A DNA stretch of 64,000 nucleotides from Lunularia cruciata. Its lineage: Eukaryota; Streptophyta; Marchantiopsida; Lunulariales; Lunulariaceae. Below the pieces are notes generated by a model. It saw only the letters and a program-made list of their open reading frames with translations, was not told where the DNA came from and did not search any database. Within the stretch, counting starts at the first letter, position 1. Each line of letters opens with the position of its first letter. This document shows, one piece after another, positions 1 through 64,000 of this stretch. The DNA lies in NCBI GenBank assembly GCA_948567375.1, contig OX419762.1:34477465-34541464 (forward strand), written 5' to 3'. A program made the position numbers and the translations under genes.

Positions 1-334
1 AGGATGTGAGATAAACAAGTACTAGCTTTGCACACCACTCCAAGAATGGAGGTAATATAAGTCTTGTAGGATCTCTCAACTCAACAAGACTATGCAAGTC
101 CAATATTATAATCCTCCTCCTCAAATTTGTATGGAAAAGTATATGAGGGATGAAAACTCTAAACATGCTCATCCTCTCTTTAAGGTTGGTGAGCCTCAAA
201 ACTTCATTCCACAATAACTGATTCTTATCTTGAAGCTAGAAGAACTCACATGTAGTACCAAAAAAGTGCAAAGGAGTGGGCATATCATCACTTATGCAAG
301 GTCTTTGAGATATAATGTCCTATCCTATATGCAA

Positions 335-1790
335 TTAAGGCTCCTTTCTAGGCCCACCTATGAGAGTCAAAAAAGTTTGACTTCCACAATTGGCTCTTCC
401 AATTGTGTTAGAAAGTGAAGTTTGAGTAGCTTTAGTGTCACAATGTCTAAAATCTCTCCACTCAATGGTGGTAGTAGTAGCTTTAGTCTCATTTGTGTCA
501 TTCACATCCAAAGGGGAAGTTTGAGTAGCTATATTCTCACAATGGATACCATATGGGGTATGAGTGCTCATGTGCAAAACAAAGTGAGAAGGTGAATCTT
601 TATAAGGTCCTACCTTAGGATCCCTAAACCCTACTCCCACCATGTATGCTCTTTGTTGTCTATATACCCATGTCAATGTGAAGGAACTACCCAAGGAAGA
701 ATAGTATCTCCTCCTCCAACCAAATAGTTGCCTCCTTACAAGCATCTTCATATGCTAGCCTAATAGAACCCAAAAAGGTCCTTGTATCATCTAGATTTCA
801 CTAGGTACTCTCCAATAGCTCCATAGCAATAGCAAACTCTCTCAAATAAAAATTCTCTGAATTCTATATACCTCAATCATCAACTCCTTCTCTCTCTCTC
901 ATCAACCTATCCAACTTATCAATCCTCTCAACTCTTTCACCAATAATGTTATCCAGCTTTGCAACTCTCAAACCCCTTGCTCTCTCTCTTACCTTTCACT
1001 CTTTCCAAAAGCACTAAGTGTGCTAAACTTCCATGAATAATACTCTCCTTAGGCTATGAGTGCATCTCTTGCTCAACTAGTCTTGTCTCTTTATCCATAA
1101 GAATATGGTCCTCAAGCCATAGCTACTCCTCCCTCTCACCTATTCTACTCTCATGAGCGCTCTCAACCATCAACCTAAACTCATTCTTGGCTAGTCTATG
1201 CTACTCAAGACAAAACTCCTCTTGTCTTATCTGAACTAGAGGAGCCTCTAGAGGTATAAACACATGAGTGTCTCTTGGTAGAGTAAAGGGCTCAACTTCC
1301 ATGGGAACACTCTCATGGGTCTCAAATGCATAAATAATTCTCTTATGCTCAAGTATGAAGAGTGAGCATGATGACCTCTACACATTATCAAACCTCACAA
1401 CCATTCATGCATATCATCTTGTAACAAATCAATGCAACTTCAATGACAATGACTTTAGAAAAAACTCTTACACAAGCATAAACATTATATGCTCCACCAT
1501 AAATCCACAAATATATATACAAGTCCATGCTTTATACAAGTCACTCTTACTCACCCTTGATGTCATCATCACGGTCATTAGGTGCCTCTTCTCAATCATC
1601 ATCACACACAATGCCATAAACTTCCTTCATCTCTCTAGGGCCATATACAATCTCTTCTTCACCCACAAGTCCCCTCTCCATGAACAAGTGGGTGAAGATC
1701 TGAAATACATGGGCCACACAAAAGTCCCTCAAAATTGGGTGGTGAAATTTTCTTTGAACTACAACTAGCTCAAACTCCATAGCCGCTAAA
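335..1790 (-). pseudogene. Unclassified coiled-coil protein remnant
   Basis: Read on the minus strand, three stretches look like former coding sequence. About 1790-1590 is acidic at its end (PREMKEVYGIVCDDD). About 1350-750 is rich in Glu, Arg and Leu, with heptad-like runs such as HILMDKETRLVEQE. About 750-335 is a basic then Ser/Thr-rich tail. Several stops and frame changes separate them, so this is a decayed gene. I do not recognise the family. The LVEQE-type coiled coil resembles the plus-strand remnant near 59.9 kb, so a repeat-borne gene is more likely than a single-copy host gene. No promoter or splice site could be fixed. Confidence 0.35.
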
Positions 1791-1799
1791 ATAAGCTCT

Positions 1800-3940
1800 A
1801 CTCAATCATAGAACATAGAGGTAGAATGCTCCATCTTACTCTTCACTATCAAACTTACTTTCCAATGTACTACTCTAGGATGCCTAGATTGAATAAGAAG
1901 AGAGCATAGCATGTAGAAGAACATCCTAAATGCAATGTATATACACTATTGTGCTAAATATCTTCTTTCACTATGGTCCCTCATTGGACACCAATCTTCA
2001 ACTAAAATCTATGTTACTATCTTCCTCTTAGGTGTGATCTCTCTAGGCCAACAAAATGCCTCCAAAATATCTCATTATTTAGAACTAACTCCCTCCCTCT
2101 AATATCCTTGATGCGTATCCTTGTTCCATGTCCATGCAAATTTGGTATACAACTACACCTGCATATTATGACAAATATGCTCAAATTGATCAGATAGACC
2201 TATGTGACTATATGCTCAAATTGATAATTTCAAGAGCCATATGCTCAAACACTCAAACAAGTGTATATATACAAATAGGCTCAAACTCAAAAGCAAACAT
2301 CATGCAACTATATGCAGCCCCAGCAAACCTCTATGGCCCTGCACAAACCACTATGATCATGCTAACCATTGGGTTGGTTTCCACAGGCCATGCAAACCAA
2401 CTCAATGGTTTGCGTAAGATTGCTTAGTGTTGCAAGATATTGCACAAAGCAAAAAATTTGAATTTGGAATTGCTCAATTTTAATCAAATGAGAGAATCTG
2501 AACTTTGGGCCTTTTATTTGAGAATGAAAAACTCACATGAATGCATGGGTATTCCATTCCAAGAGCAATTTCAATTTTAGTGCATCCAAATTGTTCTCAT
2601 GGATATTTTTGTAGCTTCCTTGATTTATAGTTTGTCCATCCAGCACCATTTCATGTAGGGCATGTAATCTATCAATGTGTTAAATTTCACCAGCCATGAT
2701 CCTTCAATTCTTTCAATTACCCTTTGCTCCTCTTTATCAAGCACTCTCTCATACCCATGCATTGCCATGGTTGCTCTAACTTATTCTTTTCTCTTTGCTC
2801 TTTGCTCTCTATTTTGCTCTATTTTTGTCCATGTTCTCTCTCTCACTAAACCCTGGGCACATGGTCAACTATATGCAATTAGTGCAAGTTCATGCACATT
2901 CTATGAGTTTCTGCTAGTTCATGTGAGTTTCTACAAGTTCCTTGTTCATCTGAGTGAGTTTTTGCAAGTTCCTGTGAGTTCATAGTTCATACAATGCAAG
3001 TTTTTAAGAAGTAGCATTGGAATGATTGACTATGATGGTTCTCTAGGCAATTTCTTCCCCTTTCTCTTGGCACCCTTTGATTTCCTAAAATCTTCTTATT
3101 TTGCTTTTTTCCCGTTCTCTTCTTGCTCTAGTTTCCTACATTCTTCTTCTCTCTAGGTTGACTTCCAAAACCCTTCTTCTCCTCTCCAAAATTCATTTCT
3201 TTTGCTGATTTACTTAATTCTCCTTCTCTCCAAAATTCCTAAAATAATTCTTCTTCTCTTCAAAATTCATAAACCCTTCTTATCTCTACAATCCAATTAA
3301 AATAATTTCAATAGTTTCATGTTTTAAAATGCAAACTTTCCACAATTGTTTCAGATTTTCAAATGAAAACTTTCAAAACCCTCTCTTAGCCACACAAACC
3401 TTACTTCTTAGATAAGCATACCAAAAGCTTCTAAGTTTCAAGCCTCTAAATCCAAACCTTACAAAACACTCAAAAAAATTTCTTGATATGTTTCATGCAA
3501 CCAGACTTTTTGTCATTATATTTTTGAAGTTTAGTACTTGAAAACATCATTCTCCTTCTACAATTTAAATAGTGAGGATGAAGAGTCACTCTCAGCCTAA
3601 CCAACCAACCCATTTCTTCATTTCTTCTTGTATGAGTCACCCACCATCATACAAATTTGCATTACACATAAATCAATCAAACTGGATTATGAATTGACAA
3701 TCAACAATGTAAAATAATGAATCAATCACAAATATGAACCAACCACAATCACACACAAAAGTAGACAAAGAAATTATATATTAAGAGATAAGCAGAAATA
3801 CATGTCTTATACCAATTGCACTTGATCAATACTACTCCTATTACTTGCAAATAAAGATATTCACTATTCTATACACTTTATTACTCTATATTGTTACTCA
3901 CTATTGTCTACATTTTTTGTTATTCTCTAGGAGAATGGGT
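1800..3940. other. No recognisable gene; pyrimidine-rich tract inside
   Basis: No supportable gene. The stretch 3050-3300 is strongly pyrimidine-rich on the plus strand, with many TTCTTCTC and CTCCAAAATTC words. It may be the mirror of purine-rich coiled-coil coding sequence like that at 53.9-54.3 kb, but no open frame survives. Confidence 0.5.
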
Positions 3941-3949
3941 TTCATATGA

Positions 3950-5000
3950 GAGTGGAAGCATGTTCATGATACTCTTAATTTCCTCAAGAATTTTCCCCAC
4001 TTTTTCTCACTCTATAATTGCTTTCTAAAACCTTTTGGACTTGGAACTCCTTTCTTTGATTCTAAATTTCTCCATCTTGACAAGTCTCTTCTCTACCTTG
4101 GTATTCCATGCATTTTTCTCCATTTCACTTTGCATTCTTTATTTCTCCATCTTTGCAAGTCTTTGAGATTCAATTTCAGAAAGTCTACATCTCTCCCTTG
4201 CTTCTGTTTTTCTACTCCCACTATGGAGGAGGCTAGTGTCTTAACTCAAGATATCTTCCTCCTCTTCCTCTATTCATCCACTATATCATTCTCACCTTTG
4301 AGCTCTCTTTCTTGATCTCCTTCAGTTGCTATTGGGCTCACATATGGAATACTTGGTGGAGGATGATGTGAGGAGGTTGTGCTTGCCTCTTCTTGTTGAC
4401 TTGGGCTCTCCTTGTGATCACTTATGCTCTCCTTGTGTATGTGCTAAATTGCAAAGTCTTGAAAGTATGCTACATAAGAATCATGGGGAAAGTGATTTGA
4501 TTTTTATGTGTTAGGTTTAGGATAAAAAATGTTGGAATGCAAACTAGTTCTTGATGTAGGTGTGGCTTGCACTAGGTGCATTGTGACTTGGATGAAGAGT
4601 CTTCTTCCAATATCATATCTGCAATTCATGCTCCACTCTTAAAGTTACAAGGGCAGGTGGAACAATATTAGCTCTACTACCAAACTAACTATCCATTCTA
4701 GCATAGTGAGTATAGATATGATTAAGCTTGTCATGAATTGTACTCAATCCTTGCCTTCTATCATTATTAGTGAGTCCTTTGCTCATGCATTTATCTTTCC
4801 AATTCCAAGCAGATTTGTATGAGGCCATATAATGGCCCACTTCTTGGTTAATCTCTCTCCATTTGTCAATTCAAGAAAGCTTTGTCTAAACTTTACAAGG
4901 TAGTTGATCATGTAGTTGAAAGGCATGCTCTTATTCACTGGCTTCTTGCAAGGGATTCCATGGATCTACTTGAAATGCTCTAGGTCCTTGAGATAACCAA
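3950..5000 (-). pseudogene. Decayed minus-strand coding remnant, family unknown
   Basis: Two parts read coherently on the minus strand. About 4990-4600 gives a protein-like stretch containing WREINQEVGHYMASYKSAW and then GLSTIHDKLNHIYTHYARMD, with well-spaced Trp and Tyr. About 4300-3950 gives a charged coiled coil (SEIESQRLAKMEK, then VEKRLVKMEKFRIKER). Stops and frame changes interrupt both. The order, globular part then coiled coil, suggests one former protein, possibly a transposon accessory or gag-like protein. I cannot name it. The coiled coil is similar in style to the remnant at 335-1790. Confidence 0.35.
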
Positions 5001-8000
5001 GAAGTTGACTATAAAGGTGTGATACCATTCTAAACTTGTGATTAGTTACCCATGAGAAAGAGTAACTTATTATGAAGATGGCCCAATGAACACTTCATTT
5101 GACAGTCTAGTATGTTTGATAGATACCACTATGTTAAATCCATCTTGGAATTTGTGTGGATTTGGAGGACCAATGGATACAAGGATGGTTGAATCTTAAT
5201 CACTAATAAATCCTAGTGAAGCAAAAGCTACAAGGGTTATTGAATGAGAGCAAGTTGATAGTAGGTGGCTTTTGGAAAGCACTTCTTGAGTGACAAGTAA
5301 GGTATAAGGAACAAGGATAAGGAATTTGAGAATCAACTATACAATCAGTGAAATCTTGGGGAATTTCCCTTGTAAAATTTGAAGAGATTAAAGTTTTTGT
5401 ATTGGATCAAATTGTAAAGGTGTGGAGATTTAGACCTTTGTAGAGGAATGAGAGATTCAAGAGTTTGAGGTGATTGGGAATTAGCCTAATTAAAAACTTC
5501 TCAAGATGGTGAACTCTATGGTATTCATACTCTTGCATAAAAGACAAGGCTGACTTCCCACGTTTCCAATTGCACCACCCCAAATTAATTTCATAGTCCC
5601 TTGTACTCTTTGCGTGCATTACATTCATTGGAGTGCTAACTAAATATTTTTTCTAAAACACTAACAATTCTCCATTTTCCCTCTATCTTGCCACCTTTCT
5701 CCCTCCTCATTTTCTAACACCTAATCCATTCACCTTCATCCTCTACCTTGTACCACCTTCTTCCTCACCTTTCACACCAATCTAGTTCATTGCACACCAA
5801 TCTGCCACCAAGAAAACACCAAAGCTCTCCTCTCAATGAGAATAGGAAATTTTTTAATTGCCCCTTCATCTCTAATCCATTACATATATTGCACACTCAC
5901 TTACTAAGTACTTCCAACTCACTACGGACTCAAATTTTGGACAAATTGTCCAATTCATAATTTACAAGCTCACTTATTCATACAAGACTCCCTTCCTCAA
6001 GACACAAGGCTCTCTCTGTTGAGACTCAAGAATCCCTCTTGAGTGATCCTATTGTGCCACATCCTCTTGCAAACTTTAGAAACTTGAATTCCCACCATTC
6101 CAACCAACTTCACTCACAAAAACCAAAAAATTTCCACATCACCCTTAGCTTGTTTTAAAATTTGCCAAATGGCATCTCCTCCTTGACATGGTACATTTAA
6201 TTAAGTGTAATTCCTAAGTAATTAAGATGGCATGCTTGATCATCACTCCATGGCTTTTTAATATTTGGGAAAAGGAAACAACCCATAGACTTGTAAATTT
6301 ATTTACAATTGTTTCCATTATGGCAACTTTACAAATTATAGGACCTAATTGTACAAAGTTATGAGACCCTTACTACTCTCATAAATAGCTCATAGTATCT
6401 ATTCTTCAAATGCACAAATTGCTTTGGTATACACCTTGACAAATTTAGAGTAGTGCACTATTGCATTACTTTCTAATTTGTCCATTTTCTACTCCATATA
6501 TACTTTTTGAGGAGTTCAAGAATTTGAAAAGTTATCAAGATAATTACATAAACACAATAATAATTGGGGTTTTAATCAGTTTAGTGTTCCCATAAAGTGC
6601 TATGAAAGTCTTTGACGGGTTGTACATCAAGGTTTTATGAGGTGTGTGGTAGTGCACCTAAATCTTATGGGAAAGTCCTATAACCACATAACATTTTATG
6701 GGTAATGAAAAATATGACTCCTCAATTTGTATAGGTTATGGAATTCTTTAACACTTAGTGACAAAGAGAACTGCTTCTACATTTGCACCTAAAAACTTTA
6801 ATTCAAATACCAAAATTTTATTGGAATGTTCATAAGCAAGATATAATCACTTTTATGAGTACTTGTAATAGAATTTATAGAAATTCCAATTTCCATAAAC
6901 ATCTATAGAATCAATTCTTGAAAAACCCTAATAAGTTAAGTTGAGTAGGAAACATGTATCAAGGTTATTGTAGTTTGATATCAAGCAAAATCTCCATATT
7001 CTTGCTGGGACAGCTAGGTTGATACCACTTTTTGTTAGGTTGGCATCCCCTCCATATCTCAAGACTGGTTCAGATTGGTTCTATTAGTATAGATGATCTA
7101 GTTTCATGACCTTTAAATAAATTAGAGTCATGTGGAGGGAGTATCACTCTAACAACAAGGAGGTGTCAACCTACTATTTTCCCCCTTCTTATTTTCCCCC
7201 TTTTTTAAAGTAATACAAAGTATTCTTGAAGTATTAAAAACTCATAAGGGTAGATTGACTGGGAAATAATAACAAGTTCTACTAATTAAAATAATGTCTA
7301 ACTTAGTTCAAGTTATTGTTATGCTTGGCCTAACTCAAACTATGATTCACAATTACAAGGTAAATACACAAAACTTGGAAAAAGAAAACAACTCATCTTA
7401 ATCTGCACATTTGGAACACCTCAATCCATTGAGTAACAGAAAAATAGTTAACCAGACCACATAGGATAACAAGAATCATGTGAAGACCGTCAATCCTTAC
7501 AAATATAAAACAAAAAAGGTAAAATAAAGCTAAATCCCAATAATATTGGTATGATAAATCTATTCTATTGCATCTAAGAAATTAAAGTTGTGCAAATCAT
7601 ATGGTCTACATACTACTAGTAGAGAAGTCTTAGAAGCATTTCTTCATATGATTGTTCTTTTATGGATTGTACTGACCAATACTCTCTATAAATTAATGGA
7701 CACATGTTTTCTAAAGTAATCTATGAAGTATTAAAGTGAGAATTGTACCACTCTCACTTTAGAATAAGCATTGATGAATGTATCAAATATCATATTCATG
7801 GTTCCATAAAAGCTAGAGGAATGTAGAGGTAATGTCACTACATACTCTTATCCTCACAGACCTGAGTTGTTATTTCTCCTATCCTTTTCTGGCTAAATCA
7901 TGAATCCTTTGAAATAAAAAAGGCTTGTGAAATAAGAACATCTTCTTATCTTGTTCTAGTTATTTTAATAAATTTTAAATCAAGTGGCACTCAAGCGTTC

Positions 8001-8865
8001 AACTTTTTTAGCAAGTTAATTCCTAAGAAAAATGGCATTTGGGGCATTTTACAACCTTTTCAAACTATGATCCCAAATTATCTTAGTGTTGATCTTATGT
8101 TTTGTCTAATTATAAGTTTATTTATCATATAAAGTACAAGATCATTGGAGTTGAAATCAAGTCTTATTGGAGTCACTTTATTACTAACTTCTAATTTTGT
8201 TTAGTTATTTAGATACTTGGTCATATCTTGTAATATTAAGTCCATGGACATATTATTTTATGTCTTTCTGGAGTACCCTGTTTGAAAACATTCTTAACTG
8301 GCTTTTATCACTTGATAGATTGATTATCTTAAATTTCAAGCATTATAAGATTTGTATGATTCTTATTATCTCAAGAAAAGCATGGGTGTCATCAAAATTT
8401 ACTTACTTATTAAATATAAGATTCTTACATATTGACTTTTTATCAAACCCGAGCTCTAAAGTGTTAATGTTTTACTTCTCAATATTTGCTTAACAAAAGT
8501 TAAGACCTGGAGTCTTAAAAATTGCCCAAGATTTAATTCTTGATTGATATAATATCCCTTTGAGCTCAAGCTTTTGAGAATTTTTGGTCAACAAGATTAT
8601 ATATGATGTATGCAATAAATTAATTTATTAAATGGATATTTTCACCTTCTAAAATTGAAATCTTTGGGCAGTTCTTTTTATAGTCACGTCTAATCAAAAG
8701 ATTTATACAGAATAGTAATTTCAATAATTGATCATTAATCTTATTTATAAAAAAATTACAACTAGAAAATTGATTCATCTTAGGCTTGTAAATAATAATT
8801 ATTATTATTAAGAAGCTTATATCTTCATATCTATTATCTTGTTTAAGCTTGGTTTTCCTTAAAGT
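5000..8865. other. AT-rich stretch without recognisable features
   Basis: Nothing supportable was found. The short open frames here, including a hydrophobic 98-codon frame at 8197-8493, have no recognisable domain and the base bias of random AT-rich DNA. Confidence 0.5.
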
Positions 8866-8868
8866 TGT

Positions 8869-9265
8869 TGTAGTTGATATGGAGTTAGAAGACTAGTTAG
8901 TAGAAGTTAAGGAATTAGTAGAATAAGCTCCATATAGCACAAATAAGGTAGAACTATCATAACCTACATATGCTAAGAATATGCTAGAAGCATCTAAATA
9001 TCTTTGAGGTGAAAAGTTTCTAAAATACCTTCCAAGGATCAATTAACTTGCACATGAAGTTAATGACCAACTTAGCTTGTATGCCAAGTAGGTGGCTTCT
9101 AGAAGAAAGATTCTTTGGAAGCTTCTCAAGAGCCTTGTATTTTTTGCTATAAGTACCAAAGCCCAAGCTCATTCTAGGCATTTGGAGTTCTTTGCGGTTG
9201 AAAGTTTCTACATAATTTGACCTTCATTTCTTCTATTCTCCTATTTTTCTCCTTGCTCTTTTACA
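8869..9265 (+). repeat. 5' LTR of family A copy 1
   Basis: It aligns along its length with the family A LTR at 61886-62308, including the shared words CATCTA, GCCCAAGCTCAT and the end TTTTACA. The next bases, TTGGTATCAAAG, are a worn tRNA-Met binding site. The exact first base is uncertain by a few positions. Confidence 0.8.
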
Positions 9266-10049
9266 TTGGTATCAAAGTAGGAATGAGATGGATAGACTCT
9301 ATGGACCACCAAATTAGTTTCCTTCCAACTATTAGGATTTTTGCATCAATGTGCCACCAAAGCACTATTTCTACCGTCCATCTTGTGATTTTGTGAACTC
9401 TATCACCTTGTCAAATGAACCATTGATGTCTCAAATCACAACTTTTAGAGAGCAATAGACATATTACATTTATGTATTAACCTATATAATTGCAAGTAGA
9501 TAGTTGAAATAGTATTAGTCATGGTAGCAATATCCAAAGTTATCATTTCTATGTAGTATTAAATCAAGCATCTTGCTTGATTGTTTGAAGAGAGAGATTG
9601 TGATGTATAATAATAAGATCAATTAGAGAGATAAAAATTTTGGGAAGAAGAAGATCATATCCATTTCTCAAGACCAAAGGTCTTTGAAGGTAAGAATCTC
9701 TTTGGTGTAGTAGAGAACTTTGTCTTTAATTGTGAATGTTATTTTGAAGCCATAAATCTTATAAATGATTGAAGACAAACCCTTGTAGTTTCAAATCAAC
9801 TAGATGGAGCAACAAAACTATGGTAGCAATTTTGAATAGAGCAAACTCAATAGCAATTTGTTGCTCCAATTTTGACATGGGATAATTTCAAGAGTGCAAT
9901 CATTGGGTGATGAATCCATGAATGATGAACAAGCTGCATGAGATCAATTGGCAAACTTATGATAGATTGGTTCAATAAGAAGTTATATCTCTCAATTCTA
10001 TAACACCATGATGCTTATCTTGGGCACACAAAAAGGTGAAGCTTTAGAT

Positions 10050-10616
10050 GATCTACTTGAGACCAAGGTAGAACTCGTAGCGGGCTATATGTCTAAAAAA
10101 GTGCTATGCGCGTAGTGCAATGCTTTCCTTCTAGGTGCCCATTGGGCAACTGGCAAACTCGGCCAGCCCCGCTATCTAAACTCAAAAAGTAATCCAAAGT
10201 AAGTTGAGTTAGTGAGTCATAGCACGGTGACGTGCTCATACGGTTTGGAGGAGCCAATCCAAGCAGAAGCCCTTTTACACTTCATATGAGCGTGCTACCC
10301 AACTAGAAAAAGGGGTAGGAAATGCACTGTTTGCTATGGAGTCCATAAATTCCAAGTGAAAGGACAAGCTCACACTTGTTTTAGCCTACACATCTTCTAT
10401 GCAGAAGGTATTAGGTCCCATGTTGACCGGGTTCTACTTTTTTGTGCATCCGCCAACTGTCCAACTATTCCAGATTTTCAATGGACTCGTGGCACCTGTG
10501 GAACAAATTCAAATTTGGATATTGACATGTTGGTGTTTTTTGACAATAGGCATATTGCTAGGATGTTGGTGGGCTTATCATGAATTAGGATGGAGTGGTT
10601 GGTGATTTTGGGATTC
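10050..10616 (+). pseudogene. ccmFN: Mitochondrial DNA insert: ccmF (FN-type) fragment with group II intron end
   Basis: About 567 bp interrupt the gag of family A copy 1. Against copy 3 the junction is clean: the retroelement reads up to GAT at 10049 and resumes with CATTTATG at 10617. At 10399-10610 the insert encodes [16 protein letters not shown], then WWAYHELGW, then SGW, a stop and FWD. This is the WWD haem-handling region of CcmF, the cytochrome c haem lyase encoded in plant mitochondria as ccmFN. The stop is TGA where the second Trp of the WW pair is expected. Upstream, 10214-10246 can fold as group II intron domain V (GAGTC pairing with GGTTT, GCACG with CGTGC, loop GTGA). The intron-exon junction probably lies near 10330. 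An organelle origin is inferred from these two features; a cDNA origin is unlikely because intron sequence remains. Confidence 0.75.
10214..10246 (+). ncRNA. Putative group II intron domain V (in mitochondrial insert)
   Basis: A 33-nt hairpin with paired arms, a GTGA loop and an asymmetric bulge, in the position expected a little before a 3' splice site. Plant mitochondrial introns usually have a 34-nt domain V. The later hairpin at about 10293-10328 could be domain VI. This is an inactive relic in nuclear DNA. Confidence 0.55.
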
Positions 10617-13259
10617 CATTTATGAGAAGCTTGAAATCACAAACCAAATTGGAAATACCCATGCATGAACCCAAGCATCTAAAAAGGCTATGTAGATAGT
10701 TGAGCGCTTTGACTCCCTAGTTACCATGAGTCGGTCCCAACCTTGACCTCCACCAAATGCACAATCACACCAAGCAAGGATGAATGAGATCACATTAAAA
10801 GAGATTGATGTCAACTAATGGAGAAGACTTAGCATGGAAGACCAAGAGCAGCTACAACAAAATGTGGTTGCTTCTATTGCTGCCAACTGAAACATTGCAT
10901 TGTAGAATGTACACTCTAGAACATACAACCCCAACTAGTTACCCAAATAGAATTAATGGAGCACAATGATCAAGGAAATGAAGAATCTCAATAGGAGGTA
11001 TTGGGCCACTTACTAAGAACTTTTTTAGTTTCAATGTGGATTGAAGGCTTGGCCTATTCAAGTTTGAATCATTTGTAAGGTATGATATCTGATTGTAGCT
11101 ACAAAATTTTGGTTGATTTTGGAAGTTCTAAGAATTGCATGTCCATGCAATTACCAAAAGAACTAAAAATTCATATAAAACCAATATTAAGTAGCAAGTT
11201 GATGATGGCGGATGGTTGAAAGGTTTTGCATTCTAAACCTCACAACTTGTTACATTAAGATTGGGAAGGAGTATTCAATGTACATGAGAATCATAGTCAC
11301 CCTCTTACACTACAATATTATTCTAGGTCTCCTTGGCATGAATGTTATCAAGGTCAATTTGATTGGACCCCATGACAAATTCAAGTACAACACAAAGATA
11401 AGAATTATTTATTACGTTGTTTGGCAATTCAAAGTAAGACACCTACAAATAGTTAGTCCCAATATGAGAATTTTTTTAATAGAGTAACTACAAAGCAAGC
11501 TTTGGAGGAAAAGTTTCTTGTTTTTGTGGTGTGGATCAAACCTATTGCATAAGGAGACTCCAAGGAAGATCTAAAATCAATGGTTGACCATATGGTTCAA
11601 GAGTTTCAGATTTGTTTTTGAAGGACCTTCCAAAGGAGATACCTTCTAATTGAGGTATGTTTTTTAAGATTGAGCTATTATTAGGTACTACTTAAATGAG
11701 AAAACCAATTTATTTGCTCTTGCCAAAGGAGTTAAAGGAACTTCAAACAGTGTTGAGTGAGTTGTTGGAGAAGGATTTCATATGAAATAGTATGTCTCTA
11801 TGGGGAGCACCAATACTCTTTGTACCAAGAAGGATAGAGGAATTCATTTTGTATTGACTATCAGGCCTTAATAAACATGAAGAATGTGTATTTCTACTCC
11901 CAAGATACCATGGACGTTTGGGCATTTAATGGATCGGCAATTTTCTATCAATGGTCCATCCACTATTATGCTCATATATTCATATTTTTGATTGATCTCT
12001 TAAGGAAGACATCAAGCTTTACATGGACCACAAAGCACAAAGATTGAAGTAGATGGTGTCCTCATGGTATCCATCTTCCAACCATACAATCCTCAACTAC
12101 CTTATGGGGTTGATTTTGATGCTTTTAAATTTGCTATTGGAATGGTGTTGCAATAAGAATGTATAGAGTGCTTACAGCCCATTGCCTTTGTATCTCATTG
12201 ATTGAACTTGATAGAAAGGAATTATTTTGCCCAAGATTAAAAACAATTGGCAATGGTATATGCCACAAAGGTGTGGAGACATTATCTCTTGGGAAACAAG
12301 TAATCATGCAAACTAATTACAAACTGTTGTTGTAGACCTTACATTTGGAGCACATGAAGAATCAACATCATCAATGAGAGGAACAACTTCAATTTTTCAA
12401 CATCAAACTCAAGTACAAACCTTATAGATTCCATGTCATTCCTAGTGCACAATCATGATGTCCTAATTTGAAAGTTCTTCCTTAATCTCCCATGATAGCA
12501 ACAATCACCATGGTGTCAACAACTCAAAGGTGCACATAAAGGTTTAATCAAGATTGCTTTATTTATAGGACCCCTTATTTCAATTGGTGCAAAGTAAAAT
12601 TGCAAAACATGACAAGGAGAATAACTTGTTTTAGTCAAGGAGGACCTTCTATTTGTGAGAATTGGATCTTTGTTCCAACTATGGGTGACCCCCAACTTAT
12701 GCGGCTTCAAGAAGCCCATGATTTACCAATTTCTAGTCATTTAGTACACTCCAACATCAATTGTAATGGCCAAACATGGCATGCAAAATTTAAGAGTTTG
12801 TTTGATCTTGTGAGTTGCCAACACAACAAGATCAACAACCAAAAATTGGGTGGACTACTTCAACCATTTCTGATTCCAACACCTAAATGGGAACATGTCA
12901 ATCTTGACCTCATCACATCCTTGCACAAAATAGATTAGAGCAATGTTACTAATGTGGTATTTGTAAATAAAATTAGCAAGCACATTCATTTGGCACCCAT
13001 CATGGATATTGTGGATGCTCCAATGCTAGCCAAGATTTACTTTGAGATTGTCTTCAAGCAACATAGATGCCTATGGTTCTCATCTCTAACCATGATCCTT
13101 GAGTCATTGGTAAATTTTGCCAAGCACTCTTCAAGCTACTCGGCATCAAGCTTGTTTTGTCTATGACTTATCATCCTCAAATTGGTAGGCAAACCAAACG
13201 TGCCAATCTCACCTTGGAAGATATACTTTGTGTCTCTGTCAATGTTCATCATACCAATT

Positions 13260-13583
13260 GGAATACTTGTCTTGCGGAAATTGATTTTCCTACAATAATT
13301 CCAAGCAAGCAAGTACAAAGTTCTCTCCCTTCTTCCTTAATTTTGAGCAAGACCCACTTGTTCTATTGGAATACTTGTCTTGCGGCAATTGATTTTCCTA
13401 CAATAATTCCAAGCAAGCAAGTACCAAGTTCTCTCTCTTCTTCCTTAATTTTGAGCAAGACCCACTTGTTCTATTGGAATACTTGTCTTGCGGCAATTGA
13501 TTTTCCTACAATAATTCCAAGCAAGCAAGTACCAAGTTCTCTCTCTTCTTCCTTAATTTTGAGCAAGACCCACTTGTTCTAGA
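13260..13583 (+). repeat. Three tandem 108-bp units
   Basis: Units begin with GGAATACTTGTCTTGCGG at 13260, 13368 and 13476 and are nearly identical. The period of 108 bp is 36 codons, so the triplication kept one reading frame open through all three units. It lies in the decayed integrase region of family A copy 1. The units are far more alike than the surrounding decayed sequence is to copy 3, so the triplication is recent relative to the element. Confidence 0.9.
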
Positions 13584-14082
13584 TTCCTTCTTGGGACCTT
13601 TCCATCTCACATTCCTCATACTTCCACCTTCTTGTCCATGTTATCTAAATCCTAACACCAAGCCAAGTCTCATATTCTTATTGCTTAAAATAGGCAAAAG
13701 CAATATGCTTATCAATATCATTGTGACCTCACCTTTTAACTAGGTAATAAGGTCATACTTTCTTCCAATGACCTCCCTCTCTTACTTGATACCTAAGTTT
13801 ATAAACTTGTTCCTAATTAGATAGGTCCACTCTTGTCTAACATTCTCTTCCTTATATCTTTGTCAATGATCACAAGGAATACAAAGTTGATCATATCCTT
13901 GCATGTCACAACATCCAATATTGCTACCAACAAGAAAAGGAATATAAGGTCCTGTGGAAAGGATATCATCTTCTCAATGCCACATGGGAGCTCCTTTCTC
14001 ATCTTCAAAATGCTTAAATGGCCATTCAAGAGTTCAAAGATTCCATGGAAATGAGGATGCCACTAACTAGAGGTGGGGGAAT

Positions 14083-14543
14083 ACATACAAATATGGAGTT
14101 AGCAAAAGAGTTAGTAGAAGCTAAGGAGTTAGTAGAATCAACTACATGTAGTAAAACAAAGGGAGAACTAGCATAACCTACAAATGCTAAGAATATGCTA
14201 GAGCATCTAGGAAGATTTAGGGTGAGAAGCTTCCAAGTACCTTCCAAGGATCAAGGACTTGCACCTCAAGTTAACTACCAGCTTAGCTTGTATGCAAAGT
14301 AAATGGCTTCCAAAAAGAAGCTTCTTTGACAACTTCTCAGTTTGCTTAGCTTGCACTCCAATATGATGTCCTTAAGAAGGAAAATTTTTTGAAAGCTTCT
14401 CAAGAGCCTTGTATTGCTTTGATGTAAATACCAAAGCCCAAGCTCATGCTAGGCATTCAGAGTTCTTCACAATTGAAAGTTTTAATGTGACTTGAACTTC
14501 CATTTTACTTTCCATTCTACTATTTCTCTCTTTCACCTGTTAT
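14083..14543 (+). repeat. 3' LTR of family A copy 1
   Basis: It matches the 5' LTR at 8869-9265 in order and content: ATATGGAGTTAG, AGAACTAGCATAACCTAC, GCCCAAGCTCATGCTAGGCATT and TATTTCTCTC. It is preceded by the polypurine tract AGGTGGGGGA at 14071-14080. The two LTRs differ by many substitutions and indels, which means an old insertion. Confidence 0.75.
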
Positions 14544-15111
14544 AGAAGTTATATAACAAGAAATATGCAAATCATCAATATACATTTAATAGATTGATCA
14601 ACTTGATATAACTATATTCACACAATTTCATTTCTTTTGGGAGATATAATGAATCTTCATCTTCAAGTGACATGTTGAAAACTGATCTTCAAGTGTATGG
14701 TAAAAATCAATCTTTACTTATCATAATAAGTTTAATATGTGACACAACCATCAAATTATGAGTATGAAAATAATTAAAGATTGTTTTATAGATACTAAGA
14801 AATCAAATATGCATAGGAGAAGTTAATCCTTTTAAATATTATCAAATATATTATGTTGAATTTTAAAATATAAGTTGCATTATGGGACATATTACTTAAA
14901 TTAATTTCAAGAAATTAAATAACCTTTTGATTTATAAGGATTTAATCTTATTAACATTCTCGAAATCTTCAAAAAAAAAAAATGAGATTTTTATTGATAT
15001 CAACATAACACAAGCTTCCTTTTTGAGTAGTTTGGAGAAATTATTAATCAGTATAAATAATTCATCAAGAAATAAGTATGATACTATACTTTGCAAATTA
15101 ATCAATAAACT

Positions 15112-15138
15112 CTAAACCCTAAACCCTAAACCCTAAAC
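15112..15138 (+). repeat. Short interstitial telomere-type repeat
   Basis: Between three and four tandem copies of CCCTAAA, the usual plant telomere unit, in AT-rich DNA. It is too short to be an active telomere. It may mark old end repair or be chance. Confidence 0.8.
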
Positions 15139-15139
15139 T

Positions 15140-16450
15140 CCTCAAAACTTAGGTTACTTGCTCTACAATTTTATCAAACTACTTTTCAACTTTGCCAATC
15201 TATAGAATTGAGTAGAAAGCATTAATAATTTCTATTATCTTTTTCAACCCTAATATTTTGGCTAATATTGTGATGACACAATATTAGCCAAAAGTGGTAT
15301 AATGGCAAGTAATTGGCTATTCCTTAAGGAATATGGGTGTATATGGATCTTTGCTAGATTTGAAGAGATGTGTCACTATTGTGGTTATTTATTTTTACTT
15401 ATTTTTACCTTTTGGGTAGGAATCCCTCTGAAATGGGTGTATTGTCACCAACAATGTTGCACTACTCCAAATTGAAAACTAAAAGTCACATTCACTAAGA
15501 ATAAGTTCCAACTATTTCCTAAAGATGATGAGTTAAACTTTGAAGAAGATGCTTCACTACAAAGACATTCAACTCAAAAGGCTACGTACTACCACTCCCA
15601 ACAGAAAACTCCAAAGGAACTTTACATTGACAATAGGACTTTTCTTTTTGATTGTATAGCACTTTCAGCACTAAAATTCATTTTTTATTCATCAAGGTAT
15701 GGTGTTCCCCTTCAAAAAACTTAGGGATCTAAGACCCTAATCACAAATAAAAATTGTCACCCCTACTCAAGCACTTGGGTTCCTACTACAAAGTTCCTAC
15801 CTACTACTAAAAAATTCCATACAATCAATAACCAGAATTTAAGCAAAAGTGACAAAGGGATTTAGTACTTTTGCTGTATTTGTGGTCAAAGGACTAAATG
15901 AATTATTTATACTTTGTTGGGACCTTAAATAGTTTCTTCCTACTCTAAGCTAAATAAATTTAATGGTTGAGGAAAGCTAGAGATTTTCTTTTCTCATCTT
16001 CATTGTACATTGATAATCCTATCTTTGTCTTATCTTATCTATTTACCTATAAATTAATTAGGAAGGTATCAATCTTCTCAAAGACAACTTATAAGTTTGA
16101 TCTCCTTTGGACCTACTTCTCCAAAGGTTCTACAACTATGAATATTGACAGCCATAAAGATCTCTATACTGCTTACAACACCAAAGATCTCTTTTAGTGA
16201 AGTATCTTTGGCCTAAAATATTAGTACCAAGAACTACCTTTTCTTTTACAAATCCCAATAAGGAGCTCAATCCTCTCATTAAAAGTTGCTATTTCTAACA
16301 ATAGGTATCATATGTCTCATTGAACTTCCTATAGTCTAATTGCTAGTTGGTCCATTTTTCAACTTGATATGTCTTCCACTTGGGCTTCCAAACATGCAAT
16401 TTCAGCTCATGCAACTTTGTTTTCATTATCTTTCCTTGAACTAATTCCTC
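15140..16450. other. No recognisable feature
   Basis: AT-rich DNA with no supportable gene or repeat. A 76-codon open frame at 15967-16197 has no recognisable domain. Confidence 0.45.
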
Positions 16451-17414
16451 CAACATCACATGAATTGATCAAGTGCCTCCTCTAACTAATTTAGGACCTT
16501 TTGCTTACATTTCTCTAAATGATTTTGCAATGCCTCTACTTCTTTCTTCACCTCCTCTATCAATTGGAGTCAATCAATTTCACTTTCTTCCTTCTCCTTC
16601 TCTTTTGTCAAATATTTGGTTAGATTCTAAAACTAAATAACCACCTCCTTTTGGCATTTGGACATGTGTACTTCCAAGGTGATTACCTTGATGTTGGAAA
16701 TCTCCAATTCTCCCCAAATAATTACCACTTCTTTGTCTTAGATGTTCAATTGAACTTTGTACCCAAGTTGCATGTCCTTTTTATTTTTAACCAAAGAGAC
16801 TCCAGCTGAAACTAGATCCTTCAAAGTTCTTCTTCGTTCTTATGCTCTACAACTAGGGGGAGTTTTGCACCTTCATTTCAAATTCTCTTGTACAAGTGCA
16901 TCCACATTCCTAGCCTACTCTTTGTATAGGTTTTTGCTTTTCTTTAACTCTTCCTTCCACTTATCTTAGTTTTCCTTCTTGGTATATTTTACCTTGTGAA
17001 GTCTTCAAATAAGAGTTTTGTAATTGAATACATTTGGGTAGACTTCCTAATATTGAGGTAGAATGAGCTCCATCAGTTGCAAGGCCAACCTACCAAATAT
17101 ATCAAAAATTTGGGCACCCTCCATGTATTTGTAATCCTTGTTCTTGGATAGCATTTCCTTGCACTTTATTCTATACTTCACTAAGACGGTCTTCTTCTTA
17201 TCCCTCATCATCCTTTTACTTTGTGTTCCCAACCTTTGGCCTCTTGATGCACTTCAATTAAAATTTCCTTCTTTGCTTTCATTTTGGCCTCCACTTATTC
17301 TTCTTCTTGGGTGGGGCTAGGGGGTTCCTTTGGGTCAAATTAAGGTTTCTTCTTGGATCTTCAACTTTGTATTCTCTTGCAACTTGGTCTTATGAGCCTA
17401 TCTCTCACTCAGGA

Positions 17415-18074
17415 TGAACTTATAATAGTTATTAAGGTAGCATACCGTGGACTAAGAAGGCAAAGAACCTAAAGTCTACCACAATCCTCCAAGGTTAATA
17501 GTCCAATGCACCTCCAAGACTCAAGTCATTGCTCATTAAAAAACTCCATGAAAAAGATATAATTTCAAATGAAAAGATGATGAATACCTTCTGTTTCTAG
17601 TTTATAAACATATGAAATAATTACACACCAAAGTTACTAATTACTATAGTAATTCAAGTAACTAAGTAGAAAGTCATATAACGACAAAGAGTCCAAAGGA
17701 ATATCTAAACTCATGGCAATAATCCCTTAAGCATGTGATATTATCTTGACAACGAAGTCAAGGATTCCTTCACATTGGCTATCCTTAGACTATAAAAGAA
17801 TCCAACCCAAAAATGCTTGTAGGTCCAAGAGTTCTCAATTATTTCCTCAAATAAAAACACATAACAATAATATAAATAATACATTAAAATCCAAAATAAT
17901 GGTGCTCATATTTTTCTACTTACTCTAAAGTACTTCTATCTTGGCTATGACTAACTTAATCTAGTTATGAACAGTCTGGAAGCTTGGTTAAACTCTATAT
18001 AAAAAATACCTCTTAATACTTGCAATACCCAACTAATATCATAATAAAGCAAACATGCACTAATAGGTGTTACA
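17415..18074 (-). repeat. D-type LTR inserted in family F remnant
   Basis: The reverse complement starts TGTAACACC and ends in GGTTCA or its equivalent. It aligns over about 650 bp with the two D LTRs at 26186 and 27857, including the worn TATA region and the words GGATTC, TTATAGTC and GGAATCCTTGAC. No internal D sequence is beside it, so it is probably a solo LTR. The five bases on each side do not match. Confidence 0.75.
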
Positions 18075-18414
18075 ATATGCTTCTTGCTCCTCTATATTTG
18101 GAGCAAATTTTGTATCTTTGTATTTGTCTTTTGCCTTTATATCCCAATGTAGACTCTTGCAAGGTAACAATTTCTTCTTCTTCTAGATCCTTGTCTTTGG
18201 ATTCATTTACTTCCTTCTGCAAAGATACATCTACTATTGGAGAATTCTTCCTTCATCTTTTTATTTCGGTTTCTTTATCTTTGAGACCTCAATAAAATTG
18301 TCCTCTTTTTCTTCATTGTGGTTGTAACTTCTTTGTCCATTGGTAAAAACTCACAAGATCCTACATATTTAGCATTGATAACTTGGTATACCATAATGAG
18401 TGCCTTCCTTTGTA

Positions 18415-18437
18415 GGGAGGGAGGGAGGGAGGGAGGA
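18415..18437 (+). repeat. GGGA microsatellite
   Basis: Five to six tandem GGGA units. A local expansion in decayed coding sequence of family F. Confidence 0.9.
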
Positions 18438-19599
18438 AATACCCAATTGGATGGAAATGCTCAAGGAACTTCTTGTGCTCATTCTTTGTTAGTAAGTTGA
18501 GCCTCATGTATAAATGTATGGCAAAGGGGGCTAAGTATTTAACTCCACTATCCTCCTCAAACTCTTGGATAGGCCTCTTGATTGTAAGTAGAACATGTTT
18601 GTCCAACGTATAGGCTCTCCTTGGTACATATACTTGAAGAAGATTACATGCTTATTGTTGAGGTAGGTTGTTCTCTTTGGCAAAAACAATTTCATTATTG
18701 CCTCCACAACCATCTGCCAAGTTTGGTCTTTATAATTGCCTACCCTCCAACCATTGTTGGTGGATCTCTTTGTTGCAACAATTTGGTCACTCAAGTCCTT
18801 ATCAACAAGTCCAAACTTTGTGTCAAGAGTCATATCTCTAGTTGGACCTACCATTGCATCAAGGACATTCCTCCAATTCTCCTTGGTTCAAGTGTAAGGG
18901 TTCCCTCTTAGATCTCATGCATTTTTATCCTACCTCCCATTCATGCCATGGATGATGGTAAAATCACTCAACTCCCAATTCAAGAGCAATAAATAGAGTT
19001 GCTTGCTCTAGATCAAATCACTCCTATAATAAATTGCACACTTGTCACTATTTGGTTAAAAGTGATAGCTTTTGAGAACTTCCTTGTGGGTTTTTGGATG
19101 AACATCATAATCTTATTGATTGTGGAAGTAAACAACTGCAAAGGATTATGCAAACTACAAATAACTACAAAGATTTGGGTTGCTACTCACCCTTTGGCTT
19201 TGAGACTTAGAATGTTGGCATAAAGTGAAATTGCTCTAAGTGTACTTGATTTTAACCAAGATTCTTTAATGAGTACATGGGGAGTCATTCTCCACAAATA
19301 CAAGCCTCGTGTAGAATGAAAATGGTCTTTGGTTGCAATTCCTTATCTAGTGCATTCACTTATATGCACTATGTGGGTACCAAAGGTCCTTTGTACTTGA
19401 CTCCTTCACCTTTGACCACCCTTTGGACAAGACTCTTTTTAATATTTTTCCTTCAAAAAGCCTTTGGCTTCATACTTGTTAGATTTGTGTACCATTGCAT
19501 GTACAAACACGACTCTAAAGGAAACAAAACTAAGAGGTTTCATACTATGACCAAGCAATTATCCTACCATACTCTTATATAAAATAAAATAAGAGTATA

Positions 19600-21780
19600 G
19601 TGTCTCTATAAAATGTAAAATTAAAGACATTGCTATTCATAGATCTATAAGTAACTCCATGCATTTCTTTTTTTCAATCAACCATCTATGTAGAGAGTTA
19701 ATGTACTCATTTTTTGCATATCAACAAAGGTTTATCTTCAAATACAAGTTCAGCTAGAACATAAGATTTATATTATTTCTTTTGAAGCATATATTTCATC
19801 CATATATTCACTAGTATCTTGAGAAATTTTTAAATTAAAAAATAAAAATAAATTTTATAACAAATCAAATTTATAAAATTCTGTTTAATAAAAATAATAT
19901 AAATTATTTCCAAAATTTTCATATTTCATTATTTTTTTGAAAGGTTTCAAATGTCAACATTTAATGTTTTTCTTTCTAACCAATTGTGACTTTAATACCA
20001 AAACTCTTGCTTATTTTTTTAAATACATGTATGGTGGTAGTAGAAGATATTCATGTAACCAAATATCATGGTTTCCTTTTCTGGCAAATTTATTGGTTTT
20101 GAATTAAAGATAAATAATATAAATAGAATTTAATTTATACAAATATTTAGTTAAAAATTTAATAAAACCATATTTTTTCATATAGTTGATAAGATTATTA
20201 GTTGCTTTAATTTTTTTATGAAATTACAAAAGCACAAAGAGTAAACAGATTTCAAATTCTTTGATATACATGAGTCATGGATAGTTTAGCTTTTCATCCC
20301 ATAAGTTTGTATTTTTCCTTATTCTTTGAGGAAATCATTGAAAATTTAAGTTTTGCTAAAATTAGTCCTCTAGCACATTGATAAAAAAACATTAATTAAA
20401 TCAAATTATTAATTAAATTAAGAAGATACCATTAATTCTAAACCCCAACAATCTAATCTTTCATCAATTGTTACCCTTAAGACCTTTAAATATTGCTCGA
20501 GAGAAGAGAGTAATTTTCTTTGAAATATTACTAATAAATAATATGGAGATTTTCAAAAATGCACCTCACAAGTTGGGAAATTACAAAAGTACCCTTAACA
20601 AATTTGTAATGGCCAAAATATCCTTGGTTGGAGGAGAGGCAAGGTAGGATAGGTCAGTATTTTGCAGTTCTCTAGGTGGTGTGGTTAGAGGGAATTTTGG
20701 GTTTGAATAAATCAATCAAGATTGGTTCATATAAACTAGGTTTGATTCTTTGTAATTCATAATGATGTTAGAGCAAGTCAAATCAAGTAAAACATCTTTG
20801 AACAATTTTTACAAGTCTCTTGCATTGTTGTATCTTGCACAAGGCTAATATTGGGTTGTTAAGATAGGCAATCTATACTTAATTCATCTAAAAAACTCTT
20901 CTAAGATTTAGAGATTTCCTCTACTTTGTAATTCCAAATCTGTTTTGTTATTTCTCATCTTCAATGTATCTACTCGTACTCAAAGTGTGTAAACCTAAAG
21001 TGAAGTAATTCATGACTATGACGATTATGTTGATCAAGATATGTTCAATGATCTATGATGACTTTCATTGTGTAATAGCTCACACAACAAAAACCTTTTA
21101 ACACTTTGTGCCTTGGTTACTTAGTTCTACTAGATTGACTTTAGAGTTTTATAGGATATATAAAAAATGATGTATGCAAATGAAGTAAGGTGGACTGCAA
21201 TGCAAAATTTTGGTTCATATCCTTTTGGCTTTTGTCTTTTTCTTTGGGCATGAAAGTTGATGGAGCAAAAAATTACAACCCCCAACCAACCAAGGGTGTT
21301 TTTCAATAAAAATTTTGTTAGGGAAAATTTTGTAATTTTTGTAAATACTACTCACTTATAAAATCTAAAATTTATAATCAAATACTCATGTTAAATAAAA
21401 GAGCACTTGTATTGGGCAATTTAAAATTTGGAATTTGATCCCATTGTAAATAAAGAAATAAAAATAGAAATCACAATAAAACATCTATTATATTGTATCT
21501 ATTAGAGGATTTTGATGCAATGCTCTCAATGAAATTAACAAGGCTTGACATTCTCTATGCTTTGTGTTATAGGATTTTCAAAAGAAAAAGGGTCAAATAT
21601 ATCAATGTCTTATAAAGAACATGTATTATTTGGTGTATTCATCAAGAAGGACATTTTTGTGATGAATCATATGCATATTTACATTAAATTTTGTTAATGA
21701 TGATATTTGACTTGATGGATAACTTGTTTGAATTCTTCAAAGAAGTATAATTGACCAAAAGATTTATCTAAGTTGTGATC
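19600..21780. other. Very AT-rich stretch without recognisable features
   Basis: No supportable gene. 19800-20460 is especially AT-rich, with poly-A and poly-T runs. The word GATGTTAGAGCAAG near 20765 weakly resembles a primer-binding site, but no LTR could be matched before it. Confidence 0.5.
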
Positions 21781-21781
21781 T

Positions 21782-22259
21782 ATGAAATAGTTGTATATGA
21801 AATAGAACCTATGGAGCTAACCTTGACCTCTCAACCTTAAGTCAAAAAGCTCTTTATGCTTCAAGAAACCAACTCAGTGGTAGCTTTTAAAAACACTTGC
21901 ATAGATCTTAACATGCAATCTTAACTTTGCTTAAGTCTTGTTTTAGGAGATTAAGAGAGAAGGATTTTTTATGAAACTTAAAAATAAAATAACTCTAAGG
22001 AGTATTGGAGTCTACAATACATGAAATAATTGTATATGAAATAGAACCTATGGAGCTAACCTTAACCTCTCAATCTTAAGCCACAAAGCTCTTTGTGTTT
22101 CAAGAAACAAACTTATAGGTAGCTTTTAAAAACACTGGCATAAATCTTAACATGCAATCTTAACTTTGCTTAGGTCTTGTTTTAGGATATCCAAAGAGAA
22201 GGAATTTTTACAAAACTTAAAAATAAATACCTCTAAAGAGTCTTGGAACTCAAATTGCA
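21782..22259 (+). repeat. Two tandem 239-bp units
   Basis: ATGAAATA(A/G)TTGTATATG begins at 21782 and again at 22021, and the units then align throughout (GAACCTATGGAGCTAACC, AACATGCAATCTTAACTTTG). The second unit abuts the first. Differences are moderate, so the duplication is not fresh. No coding content was recognised. Confidence 0.85.
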
Positions 22260-22416
22260 TGTTTGGATATATATCGAGCTTGAAATATAGTTCAAGATAA
22301 ATTATCTCATGAATATATCTATCTCTTCTTGCATCTTTAGCTAAAATTTAATTCAGATGTAATCTATTTGGAGTGTCCTTAGCACCTTCATATGTGTAAC
22401 AAGGAGCAAGTCATAA

Positions 22417-24940
22417 CACTAATAATATGGAGTTTGCAGAAGCTAAATATAGCTAATGGGTAATAGAATTAGCACATAAGTAGAAAACTTGAAGAATATA
22501 CTAGAAGCATCTAGGAAGCTTCTTGGTCATAAGTTTATAGGAGCTTTGCAAGGGTTTAGTGACTTGTATGACAAGTTGACTACTAGCTTAGCTTGCACTC
22601 CAAATAGGGTACCTTCTAGAAGGAATTTCCCTTGGAAACTTCTTGTACCCAAGTTGCATATAAATACCAAAGCCCAAGCTTATGGTAAGCATTCAAAGTT
22701 TCACTCACTTGAGAATTTTAATGTCATCTTGTACTTTAATATTCCATTCTCTTGTTTCTTTCTTGGTCATTTATATTGGTATTGGAGAAAGAATAGGATG
22801 GATGGAATTTATGGACCACCAATTCTATTTCCTCCAAACCATTAGGATTTCTATATCTATGAATCACTTTTCCATATCTATGTATCATTTCCTTGGAAGC
22901 TTCTTAGGAGCATTTTACCCAAGTTGTTTATTAATAACAAAGCCCAAGTTCATGATAGGCATTTGGAGCTTCCCTCACTTGAGACTTCTAATATGATCTT
23001 TTACTCTAAGCTTCTAATCTCTTGTTTTTCTCCTTGGTCTTTTACATTGATATAAGAGCAAGAATGAGATGTGTGGAATCTATGGACAAGAAAATCCATT
23101 TGCTCTAAATTATTGAGTAGAATTTTGAATATGATCACCTTGTCTATTAAATCATTGATCCTTCAAACTATAACTTACAATGTATGTACATATTAACTTA
23201 GACAATTGCAATTAAAAAGCATTGTAGAGTATTATTCATAGCAACAACACTCACAGTTATTGCCATGCAATTATAGATTGAGCATCTTACATGATTTTTG
23301 GAAGATAGAGATTATGATAATCAATGATAGGAGCAAATAGAGAAAGCAACATTTTGAAAAATAGAAGATCAAGTTTGATTTCCAAAGCCAAAGGTATTTG
23401 AAGGCACAAATCTATTGAGTGTAGTAAGGAATTGTGTGTCTAATTGCAAATATTACTTTGAAATTACAAATCTTCTAGATGAATGGAGATTGATTCTCTT
23501 GGACTTGAGTAAATTAGATGGAGTGGCAAGACTATGGTGACAATTTTGGGTAGAGCAATCTCAATGGCAATCTATTGTTCCAATTTTGACATGGGAAGAA
23601 TTTTGGAATGCAATAATTAGGAGATTTAAAGCCATGAATAATGTATGAGCTACACATGATAGATTGGAAGAATTAAAGTAATTTTTTTTTGTGATTAACT
23701 ATATCACAAATTAAAAAACACAATAATGTGAATTCCAAAGATATTGGAAGTTGAAAATTTGGATTGGTTTGTGAGAGGATTGAAATCATGCACAAAATTG
23801 GAACTAAATTGTAACTATATGTGAGCACAAACATGCAAGAGACGTAATGAAGTTAATCAAATGCTTTGATTCCTTGGTTGTCACAACTTGGTCTCAAGCT
23901 AGACCTTCACAAAACCTACAAACACACAATACATAGGCGGAAGAGCCAACACCAATGGAGATTGATGTAATCCAATAGAAACTACTTGGCATTATATACA
24001 AAGAAAGCTTATGTCAAAATGATGGTTGTTTTATTGGTATGAGATTAAACATCATATTATCAAATGTCTAACTAGGAATTGATGATCTCAACCCATTTCC
24101 TAAATTGAGTTCTTAGAGCATAAGTACCAACAATCAAAGAGTCACAAGATGAGATAGTGAGCCACTTACAAGGAATATAATTTGTCCCTACAAGATTGAA
24201 GCTTGATTGAATGCAAGTTTGATACACTTACAATGTATGATATCTAATTGTGGCTTTAAAATTATGGTTGATTGTGAGAGTTTTTAGAATTGCATGTCTA
24301 TGAAATTTTCAATGGAATGATGTATTCATATAAAGTCAATATCTGGTAGGAAATTGATGATGGTAGATGCTTAAAAGGTCCTACATTTTGTACCTCACAT
24401 CTTGTTGCATTCAAAATTGAGAGTAGTACTTAGAGTGCATAAGTTTTGTAATAGCTCTCATACACTAGAATGTCATTGTAGGCCTTCCTTGGCTTATAAG
24501 GCTCAATTTGATTGGACCAATGACAAATTAAAGTACAAAACCAAAGTAAGAATTATTAATTAGCTTATTTGGATTTTTTGAGAAAGGCACCTCAGAACAG
24601 TCAACCAAAGATGTGAAGTTTGATATTATAATAGTTACAGAATAAGCTTTGGAGGAAGATAAAATTTTCTTTGTTATGTAGATCAAGTTGACCATGCAAG
24701 AAGAATCAAATGAGGATAAGAAGCCTCAAAATTAATGGTTGATTAGATAGTTCAAGAGTCTCCAAATTTGTTTTTGTATGATTTTCCAAGGGGATTACTC
24801 TTTGCTCAAGGTATGCCCTTCATAATCATGTTACAATCTTAGCAACACCATAGCTAGTTTTCTTGGATGCTAGATTTTTAGTTTTGGTAGTCATAGTTAT
24901 ACCAATAGTTGCTCAAAGAATACTAAGTGGTGGCCAAATT
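22417..24940 (+). mobile_element. Family A Ty3/Gypsy element, copy 2 (truncated, broken)
   Basis: A 5' LTR lies at about 22417-22775 and is followed by a second partial LTR end at about 22880-23045, so the LTR/leader junction is duplicated. After the second one comes a worn tRNA-Met site (TGATATAAGAGC). Traces of gag (about 23090-24150), protease (about 24210-24330) and the start of pol then follow, matching copies 1 and 3 in order. Recognisable similarity ends near 24.9 kb, before RT is complete, and no 3' LTR was found. It is heavily decayed with many breaks. Confidence 0.75.
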
Positions 24941-24959
24941 TTATGTTAGAGCTATTAAT

Positions 24960-25340
24960 CACACTATTAATCTATTGTTTGCATTGTCAGGTGGGCCATC
25001 AAAAACATCATTAAGGTTGGACTCTTAAGTCATTTAAGGAAGTATACCTTTGAAGTGCAACTCTAAATAGATCACTTCTTTGATGTTGAGACTTTGAATT
25101 CCTAGTTATGGTAGATAGAGGACACCAAGCATCACATGGAGTCTCTTAGCTAGAGTAGGTATGGCTTGATAATGTAATCAAAATCTATTATTGATAATAT
25201 ATTGACTTTAGTGTTGAGATTTTGATCCAAGTTGAGTTTATGATTAACTTATTATATTAAAGAAGTGAGTCAAGGTGAAATTGAGTGCAAGAAGTATGGG
25301 CATTCATGGTATTTCCAAGCTAAGGAGATTGTTAGTACCT
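24960..25340 (+). repeat. Family C LTR fragment
   Basis: It shares ordered words with the C LTRs at 27140, 30579 and 45799: GGGCCATCA, AAGTGCAACTC, TTTGATGTTGAG, CATGGAGTCTCTTAGCTAGAG and ATTAAAGAAGTGAGT. It is more worn than the other three. Both edges are approximate. Confidence 0.7.
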
Positions 25341-25436
25341 TCAATTATTTTGCTTGATTTCTTGAGTAATGAACATGGTGGAAGAGCTACTAGATTTCAT
25401 TATAATTTGATAGATTTTTGGTCCAAATGCAAAAAT

Positions 25437-26020
25437 ATTACCAAAATTGGGTCAATAGGTCTCCAATTGCATCAATATAAGAGTCAATTTGAGTGCAAGG
25501 AAGTGAAATTGGAGGTTGGCTATTGCAAATTAAACCAAGGTGAAAAATTAAGGTCAGCTTTGGAAATCTATCTCCCCAAATAAGGATTTGAAGTTAACTA
25601 TTTTGCATTGGAGAGATTAGCCTAATTTGGAGATTTGAACTTGGTAGAAAACTTAGAGGTTTGTTAGATTGGTGGAGGTTTGATCTAGAAGTTTGAGTTA
25701 GAAAAATATTAGTTTCATTTCAAGGAATTTAAAATTCTCTTAAACTTTTCTGAAATTCTCATTAAGCCTAGCAAGAGTCCAAATTTGGAGATTTGAGTTT
25801 GCAGAGATTGGCCAAATTTAAATATTTGTTAGACTTAGCAAATGTTAGCTAGATTGGTGATGCTACTAAAATTGGATCAATACATATCCAATTGTATCAA
25901 TACAAGAATCAATTTGAGTGCAAGAAAGTGAAATTAGAGGTTGGGTGTTACAAATTGGACCATTGTATAAAATTTTGGTCAAATTTAGGAAACTAACTCC
26001 AAAAATTAAGGATTTAAAGT
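25437..26020 (+). repeat. Dispersed direct duplication of about 155 bp
   Basis: A segment around 25437-25600 recurs at about 25865-26020, sharing TCAATTTGAGTGCAAG and AAGTGAAATT(A/G)GAGGTTGG. Between and after the copies are irregular short repeats built on the words TTTGGAGATTTG and GGAGGTTT, continuing to about 27000. No gene was seen. It may be the downstream region of a C-type LTR. Confidence 0.6.
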
Positions 26021-26185
26021 TCCATATTCTACAAATTGAAGATATTAGTCTAACTTGGAGGTTAAGATTTGGTGGAAGACTTGGAGGTTTAGCAAATTAA
26101 TGAAGGTTTAGCCTAATTTGGAGGTATATGTTTGGTGGAAGACTTGGAGGTTTATCAAATTGGTGAAAGTCTTATATGGAAGTTT

Positions 26186-26842
26186 TGTAACACCCATTTG
26201 TGCATGTGTGTGGTATTGGGATATTTAGCTTGGTATTACAAGTACTTGAGAGATATTACTTATATAGAGATAAATGATGGTTCTACTTTAGTCATGATTA
26301 GCTAAAGTTAGTCATAGTTAGGAGAGAGTGGACCTTACTTTAGAGGAAGTGGAGAAGATAAGCACCACTATTTTGGATTCTAGTGTGTTGACTTGGTATT
26401 ATTCCTAGGTGTTTGGCTTTGAGGAAAGAGTTAAAAACTCTTGGATCTACAAGCCTTTTTTGGATTCTTTTATAGTCCAAGGATAGTTCATGTGAAGGAA
26501 TCCTTGACTTAGTGGTTGGGTCAAGATAAAACCACATGCTTAGGAGAATATTCCCATGAGATGGATATTCCTTTAGCTTTTGACTTTATTTCACTTTTAG
26601 CCTAATAACTTAAGTTACTCCAATAATTAGTAACTTTGGTGTGTAACTATATCACAAGTATATAAACTAGGGGTGAGGAGGTACTCATCATCCTTTCATT
26701 TGCAACTATCTCTCTTTCATTGAGTTCTCTAGTGAGCAATGGCTTGAGTCTTGGAGTGTTAGCCTTGATGGAGTATGATGGAGTTGGGGTTCTTTGCCTT
26801 CTTAGTCCATGGTGCGTTACCATAATAGCCATTAGAGGTTCA
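26186..26842 (+). repeat. D-type LTR, copy 1
   Basis: 657 bp starting TGTAACACCC and ending GGTTCA. It aligns almost throughout with the copy at 27857-28504 and in reverse with 17415-18074. A TATA-like word is present in the copies (TATATAAACTAG here, near 26657). Adjacent five-base flanks do not match, so it may be a solo LTR or half of a broken element. The internal sequence, and so the superfamily, is not visible. Confidence 0.8.
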
Positions 26843-27139
26843 TAGTTCAAGTTAAGAGATGCCAAATTTGGAGCTTTGAGTTGGCAAAGGTTGGCTAAAT
26901 TTGGAGATTTGTCAAATTTAGGAAAGGTTAACTAGATTGAAGAGTGTTTGAATTGGTAAGAAGAAAAGACTTATGCTTAATTTTAGCATTTAAAGACTTT
27001 GAAGCATAAGGTTGTGGGCTAGAGAAGATACAAAGCCTATAAGGGATCAACAAGTTGGCATGAGGCTAGTTAGTTTAGAAAATATACATGATTTATAGTA
27101 ATCCTTTGGCAAAATCAGCACACCTCTCATTAGTGTATG

Positions 27140-27856
27140 TGTCACACCATTTGTAGTGTCACATCTAGATTGCTTGGACATTGGAGTTGCAGTGATAGTA
27201 GTTAGAGGTATTTCAGCAATTTCCCATAGACTCCTTTTTGATGGTCAGATTTTGTGTTTGGGTACTAACTTCACGATGAGGGCCACTGTCACTTTGGACT
27301 ATTTTCACCATCAAGTTTGCTGTCAGTGAGACCATCAGGGTTTCAAACTTAGCTTGAGTCCAAGGGTATACTTTCAAAGTGCAACTTCAAAGGGCTCATT
27401 TCTTTAATGTTGAGCCTTTGAGTTCTTGGCTATGGTGGACAGAGGCCAACAAGTGTCAACTAGATTCTCTTAGCTAGAGTGAGTGGGGCTTGATTGTAAT
27501 TAGTGCCCAATTGTTTGCAGTTTTTAAAGTGACAAATCAAGTACTGATCTGAGTTGAGTTGATTTGAGAGTTGTAAATGATATGATACATCAAAGAAGTG
27601 AAGTTAGGGGGAAATTGGGTATATAAACTATGAGTGTTGGTGGTATCTCCAAGTGCAATAGATCATTGGTACCTTGATCAAAATCCAAGGTTTTCCTAAT
27701 GTGCAAAAGCTAGTAGCTTGATGTAGATTTGACAATAAGGCAGACAATGTTGGAAGTGCTAACCAATTTTCGAGCAAAGAAGGAGCAATTTTTTAGCAAT
27801 GTTTGTGATTTTGAGCTCAAGTGGTGAAAGCAAGACCAATTTGTTACGAGATGGAT
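27140..27856 (+). repeat. Family C LTR fragment
   Basis: It starts TGTCACACCATTTGTAGTG and aligns with the 5' LTR of C1 at 30579 through GAGCCTTTGAGTTCTTGGCT, TAGTTAGAGG and CAAAGAAGTG to CAAGACCAATTTGTTA. The D LTR at 27857 abuts it. No C internal sequence is beside it. Confidence 0.8.
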
Positions 27857-28504
27857 TGTAACACACATTTGTGCATGTATGTGGTATTATGATATTTAAT
27901 TTGGTATTACAAATACTTGAGAGATATTATTTATATAGAGATAAATGATGGTTCTACATTAGTCATGATTAGCTAAAGTTAGTCATAGCTAAGATAGAGG
28001 GGACCTTACTTTAGAGGAAGTCGAAAAGATGAGCACCACTATTTTGGATTCTAGTGTATTGACTTGGTATTATTCTTAGGTGTTTGGCTTTGAGGAAAGA
28101 GTTGAAAACTCTTAGGCCCGCAAGCCTTTTTGTTTTGGATTCTTCTATAGTCCAAAGATAGTTCAGGTAAAGGAATCCTTGACTTACTAGTTGGGTCAAG
28201 ATAAGATCACATGCTTAATGGAATATGCCAATGTAGATGGATATTCCTTTATATATTTTGACTTAACTTGACTTTTAGCCTAGTAACTTGAGTTACTCTA
28301 GTAATTAGTAACTTTGGTGTGTAACTATTTCACTATTATATAAACTAGGGGTGAGGAGTTACTCATCATCTTTTCATTTGTAACTATCTCTCACTCATTG
28401 AGTTCTTGAGTCTTGGAGTGTTAGCCTTGGAGGAGTATGATGGAGTTGGGGTTCTTTTCCTTCTTAGTCCATGATGTGCTACCATAACAGCCATCAGAGG
28501 TTCA
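27857..28504 (+). repeat. D-type LTR, copy 2
   Basis: 648 bp starting TGTAACACACATTTG and ending GGTTCA, with a TATA-like word (TATATAAACTAGGGG) near 28338. It is about 1 kb downstream of copy 1 in the same direction. The pair could be the two LTRs of one element, but the sequence between them is a C LTR and simple repeats, and the outer flanks do not match. Confidence 0.8.
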
Positions 28505-29700
28505 TCTTGAGTGAGAGACAGGCCAACTCACATTTTTAGTTCTTTTACCAAGACCTTTTTAAGAGGCAAGATAATGTTCAGCATACAATTCTATATTAGA
28601 TATAAGGAGGCTATGAGAGCTCACTTCAAGAGAATTTTAGGGTAGGAGAAGGCTAAACTTATTTTAGAGAACTTGGAACCATTTTTATACCGTGTAGTTC
28701 ATTATGATGTCTTTGAGGTGATTTTGTACATCTTGTACACTTGAAAGGATTTGAAGAGATTGTGTGAGGTAGATTGCAGATTTTGAGGATTAAGATGATT
28801 TTGGGCAAAATCTCAAGATTGAGATCTGGACTTAGAATTTCTACACATGATAGCTTGGGTTGTCTTTCAGTAAGCACACTTGAAATTATTGTGAGAGCTA
28901 CTATGCACAATGGGCTAGAATTTTGAAAGTTGATAGGGTAAACTGCTCCTCCAACTACATGCTCTTTAGAAAATTGTACAGAGTCTTCCATTTCTTCAAT
29001 TTTCAATGGGTTGTCCTAAAATTTTCCAAGAAAATTCAGTGCATTGTATCATGCTTGTTGACACAAAAATTAGAGAGAGATTATTCTTGCATAGAGAGTT
29101 ATGAGTTTTTAAAGTGAGAGGGGTGGTTTTTAGACCAAATCTAAAATATGTATGATGAATAGAAAGGTGTCTAAGCCAAATGGCTCAATAGAAAAGATGT
29201 AAAATTTTTCAAGGAGGGACGCCCTAGAGTTGTGATCAAGTGTAAAAAATTTCAGAAGACTATGACATACCAATTGAGATATTTGAGTGACATTGTTGAG
29301 ATCTCATGCATGAGGAGTTTGAGAGCAACAAAAAGTTGTGTGAGGTTTGTGGAGTTGAAGGACTTCCAAAAAGACATGAGTGTAGTGGAGTAAAAGCACT
29401 TTTAAAAACTTTGGTGAAGGATCTTGGAGAGAGTCATAGTACACCTACAGAAATACTACCATCTTCATCAGCTAGTTCTCAAGATTAGTGATGGAGATAA
29501 TCTTTCAACTTATGGATAAACTATCCATGAGAGTTCAAGTAATATGCACTCTAGGATTTGATATTGCTATAGAAATCTTGGAGCAACTTGAACCTTTTGT
29601 GTTCCTTATGGTGGATTACTCTCAAATGGTGTTAATCATGTACATACTCTATTAGTTATAGAGTGAAAGAAAAAAAAAGAAAAAAAGAAAAAAAATGAGA
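28505..29700. other. No clear feature
   Basis: Short open frames only. A Cys/His cluster (KLCEVCGVEGLPKRHEC) near 29336-29390 on the plus strand is suggestive of a metal-binding site, but nothing around it forms a recognisable domain. Confidence 0.4.
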
Positions 29701-29726
29701 GAAAAGAAAGATAGTGAGGGGTTAAG

Positions 29727-30578
29727 ATGGGGAAACTTTTGGTTTTCTTTGGCAAGGATGGAGAAGATGTAGAGGCCTTTGTGAGAGACTTCAAGAGAGC
29801 TTGCATAGGAAACAATGAGAGGAGGAAGAATGAGTGGGCCTCATTATTACCAAATTTCTTTGAGGATGCAACACTTACATGGTATGAGTTAGAATACCAA
29901 AAAAGAGAGAAGAGAGATGGGCAAGAAGAGTCTTGAGAGAGTTTGACTTCAACACTCATTGAGAACTTTCTTCCAAATGAGAGTTATGAGAGATTGATGG
30001 ATGAGGTTACCTTTCTCAAGCAAGGAGATGGAGAGAAAGTGAGAGTCTACGTAGAAAAGTTAGAGTCCACATTTTTCATAATGTTGAGGAAGGGTAGAGA
30101 TGATGTGGAGACTACTATGATTGGCATAAGAGCTATGCTCACCAAGAATTTTGTGGGAGTGTTGAGACCACAAATTAGAAGGAAGGTGAGATATGAGAAA
30201 CTTTCTTCCAAGGTTGAAGCTATCAAGATTGCAGTTTGTATGGAGGAGAGTTTGGAAGGGGATGAGAGTGATTTGGTGGTGAAGGAGGTTGTGCATCCTC
30301 CTCACGGTTACAAGTATAGTGGAACTTTAGATACTTTGGTGACAAGGGTTGCACCACAAGTAGTAGTTGTTCCAGTTCTTGCACCTTTACCAAAGGATCC
30401 ACTTCAAACCATCACATAACAACTTGCAGATCTCAAGATCAATGTGTTGCAACTATGGGAGAAGGGAGAAGTGGATCAGAATGTAGGGAGAGGGCCTAGG
30501 AGTTATAGAAACTATCCATATAGATGAGGCTAACCAACTAACAATTTCAATGCTAGAAATTGTTTTGGTTGTGGATGA
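29727..30578 (+). mobile_element. Element E: gag fragment of an LTR retroelement (broken)
   Basis: The plus strand encodes a Retrotrans_gag-like protein. It opens with FFGKDGEDVEAFVRDFKRAC, then has ATLTWYELEYQ, then NFLPNESYERLMDEVTFLKQ, a helical acidic and basic middle, and the start of a CCHC knuckle (NCFGCG) at about 30555-30572. These are the usual features of plant Ty3/Gypsy gag. The knuckle is cut at 30579 by the first base of the C1 LTR, so C1 appears to have inserted into this gag. I could not find the rest of E on the far side. Only one or two breaks lie in the preserved part. Confidence 0.7.
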
Positions 30579-31230
30579 TGTCACACTATATGTAGTGTTG
30601 CATCTAGATTGCTCAAACATTGGAGTTCCAGTGATAATAGTTAGAGGCATTTTGGCAGTTACTTATAGACTACTTTCCGATAGTCAAATTTTGTGTTTGG
30701 GGTATTCACTTCATGGTGGAGTCTACCATCACTTGCACCATCCGCACCGTCGGGTGTGCCATCAGCGGGACCATTGGGATGAGACCTAGGTCAAAATCAG
30801 GAGTAGACCTTGGAAGTGCAGCTCCAGAGAGCTCACTTCTTTGATGTTGAGCCTTTGAGTTCTTGGCTAGAGTGGACAAAAAGCCAATGAGCATCACCTG
30901 GAGTCTCTTAGCTAGAGAAGGTGTGGGTTGACTGTAATTAGTGCTCTTTTATTGGCAAGTTATTGAGGATCAAATCAAGTATTGGTCTGAGTTCAATTGA
31001 TTTGAGTTGTAAACGATCTGATTACATCAAAGAAGTGAGTTAGGCGGAAATTGGGAGTAGGAACTACAAGTGTAAGTGGTATCTCCAAGCTTGGTGGATC
31101 ATGGTGTCTTGATCGATTAGTTCAGATTTCCCTAAGAGAGCGCTACGGAAGCACTAGCAAAATGTGGAACCAAGGAGAAGCAATTTTCAAGCAATGGTTG
31201 TGATTTTGAGTTCAAGACCAATTTGTTATG
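30579..31230 (+). repeat. 5' LTR of element C1
   Basis: It starts TGTCACACTATATGTAG and matches the LTR fragment at 27140 and the 3' LTR at 45799. The right edge is uncertain because the closest copies stay similar to about 31230 and no clear primer site follows. Confidence 0.7.
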
Positions 31231-31843
31231 AGTTGAGCTCAAAAATTGAAATTGAAGGTGGAGTTGGGAGCAGATCCTCGTGAATTGAAGATTGAATGAA
31301 ACCCATTTTTCCAATTTGGCTCGAGTGAAGAGTAAGTAGAGGATTTAGTGGTTAGCCCATGTAAGGGATTTATGTCAGATTTTATGTCAGATTTTACATC
31401 AGATTTTGTGAAGGAGTTTTGTCGGATTTTGGCGAGAAGAACATTGATTTGATCCTCGGTGATCCTTGTAGCTTAGGAAGTAGATATGTACTCCAATTAT
31501 GTCAAATGCCAAATGGTGGTAGAGTCAGTCCCGTGTTGATTTATGAGATGGAGGGTTTTTGTTTAGCATTCTTGTGATTGGACCCCCTCCATTCTCTATT
31601 TCTTGTTTGTGCACCACGTTTGTATGAGGTGCTCTAAATTTTGAGCATTGGTTCTCTGGTGTGCTCTCGGTAGTGAGACTGGAGTGATGACCAGTCAAAC
31701 TATCTTTGTTTCTCTCCGGTGAAGCAGGAAGTGATGACTTGTAGACCATGAGAATGAGTGTTGTGATGATAGGTTATAGGTTGCCCTTGGCCCTAGTGTA
31801 GTTGTCTCAATTAGAGTCACATTAATGGATAGTGTTCCGTTAG

Positions 31844-31966
31844 TTTTGGCACTTGATGATGCTTGGTTGGTGTTGGCACTTGGTGGTGCTTGGTTGGTGT
31901 TGGCACTTGGTGGTGCTTGGTTGGTGTTGGCACTTGGTAGTGCTTGGTGGTGTTGGCACTTGCGGT
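31844..31966 (+). repeat. 27-bp minisatellite in element C1
   Basis: Four units of GCTTGGTTGGTGTTGGCACT plus TGGTGGT start at 31861, 31888, 31915 and 31942, preceded by a partial unit. The period of 27 is a multiple of three. It lies in the leader before gag. Confidence 0.9.
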
Positions 31967-32049
31967 TGCGGTTTGTGGTTGCATTTGGTGGTTCCAATTT
32001 GCGGTTACTTTGTCATGACAGAGTTCTTTGGGGATTCTAGAGGAGTTAG

Positions 32050-33650
32050 CCCTTCAGTACGCAGTGGGTTTACTCAAAGTGGTGCTCGGTATCAGCCTAT
32101 ATCTCAGGTCCTAGTGAGTGAGGAGATTGACTCTAAGTTGGAGTTTAACACAAGAGTTGATTCAGTTGAGAGTGCACTTGGCGTGTCTGCATTGTTGTTG
32201 TGGGACATGGATGAGATTTATGGGGCCTCCAAAGGCCCTAGGCATTACTCTAGTATAGTGGGTACCTTTGAGTTGGATGAATTCATCCAAGAGTTTGATA
32301 GTTGGTGTGATTTATAGTAGATGCGGAACCCAACTTTTTTTACACTCTTCATGGCATGGAAGGGGTTGTTTCAACACTTGGAGGGTCCACCGATGGATGA
32401 CTACCATGAGTTCAAGAGAGCTCATTTGGAGGAGATTGAGTTATGGAGACAATATTGGTCTCCAAACTATGTCTCTATCACTTCAGGCTTGGTTGCCAAG
32501 AGTAGGTTGGATGTACCCACGAGTTCTAGCTCAAGTAGTGTTGGTGGAGCTAGTGGAGGTGCACTAGCTGGAGATAGTGTTACCATGAGTGGAGGTACCA
32601 TTGCAAGAGGTGGTGTGGTATTGGGGTTTAGCCCCATGGTAGAGTTCTTCCAATGTTTGAGGCAAAACTACCAAGGAGTGCGGACCAACAAGTTGAGGAG
32701 CTTGCAAGAGTTCTAGTTGGCATACACTCGCATGAGGCGACAAATCAGTTTCACTTAGGGAGTACTGAGGCCCAAGCAATCCAGTTTTGGTATGGGATAC
32801 TAGATAGGGAGTTGCAACATAAAGTTTGTGATGTTGCATTGAGTTTGTGATGCTACGTTGTTATAGGCTACTTTGCTTACTTTGGCAGTGGTCTTTGGTT
32901 TGGGTGAGCGTATTGAGCTCAACATGGTGGAGGAAAGGGTTGTAACATCTGGATTTGGTAGGGAGACCTCATCCACAATTGTTACTTCTTCTAGAATGAA
33001 GTAGAGTGCACCATGCCCAATTGGTTTTTGAGGATATGGTGGACAACCCAGATCCTATGGAGCGAGTGGAGGGCCTACTGTAGTTAGACCATTACCTTCA
33101 TTTTTGGGTCAATAGCAGCCAATGAGTGGTAGTGTTACTTGTTGGACTTGTGGTGGACCTCACTATAGGAGAGAGTGTACTTAGGCCAGCAGACTTGATA
33201 CCTTTGGTGCATTGCAGCCAACATAGAGGCAGTGTGAGCACTGCCACAGATTTGGTCACACTAGTGATTGATGTTTTGACCTACACCCAAAGTTACGGAG
33301 TGGTAGGGCTGTTATGGCAGGTAGTAGAGGAGCTCCAATTCATAGAGGACAAGGTGGTAGAGGATCTACACCTAGTAGAGGATCTACACCTAGTAGAGGT
33401 GCAATACCTACCCTTACTTCTAATACAACTATGGCTACTCAGATTGAGCAATTGGAGCAAAGATTAGCTAGTACGACCATTGCTCAAAGGAGATCAGATT
33501 TGGGTGCTGAGGCTTCCACCTCATATGCTGGTGATAGAGATGCTTTGGAATTCATGTGTAGAGCAACTCAGGTAGATGCATCTGCAATAGTGACTAGGAG
33601 TGCAATATGTGCTCCAGAGCCTAGAGGAGCATCCATGGAGTTGGACCCAT
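32050..33650 (+). pseudogene. gag region of element C1
   Basis: Recognisable as gag by the capsid-like segment around 32330-32460 (FKRAHLEEIELWRQYW), a Ser/Gly-rich linker, and two CCHC-type knuckles: CWTCGGPHYRREC at 33140-33178 and a CEHCHRFGHTSD segment at about 33233-33280. A basic Gly/Arg/Ser tail follows, with a 21-bp direct repeat at about 33360-33400. Gag packages the element RNA and forms the particle in this family. C2 has the matching region at about 46900-48200. Broken. Confidence 0.75.
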
Positions 33651-34179
33651 AGAGAGGAGATGTTGGGAGATAGGTTAGACTTCCCTAGTCTTTCATGCTA
33701 TCTAAGGCATTGCAAACAACATCCATGGCTCCTAGACATCCCAATGCAAGTGTGGTAGGTGGTGGTGGAGTGCACAAATGACTACTTACTAGTTAGCCAC
33801 CTTTTACTACACAGACTAAGTATAGCATAATGTTGGGGGCAGCTCGGCTGATTATGCGATGCCCTTTGTTTTCAGCTAGTGACATGTTTACATTGGGAGT
33901 TGACCCCACCCCATTGTTCTGGTTGGATGCCATGCTTTGTGAGAATAGGGATGTTGCGGTTCCTACTACTAGAGTAGAGGTGGTTGGTAGTGGAGTTAAC
34001 TTGGTTGAGGAGCATGGGATCTGTTTAGCAACCAGTGGTTTATGGTAGGCAGCAACGGCTAGACTAGAGGAGTTGCCAGCTAGACCAGCCTTTGAAAGAG
34101 CACGGTTCACACTTGGTGTTGTCCTATTGGATAACCAAAAGGGGATTTTTATTTTTGGTGGGACCTTCAAGGAAGGCCT

Positions 34180-34480
34180 ATACACCATAGAGAGTCTTGT
34201 TAGACTGTGGTGCACATCTCCTTATGTTGGGGAAGGTTGTAATAGTTGGTCTAGAGTTACAAAAGGCCAATGTGGAGAGGTGTACATTTTAGATCCAGAC
34301 ATCTCTAGGTGGTGGTTCTACATAGTACATCACACATAGGGAGCTTGTTGTCCAGGTGAAGCCTGGTCATCCAATTGATAGCTTGGTAGTAAGAGCTCAT
34401 GTTATTGTGACAATAGCTGAGTCATATGATGTGCTAGTTGAGAGTGTAGTGTTATACCCTATGGGTTTCAATATTGACTA
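34180..34480 (+). pseudogene. Aspartic protease-like region of element C1
   Basis: The plus strand reads VLLDCGAHLLMLGK, which fits the active-site loop of retroviral-type aspartic proteases, then a hydrophobic segment with ESYDVLVESVVLYPMGF. It lies between gag and the methyltransferase, as expected for a Gypsy polyprotein. Recognition rests on the loop and its position. Broken. Confidence 0.55.
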
Positions 34481-34899
34481 TTGGGAGGAGACAACCTAGA
34501 CCAGGTTGGCAGTTTGGTGAGGGGTGGGTATGTCGCCTAGCAGTACGCTTCAATAGTGGCAATCTTGGCTCATTATAGTCCAAGACCATGGCAACATCAA
34601 TTTTAGCTTTCAGTGGTGCAATTACTTGGCCTGGTGACTTGTTGGAGGGGAACGCCCATGCAAAGGATACTCCAATACTAGAGGAGATCACTTGGATTTG
34701 GAGTACAAGTGGGATTGTTTCATCCACCTTGGATGTTCCATTGTGGAGTTTAAAGGAGGCATTGCACTAACATGCAGATTAGTTGGTGCAATAGGCTTGG
34801 AGTGGAGCCTTTGTACCACCAAGAGATGAGTATGAGGATGAGCCTCCAAAGTCAATTACCTTGACACCTCTGGATACTCCACTCATTGCTTAGCAATAT

Positions 34900-35515
34900 C
34901 CAATAGAGGGAGTATGTCTATTGGAGTTGTTTAGTGGGATTAGCACCAGACTAGTTGTGGTATTACAAATGGGTATACAATTACAAAGGTACTTGTATAT
35001 GTAGAGAGATGAGATAGCAAGGCAAGTCTCTCTGCATCATGTGCACACTTGGCTAATAAGTATCCGGAGTTATTATTGATGTCAGCAGTTAGAGGTAACG
35101 AAAGGGCCTTACCAGCAAACATTTCTTTACTGGTGGCGCATGATTTGGAGCAACATGGGCATGTTCACTTGGTGATTTCTGGATGGCCATGTAAGGGACA
35201 TGCACATGTTGGCCAAGGTTTGGGTCTTCAGGATCCTTATTTTGGTGTGTTTTGGGAGATATTATGGATACTACAACATCTCCAAATTCATCAATCTATT
35301 TCTCCAACTTACCTTTTGGAGAATGTTCCTTTGATGGGTGATTCTCGCACAAGAGTGGTGGCTAGTACACATCAGGTCCATTCTTGGATGAGACCTGCTG
35401 TATTGTTAGATGCAACCAGAGTAGGATCACGGGCTCATCGTCTTCGTCTTTGGTAGACAAACCCTTTACCCTAAGAAGTTCTATAGCGTGCATATGATGG
35501 GATTCAGTGACTAGA
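34900..35515 (+). pseudogene. Cytosine-5 DNA methyltransferase domain of element C1 (N-terminal part)
   Basis: Signature motifs appear in family order. LLELFSGI at 34918-34941 is the SAM-binding motif I. DEIARQVSLH follows near 34995. GWPCKGHAHVGQGLGLQD from 35181 is motif IV, containing the catalytic Cys of the PC pair. YLLENVP near 35310-35330 is motif VI (ENV). GSRAHRLRLW ends near 35453, as motif VIII does. Such enzymes add a methyl group to C5 of cytosine in DNA. The domain continues at 41727 after element B. It sits between protease and RT, so it was part of the element polyprotein and not a host gene. The spacing and the LLENVP and AHRxRLW wording recall polyproteins of volvocine algae, from memory. 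Broken. Confidence 0.8.
35511..35515 (+). repeat. Target-site duplication of element B, left
   Basis: CTAGA directly before the B 5' LTR, repeated exactly at 41727-41731 after the 3' LTR. Confidence 0.95.
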
Positions 35516-36252
35516 TGTAATACCAAGGGTTAGCCATATGATCTAGATGTGAAATTTGGTTTGGTAACATCTAGAATGATGTTATACATGATGGTCAAAA
35601 TAGATCAGATAGAAGTATCACCAAAAGAGTACTTCTACTAATAGGGCAGAAACCGAAATAGACTTGAGAACCTTAGAACCAATAGCTAGACATATGATTT
35701 AAAGGTGAGAATTGGTTTGGTAACATCTGGAAGGATGTTACACATGATGGATTAAACAGATCAGAAAGAGTTATCACCAAAAGGGGACTTCTACTAATAG
35801 AGTAGGAACCGAAATATGCCTGAAATCCTTGAAGGCAATTTCGGAGGCCTAAACGGATGAATTAGGCCTCAAAAATGTACAGATTCCCCCCCCAACGGAG
35901 GAAAGGCTGGCCTTCCCTCCCCCTGGTTTGTCTCGTCGAGAGCTTTCCAATGGTACCTTACTCATGTGATTTTGAGATTCCTACAGGAAGATTCCCTAAA
36001 AGATTCTCTCCGGTCAAAGCTCGTTTGACCAACCAGATAGGACCTAGACCAGACAGGTCACCCATCCAAGTAAGTAATCCAAGGGTGGAGCTTGCTGACA
36101 TGTCACCTATCTGTGTCCCTAATCCTATGGTGGAGCTTCCTTGGAGGAGATCCTCTTTGTCTTTATAATAAAGAGAAGGTGCTCCCTTGGGGCATCGAAT
36201 GTTGAGTGTGCAATTTGTGTTTTCTCTCTTCTCTTGTCCTCGGAGTATTACA
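35516..36252 (+). repeat. 5' LTR of element B
   Basis: Starts TGTAATACCAAGGG and ends GAGTATTACA. It contains a direct repeat of about 155 bp in its first half: GGTTTGGTAACATCT begins at 35558 and 35713. A TATA-like word (TATAATAAAG) is at about 36163. A run of eight C lies near 35886; the 3' LTR has twelve. Confidence 0.95.
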
Positions 36253-36253
36253 A

Positions 36254-36265
36254 TGGTATCAGAGC
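36254..36265 (+). promoter_or_regulatory. Primer-binding site of element B (initiator tRNA-Met)
   Basis: TGGTATCAGAGC is complementary to the 3' end of plant initiator tRNA-Met. It lies one base after the LTR and primes minus-strand synthesis in this family. Confidence 0.95.
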
Positions 36266-36459
36266 GAGTGTTCTAGTCCAAGAGAGTGGATCACCCCTCT
36301 TGGAATAGCACGAACTACTGAAACTGAGTAATTTGAGGTGGAGAACATAGAGTAATCGCTAGACTTAGGAAGGACTTTAGAGAGCGGATGGGATGGATGC
36401 GCCGGGGGGACAATTTCCCGCACCTAGCTTTCCATTCTCAAACCCATTCCACATCAAGG

Positions 36460-37480
36460 AAACATGGATCCGCAGTTGCAAGAGTTGGTGCAAGAAATGC
36501 AAGGGATGTTGAATGAATTTCGAGAGATTAAGATGACCATGGAGACATTGCAAAGTCAAGTGCAGATCCTCAGGAACGATCAAGCCATGCAAGAAGAAGA
36601 GCCGTCTCAAAACCCAGTACCTGCAACTGAAGTACTTGGAGAGGCACTCGTGCCTACGAACCCTATCAACGATGAAGCCACATTGCTACTCCGGATGAAG
36701 AAGACCTGCAACATCGAGCCTTACAAGGGGCAGCGATGGGATGGGAGTAGTGGAAAATTGGATCTCGAGAATGAATCGATATTTTCGATTGTTCTCAACA
36801 TAGATCACAGAGCATGCTGCAGGCGTGTTTGCATGTGGGTACTTGACCGATAAAGCCCTCACATGGTATGATGCTTGGGAACGATCCATGCTGGGCAGAG
36901 AGAAGGGAGGTCACATGGACAGCAATGCAAGAAGGACTGCTCAAGAATTTCCAATCGGTGGATTCTGTGCAGATGGCTCGAACCCGACTATGGGGATTGA
37001 GACAGAAGAATAGCGTACAAGAGTATGTGGAGGCATTTCTGGATCTACAAGTTGCAATTACCGACATGAGTCTAGCAAAGGCTCTCGATAATTTCAAACG
37101 AGGGTTGAAAGAGCGGATTTGCCAAGAAGTCATGGTGCAAAACCCTCGCACGGTATTTGAAGCTATTGCTTGTGCGCAGAGAATAGCCGGAGCATTAGGT
37201 GGAGGTGAAGGAGTAGTTCCACCTCAACATTATCGGGCAGAAATGCCACACATGGGTGGACTAGTACCAATGGAATTGGGCAACCTTTGATTCTGAGATC
37301 GAGGAGCACGACCGCTTCAAGGAGAGCGAGGACGGGTAGAAGAACGAAGAGATGGAGTCCCACGAGGAGAAGGGACTCAAGGAGAACAACGCCGTTGTTA
37401 CAATTGTGGCCGTATTGGGCACATATCTACCAATTGTTGCACTCATTTCCCTAGAGGCCCTCGGCCTTCGTACAGGCGAT
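36460..37480 (+). pseudogene. gag region of element B
   Basis: It begins with a Met and an amphipathic coiled coil (LQELVQEMQGMLNEFREIKM), continues with a capsid-like segment around 36830-37200 (VQEYVEAFLDLQVAITDM), and ends in a CCHC knuckle CYNCGRIGHISTNC at about 37395-37440. These are normal gag parts in order and of normal total length for a chromovirus. Broken by a few changes. Confidence 0.85.
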
Positions 37481-37639
37481 CTTTGAACAACATGGAGAGG
37501 CATATTGAAGAGGAGGAGGTGGAACCACTTTGGAAAACGAAGGTCGCCAGTAAATGTACCTCATGGCCTTACTGGCTCAATAAGGAAGCAGAGAAGCGAG
37601 GGAAGGAAGAAGAATAATGCGCAAAGATCCCGAAAGGCA

Positions 37640-37960
37640 ACCTCACAATTGATTGTCTTGAATGGAATCCTAGAAGGTAATCAAGTGAGAGTATTAATAG
37701 ATCCGGGAGCAATAGAGAATTTCTTGTCTCGCTGTGTTGCAATAAGCTTGGGAATGGATCTAGAGAGATGGAAGTGAAGAAGTAGAGTTACCAAATGGGC
37801 AAACAGAGAGGATTGAATCATTACCTAGACGGGTAACCCTCTCTGTAGGAGAATATCAGGAAGCAATTGAGTGGCGAGTGATATAGTTAGCCCGTTATGA
37901 TGCAATTTTAGGCATGCCATGGATGGAGCAGTACAACCCAATGGTGGATTGGAGGAAGAA
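37640..37960 (+). pseudogene. Protease region of element B
   Basis: The segment around 37650-37760 reads LNGILEGNQVRVLIDPGA, the place of the retroviral-type aspartic protease active-site loop. Further on, [21 protein letters not shown] near 37890-37950 fits the usual Gypsy protease end. It lies between gag and RT as expected. Confidence 0.75.
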
Positions 37961-38179
37961 AGTAGTGAGAACCCACCAATGGTCAATCATTGGGGTTAAA
38001 GAAAAATCACACAGGCAGAAACTGCCTCTATATGTCGTAGGGATGACAACTGTCTGTAGGACCGATAGATGTTTTCTGGGTCTGATAAGAGAAGTCCAGA
38101 GTGCACAACTCGCTGGACAAATTCCTGAGAAATTGAAGGATGTGGTGGATGAGTTTCAAGATGTCTTTCCCGATGATCT

Positions 38180-38900
38180 ACCCTCAAGATTACCACCTAA
38201 AAGGCGAGTAGATCACAAAATAGAGACACTCCCGGGGAAGACACCTCCTTGTAAGGCCCCATATCGCCTATCACCTCATGAGTTGGAGGAGTGTAAGACT
38301 CAAATCGAGGAGATGCTACAGAAAGGGTTCGTCCAACCTAGCGTATCACCATATGGGGCTCCTGTCTTGTTTGTGAAGAAGAAGGATGGTACAATGCGCA
38401 TGTGCATTGACTATCGGGGTCTGAATCAGCAAACAGTGAAGAACAAATACCCCTTACCTCGCATGGATGACCTGTTTGATCAACTCCATGGAGCGAGGTA
38501 CTTCACCAAACTGGACTTGCGGAGCGGTTACAATCAAATCCAAATTGTAGAGGAGGATGTGTACAAAATTGCCTTTTGAACCAAGTATGGCCACTTTGAG
38601 TACCTTGTGATGCCTTTTGGCCTCACCAATGCGCCTACCACTTTCATGAGCCTAATGAATGACATATTTCGTCCATACTTGGATAAGTCTGTTAATGTCT
38701 TCTTGGATGATATCTTAGTATATAGTAGCACGATGACAGAACACAAACAACATCTACAAGAGGTCCTCCAGATTCTAAGACAGAATCAGTTGTACGCCAA
38801 ATTCTCAAAGTGTGAGTTTGGCAAGTCTGAAGTAGACTACTTAGGGCATAGAGTAAGTGCAGAGGGCATTCAAGTATTGACAGATAAAATAGAGGTCATT
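38180..38900 (+). pseudogene. Reverse transcriptase region of element B
   Basis: Clear Ty3/Gypsy RT. It contains [55 protein letters not shown] and the catalytic box [10 protein letters not shown], then [10 protein letters not shown]-type sequence and [11 protein letters not shown]. It copies element RNA into DNA. Nearly whole in this copy. Confidence 0.9.
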
Positions 38901-39089
38901 CAAAAATGGAGTGCCCCAGAAGATCAAACTCAACTTAAGAGCTTTTTGGGGTTGACGGGATTCTATCGTAGATTTGTCAAGGACTTCTCCAAGGTTGCAC
39001 AGCCTTTAACGACACTACTTGGCAAGGGGAAGAAGTGGACATGGGGAACTGCACAAGAGTTGGCCTTTCAAGAATTGAAGGCCGCCTTG

Positions 39090-39490
39090 CTACATGCACC
39101 AATCTTGAAGTGGTATGACCCAATACGTCCAATCAAGTTGGCTACGGATGCATCAAGCGTAGCAATAGGAGCAGTCCTACAACAAGAGTGGCATGACGGA
39201 TGGCATCCAATTGCATATTTCTCTCGAAAGTTGTTACCGGCAGAGCGCAACTACCACACCATAGAACGAGAAGAGCTGGCCATCGTTCTAGCAACCAAGC
39301 ATTGGAAGCACTACCTGGGCAAGAAGGCATTTGTAGTAGAGACAGACCACAAACCTCTAGTCTATCTCGAGACACAGAAGGATCTATCTCGTCGCCAAAT
39401 TTGGTGGGTAGAGTGGCGACAATGCTTCAACATGACAATCACCTACGTGGAAGGTAAGAAGCAACTTGCAGATGCATTCACCCGCATGCC
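39090..39490 (+). pseudogene. RNase H region of element B
   Basis: Motifs in order: [60 protein letters not shown] and ADAFTR. This is the RNase H that follows RT in Gypsy elements and removes the RNA strand. Confidence 0.9.
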
Positions 39491-39639
39491 AATGGCCAAC
39501 AACTTGGCGGTAGAGGTTAAGATTAACCCTGAATTCTGGCAAGAGATTCTAGCTGTTACAAAAACTGATCCACAGATTGTAGAAGCGCGTCCAAAGGTGT
39601 CACCAGCACCCAAGGACTCACCTTTTGGGAGGACCAATT

Positions 39640-40480
39640 GTGGATCCCAAATGTCCCAGAATTACACACCACCATTCTAGCGGAATGTCATGATTTGGCC
39701 ATTGCAGCTCATGTCGGAGTGGACAAGACCTTGGAGGCAGTCAAGCGCCATTACTATTGGCCCAAGATGAGCAACGACGTGATGGACTATGTGCGTAGCT
39801 GCCTACTTTGTCAACAGAACAAAGCTTCTAATCAAGCTCCTGCAGGGCTCCTTCAACCTCTTCCCACTCCTACCCAACGTTGGGAACAAGTGAGTATGGA
39901 TCTCGTCTGTGAACTACCCAAGACCACCTCAGGGTTTGACTCCATTGTGGTCTTTGTGGACCGGCTCAGCAAAATATTTCATGTACGCCCTACCACCAAG
40001 GAGGTGATCGCTCCACAACTAGCTCAACTATACTTAGATGCAGTCTTTGCTCACCATGGCTTGTCTAGAGTACTCATCACCGATAGAGGCACCCAATTCA
40101 CTAGTTTGTTTTGGCGAACACTCTTTGGTTTCTTCAAAACCAAGTTAGTCATGTCTACAGCTTACCACCCACAAACAGATGGCCAAACAGAGCGGGCTAA
40201 TCATATGATTGAAGACATGTTACGCGGCTTCACCTTAGAAGAGCAAGAGAGGTGGGACACCCTACTACTGTTGGTGGAATTTGCTTACAACAATTCAGTG
40301 AATGCCTCCATCCAGGTCACTCCGTTCTTCCTCATGTATGGTGAGCATCCCTTCACACCTTCTAGCTTGATGAAGATCCGTCCAGTGACTACCAAGGTTG
40401 ATGCAGTCAACACATTTGTTTCTAGAATCCAACAAGGTGTGGAGAGCGCCAAGCACAGGTTACAGATTGCGCAAAATCGA
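39640..40480 (+). pseudogene. Integrase core of element B
   Basis: The HHCC zinc-binding part is visible as HDLAIAAHVGVDKTLEA and then CLLCQQNK. The catalytic core follows with SMDLVCELPK, ITDRGTQFTS and YHPQTDGQTERANH, giving the D, D and E positions. It inserts the DNA copy into the host genome. A basic C-terminal part (WLSTTNL, RKLRPRFIGPF) follows at about 40540-40620. Confidence 0.9.
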
Positions 40481-40774
40481 CAAAAGTAGTATGCTGATGC
40501 ACACCGTAGGCACATGGAGTTCAATGTTGGGGATCAAGTGTGGCTATCGACAACCAACCTCACATTAGTTGGATCTCGCAAGCTCAGACCTCGTTTTATT
40601 GGGCCTTTCTCGATTCTTCGTCGCATCGGCGCTGTGGCCTATCACCTTGAGCTACCACCACACATGAAGATCCATCCAGTGTTCCATGTCTCCCTATTAC
40701 ACAGATATGCTCCCCGATCAGGCCAAGGTACTTCCACACAGGACATTCGACCTTGTCCGACAATCATTGATGGC

Positions 40775-40930
40775 ACAGAGGAATATGAAGTGGAGCGGAT
40801 TCTCCAAAAGCGCATGCGTGGTACTCGCCATCCGCGGGTGGAATATCTAGTACAATGGAAAGGTTACCCCCTCTATGAAGCAACCTGGGAACTTGCTGCC
40901 AATTTGGCACATGCACCGGTGTTGGTGCAA
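40775..40930 (+). pseudogene. Chromodomain at integrase C terminus of element B
   Basis: EYEVERILQKR, then VEYLVQWKGYPLYEATWE, the typical chromodomain core with aromatic residues that read methylated histone tails. In chromoviruses this module is thought to steer integration to heterochromatin. It defines the clade of element B. Confidence 0.9.
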
Positions 40931-40970
40931 GCATTTGAGCAACAATTGCACAACGAGGACGTTGCGTCTT

Positions 40971-40983
40971 AAAAGGAGGGAGG
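40971..40983 (+). promoter_or_regulatory. Polypurine tract of element B
   Basis: AAAAGGAGGGAGG ends two bases before the 3' LTR and primes plus-strand synthesis in this family. Confidence 0.9.
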
Positions 40984-40985
40984 TC

Positions 40986-41726
40986 TGTAATACCAAGGGT
41001 TAGCCATATGATCTAGATGTGAAATTTGGTTTGGTAACATCTAGAATGATGTTATACATGATGGTCAAAATAGATCAGATAGAAGTATCACCAAAAGAGT
41101 ACTTCTACTAATAGGGCAGAAACCGAAATAGACTTGAGAACCTTAGAACCAATAGCTAGACATATGATTTAAAGGTGAGAATTGGTTTGGTAACATCTGG
41201 AAGGATGTTACACATGATGGATTAAACAGATCAGAAAGAGTTATCACCAAAAGGGGACTTCTACTAATAGAGTAGGAACCGAAATATGCCTGAAATCCTT
41301 GAAGGCAATTTCGGAGGCCTAAACGGATGAATTAGGCCTCAAAAATGTGCAGATTCCCCCCCCCCCCAACAGAGGAAAGGCTGGCCTTCCCTCCCCCTGG
41401 TTTGTCTCGTCGAGAGCTTTCCAACGGTACCTTACTCATGTGATTTTGAGATTCCTACAGGAAGATTCCCTAAAAGATTCCCTCCGGTCAAAGCTCGTTT
41501 GACCAACCAGATAAGACCTAGACCAGACAGGTCACCCATCCAAGTAAGTAATCCAAGGGTGGAGCTTGCTGACATGTCACCTATCTGTGTCCCTAATCCT
41601 ATGGTGGAGCTTCCTTGGAGGAGATCCTCTTTGTCTTTATAATAAAGAGAAGGTGCTCCCTTGGGGCATCGAATGTTGAGTGTGCAATTTGTGTTTTCTC
41701 TCTTCTCTTGTCCTTGGAGTATTACA
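40986..41726 (+). repeat. 3' LTR of element B
   Basis: 741 bp, nearly identical to the 5' LTR and ending GAGTATTACA. It is followed directly by CTAGA, the second copy of the target duplication. Confidence 0.95.
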
Positions 41727-42060
41727 CTAGACCACATCCTTGTTGATGATATCTTGGATTTTGGGCGGCAATCTCTAACAGTGGTAGTGGCTGATAGGTC
41801 ACCTATGGCAGTGGTGAACCTAGTTGGACAACCTAGAGCCACATTTCCCACACTCATGAGTTTCTTGGGCTCTCATGCTTTTTGAGAGGGAGGACTTGGA
41901 CTTGTTTGGGACTCACGGTTAAAGCAGTTGGTGGAGCCTAAAGTTGATGAGAGAGAGTGGGTGATAGGTTTTCACACCAGTATTACTACTGTTTTTGTAG
42001 TGTAAGAGGCATCCAGGTGTCAAGTGTTAGGTCAAGCTATGGACTTGAATTGTTTAACCT
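41727..42060 (+). pseudogene. Cytosine-5 DNA methyltransferase domain of element C1 (C-terminal part)
   Basis: Continues the domain interrupted by element B. It reads VDDILDFGRQSLTVVVADR, then VNLVGQPRATFPTLMSF and, near 41955-42050, EREWVIGF followed by LGQAMDLNCLT. The last two fit motifs IX-X of C5-methyltransferases (a GF word, then a Gly-Asn/Gln-Ala-type helix that completes the SAM pocket). Position and wording match the end expected for the part before 35515. Confidence 0.65.
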
Positions 42061-42429
42061 AGATTGTGAGCCTTAGCTTGGCAAAGCAGCATATGATGCA
42101 CTTGATAGGCATCACCACTCGGACACTTGTGAGCCCTATGCCTATCGAGACAATTCAAGCACATGTTGGGAGAAATGGACCAAGTGGACATGGTATTCTT
42201 GGGACATAGCCAATAGCTACTAGGGAGAGTGATCTACTTGGAGTCCATCTAGGTGAGCATGAGCTACTTGGATTACATCCTTGGTCCACTTGGGATGCGG
42301 CTAGAGGACGTGTGGAGCTTGTTGCTAGAGTGGAGGGAGTTTTTCACATAGACTTTAGGACCTCTAGTAGTTGGGAGTATGACACTACTGCCCCCAAGGG
42401 CATAGTGTAGCAGCCAGTCAGTACGTCTT

Positions 42430-43860
42430 CCACTCCTATGACAGTTAAAGAGGATACTTGGGAGCCAGATCTTGGACCCAAGTTTACAAGAGAGGAAAGA
42501 TGGAGAGTTTGGAGGTTCTTGAGGAGCTATACAAGTTGTTTTGCCTTCATTATGAAGGATTTGGGTGCTCTGAAAGAACGTGGTATATGGATTGAGTTGA
42601 ATAGCAATACCCCAGTTTTTCAATGTCCTTATTGCTATAATGACATGGAGAGGACATTGATTGAGAGCCAGAGTAGAGACCTTTTTGAGGCTGGTTTGGT
42701 AGAGATCTCACATGGAGAGTATGCATTAGCTACAGTGATGCCAATAAAGAAGGATATGCATGGAAACTACATAGATAGGCGGATGTGTGGAGATTATCGT
42801 CCTATCAACCAACAGACTAGGGCTGATTGGTATGCCATGCCTACACCAGAGGATGTTTTTGATGCAATTGGGCATGCAAAGGTCTTCCATACTTTGGATC
42901 TTTCAGAAGGATATCATCAGTTGCCGATCAAGGAGGAGGATAAGTCCAAGACAACATTTTGGGCTATTGATCCTCACGGCAAGGATGTGTTATATTAGTG
43001 GAGGTTCTTACAATTTGGGTTAAAGAATGCTCTTGCTGAGTTCTAGAGGATCATTGATAGGATCCTAGCTGGATTGGATTTCACTCAGTGCTATATTGAT
43101 GAAATTTTAGTCTATAGCACTATTATGGAGGAGCATGAGAGACAATTGTTGGAGGTGTTTGAGAGGTTGAGATCTCATGGACTCAAATTACAACTTGAGA
43201 AGTGTAGATTCTTCCATGAGCAGGTTGAGTATTTGGGTTACACTATCTACCCTAGAAGACTTGGTTTTTAGTATCCCAAGGTGGAGGCTATTGCACATAT
43301 TCCTCAACCTACGGATGTGAGCAGAGTGCGATCATTCCCTGGGTTGGCAAATTTCTATCCCTGCTATGTTAGAGGATTTAATGCCATTTCCAAGGCCTTG
43401 ACAAAGATGACCAAGCTTACATAAGAGTGGTCTTGGGGACATGAGCAGGAGAGGGCTTTTGTGGAGCTCAAGGAGAGGTTGACATTTGTTCCTATTTTGA
43501 GGAGACCGATCAAAGGATGATCATGTTTTGGTTCATATTGATTGGAGTATGTTGGGGCTTGGAGCAATTCTCACCCATCATGATGATGAGGGGAAGGAGT
43601 TTGTGGTGGCCTATGCTACTCGCTCCAACAATTCAGGGGAGGTGAAGTATAGTTCATATGAGGGAGAGTGTTTGGCAACAGTTTGGGCAATAGCACATTT
43701 TTTATGTTACCTATTTGGTAACCCCTTCACTCTCATCACTGATCATCAACCGCTGAAGTGGTTGATGGAGTTCAACAAGCTTCTAGTGAAGCTTGCACAA
43801 TGGGCTCTTATTTTATAGGAGTATGATTTCACGGTTGTTCATAGACCTAGAGTGGTGAAC
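42430..43860 (+). pseudogene. Reverse transcriptase and RNase H region of element C1
   Basis: RT: RRMCGDYRPINQQTRADWY, FHTLDLSEGYHQLPIKEEDK and the catalytic box YIDEILVYS near 43090-43120, then LEKCRFFHEQVEYLGY. RNase H: VHIDWSMLGLGAILTHHD near 43530-43580, YSSYEGECLATVWAI, and ITDHQPLKWLME near 43735-43770. The wording differs clearly from element B, so C belongs to another Gypsy lineage. Broken. Confidence 0.85.
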
Positions 43861-44269
43861 CGTGATGCAGATGGGTTGAGTAGAAACCCATGTCCCAACC
43901 AGCAGATCAAACTAGAGCACATTGGCATGGTGAGATAAATGAGGAGATGGTGTTAGGTTGGTATGCATTGGCCCTTTTGTGTATATTTTCTGAGGCTTTG
44001 GTGGTATCTCTCTCAATGCATACAAGAGGAGTTATTGAGGTCATAGATCCAAAGAGTGAAGATATTGGTACATTTCAGCAAGACATTCATGGTGATGTCT
44101 TAGTGATGGACTATCTTTGCACTGGTTCTGTGGGTGGCATAGTTGGGGCCAAGGAAAGAGATGACGTCCTTGAGCAAACCAGACAATTCAGATTGGAGGG
44201 CAGACACTTTTTGCGTGTATGGGAGGATAGTAGAGTGCGAGTAGTACCACTTCCATCTCAAAGACCACA

Positions 44270-45120
44270 ATTGGTCTGTCATGCTTGTGAGGAGCTAGGA
44301 GATTTTAGAGTAAAGCATACATGTAGCTTACTCCATAGTCATTATTGGTGGTGTGGTATGCAAACTTAGGTACAATAGTTTGTTGCCAAATGTGGGGTTT
44401 GTGATTGAGTTAGAGCATCATTCAATGCTTCTATGCCATAATTCCACCCATTACCTACCATGGGATTGGGTTACCGTTAGAGTTTGGACTTCATTGGACC
44501 TTTACCGCTGACTGTGAGACATCATCGATATGTTTTGGTGATGGTGGAGCACTTCTCCAATTGGATTGAGTTGGTGGCACTTCTTGACAAGTCTAATGAA
44601 GGGACAACTTACTCATTCTTGGATCAAGTTCTTAGTCATTTTGGTGCACCAGCTGAGATTTTGGCTGATCAGGGTATAGAATTCTTGGTGGAGTTTCAAG
44701 TTTTGTGTGACAAGGCTTTGATTGATCATCGTACTACATCCCGAGATCACCTTAAGGCAGATGGCTTAGCAAAGAGAGTGGTTCAGACGGTGAAGAAAGG
44801 ATTGCAAAAGTGTGTTTTGTTGAGAGGCCACTTGGGAGATTGGGATCTCCAATTACCTTGGTTGGCCATGGGCTATCAATTCAGCCGGCAAGCCTCCTTA
44901 GCATCCTTCTTTCCTTACTTCCTACTCTATGGACAAGATCCAGATTTACCTACAACCATTTGTAGAGATGCTACTATAGTTTTGGACTTGGATGATCCAC
45001 ATGTATGGATGAACGCATGTTCTTGGTGGGTAGAGATCTTTTGGAGAGTGATGCAGATGGCCTTTGAGAACTTGACAATTGCTCAGCATAGAGATATCTT
45101 ACGCTATGCTACCATTTGAG
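44270..45120 (+). pseudogene. Integrase region of element C1
   Basis: A zinc-binding part with CHACEELGDF and LLHSHYWWCGMQ (about 44278-44366) is followed by the catalytic core: MDFIGPLPLTVRHHRYVLV, APAEILADQGIEF and a segment ending DGLAKRVVQTVKKGLQKC. The core is shorter-worded than in element B. It is followed not by a chromodomain but by an RVCEV / DHVRNCAPCYLPNIDG linker and a PHD finger. Broken. Confidence 0.8.
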
Positions 45121-45380
45121 GAGGTTATAGACCCTCAATCCATCAATTTTATCTAGGGAACTATGTACATCTACAATAGATAACACCGATGACACTTGAT
45201 GTTTCAATAGGCCATATTATCTTGAGAGTGTGTGAGGTTTTTCTATTTGGAGTTCTTGTGTTGGAAGGACGTGATGGTGTTGTTTGGAAGGATCATGTGC
45301 GTAATTGTGCACCATGCTACCTCCCAAACATTGATGGTACTATGGACCCAAGCTTGGCAATTGTATGTGTAGGCTTGAGG

Positions 45381-45515
45381 TGTATGTTATGTGGCTCTTT
45401 TGATGGAGCTACTACTATGTTAGTGTGTGATAATTGTTCAAGAGGATGGCATATGGCATGTATGACTCCTTCCCTCACAATGGTTCCTTAGGGACAGTGG
45501 TTATGTTCTAGATGT
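45381..45515 (+). pseudogene. PHD finger after integrase of element C1
   Basis: The plus strand reads CMLCGSFDGATTMLVCDNC, then SRGWHMACMTPSL, a short gap, and QWLCSRC. Spacing gives Cys4-His-Cys3 with GWH and WLC, the signature of a PHD zinc finger. PHD fingers bind histone H3 tails, methylated or not. At the C terminus of an integrase it would take the place a chromodomain holds in element B. Confidence 0.8.
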
Positions 45516-45798
45516 ACTTGACCTATAGCTAGTTTATTCTTTATTAGGTATAGATTATAGATAGGCAACTAACGATGGGGCTCCATAGCACCTGGTCTTT
45601 TGATATTTGCCCATCATAAGGTATACCATATACTTGGAGTAAATGGCTATTTGTAGTTAGAGGGACCTAACCGCCAACTAAGGAGGCAATTGTGGCACTT
45701 TTGAGTCTATGTACAACTTATGTATGAGTTGTGCTTCTATAGTGTATGATCTTGACACCAATGTATATTGTGTGACAATGTATGTATGCACGACAACT

Positions 45799-46226
45799 TT
45801 CATGCCATTTGTAGTGTTGCATCTAGATTGCTGACACTAGAGTTGCAGTGATAGTAGTTAGAGGTATTTTAGCAATTTCCTTTAGACTACTTTCCGACAA
45901 TCAAATTTTTTGTTTGGGATATTGACTTCACGGTGAGGCCCACCGTCACTTTGCACCATTTGCACCATTGAGTGTGTCGTCAGTAAGACCATTAGGATTT
46001 CAGACCTAGCTCAAGTCCAAGGGTATATTTTCAAAGTGCAACTCCAAAGAGCTCACTCCTCTGATGTTGAGCCTTTGAGTTCTTGGCTATGGTGGATAGA
46101 GGCCATTGAGTGTCACTTGGATTCTTTTAGCTAAAGTGGGTGTGGCTTGATTGTAATTAGTGCTTAGTTGTTGGCAGTTTATAGAATGATAGATCAAGTA
46201 CTGATTTGAGTTGAGTTGATTTGAGA
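45799..46226 (+). repeat. 3' LTR of element C1 (partial)
   Basis: Matches the 5' LTR from about its first bases (CATTTGTAGTGTTGCATC) to GATTTGAG at 46226. It then changes to sequence resembling the stretch before the LTR (compare 45722-45798 with 46232-46311, sharing GTGTATGAT, CAATGTATG and CGCACGAC). Confidence 0.7.
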
Positions 46227-48345
46227 TTATGTATGACTTATATGTGAGTTATGCTTTTGTAGTGTATGATGTTGACAACAATGTATGTTGTATAACAATG
46301 TATGTACGCACGACATATGTAATAGAATTTGAACCTTGGATTTTTGGTTCTTAGATTGGTACCATAGCCAACTTATCCATCCTCACTTGTTGTCTTAAAA
46401 GTTGGTGGACTCCTATCTATACATATGTTGCTTTAGCTAGAAAGGACATTTGATCTCATTCTTGGTGATCTTGGCAATAGAAGAGTAGATAGATGTTACT
46501 CTTATGTCAAATGCCCAATGGTAATAGTGTTAATTTAATTGGACTTGTGACATAGAGGATTCTTATTAAGACTTCTTGTGGTTAGACCCCATCCATTCTC
46601 TACTTCCTATTTGTGCATCATGTTTATGTGAGATGCCTTGATGTTTAGAGTAATGGTGCTCTAGTGTGCTCCCAATAATGAAACTTGAGTAATGACCAAT
46701 CAAACTATATATGTTTTTCTCCAATGAGGTAGAAAGTGATGACATGCAAATTATAAGAGTCCATGTTACAGTGCAAAGATATAGGTTTCCATTTCTCTTA
46801 GTGTAGTTATCATGGTTAAAGTTACATTAGTAGGTAGTGTTTGGATATTGATAGCACTTGGGTATGGTTCTTGGTGGTTAGGATTGCAATTTGAGTACAT
46901 AGTCATAATAATGTTCACCAAGGATTCCAAAGGAAATTTTACTACAATATGCAATGGGTAAACATGGCATAGCACTCAATATTAGCTTGTATCTCAAGTC
47001 TCAATGAAAGAAGAGATTGATTTTAATTTGAAGTTTGACACAAGACTTGATTCAATTGAGAGTGCACATGGTGTGTCTGCACCATTGTTCTGGACATAGA
47101 CACAATTTATAGAGCCTCTTAAGGTCCCAAGTGCTACTTTGATATAGTGTGTACTATTGAGTTAGATAATTTCATCTAGGAGTTTGATAGTTGGTATGAT
47201 CTATAGTAGATATGGAACCCAAATTTTTTCATACCTTTCATGATATGGAAGTGTTGTCTCAACACTTGGGGAGTACACCAATTGATGAATATCATGAGTT
47301 CTAAGGAGATTAAACTATAGAAATATTATTGATCTCAAAACTACATCTCCATCACTTTAGGTTTGATTTCTAGAGGTATATCAACAATACCCGCAAGTTC
47401 TACCTCTAGTAGCATTGGTGTATCCAAAGGAGATGCACTAGTTAGAGATAATGTTACTCCAAGTGGAGGTATAATTGCATGAGGAGGTGTACTATTAGGG
47501 TTAAGGTGAAGTTCTTCTACTACTTGAAGCAAAACTACCAAGGAGTTTGGATTGCAAGAGTTCCAGCAAGACATACACTTGTATAAGATGGTTGATTAGT
47601 TTCACTCAAAGAGTTACTAAAGCCCAAGTAGTCCAATTCAAGTATGGGATATTAGACAAAGAGTTATAACATAGAGTACGTGATGTTATGTTGTTGCAAG
47701 CTATGTCACCAACTTTGTTGATGATCTTTGGTTTAGCAGAGCATATTAAGCTCAACGTGGTGGAAGAAAGAGTGATGACATCTAGATTTGGTAAAAAGAA
47801 CTCATCCATAGTTATATTTATTCTAGAGCGCAATAGAGTGCACCACACCATGTTTGCTTTCAAGCATCAGTGAACAACCTCAATCTTATGGAGCAAGTGG
47901 AGGGCCTAGTGCACCTAGACCCTTACCCTCGTTTTTTGCTTACCAATAGCCAATGAGTCATGGTGTTGCTTGTTGGGCTTGTGGTGGACCTCAATACAAA
48001 AGAGAGTGCAACCCAAGGTAGTGAGCATGGTATCTTTAGTGCCCCTTAGCTGGCCAAAAGATAGTGTGATCCTTGCCATAGATTTAGTCATTATTGTGAC
48101 TAATAGATGCTTTGACTTACACTTGGAGTTGCAAAGTGGTAAGATGGCTATGACAAGTCATAGAGGAGTCCCGAGTCATGTAGGATAAGGTGGTAGAGAT
48201 GGTGGTAGAGGATTTGCACTTTACTAGTGTTTTGGTTGGTTGCCACACTTTGTGAGAGTAGAGATGATACGGTTCTTACTTTTAGAGTAGAGGTAGTTGA
48301 TGGTGGAGCCTACTTGGTTGAGGAGCATGGGATGTATTTGGCCAC

Positions 48346-48347
48346 TA
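48346..48347 (+). repeat. TA target duplication of pogo element, left
   Basis: TA before the element, repeated at 52301-52302. Joining the outside sequences gives GGCCAC-TA-GTGGCTTATGG, which follows the intact C1 text around 34033-34050. Confidence 0.75.
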
Positions 48348-48411
48348 AAGTAGAACCTATCTAAACTAATACTACTAGGACTAGGGATTGACTATTAGTT
48401 TTTAGAGGTTA

Positions 48412-48530
48412 TTACATTAGATAGGGTGACCCATATGATTAAATTAATTGATTTTTGATTTGATTGATTTTACATTAGACAAGGTGACCCATATGATTAA
48501 ATTAATTGATTTTTTTTATTAGGGAGATAA
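48412..48530 (+). repeat. Subterminal 58-bp direct repeat of the pogo element
   Basis: ACATTAGA begins at 48414 and 48472. Both units continue with GGTGACCCATATGATTAAAT and TAATTGATTTTT. Subterminal repeats are common transposase-binding sites, which is inference here. Confidence 0.75.
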
Positions 48531-48616
48531 TTTTGCAACTCAAGACCACCCCAAAATCAGTCTAAACCCATCCCAAAAACACACCATAAACACACTACAA
48601 CCATACCATCACCACC

Positions 48617-50128
48617 ATGCCTCACCGTGGAGCACAACACACCACAATGTTGGATAAAGTCTGCATTGCTCTCAGTGAGCACAAACAAAAGAACATTACC
48701 CTCATACAAAATCAACTCAAGTCCTAGCTTGAAATTGAGCACAGTGTCAAGGTCAGCCAGGCTATGATCTTCACCTTATTGAAGAAATCAGCTGATGTGC
48801 TCAAGAAGGCCCACTCATCCAACCTTTCTACAAAGCGTAAGTGAATGGTGAAATATCCGTTGATGGGATTTGCTTTGATGGAATGGTTCACAACAAACCA
48901 AGAGCGTGTCAACATAGGTGGCAACCTGATCAAGGAGAACTGCATAAAAATCATAGATCACCTTTATTTGGATCACGCCCACTTTGAGTTTTCCAATAGA
49001 TGGTCGGAAGCCTTCAAGGCTCACCATGGAATCCGCTCATTCCACTGCTTTGGTGAGAGTAGATCTATTGACATCAATCTCATTGAGGATGAGCAATCCA
49101 AAATCAGGGAGATATTAGACAAGTTTGAGTGGTGCGACATTTACAACATGGACAAGATAGGAATTTTTTACATGATGTAGGTTGGTTTGGGTTGTTTTGG
49201 TTTGTAGTTAGCATGGCAAGCTAACAAAAACACTTATTATTTTATTTAGGTGGACAATTTCTTGGCAACTAAGCAACTTGAGGGCAAAAGGCTGCACAAA
49301 GAGTGCATGACCCTATCATTTGCCGTAACGGAGATGGTTCTAACAAGCTTCCCCTTTTGGTCATCAGCAAATCCAAAAGCCCATAGTGCTTCAAGAACAT
49401 CAACATGGCCAACCTTGGCTGCACTTATTGCAATAATTCCAAGGCTTGGATGACGCAAACAGTTTTTTTGGAGTGGCTCAAAGCATTTGATCACCGCATG
49501 GCTAACAAGAAAATTTTGCTCATTCTTGAAAATTGTAGTACCCACATCCCTCTTTATGAGCTTCCAAGCTACATTCAATTGCATAACACCATGGTTTTCT
49601 ACCTTCCCCCAAACATGACATCAAAGTTGTAGCCTTGTGATGTTGGAATCATCCACAATTTGAAGGCCTACTACCATCACCAATTTAACCGTGTCCTATT
49701 GCAACGTCTTGAAATTAGAATTGCCAAGCTAGAAAAATTTGACGTCCATGAAGCCATTAGAATGGTTGTTCCTACCTGGAATAATGACGTCAAGCCTGAG
49801 ACCATCCGCAACTACTTTGGTCATTGCAAAATCCCCGTTGTTCTTGGAGCACAATAGGAACAGCATAACAAAGAGGAACTTCTTGATCAAGAAGTTGTTG
49901 TTGAGCTTGAGTCTTAGATCACAAGGCTTTGGTACCGCAATCCAATGGATATCCGTAACCTGCTCAACTACCTAGATGAAGATGTGGTTACCTACACTCC
50001 TAACATTGAAGAGGTCATCAAAGATCATCTTCTCCAAGATGACAATGAAGGCAAGGCCAATGACGATGACAGCAAGGAAGTCATTCCTGTGTCAGCCAAG
50101 GAAGCTCAAGTGATGATCCAGTCATAGG
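48617..50128 (+). pseudogene. Pogo/Tigger-type transposase (pseudogene, one intron)
   Basis: From ATG at 48617 the frame encodes an N-terminal psq-like helix-turn-helix (VCIALSEHKQKNITLIQNQL), a CENP-B-type second helix-turn-helix (FALMEWFTTNQERVNIGG), and a DDE_1 core: YNMDKIGIFYMM (first Asp), LATKQLEGKRLHKE, FKNINMANLGC, ILLILENCSTH (Glu where the second Asp is usual), YLPPNMTSKL and PCDVGIIHNLKAYYHHQF (third Asp). An acidic tail follows. A likely 69-bp intron lies at 49181-49249 (GTTGGT...TTATTTAG), phase 0. In-frame stops are at 48725 (TAG), 48839 (TGA), 49178 (TAG), 49630 (TAG), 49855 (TAG), about 49916 (TAG) and 50126 (TAG, possibly the true end), with a frame slip near 49323. It is dead, but each domain is readable. 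Confidence 0.8.
49181..49249 (+). other. Spliceosomal intron in pogo transposase
   Basis: Removing these 69 bp joins FYMM-x to VDNFLATKQLEG, which restores the usual pogo wording. The donor is TAG|GTTGGT and the acceptor TTATTTAG|GTG. The intron is T-rich at its 3' end, as plant introns are. Confidence 0.7.
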
Positions 50129-50639
50129 AGACTTTTTGGTTGCAACAGGCAGGCAACAATGGAAAATTCATCTTGGTGTTGCATAAGATGAAGGAGAGCA
50201 TGGGCACTCTATGGTACCAACATGTTCCATTTTGGACCAGTTTTAAAGAAGAAGTGCATTATTGAAACCAAATTGACACCAAATTGAACCCAAATGGAGA
50301 AGAAATGAGTGGAAAATTGTGTTTTGATCAAGCTCGAGGAAGTCAACTTTGTGTTGGAGTAAGAAGGACTTGGATTGGATCAGACTCAAAGAAACCGCAA
50401 GAGGTTTTCTCTACATTGAAATGAAAGCTACAGGTCAAGATTACTACGGGTGCTATATCTCAATAAAAGCATGTCCAAATCATGCATGTTATATCTTGTT
50501 GGAAGCGTCTTGTTTAGTGATTTGCATTGCCACTAAAATTGCAAAGTTTGGAGGTTTGTAGCAGAAGTTATAAGCATTTGAAGTTTTGGGAGTAGATGTA
50601 TAGAGCAGTTGAATATTTTTGGGTCTATATGACTTCGGA

Positions 50640-52041
50640 CTTATATGACTTTGGGTTTACACAAATTTGGGTCTAAAGACTTTTCCTCAAGAAAAATATG
50701 ATTCAACCCAAGGTAGTCAGACATCAAATGTGGGAGTCTTTGGGTCAAATATCTGAAGCGTCTGAAATAGTTAGGATAGAGATAGTTAAGATACCCATGA
50801 TTTCAATTTCAATTTTGAATGAAGATGGGATAGAAATTGAAAGAGAAATAGTAGTAGTGAATGAACCCAAAGTGCAAGATCAGAAAGTAAGTGTGTCTTC
50901 AGGTCAGTTTGGGGACATGAGACATTAAGAGATAGTGTACCCATGCTTTCAATTACAATTCTTGATGAAGATATAGTAGAATTAACAAAGGAGTTGATAG
51001 TAGTTAGATCCAAAGTAAGAGAGGTAGGAGTGCAAGTGTCTTTGGATCAGTTATCTAAGGTATTAGAGAAGAGTGGGTCTGGAGATAAAGAGTTAGATAG
51101 ATTACACACTAGTGTAATTGTAATTACTAAATCCTTCACTAGTAGAAATGGTGAAGGATTTAGTAGTTGAAGATACATCCAAAGAACGAAAAGTAATAGG
51201 AAGATCATCGGGTTTGGAAGTTGAGGAAGAAGTAGACATCAGATCGGATTAGTAATAGTTTTGAGATTTGAAGAGGCATATATGAAGAGGTGCATTGTCA
51301 TTTTGGATTTGTAGGTAGGAAGATTTGTTAAGAAAGGGTATTTTAGTTAGTAACTATAGAGCCTATTTAAAGGTGGCATTTGCAATGTTATATTATTTAG
51401 TATTCATTATTTATGGGAATAGATAAAGCAAAGTGTTGATTTCAGTGCTCATTGCTTGAGCTTGATTTTGAGTATCAGCAATAAGTGTTTGTTTGTGAGT
51501 GTGTGGAGAATTCTGAAGTGCAAATCAGTGTGCTTGTTGGATATTGGATTCCACAACCTTGATCTTTATTCTGTGTGTTTGATCTTGAATGAAGCGCGAT
51601 TGGAGCAATGCTTTGATAGATTTGAGAAGAATTGTAGTGTTCGTAGTATTCTAAAATTGTGAGTGCAACGTAATGTTGATGTGAAGCAATTTAGATCAAG
51701 GAAGTTGTGCTTTCAGTGGAGGCGGGGAACACAATTCAAAGGCAAAGTTGTTTTGCAATGAAATGCCATTTTCAAGAGAATTTGAATCATCACCATCAAG
51801 ATTATTTGGAAAGATTTGATGGAGTTGTGATTATGGGTGACAAATTTTTGTGACAAAACTGTGAGTCAGTGCTTGTTACTCTCTTTTGGGTGTGGTTTCT
51901 ACCTAAAAGATTTAAGAGGAACTCAAGGAGAACTGAAATTGTTACTTTGCTTTGTATTTGAGCAATTGTGACTAGTATCTCTACGTGAACAAACTTTACT
52001 TACCTGAGTACCACAAAAGTGATATTTTCCGGGTAGTCACA
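50640..52041 (+). mobile_element. Family F fragment: 3' coding end and LTR, inside the pogo element
   Basis: About 50640-51240 encodes charged coiled-coil segments, including VQVSLDQLSKVLEKSGSGDK, the counterpart of VQVSSDLTLDTLEKSGLRDK on the minus strand near 56300. A polypurine-like word ATGAAGAGG precedes an LTR at 51291-52041 (TGCATTGTCA...GTCACA) with a TATA-like word TATTTAAAGG at 51364. The LTR aligns in reverse with 55340-56102. Only the 3' end of the element is present. Broken. Confidence 0.75.
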
Positions 52042-52302
52042 CACTTTGAGGATGTGCCAAATGGTCCAGAGGAGCTTTTAGGATTATTTCCGATGCAATT
52101 AGGCAAAATTTTCCAACTGCAATTCCAATTTCTTTATTTTTTTACATAGTGTATATAAGTTTACAAAAGTTGTCAAACCAATAAAAAGTATTGAATATCA
52201 CCCAATAGTTCAAGTATAGGGACATACTCCGGACCGGTGTCAAATATTTGTTTATGGAGGGTATTAGTTTAGATAGTATCACTTTAGACAATTTCTACTA
52301 TA

Positions 52303-52637
52303 GTGGCTTATGGCAAGCAACAATTGCTAGGTTGGAGAAGTTACCTACAATACCTATATTTAAGTAAGTTAGGTTTACACTTAGAGTTGTCCTATTTAAC
52401 AATTCCAAATGTAATACCACAACAATAGAGAGATGAGACTATTAGACTAGTCTCTCTACATCATGTGGCATACTTGGCTTATTGATATATAGATTTATTA
52501 TCAATATCAATAGTCAAGGATGACTAGAAGACCCAACCATCAAACATTGCCTTGTTGGGAGTGTAGGATTTGGAGAAATATGATACCATTCATCTGGTGA
52601 TTTTTGGATGGCCATGTCAAGGACATACCCATGCTAT
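52303..52637 (+). pseudogene. Element C2 coding remnant with methyltransferase motif IV
   Basis: The plus strand resumes the C1 text after the pogo element (SGLWQATIARLEKLP, compare 34037-34075). It then jumps ahead to the methyltransferase domain and reads GWPCQ at 52606-52620, the catalytic-loop motif IV. This second copy keeps the canonical PCQ wording, independent support that the C1 domain is a cytosine-5 methyltransferase. Confidence 0.7.
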
Positions 52638-53372
52638 TGTTATACTAATAGTAAGATATATTATCTAGAGGTGAAAATTGACTAACTAACAGCTTTTCAG
52701 ATGTTAGTTATAATGGGCTAGGTAGATCAAATATAGGTGTCAATGCTAGAATACTTTTACTAGTAGAGCAAGAGCTAAAAATAACCTGAAAATATAATAC
52801 CAATAGCTAGACATATTGTCTAGAGGTGAAAATTGGCTTAGTAATATCTAGAAAGATGTTATAGATAATCGACTAAGTAGATCAGGTAGAGGCATCACCA
52901 AGAGAGTACTTCTACTATAAGGTAGGAGCCAAAAAATATTTGAAAGCTTCAATCAATTTTGGAGGCCTAAATGAATGAATTAGGCTTAAAAAATGTGCAA
53001 ATTCCCTCCTTCCCAAGTAATGTAAAGCTAGCCTTCCTTCACTCCTTGTTTGTCTCATTAAGAGCTTTCTAATGGTACCTCACCCATGTTATTTTGATAT
53101 TCCTAAAGATACCCTCCAATCAAAGTTTGTTTGACCAACCAAGTAGGACCAAAACCAACATGTCATCAATGCATGCAACTAATCTAATGGTAGAGCTCTT
53201 TGCCAAGTCACATATCCATGTATTTTGATCCAAGAGTGGAGCTTCCTTTGAGAGAATCCTCTTTGCTATATAATAAAGTCAAGGTGCTCCTTGGAGCATC
53301 AAGTATTGAATGTGAAGCTTTTGTTTCTTGTCTTGTGTTTCTCTTAAGGTCTCTTGTCCTTGGAATATAACA
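52638..53372 (+). repeat. Solo LTR of the element B family in C2
   Basis: 735 bp from TGTTATACTAATAG to TATAACA. It aligns throughout with the B LTRs, including the first-half duplication (AGGTGAAAATTG twice), GGAGGCCTAAA, TTTGTCTCAT and GAATCCTCTTTGCTATATAATAAAG. It is considerably diverged, hence older than element B. It lies inside the methyltransferase region of C2. Five-base flanks do not match clearly. Confidence 0.85.
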
Positions 53373-53690
53373 ATTGGAAAATGATAAGGTTTGAAAGATC
53401 CCTATTTTGGTATGTTTTAGGAGATGTTGTGTATATTATGATATCTCCAAGTTCGTTAGGTAGTTTCTCTAGCATACATTTCTTTAATGGGTGATTCTTG
53501 CACATGGGTAATGGAGAGCAAACATCAAGTCTTTGATTGGCCAATAAATGTTATTGGATGCGGTTAGAGTTAGATCTCAAACACATTGTCTTTGTCTTTG
53601 GTGGACAAACCTCTAACACAAAGAGGTTTCAAGTTGTGCCTATGATGGGATTCAAGGACTACCACACCTTAATGTTGATGATATTTTGGT
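53373..53690 (+). pseudogene. Element C2 methyltransferase remnant after the solo LTR
   Basis: It continues the C1 methyltransferase text: GATCC-TTATTTTGGT (as 35230-35250), ATGGGTGATTCT (as 35334-35345), and CTTTGTCTTTGGTGGACAAACC (as 35443-35464 with small changes), and ends with a DGIQ... VDDIL segment near 53650-53685. This shows that the C1 sequences on either side of element B were once contiguous. Similarity stops near 53690. Confidence 0.7.
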
Positions 53691-53699
53691 TTTTTGGTG

Positions 53700-55330
53700 C
53701 CATTTTCAAATGGTAGGAGTGCATTTCACACTTGAAAGTGATGAGAATCCAAAATTTTCAAAGGAAGGATATACAAATCCTTATAGGGATTTTGGAGAGT
53801 TTATGATGAGAAATTTTCATGAAAGGGAGAAATGGCCAATAAAAGGAAGGTGTAAGGAAAGATATTGATGAACATACGGTTTACAAGGAGTCATTGTAAA
53901 GTGATGACAAAAAGACCAATAGGAGCATATCTCAAAAGAAGAAAGGAGAAGATTCTATAAGAAATTATCACAAGTTATAATAAAGAATTAGAATTATTAA
54001 GGACACTTGAGATTTGTCAAGAAGGAGGAATTATTCAAGGTAGGAAACTTGGGAAGAAAGGAGAAGAGTTTTCAAAACCAGCAAGGGAAGAATTATTGAG
54101 GAGAGGAAACCAATGAAAGAAGAATTATCAATGAGAGAAAAACCTAGAAGAAGAGACAACAAAAGAAGAAACTTGAGAGGAGAGAATTATCAAGGAGAAA
54201 AGAAAATGGGGTTGGTTAGACAAGACTCAAATTTAAAGAACTTGGTAGAGAGCATTTGAGAAGAAGATCTCAACTTTCTTGGATTGAAAGTGACCATTGG
54301 GTTGGAGTACCCCACCTCCCATGTGAGTAAAACTCTTCATTTGTGACAATTTCTAAATTTTGAGTGTTTCTTTTTGTAAGTTTTTCTAGCTATCTATTTT
54401 GTACCAAGACCCAAAACCCTCTATGCAAGCAAACCCTCCTACATATGCAAGCAAACCCACATTTGAGAAAACAATTTCATGCAAGCAAGCACTTCAATCG
54501 TCCAAGTAGACCCATATTTCAATTGGAGATTCCTTACTTTGAGCAAGTAAAACAATCTCATGCATGAGCAAACTCATCTCATGTGCAATAAAATCCATGT
54601 TTTTTTTATGTTCTCTACTCTTCCAATTCTTATCTAGTCTCCTATTTCATGTGGTCTCTTATTCATTCTTTGGCATTCCATTTTGCTTGCCTTTTTTTCC
54701 TTATGCAACAAGAGGGATTATGGTTTGGAAGTTGTTCATTGTAGTACCTTTTTGTTTTTTTATGCATTAGATTCTTTAGTATCTTTATTGCTCAATATGG
54801 TTTTGAAATTCTCTATGGTGGTTGTAAGTTTTGGATATGTGTATGTGGCTTTCTTAAGGAATGTTTATCATGTGGTTTGAAAGATGCATATGCTCATTTG
54901 CCTTGTGGTTGGAAAGCTTTTTATATGGTTGGTTAGAGCTTTAGGCTCATAGTCCTTGAGTTCATGGGGTTTGCTCATGAGAATGTGGATTGTTGGATTG
55001 GGTTGTGTATAGACTTGTGAGAATGTGAGAATGTGAGATTGGTCTACACACATGGGAATGGTAAGGATAGACCTTTCACCTTGATATAAGATGACATTTG
55101 ACATGCATTTCCTTTGGCCATAAGTACTACATAGAGAAGGAGATATGTTCTTTATGGATTGGTGGAGGATTGGTTTCTTGTCCATGAGTTTACCCCAAGA
55201 GATATTTGGCTAGGCAATGTGTATACCCTACATGGAGGCCATATTTCTAGATGTTAGATGCTCTTCTCATCTCCACTAGAAGTACCAAGGTGGTACATAG
55301 GCATGTCATTATCACGTGAAGACAAAGGTA
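53700..55330. other. No recognised gene; purine-rich tract
   Basis: 53880-54260 is strongly purine-rich on the plus strand (GAAGAAAGGAGAAG, GAATTATCAAGGAGA-type words, irregularly repeated). It could be degraded coiled-coil coding sequence. The rest is AT-rich with hydrophobic open frames but no domain. Confidence 0.45.
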
Positions 55331-55339
55331 TTGAGAGCT

Positions 55340-56102
55340 TGTGACAACTCAACAAATATCACTTTTGCGGTAATTAAGTAAGTAAAGTTTGTTCCTGCAG
55401 AGATACAAGTCAAAAATGGTCAAATACAAAGTCAAACAGTAACAAGCATGGTTCTTCTTGAATTCTTTGTTAATCTCTTAAGTAGAAAACTACACCCAAA
55501 AGAGAATAACAAGCACTGACTCGTAGTCTTGTCACCAACTAACACTTCTTAATCACAACTCATTCAAATCTTTCCAAAAAATCTTGATTGTGATGATTCA
55601 GATTCTTCCAAAGGTGGCTACTTCATTGCAAAGCACCTTTGCCTTACAATTGTGTTCCACCCCTCCATTGAAAGCACAACTTCCTCAATCAAAATTGCTT
55701 CACATCAACCTTACATCGCACTCACAAATGCAAAATACTACCAACACTACATTTCCTCTCAAATTTGTCAAGGCATTGCTTTGATTGCACTTCACTCAAG
55801 ATCAAACACACAGAACGAAGATCACAGTTGCAAAATCCAACATCCAACAAGCACACTGACTTGCACTTTGAATTCCTTCACAGATTCACAAACACAAACA
55901 TAAAATTGATACTCGAAATTAAACTCAAGCAACAAGCACTAAACTCAACACTTTGCTTAATATATCTTCAAAAATTTGGAATACCAAACAACATTTTACT
56001 ACAAAGGCATCTTTTAAATAAATTGAGTACTTGACAATTATCTAACTTCCTAAACTACTTCCTAACAACTTAACCAACCTGTAGATCCATAATGACAATG
56101 CA
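55340..56102 (-). repeat. 3' LTR of family F copy 2
   Basis: 763 bp. On the minus strand it runs from TGCATTGTCATTATGG to GTTGTCACA and aligns with the plus-strand LTR at 51291-52041 (751 bp) throughout. It is preceded on the minus strand by GGAAGAGGTAGATATGAAGA, a polypurine-like tract. Clearly diverged from the other copy. Confidence 0.8.
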
Positions 56103-59100
56103 CATCTTCATATCTACCTCTTCCTATCTCAAAACTGATCCTAATCCAATTGAATGTTTATGTCTACTTTGGCTTCTAAACCCAAGGAAATTCCTTTCAT
56201 CTCCTATACTTTGGGTTCTACAACTTCCAACTCTTCTAATAATTCTAACCTATCTTCACTCTTATCTACAATTAACCTTGTAGATAATGTTTCTACCTCC
56301 TTATCTCGCAACCCACTCTTCTCTAAAGTGTCAAGTGTCAAATCTGAAGACACTTGCACTCTTGTCTTTGTTATTTTGGGTCTTATATGTATAGTTTTCC
56401 AAAAACTTTCTAACTCTAACTTAATCAACCAAAGTCTAATAGAAATGTTATCCTCTACATCTAACATCTTTCTATCAATCCAAGTTCTAAGTCTGATCAA
56501 CAAGGCATTCAAGTCCTTGTTCTTTGTATTCTTACTTCTTATCTCTTGCATAAGCAATCATAACTTGTGTAAATGTGATTCCTCCATTCTCACTTTGGCT
56601 TTTGTGGTTAACCTTGCCTTCAATTCCACTATTGCTTCTTCAAATGATTCCTTTGATTGCTTCCTCTATCTTTCTTCCTTCATCACAACTTTACTGAGCT
56701 TTAACTCCTCCTCCATCACAACTTTATTGAGCTTCAACTCCTCCTTATATTTTGTTGTGCAATCCTCCAACTCCTTCACATATTGGTCAATCTTTACCTC
56801 TAACATATGGACTAAATCACTTAGTCTTCCTTCTTCTTGATGGTGCATAGTTGCTAGGCTATTGTCTTCTCTTCTAGGTCAGAATGTGTTGAGCTCTTCT
56901 TCCTTAGTGTCCACCAATTCCTTGCCATTTTCTTGCTCTACCCTCACTTTGGCTTGTAACTTCTCCACCTGAAGTCTTTCTTGTGTAACCTTCCTCACTT
57001 TCATCACCAACTCTCTCCCCTTCTCCTCAAACTTCTCTTGCAGATTCTTGTTGATCTTCTTTTGCAACACTACATCTACTCGCAAGATTTCCCTTTCCTC
57101 TTCTCCTCTGCTCAAGCTCTCTTGCAACTTCTGATTCTCAAACTCTAATCTCTCCAACACTTGCAACCCCATCTACATGTCGGGATGTCTACTTTGCATC
57201 TCCTTCTTCTTCTTCTCCATTTGCAGCAACAATGGACATACCACATCTCAAAGGTACTCTACTCCCTTGCATCTTGCTTCTTCTACCTTCTCTTGAATGA
57301 CTACAAGGATTTGGTTCTTCTCTTTTGAGTCCGATGCCCTACTATGAAGTCGAGATCTTTGTATTATCAATGACACCTTGTCCTCCAAACTCTCTTCATC
57401 ATCCAAATTGATGATTTTCCAGGCCGCCTTCATATCTTCTCCTTCTAGTGTGTACTACCTCACCTCCGCCACCAATCCATCTTCTACCTCAATCGCTAAC
57501 TTGGCCATAATTTCTTCTTCTACATCTTACCACTCAAGTTCTTCTTGCAGAGATAGCTCTTTATCTTGTTCTTCTTACACCTTCACCCTTGCTCTCCTCA
57601 TTGGACTCTTCACTCTATACGGTTAATTCCACCTCTTCTTCTTCCAATCCCTTTGATACAAACTCTGCTTCTTCTTTTGATTTGCCTTCCTTTGTAGATG
57701 TAGTCCTCTAGACTTGCTTCCCTTCTCTTTGCCCAATTCTTCATAATTTCCGGGGCTACACTAGCAAGCTCTCCACCTTGGGTCAACTTCTCTTCTTCTT
57801 GCTTGGCAAGGTCATAGCCATCTTCCAATCTTGTCCCGTTCTTGCATAATAAACGTCATTACTTCTCAATTGCCAAATGTACTACCTCTCATTGTCATTG
57901 GCTTCTTGTCACAAATCAAGATGGAAATGCAAAATGATCTTCTTCTTCTCAACACTACTTAATAGATTCAACTTGAGGTAGAAGTGTGTTGCAAAAGGCA
58001 AGAAGTAGTGTGGTGGTATCAATATCCTCCAATTCATCACTAGTTGGCATGTCCATTGATAAAAACACTTTGCCCAATTGATTGGCTCTCTTGCAAACAT
58101 CTTGTGGAAGAACACCGCTTGTTGCTTGTCACGTAGGTGGTGTGCTCAGATTTGAACAGCGCCATCATTGCACCTACAATGCTTCTTCTCACCGGGTCTT
58201 GATATGTCTCCACCTTGTACCCATTTATCGTGTGCTTCAAGGTGAACAAATCTTTGATCTCTTGGGTTTCTTTTAAAAATTCTCCCTTCCCCAAGAACAT
58301 GGTCCTATGCTCTTCTCAACTCTCTCTTCCTAACACCAATCTCCAATCCGACTCTGTCCATCAAGCCGGATTGCCTCTCCTCCCAATCGTTGCTGGCCCA
58401 TCTACACACTTACTAGCCATGATCTCTATGGAAGGAAAGGAAAGTGATGCAAAGTCTACTGAGAACTTTGATGTAAGCCATCACATCTAGCCTCCTAATC
58501 ATTGGGCTTCTCAATGCCATTGTAGGGCAATTCCGGATTCCCATCATTTTACTCTCCTTTGCGATGTGCTTCTACAAGATAATTCTTGTGTTCCCTTTAT
58601 GTACAACTCTCATTTCTTCTAAATTCTCCATGGCTTCACTCACTACCACTCCTCTTCCCTAGTTTCCCTTAGGACGACTTTGCAAAGGCAAAGGAATTCA
58701 ATTGTCATTTTTCTTATTCATGCTTCGAAACCTGACTTTATAGTCCAACATTTCTCAATCATTCTTCAAAGGATTGTCTATCTAGAAATCACACCTTCTA
58801 CATGCACTTCTCCTATCACTTTAAATTTCTCCCGCTTGTGCCTTAGCCATTTTTGTATGCAATACCATTCTTGAATTTCTAACCCAAAGGAAATTTGTTA
58901 CTTTGTCTTGCATTGGGTTGATCACCCCAAGGCAAAGTCTCCTTACTTTGGATTGAACCTGATAGATCCAATCATAGTACTTTGCGTCTAACACAAAGTC
59001 ACTTTTCTTTGGGTTACAAACCAAAGATACAATTCTTCTCCTTCCATATGCCTTTGGATTCCATACAACTTCATCTATACACTTCTTCTTCAAAATAGAA
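55340..59100 (-). mobile_element. Family F coiled-coil LTR element, copy 2 (broken)
   Basis: Read on the minus strand. About 59093-58820 is a basic segment (VVWNPKAYGRRRIVSLVCNP). About 58300-57910 contains GYKVETYQDPVRRSIVGAMM and FATHFYLKLNLLSSVEKKK. About 57830-56200 is a very long Glu/Lys-rich coiled coil (KNLQEKFEEKGRELVMKVRK; LEKSGLRDKEVETLSTRL). The 3' LTR is at 55340-56102. No RT, protease or integrase motif is visible, and no 5' LTR was found. The order matches copy 1 at 16.5-19.6 kb. The long coiled coil may be a gag-like structural protein; this is inference. It has perhaps ten to fifteen breaks. Confidence 0.55.
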
Positions 59101-59850
59101 CAAAACTTTAGAAAACATAAAATTTGAGTACTATAGGGCTAGTAAAGATTATGATTGGGCCAAATTGATAGTGCCTTCTATTGAGGCTAAGTTGTGGTTT
59201 TTTTAGAAGTGGCTAAAATGTTTGGATGGTGGTCAATTCAAGTTGATCTTTCTAGTACAATTTTTGAATCACTTTTTTCTTGAGTGTAGATGTGTGTGCA
59301 AGGATGAGATGGCCTATGAGAGCACCCAAGGGGCAAACATCTATGTTCTTGACAATGAGGAGGATATCTTTGAGGATGCACATGAAGACCATGAGGACAA
59401 TTGTGAGTGAAAGTAGAGTTTTGATCCTTTATGAAAACTTCATATTTCACTTGTATTACAAATAAATTTTTGTAATAACAAACCATCTTTATGGTTCCGT
59501 CATTTTAATGTTTGAGTTCTATGTTTGTTTTAGTAAATACACAATCTTGAGCTCTTTGTGATCTATATTACTTTTAATAAATGTCTTATGTTCTTTGTAG
59601 TTTTATTGACATTTATGAGTTAATACTTATATTTGCTTAAGGTACAGGTTGCCATCTCCATGCTTTAGGTATAAAGACCTCCTCTCTTATGTTGTTCCTT
59701 TATAGGACCTACTCCTCCATGATTTCCTTCTAGGTCTTCCTATTTTAGATGGTGGATCAGTGAAAGGAGGCAAGGTCTTTGCATCATCCATTGTATGGTT
59801 AGGGTTTGGAGGGGAGCCAAGCTTAAGAGAGAGAATGTCAAGGGGTTGCA
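59100..59850. other. No clear feature
   Basis: A 62-codon plus-strand frame at 59222-59410 ends in an acidic run (DNEEDIFEDAHEDHEDN). Nothing else was recognised. This may be the tail of a transposon protein. Confidence 0.4.
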
Positions 59851-59859
59851 AGCAAGGAG

Positions 59860-61240
59860 AGATGGATGTATAAGCTAGGGAGACTATTTTACTTCAGAGA
59901 GAGCACTTTATTTAAGAGAGAGCATACACTAGTAGAGCAAGAGGATCACTTCATTGGTACAAAGAGGACAAGAGTCAAGCAATTAGTAGACTTAGAGCAT
60001 ACAAAGAGTACTACCACCAAGAGAGTGATTGAACTGGAGCATACAAAGAAGACTAGAGCAAGAGATTTTCTAAGTTGGAGCATAAAGAGGGGCCTAGAGT
60101 AAGTAGACTAAATAAGCTAGAGCATACTCTAGTTGAGCAAGAGGATCATTTCATTGTATTAGAGAGGACTAGAGCCAAGAAATCAGGTAAGTAAGATAGG
60201 CTCATGTCCAACCAAGAGACTTTAGCCAAGGAGTTAAGGATTATAGATGAGTTTTACACCCAAGAGTTTTGTATTACAAGGGAGATGTTGGATGAGTCTT
60301 AGCAAGCTTATGAGTAGTCCAATGGTAGGGATAGCCATTTGTATGTAGACTCAAACTGACCTTGTATAGCATGGCACTCAAGAGACTCAAACTAAGCATG
60401 TAGAGAGTGGAGCTCATGAATTCAACCTAAGAGTAAGAGTATGTAGAGTATCACTGGTGGACTACGGGAGAGCTTAGTATTCTTGCACCCAACATAGATA
60501 TTATTGCTTGGAGATCTTGTGTCAGATGACTTTGCACTCCCACCTACTTTCAAGCATACAGCCAAGGAGATTGAGTGGGTTGAGGAGAGTACTATGAACT
60601 ATTTTTCCAGCTTTCAATGTTAAGGATGTTGATGGACAGAATGAGTGTCTCTAGTGAGTTCATTCCTCAAATCATTTATGCTCATGATAGAAAGGAGGCA
60701 GATTTTAGTTGTGGATCTTGGTTGTCTTTTAGATGTAATGTGGGATACAAGTTGTCTTTGTATCCAGTGGATGAACTCAATAGAATGATTAGGATGGCCG
60801 CCTTATAAAGGTAGGAGTATATTTATGTATATATTGCAATTGCAAGTTAGAGAGTTTTAGCAATATTGTTTGATTTGGTTTGAGGTTATCATTTGGATGG
60901 ATATCACAAGTATCGAGGAAGATCATCCACTCCAATCATGTTAGATGAGGGTTTCTTACCTCTCAAAATACATACAAAAGAGTACCTTATGGCTTTACTT
61001 GCGGTAGAGGTTGGGTACCAAGATAGGTCCAAAGGATTTATACATAGATCTTATGGTGCAATTATGGCCTTGGGTCTATGCATTCAAGATATATTCATAG
61101 TTGATAGTGCATTTTCCATTTTGTATGAACTATCTACATTGTGCTATCCATCCTCCAACATGTACTCCTTGTTCCCTAAAAATAGTAGATTTCTATATCT
61201 CATCATAGGACCTCTTGATAGCTCCCTTGGATAGATTTAG
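59860..61240 (+). pseudogene. Unclassified plus-strand protein remnant
   Basis: 59866-60102 encodes a charged repeat-like coiled coil (REHTLVEQEDHF, then VDLEHTKSTTTKRVIELEHTK). After a decayed stretch, 60617-60808 and 60893-61234 give two protein-like segments, the second with MLDEGFLPLKIHTKEYLMAL and GYQDRSKGFIHRSYG. I recognise no domain. The LVEQE coiled coil resembles the minus-strand remnant at 335-1790, so both may come from one repeat family. Several stops and frame changes. Confidence 0.35.
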
Positions 61241-61249
61241 AAGAGAAAC

Positions 61250-61885
61250 ATACTCTACTATTGACTTCCTTAGTTGAGAGTGGAAATCAACTTGTCTTAG
61301 AGCTTATAGTGCAGATATGTGACTTTTGCTAGATCATTTCAAGATCCCTCCATGAGGATGAGTGGGATTGGATGTGTACATATAGTCCAATGTGGGTCCA
61401 TTGACACTTCTTTAGATGCCTTAGTTATGCATTGGAGTGCATAAGAGTAGAGCATGAGGCTACACACTTTATCGTATCTCATTATGATCACTCTTACATT
61501 GTAGCACTACTTATATATATAGGTTTTTTTTCACATATTGTTTATTTTCCTCCCTTTATTATAATATTGTAATCATTAGTTTCTTTTGGTAATTATATTA
61601 CCTAAAAATATGAGGAATATGTTTATATCATGTTAGTGTAAAATCACTCAAGTTAGGTTTTTTTCATAATTGCTTTGACCCCTTAAGCATCTACTTGAGA
61701 ATGTTAAGTAAGTTAATTTTTGTTCATGTTTGCCAATAAAGCATCATGGCTAATTGATAGTTAACTATGAATAAAAATTTCTTTAAACTTATTTGATCTA
61801 CTGTCCAATCTTGTATGTCTTGAATAATGTATGTATAGAACACTTCAATTTATTTTTTTCTTCTATTGATGTGAATTACTCCCTC
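61250..61885. other. No recognisable feature
   Basis: AT-rich DNA before the family A LTR, with no supportable gene. Confidence 0.5.
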
Positions 61886-62308
61886 TGTAACAATATGGAG
61901 TTTAGTGACGAAGTTAATCGGGCTTACGAAGTAGATAATAAGACAAAATAGCCTAGAATATTCTAGAAGCATCTAAGAAGCTTCTTAGGAAGCTTCCCAA
62001 CTAGTTAACTTGCGCCCTAAGCAGGTAGCTTCTAGAAAGAAGCTTCTAGAAGCTTCTAACTAGCTTAGCTTGCACGCCAAGTAGGTGGCTTCTAGAAGGA
62101 AGCTTCTTGAGAAGCTTCCTAGTTAACTTGGCTTGCACTCCAAGAAAGCGGCTCAAGGAAGCTTCTTGAGAAGCTTCAAGGATCTTGGATGCTACCTATA
62201 AATACTAAGGCCGAAGCTCATGCTAGGCATTCGGAGTTTTCCCTCATTCAAGTGTCCCAATGTGAATTTCCATTCTCCTATTTCTCTCCTCGGTTTCGGT
62301 CTTTTACA
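61886..62308 (+). repeat. 5' LTR of family A copy 3
   Basis: 423 bp from TGTAACAATATGG to CTTTTACA. A TATA box TATAAATA lies at 62197-62204. The start was set by the TG that precedes ATATGGAGTTTAG, the same border as in copies 1 and 2, and the end by the primer site. Confidence 0.9.
61956..62178 (+). promoter_or_regulatory. Cluster of heat-shock-element-type motifs in LTR
   Basis: Alternating GAA and TTC triplets spaced by two bases, the site bound by trimeric heat-shock factors. There is a perfect three-unit site at 61956-61968 (GAATATTCTAGAA) and a perfect four-unit site at 62039-62056 (GAAGCTTCTAGAAGCTTC). Two-unit GAAGCTTC sites lie at 61977, 61989, 62099, 62111, 62158 and 62170. All lie within about 240 bp upstream of the TATA box. 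Heat-inducible control is inferred. Confidence 0.65.
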
Positions 62309-62309
62309 T

Positions 62310-62321
62310 TGGTATCAGAGC
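62310..62321 (+). promoter_or_regulatory. Primer-binding site of family A copy 3
   Basis: TGGTATCAGAGC, complementary to the 3' end of initiator tRNA-Met, one base after the LTR. Confidence 0.95.
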
Positions 62322-62579
62322 AGGAATGGGATGGATGGAATTTATGGACCACCAAATCCACTTCCGCCAAACCATTGGGGCTTTCATGTCTAGATATTAC
62401 CAAAGCATCGTTTCACACAGTTCATCACCTCATGCTTTGGGTAGGATTTTCTACATATGATCACCGTGTCAGAGGAACCCTTGATACTTCCAGTTGTGAC
62501 TTATGGAGAACGGTGGACGTGTTGTATCTATGTGTTAATCAACTAGATAAATTGAGGGTAGTGGATTAGGGTAGTAGCA

Positions 62580-63480
62580 ATGGCTGCAATACCGGATGTT
62601 ATCCTTGCAATGCAACAACAAATCGAGCATCTTACTCAATTGTTGGATGAACGAGACCAGCAACGACGAGAATAGATAGACAGAGCGCCAGTTCAAGATG
62701 GAGAAGATTGCATTTGATTTTCGAAACCCAAGGTGTTTGAAGGCAAGAATGTTCCAGGCACAGTGGAGAATTTTTTGTTTGACTGTGAATGTTACTTTGA
62801 AGCCACCAATCTTCAAGACGAGCGGAAACAAATTCTCTTGGCTTCTAGCCAGTTGGATGGCGTGGCAAAACTTTGGTGGCGATTCCGAGTAGAAAGAGCT
62901 GAACGACAAATTGTTACACCAATTTTGACATGGGCAGAATTCAAGGATGCAATACTTGGTCGATTTCAGACTATAAATGCCACTCGAGCTGCACGAGATA
63001 AATTGGCGGAGTTGAGGCAGATTGGTTCGGTGAGAAGCTACATCACATAATTTCAGAATATCATCATGCAAATTCCAGATATCCAAGAAGGTGAAGTTCT
63101 GGATCAATTTGTGCGAGGATTGAAGTCACGAACCAGATTGGAGGTGACTATGCGAGAGCCACAGAATGTAGAAGAAGCCATGCAATTGGCTGAGCGTTTT
63201 GATTCCTTAGTTGCAACAACTTGGTCTTGACCTCGACCTACACAAAACCTACCCGTACCACGAGTGGAAGAACCGGTACCAATGGAGATTGATGCTATCC
63301 AGCGAAGACCACTTGGCACAGTAGATAGAGAAAGATTACAACAAAATGGAGGTTGCTTTTATTGTTGCCAGTTGGGGCATCGCATTGCTGAATGTCCACT
63401 CAAGAATGGACGACCTCGACAAGTTGCCCAAGTGGAGGTTGTGGAGCGGAATGATCCGGGAAACGAGGAATCCCAATAGG
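62580..63480 (+). pseudogene. gag region of family A copy 3
   Basis: It starts with a Gln-rich helix (VILAMQQQIEHLTQLLDERD-like text), then the capsid-like core (ENFLFDCECYFEATNLQDER, ASSQLDGVAKLWWRF, FKDAILGRFQTINATR), an arm with LDQFVRGLKSRTRLE, and a CCHC knuckle CFYCCQLGHRIAEC at about 63354-63395. It is the reference used here to place the mitochondrial insert in copy 1. A few breaks. Confidence 0.85.
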
Positions 63481-63529
63481 AGATTTCAAGCCGCCTACTG
63501 GGAGCTTGATTAGTTCCAATGGGATTGAA

Positions 63530-63900
63530 GGCTCGACCTATGCAAGTTTGCTTCACTTGCAAGGTATGATATCTAATCGGGGTTGTAGAATTTTGGTTGA
63601 TTCTGGAAGTTCAGAGAATTGCATGTCTATGCAAGTGGCAAAGGAATTGGGTATTCTTATCAGGCCAGTGATTGGAAGTAGTTTGATGATGGCGGATAGT
63701 AGAAAGGGTTCTGCATTCCGCACCTTGCATCCTGTTACCTTCAAGATTGGGAAGGAGTATTTGGAGTGTATGAGGTTCGTAGTGGCACCTCTACATTATG
63801 ATATCATTCTAGGTCTACCTTGGCTTGAATGTCATAAGGTTCAATTTGATTGGACCCGACACCAAATTCAAGTACAACACCAAGGTAGGAATTTCTGATT
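63530..63900 (+). pseudogene. Protease region of family A copy 3
   Basis: ILVDSGSSENCMSMQVAKEL at about 63584-63645 is the aspartic protease active-site loop and its following helix. LHYDIILGLPWLECHKVQFD at about 63793-63855 is the usual second half. The text links gag to pol in the normal Gypsy order. Confidence 0.85.
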
Positions 63901-64000
63901 AGGTTGTCTGGCACCTCTGAGTAAGACACCTAAGAATAGTCAGTCCCAAGATGGGAAGTTTGTCGAGAAGGTAGCCATAGAGCGAATCTGGAAGGGAGAT

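Follow-up and report, generated by a model that had tools for sequence, protein, structure and literature searches.

A decayed Ty3/Gypsy retrotransposon with a putative Dnmt3-type cytosine-5 methyltransferase between protease and reverse transcriptase in a probable liverwort genome

Gypsy retrotransposons that carry a Dnmt3-type cytosine-5 (C5) methyltransferase are already in print, the closest example being the KnitGypsy-Dnmt3 element that de Mendoza et al. (2018, PMC5890265) described in Klebsormidium nitens. Its methyltransferase is described as being under purifying selection (Ka/Ks below 0.2), and the domain gave no DNA methylation in yeast, a result that the authors regard as inconclusive. 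The same account describes SymbioDIRS-Dnmt3 and SymbioLINE-Dnmt of dinoflagellates, and reports CG methylation in yeast for the SymbioDIRS-Dnmt3 enzymes (PMC5890265). Captures in dinoflagellates and a charophyte alga had been named by a previous, sequence-only reading of the present DNA, along with similar polyproteins in volvocine algae. Methylase transposons have been stated to be absent from land plants (PMC6338049), and no report of a methyltransferase retrotransposon in a land plant is found among the titles and abstract openings of the literature matches listed, from a search with preprints and most subscription journals outside its scope.

The window considered here, i.e. the whole 64,000 nt stretch analysed, contains an element, C1, that sequence comparison confirms as the decayed remains of a Ty3/Gypsy retrotransposon in which a C5 methyltransferase lies between protease and reverse transcriptase (Table 1). 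Its parts follow the order gag, zinc knuckle, protease, methyltransferase, reverse transcriptase, RNase H, integrase and PHD finger, with LTR-like repeats that share 79 % identity between 30588–31006 and 45807–46225, and 72 % between 31428–31867 and 46432–46875. Whilst the sequence-only reading had proposed a candidate for an undescribed system, KnitGypsy-Dnmt3 (PMC5890265) precedes it, and C1, set beside that element by description, is a land-plant member of an already known kind, namely Gypsy elements with a Dnmt3-type methyltransferase. Both are Gypsy elements of the green lineage with an unrearranged methyltransferase in the Pol polyprotein, that of C1 being putatively of Dnmt3 type. They differ in that the host of C1 is very probably a land plant, in the PHD finger that follows the integrase in C1 and in its relative L001 (the main text of PMC5890265 mentions none), and in the LTR-like direct repeats of C1, where a figure legend in PMC5890265 gives KnitGypsy-Dnmt3 a DIRS-like repeat structure. 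SymbioDIRS-Dnmt3 and SymbioLINE-Dnmt likewise encode a C5 methyltransferase, of Dnmt3 type in the former, but are DIRS and LINE elements and, according to the authors, independent captures (PMC5890265). Other DIRS elements are described with a DNA methylase that is Dam-like, yet this is adenine-specific and structurally unrelated, and the element has a tyrosine recombinase. Chromoviruses resemble C1 in having a module that binds chromatin behind the Gypsy integrase, which in their case is described as a chromodomain rather than a PHD finger, in elements without a methyltransferase (Neumann et al. 2019, PMC6317226). Ginger1 elements possess a Gypsy-type integrase with C-terminal extras, including a PHD finger in Ginger1-9_HM, but are described as animal DNA transposons without a methyltransferase (PMC2836005).

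Table 1. Features of C1, the nested element B and the second copy C2, with positions in the window
Feature	Position	Strand	Basis
C1 upstream LTR-like repeat	30571..31867 (limits approximate)	+	similarity to downstream repeat
C1 gag remnant	32096..32581	+	position and L001 match; repeated in C2
C1 zinc-knuckle region	33116..33304	+	CWTCGGPHYRREC, by eye
C1 protease remnant	34049..34524	+	43 % to L001 over 155 residues
C1 methyltransferase, N-terminal part	34909..35453	+	motifs I, IV, VI, VIII; PF00145, L001 and DNMT3A alignments
Element B, younger Gypsy nested in C1 methyltransferase	35516..41726	+	LTRs, RVT_1, target duplication
C1 methyltransferase, C-terminal part	41742..42089	+	VIGF, LGQAMD; match to L001 methyltransferase
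C1 reverse transcriptase remnant	42453..43289	+	52 % to L001 over 279 residues
C1 RNase H	43428..43860	+	62 % to L001 over 144 residues
C1 integrase	44241..45083	+	59 % to L001 over 281 residues
C1 post-integrase stretch, PHD finger at its end	45081..45515	+	56 % to L001, 144 residues
LTR-like repeat beyond C1, then C2 gag region	45805..46875	+	repeat comparison
C2 gag and adjoining region	46980..48345	+	70.5 % to 32090–33362; 82 % to 33915–34032
C2 methyltransferase remnant with motif IV	52426..52637	+	71.6 % DNA identity to C1
LTR-like insertion in C2, akin to element B LTR	52638..53372	+	71.7 % to 40986–41726
C2 methyltransferase remnant, continuous across C1's element B site	53397..53690	+	68 % to 35232–35513; flank by eye

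The C1 methyltransferase is split by element B, the LTRs of which (35516–36252 and 40986–41726) are 98.65 % identical, with an RVT_1 match of 1.4e-9 on 37887–38579; a CTAGA target duplication at 35511–35515 and 41727–41731 indicates a clean insertion. On either side of it lie all of the motifs previously listed, following one another as in the C5-methyltransferase family: LLELFSGI within 34894–35001, GWPCKG, LLENVP and AHRLRLW within 35013–35453, and, beyond element B, VIGF and LGQAMD at 41886–42059. These we take to be motifs I, IV, VI, VIII and X, and the PC, ENV and RxR elements, which are retained in L001 and also in decayed C1, are presumably the catalytic signatures of the enzyme. Taken alone, the profile evidence for the putative C1 methyltransferase is borderline. 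The 147-aa piece at 35013–35456 matches PF00145 with E = 3.1e-4 (20.7 bits, curated cut-off 22) and NCBIfam dcm with E = 1.1e-3 (18.7 bits, far below the model cut-off), whereas the remaining short pieces, searched singly, have no Pfam match. No other family was recovered for this piece in Pfam (E ≤ 1) or NCBIfam (E ≤ 10), and the possibility of a better match to another fold was consequently set aside.

Alignment gives a clearer picture than the profiles. In a frameshift-tolerant comparison with human DNMT3A, 34880–35515 scored 96 against a maximum of 45 amongst 120 dinucleotide shuffles (0/120 as high), although the piece beyond element B was not significant (21/120 as high). Against the L001 methyltransferase, 77/182 residues (42 %) are identical before element B and 55/116 (47 %) after it, with 0/100 shuffles as high in either case; the two pieces cover L001 methyltransferase residues 1–183 and 207–322, their alignments containing one stop and one frameshift, and three stops, respectively. 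The DNMT3A and L001 shuffle controls rule out a chance origin of the likeness. A PDB search with the C1 methyltransferase piece gave nothing at E ≤ 1 and only HaeIII (2.1) at E ≤ 10; none of 25 candidates in a protein search with the 147-aa piece, all of about 81–257 aa, matched at E ≤ 10; Rfam gave no match, and five viral-contig scans no relative. Structure prediction was uninformative (pLDDT 34.7 for the C1 methyltransferase piece and 31.8 for that of L001).

Decisive evidence that the putative methyltransferase belongs to the element is provided by L001, a 9.3-kb public contig, within a cyanobacterial MAG, that has two long open frames. The first, of 1162 aa, contains zinc knuckles (by eye), a protease (Asp_protease_2, 7.8e-4, under the curated cut-off) and the methyltransferase (PF00145, 4.8e-13), and the second, of 1047 aa and directly downstream, contains reverse transcriptase, RNase H, integrase and PHD finger. 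The order of C1 parallels this domain by domain, so that the proposal of a Ty3/Gypsy element in the window with a C5 methyltransferase built into it is upheld, as is the location of the enzyme between protease and reverse transcriptase, which in L001 is the same and in one open frame with the protease. Protein identity between C1 and L001 (42 and 47 % for the methyltransferase, 43 % for the protease, 52 % for the reverse transcriptase) points to constraint on the methyltransferase. The stretch before the methyltransferase scores 38 (controls ≤ 33) and that after it 26 (controls ≤ 35). For gag, C1 matches L001 frame 8582–9158 at 24 % over 154 residues (score 76, 11 controls at most 39), with no Pfam gag match on 32321–32716, and 12/24 residues are identical in the zinc knuckle at 33233–33304. 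Profile matches to the downstream domains of C1 are weak for RVT_1 (2.5e-3 on 42411–42998), and stand at 2.2e-27 for RT_RNaseH (43501–43818), 2.6e-9 for rve (44481–45119) and 2.7e-7 for PHD (45180–45491). PDB relatives of this last include CHD4, UHRF1, KDM5A/B, PHF21A and AIRE, many of whose PHD fingers read the unmodified H3 tail.

C2 is a second, deleted copy of the family of C1, with putative methyltransferase remnants. The segment at 52580–52620 that had earlier been assigned to a methyltransferase falls within 52459–52635, which matches the L001 enzyme at 20/59 residues (0/100 shuffles as high), the match of 53518–53688 being weak (18/57, 1/100 as high). Against DNMT3A, 14/120 and 58/120 shuffles score as high as the two C2 pieces, and no match was found in C2 to the C1 stretch with motif I. 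The C1–C2 dN/dS is 0.41 in the true frame, compared with 0.36 and 0.86 in the alternative frames, with no excess of third-codon-position changes (p = 0.61) and coding constraint not detected. Both are dead copies.

These comparisons establish the domain order, the homology, the occurrence in both C1 and C2, and the existence of a relative that has the same arrangement in long open frames; activity and function of the methyltransferase are inferred. As a joint explanation we consider it likely that C1 and C2 are dead members of a bryophyte Gypsy family, the Dnmt3-type methyltransferase of which was captured once and kept for cDNA methylation, with steering by the PHD finger. Since C1 and L001 sit in different integrase clades and the position of the methyltransferase is identical, one older capture, before the two lineages split, would account for both. 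Conservation near to that of the reverse transcriptase, common to two integrase clades, argues that the enzyme benefited the element rather than being carried along by chance for a time. Most likely it would methylate freshly made cDNA inside the particle or the pre-integration complex, such that the copy would enter the genome already bearing the mark of the host, whilst the PHD finger would guide the integrase to chromatin of a particular histone H3 state. Subsequently C1 lost its coding capacity and was split by element B. More tentatively, and with doubt outweighing confidence, one ancient capture may have founded a green-lineage Gypsy clade that reached land plants and survives in bryophytes, in which a PHD reader and a Dnmt3-type writer would let new copies place the silencing mark of the host on their own DNA and select integration sites according to histone state.

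An origin of the methyltransferase as a piece of a host gene, or as an insertion of its own, that adjoins Gypsy pieces by accident could be entertained because elements are nested within one another in the window and element B splits the domain; this is scarcely credible, as C2 bears the same domain, the enzyme of L001 shares an open frame with its protease, and the C1 pieces cover residues 1–183 and 207–322 of that enzyme. The origin of the captured enzyme is a closer question. The best PDB matches of the L001 methyltransferase are DNMT3A (2.4e-8) and DNMT3B, followed by HaeIII (1.1e-5), HhaI (1.7e-5), DRM2 (0.0097) and DNMT2 (1.3), with DNMT1 absent among 50 matches up to E = 10, and between motif I and the LLGRS stretch its order follows that of DNMT3A, i.e. 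unrearranged, unlike DRM. Derivation from a Dnmt3-like enzyme of phages or bacteria instead of a host Dnmt3 is conceivable, though doubtful: matches at E ≤ 1e-3 extend to 448 phage records, a Pelagibacter phage enzyme scores 70.9 bits where DNMT3A scores 54.7, and the PCQG..DDPRS stretch appears phage-like by eye, but DNMT3A/B lead the PDB matches and the likelihood cost of placement is 5.55 for a grouping with phage enzymes and 4.12 for one with HhaI, DNMT1 and DNMT2, as against 0.92 with DNMT3 and DRM2. The tree placement that had been suggested for the domain gives DNMT3 and DRM2 as the cheapest position, yet none of the three is rejected by the AU test (p = 0.249 for DNMT3 and DRM2, 0.094 for phage enzymes and 0.079 for HhaI, DNMT1 and DNMT2), in a set that comprised seven of the 448 phage records and left out plant and algal Dnmt3.

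With regard to function, the domain could serve another end, be it nucleic-acid binding, action on RNA, or a limit on copy number that spares the host. The negative yeast result for KnitGypsy lends itself to this, and the authors discuss RNA methylation, for LINE elements, and host benefit (PMC5890265). This is nevertheless unlikely, given that PC, ENV and RxR persist even in decayed C1 and that the SymbioDIRS-Dnmt3 enzymes do methylate DNA (PMC5890265). CpG depletion was considered as a trace of self-methylation and rejected, being unspecific to C1: observed/expected ratios are 0.19–0.20 in C1, 0.08 in window positions 1–25000, 0.26 at 54000–64000 and 0.51 in element B, and because all measured stretches are CpG-poor the measure is uninformative. 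With a land-plant host, it may be asked in land plants too why an element that DNA methylation targets should itself encode a methylase.

As judged by relatives of its elements, the window very probably comes from a liverwort. The C1 integrase has 285 relatives at E ≤ 1e-5; the named proteins among the 120 listed number three, all bryophyte, and form with C1 one supported clade. C1 lies in a 12-row clade (99/97) and L001 in a separate 6-row clade (100/99), and as unnamed rows are interspersed, the four land-plant rows (the three named proteins and C1) cluster no more than under shuffled labels. For element B, the three highest identities among 120 matches listed are all from Riccia sorocarpa (83, 75 and 74 %, with query coverage of 74, 58 and 49 %), and the remaining 117 lie at 43–56 %. 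Two unrelated elements in the window thus point to bryophytes, in agreement with the land-plant example that had been proposed. An algal source or a contaminated assembly, to which the presence of L001 in a cyanobacterial MAG might lead, is highly unlikely in view of the Riccia matches and the supported bryophyte clade. A bryophyte example contradicts what PMC6338049 states of land plants, but leaves the tracheophytes untouched, and Marchantia, a laboratory model, has a named relative of the C1 integrase. Element B itself resembles a chromovirus, with a putative chromodomain recognised by eye in the translation of 40490–40972.

The window holds nested plant retroelements, among them C1, a decayed Ty3/Gypsy retrotransposon. 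Between its LTR-like repeats, C1 retains the remnants of gag, zinc knuckle, protease, C5 methyltransferase, RT, RNase H, integrase and PHD finger, in that order. The gag region, for which Pfam returned no gag match, is assigned by its position, by zinc knuckles recognised by eye and by a 24 % match to L001, a relative with long open frames. The C1 methyltransferase is split by element B, a younger Gypsy element with a chromodomain recognised by eye. C2, a second, deleted copy of the C1 family, begins downstream of the 3′ LTR-like repeat of C1 and is continuous at the site where C1 carries element B, supporting the view that the two halves of the C1 methyltransferase belong together. An LTR related to that of element B also lies inside C2, between its two methyltransferase remnants, and a search of C2 for a counterpart of the C1 motif I stretch gave no match. 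The CpG observed/expected ratio is 0.08 at 1–25000, 0.26 at 54000–64000 and 0.51 in the young element B; the low values in the window may reflect a heavily methylated and CpG-depleted host genome.

Positions of retroelement features and repeats in the window
Feature	Position	Strand	Basis or remark
C1	LTR-like repeat ~30571–31867 to LTR-like repeat 45805–46875	+	repeat comparison
Element B	35516–41726		LTRs 98.65 % identical; 5-base target duplication CTAGA
C2 gag region	46980–48198		
C2 Tc5-type transposase DNA-binding domain	48845–49180		4.7e-7; between C2 gag region and methyltransferase remnant
C2 methyltransferase remnants	52426–52637 and 53397–53690		
Inverted pair	51006–52041 / 55340–56383		75 % identity over ~1 kb; flanks second methyltransferase remnant
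Further LTR-like copy of C1 family	27133–27679		27147–27569 84 % identical to 45805–46226; within repeat cluster at 25–28.5 kb
Weak Retrotrans_gag match	29937–30419		0.018 (sub-threshold); lies upstream of C1 and probably belongs to another element
Further repeated family	10615–11474, 23260–24622, 62605–63962		pairwise 68–73 % identical; gag- and protease-like frames by eye

Profile searches carried the methyltransferase claimed in the sequence-only reading only part of the way: C1 gave a borderline match to PF00145 (3.1e-4, 20.7 bits; cut-off 22 bits) and one to NCBIfam dcm (1.1e-3); the other short pieces gave no Pfam match. In frameshift-tolerant comparison, 34880–35515 scored 96 against human DNMT3A (highest of 120 shuffles 45), and its scores with M.HhaI (48) and a DRM2 fragment (58) each exceeded all 120 shuffles. 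The C1 piece 3′ of element B was not distinct from shuffles with either DNMT3A (21/120 as high) or M.HhaI, and likewise the two C2 pieces (14/120 and 58/120 as high with DNMT3A); one C2 piece scored 34 against the DRM2 fragment, above all 120 shuffles (maximum 32). With the L001 methyltransferase, C1 shows 77/182 identity over residues 1–183 and 55/116 over residues 207–322 (0/100 shuffles as high for both), and C2 shows 20/59 (0/100) and 18/57 (1/100). Given these matches above shuffles, the C-terminal methyltransferase part that had been proposed beyond element B is real.

L001 itself emerged from a profile of C1 integrase relatives searched against a prokaryote genome collection, in which 22 stretches matched and one encodes a relative. 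This contig (CADCWO010000201.1, 9285 bases) is filed under a cyanobacterial MAG, and its genes are those of a eukaryotic Gypsy element. Its first frame (1162 aa, open at the contig start) encodes zinc knuckles (by eye), a protease (PF13650, 7.8e-4, below cut-off) and the methyltransferase (PF00145, 6.8e-12), and its second (1047 aa) RT, RNase H, integrase and PHD (4.3e-10), bearing out the position claimed for the enzyme between Gypsy protease and RT. The contig ends share a 127-base repeat or overlap, suggesting that the assembly was circularised.

With regard to enzyme type, the best PDB matches of the L001 methyltransferase are DNMT3A (2.4e-8) and DNMT3B, followed by HaeIII (1.1e-5), HhaI (1.7e-5), DRM2 (0.0097) and DNMT2 (1.3), whilst DNMT1 does not appear among the 50 matches with E≤10. 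Collinear with DNMT3A, the L001 domain is unrearranged, unlike DRM. By BLAST, a Pelagibacter phage enzyme scores higher (70.9 bits) than DNMT3A (54.7 bits). C1 and L001 pair at 100/99 in a 14-row methyltransferase tree, in which no constrained placement of the pair was rejected, be it with DNMT3 and DRM2 (p 0.249), with phage enzymes (p 0.094) or with HhaI/DNMT1/DNMT2 and one phage enzyme (p 0.079). Phage records with C5 methyltransferases matching the L001 domain at E≤1e-3 number 448, and several of seven phage loci inspected (L002–L008) look Dnmt3-like in layout by eye.

Identity between C1 and L001 is 24 % in gag, 43 % in protease, 42 and 47 % in the methyltransferase, 52 % in RT, 62 % in RNase H, 59 % in integrase and 56 % in the PHD stretch. 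The stretch preceding the methyltransferase scores 38 (11 controls reach 33) and that following it 26 (controls reach 35); set against these flanks, the predicted methyltransferase is an island of conservation comparable to the other enzymes of the family. An integrase tree was computed for 35 of the 120 listed relatives together with C1, L001 and element B (38 rows). It places L001 in a clade of 6 (100/99) apart from that of C1, whose supported clade (99/97) has 12 members, including Calypogeia fissa, Marchantia polymorpha and Sphagnum fallax next to eight rows without organism name. In this tree, the land-plant label clusters no more strongly than shuffled labels, as the named rows are interspersed with rows lacking an organism name. 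A methyltransferase in both clades is most simply read as a single capture before they parted. Weighed against early capture of a conserved enzyme is the direct comparison of C1 with C2, in which coding constraint left no signal: dN/dS is 0.41, against 0.36 and 0.86 in the other frames, and third positions show no excess. Such a signal could be masked by prolonged decay since insertion.

Similar methyltransferase polyproteins exist in volvocine algae. A Dnmt3 with conserved residues and under purifying selection is described in a Klebsormidium Gypsy element by de Mendoza et al. 2018 (PMC5890265), alongside DIRS and LINE elements of dinoflagellates that carry DNMTs, so that the earlier suggestion of an undescribed system does not hold. 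C1 resembles that element in bearing a probable Dnmt3-type methyltransferase within a Gypsy element and, in a comparison by description only, differs from its published account in the PHD finger and LTR-like repeats. Methylase transposons are said in PMC6338049 to be absent from land plants such as tracheophytes, and literature searches showed no land-plant case among the papers listed; the C1 family is a land-plant case of an already described kind. A PHD following a Gypsy-type integrase, as in C1 and L001, is not new in itself, since one Ginger1 family is given with this arrangement in PMC2836005.

The nearest solved relatives of the PHD finger include CHD4, UHRF1, KDM5A/B, PHF21A and AIRE. 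Many of these read the unmodified H3 tail. We hypothesise that a PHD reader and a methyltransferase writer in a single element would form a system to choose and mark a site. From the component parts and their order, which are directly observed, we infer that the methyltransferase, as part of the polyprotein, would be packaged together with RT and could methylate new cDNA, the new copy entering the genome already bearing the mark of the host. Methylation of cDNA is proposed for DIRS elements by de Mendoza et al. (PMC5890265).

A liverwort host is very probable, as two unrelated elements, C1 and element B, agree in the relatives they have. The C1 integrase has 285 relatives, 120 of them listed, and the three listed with an organism name are all bryophytes; the Marchantia, Calypogeia and Sphagnum relatives are known here from integrase-bearing proteins only. 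PHD after integrase recurs in this lineage, with PF00628 in 7/120 listed relatives, the Sphagnum protein included. For element B, an RT/RNase H piece identified 7379 relatives among 8000 candidates scored. Among the 120 listed, the liverwort Riccia sorocarpa supplies the three proteins with the highest identity (83, 75 and 74 % over 74, 58 and 49 % of the query, respectively), and the remaining 117 show 43–56 % identity.
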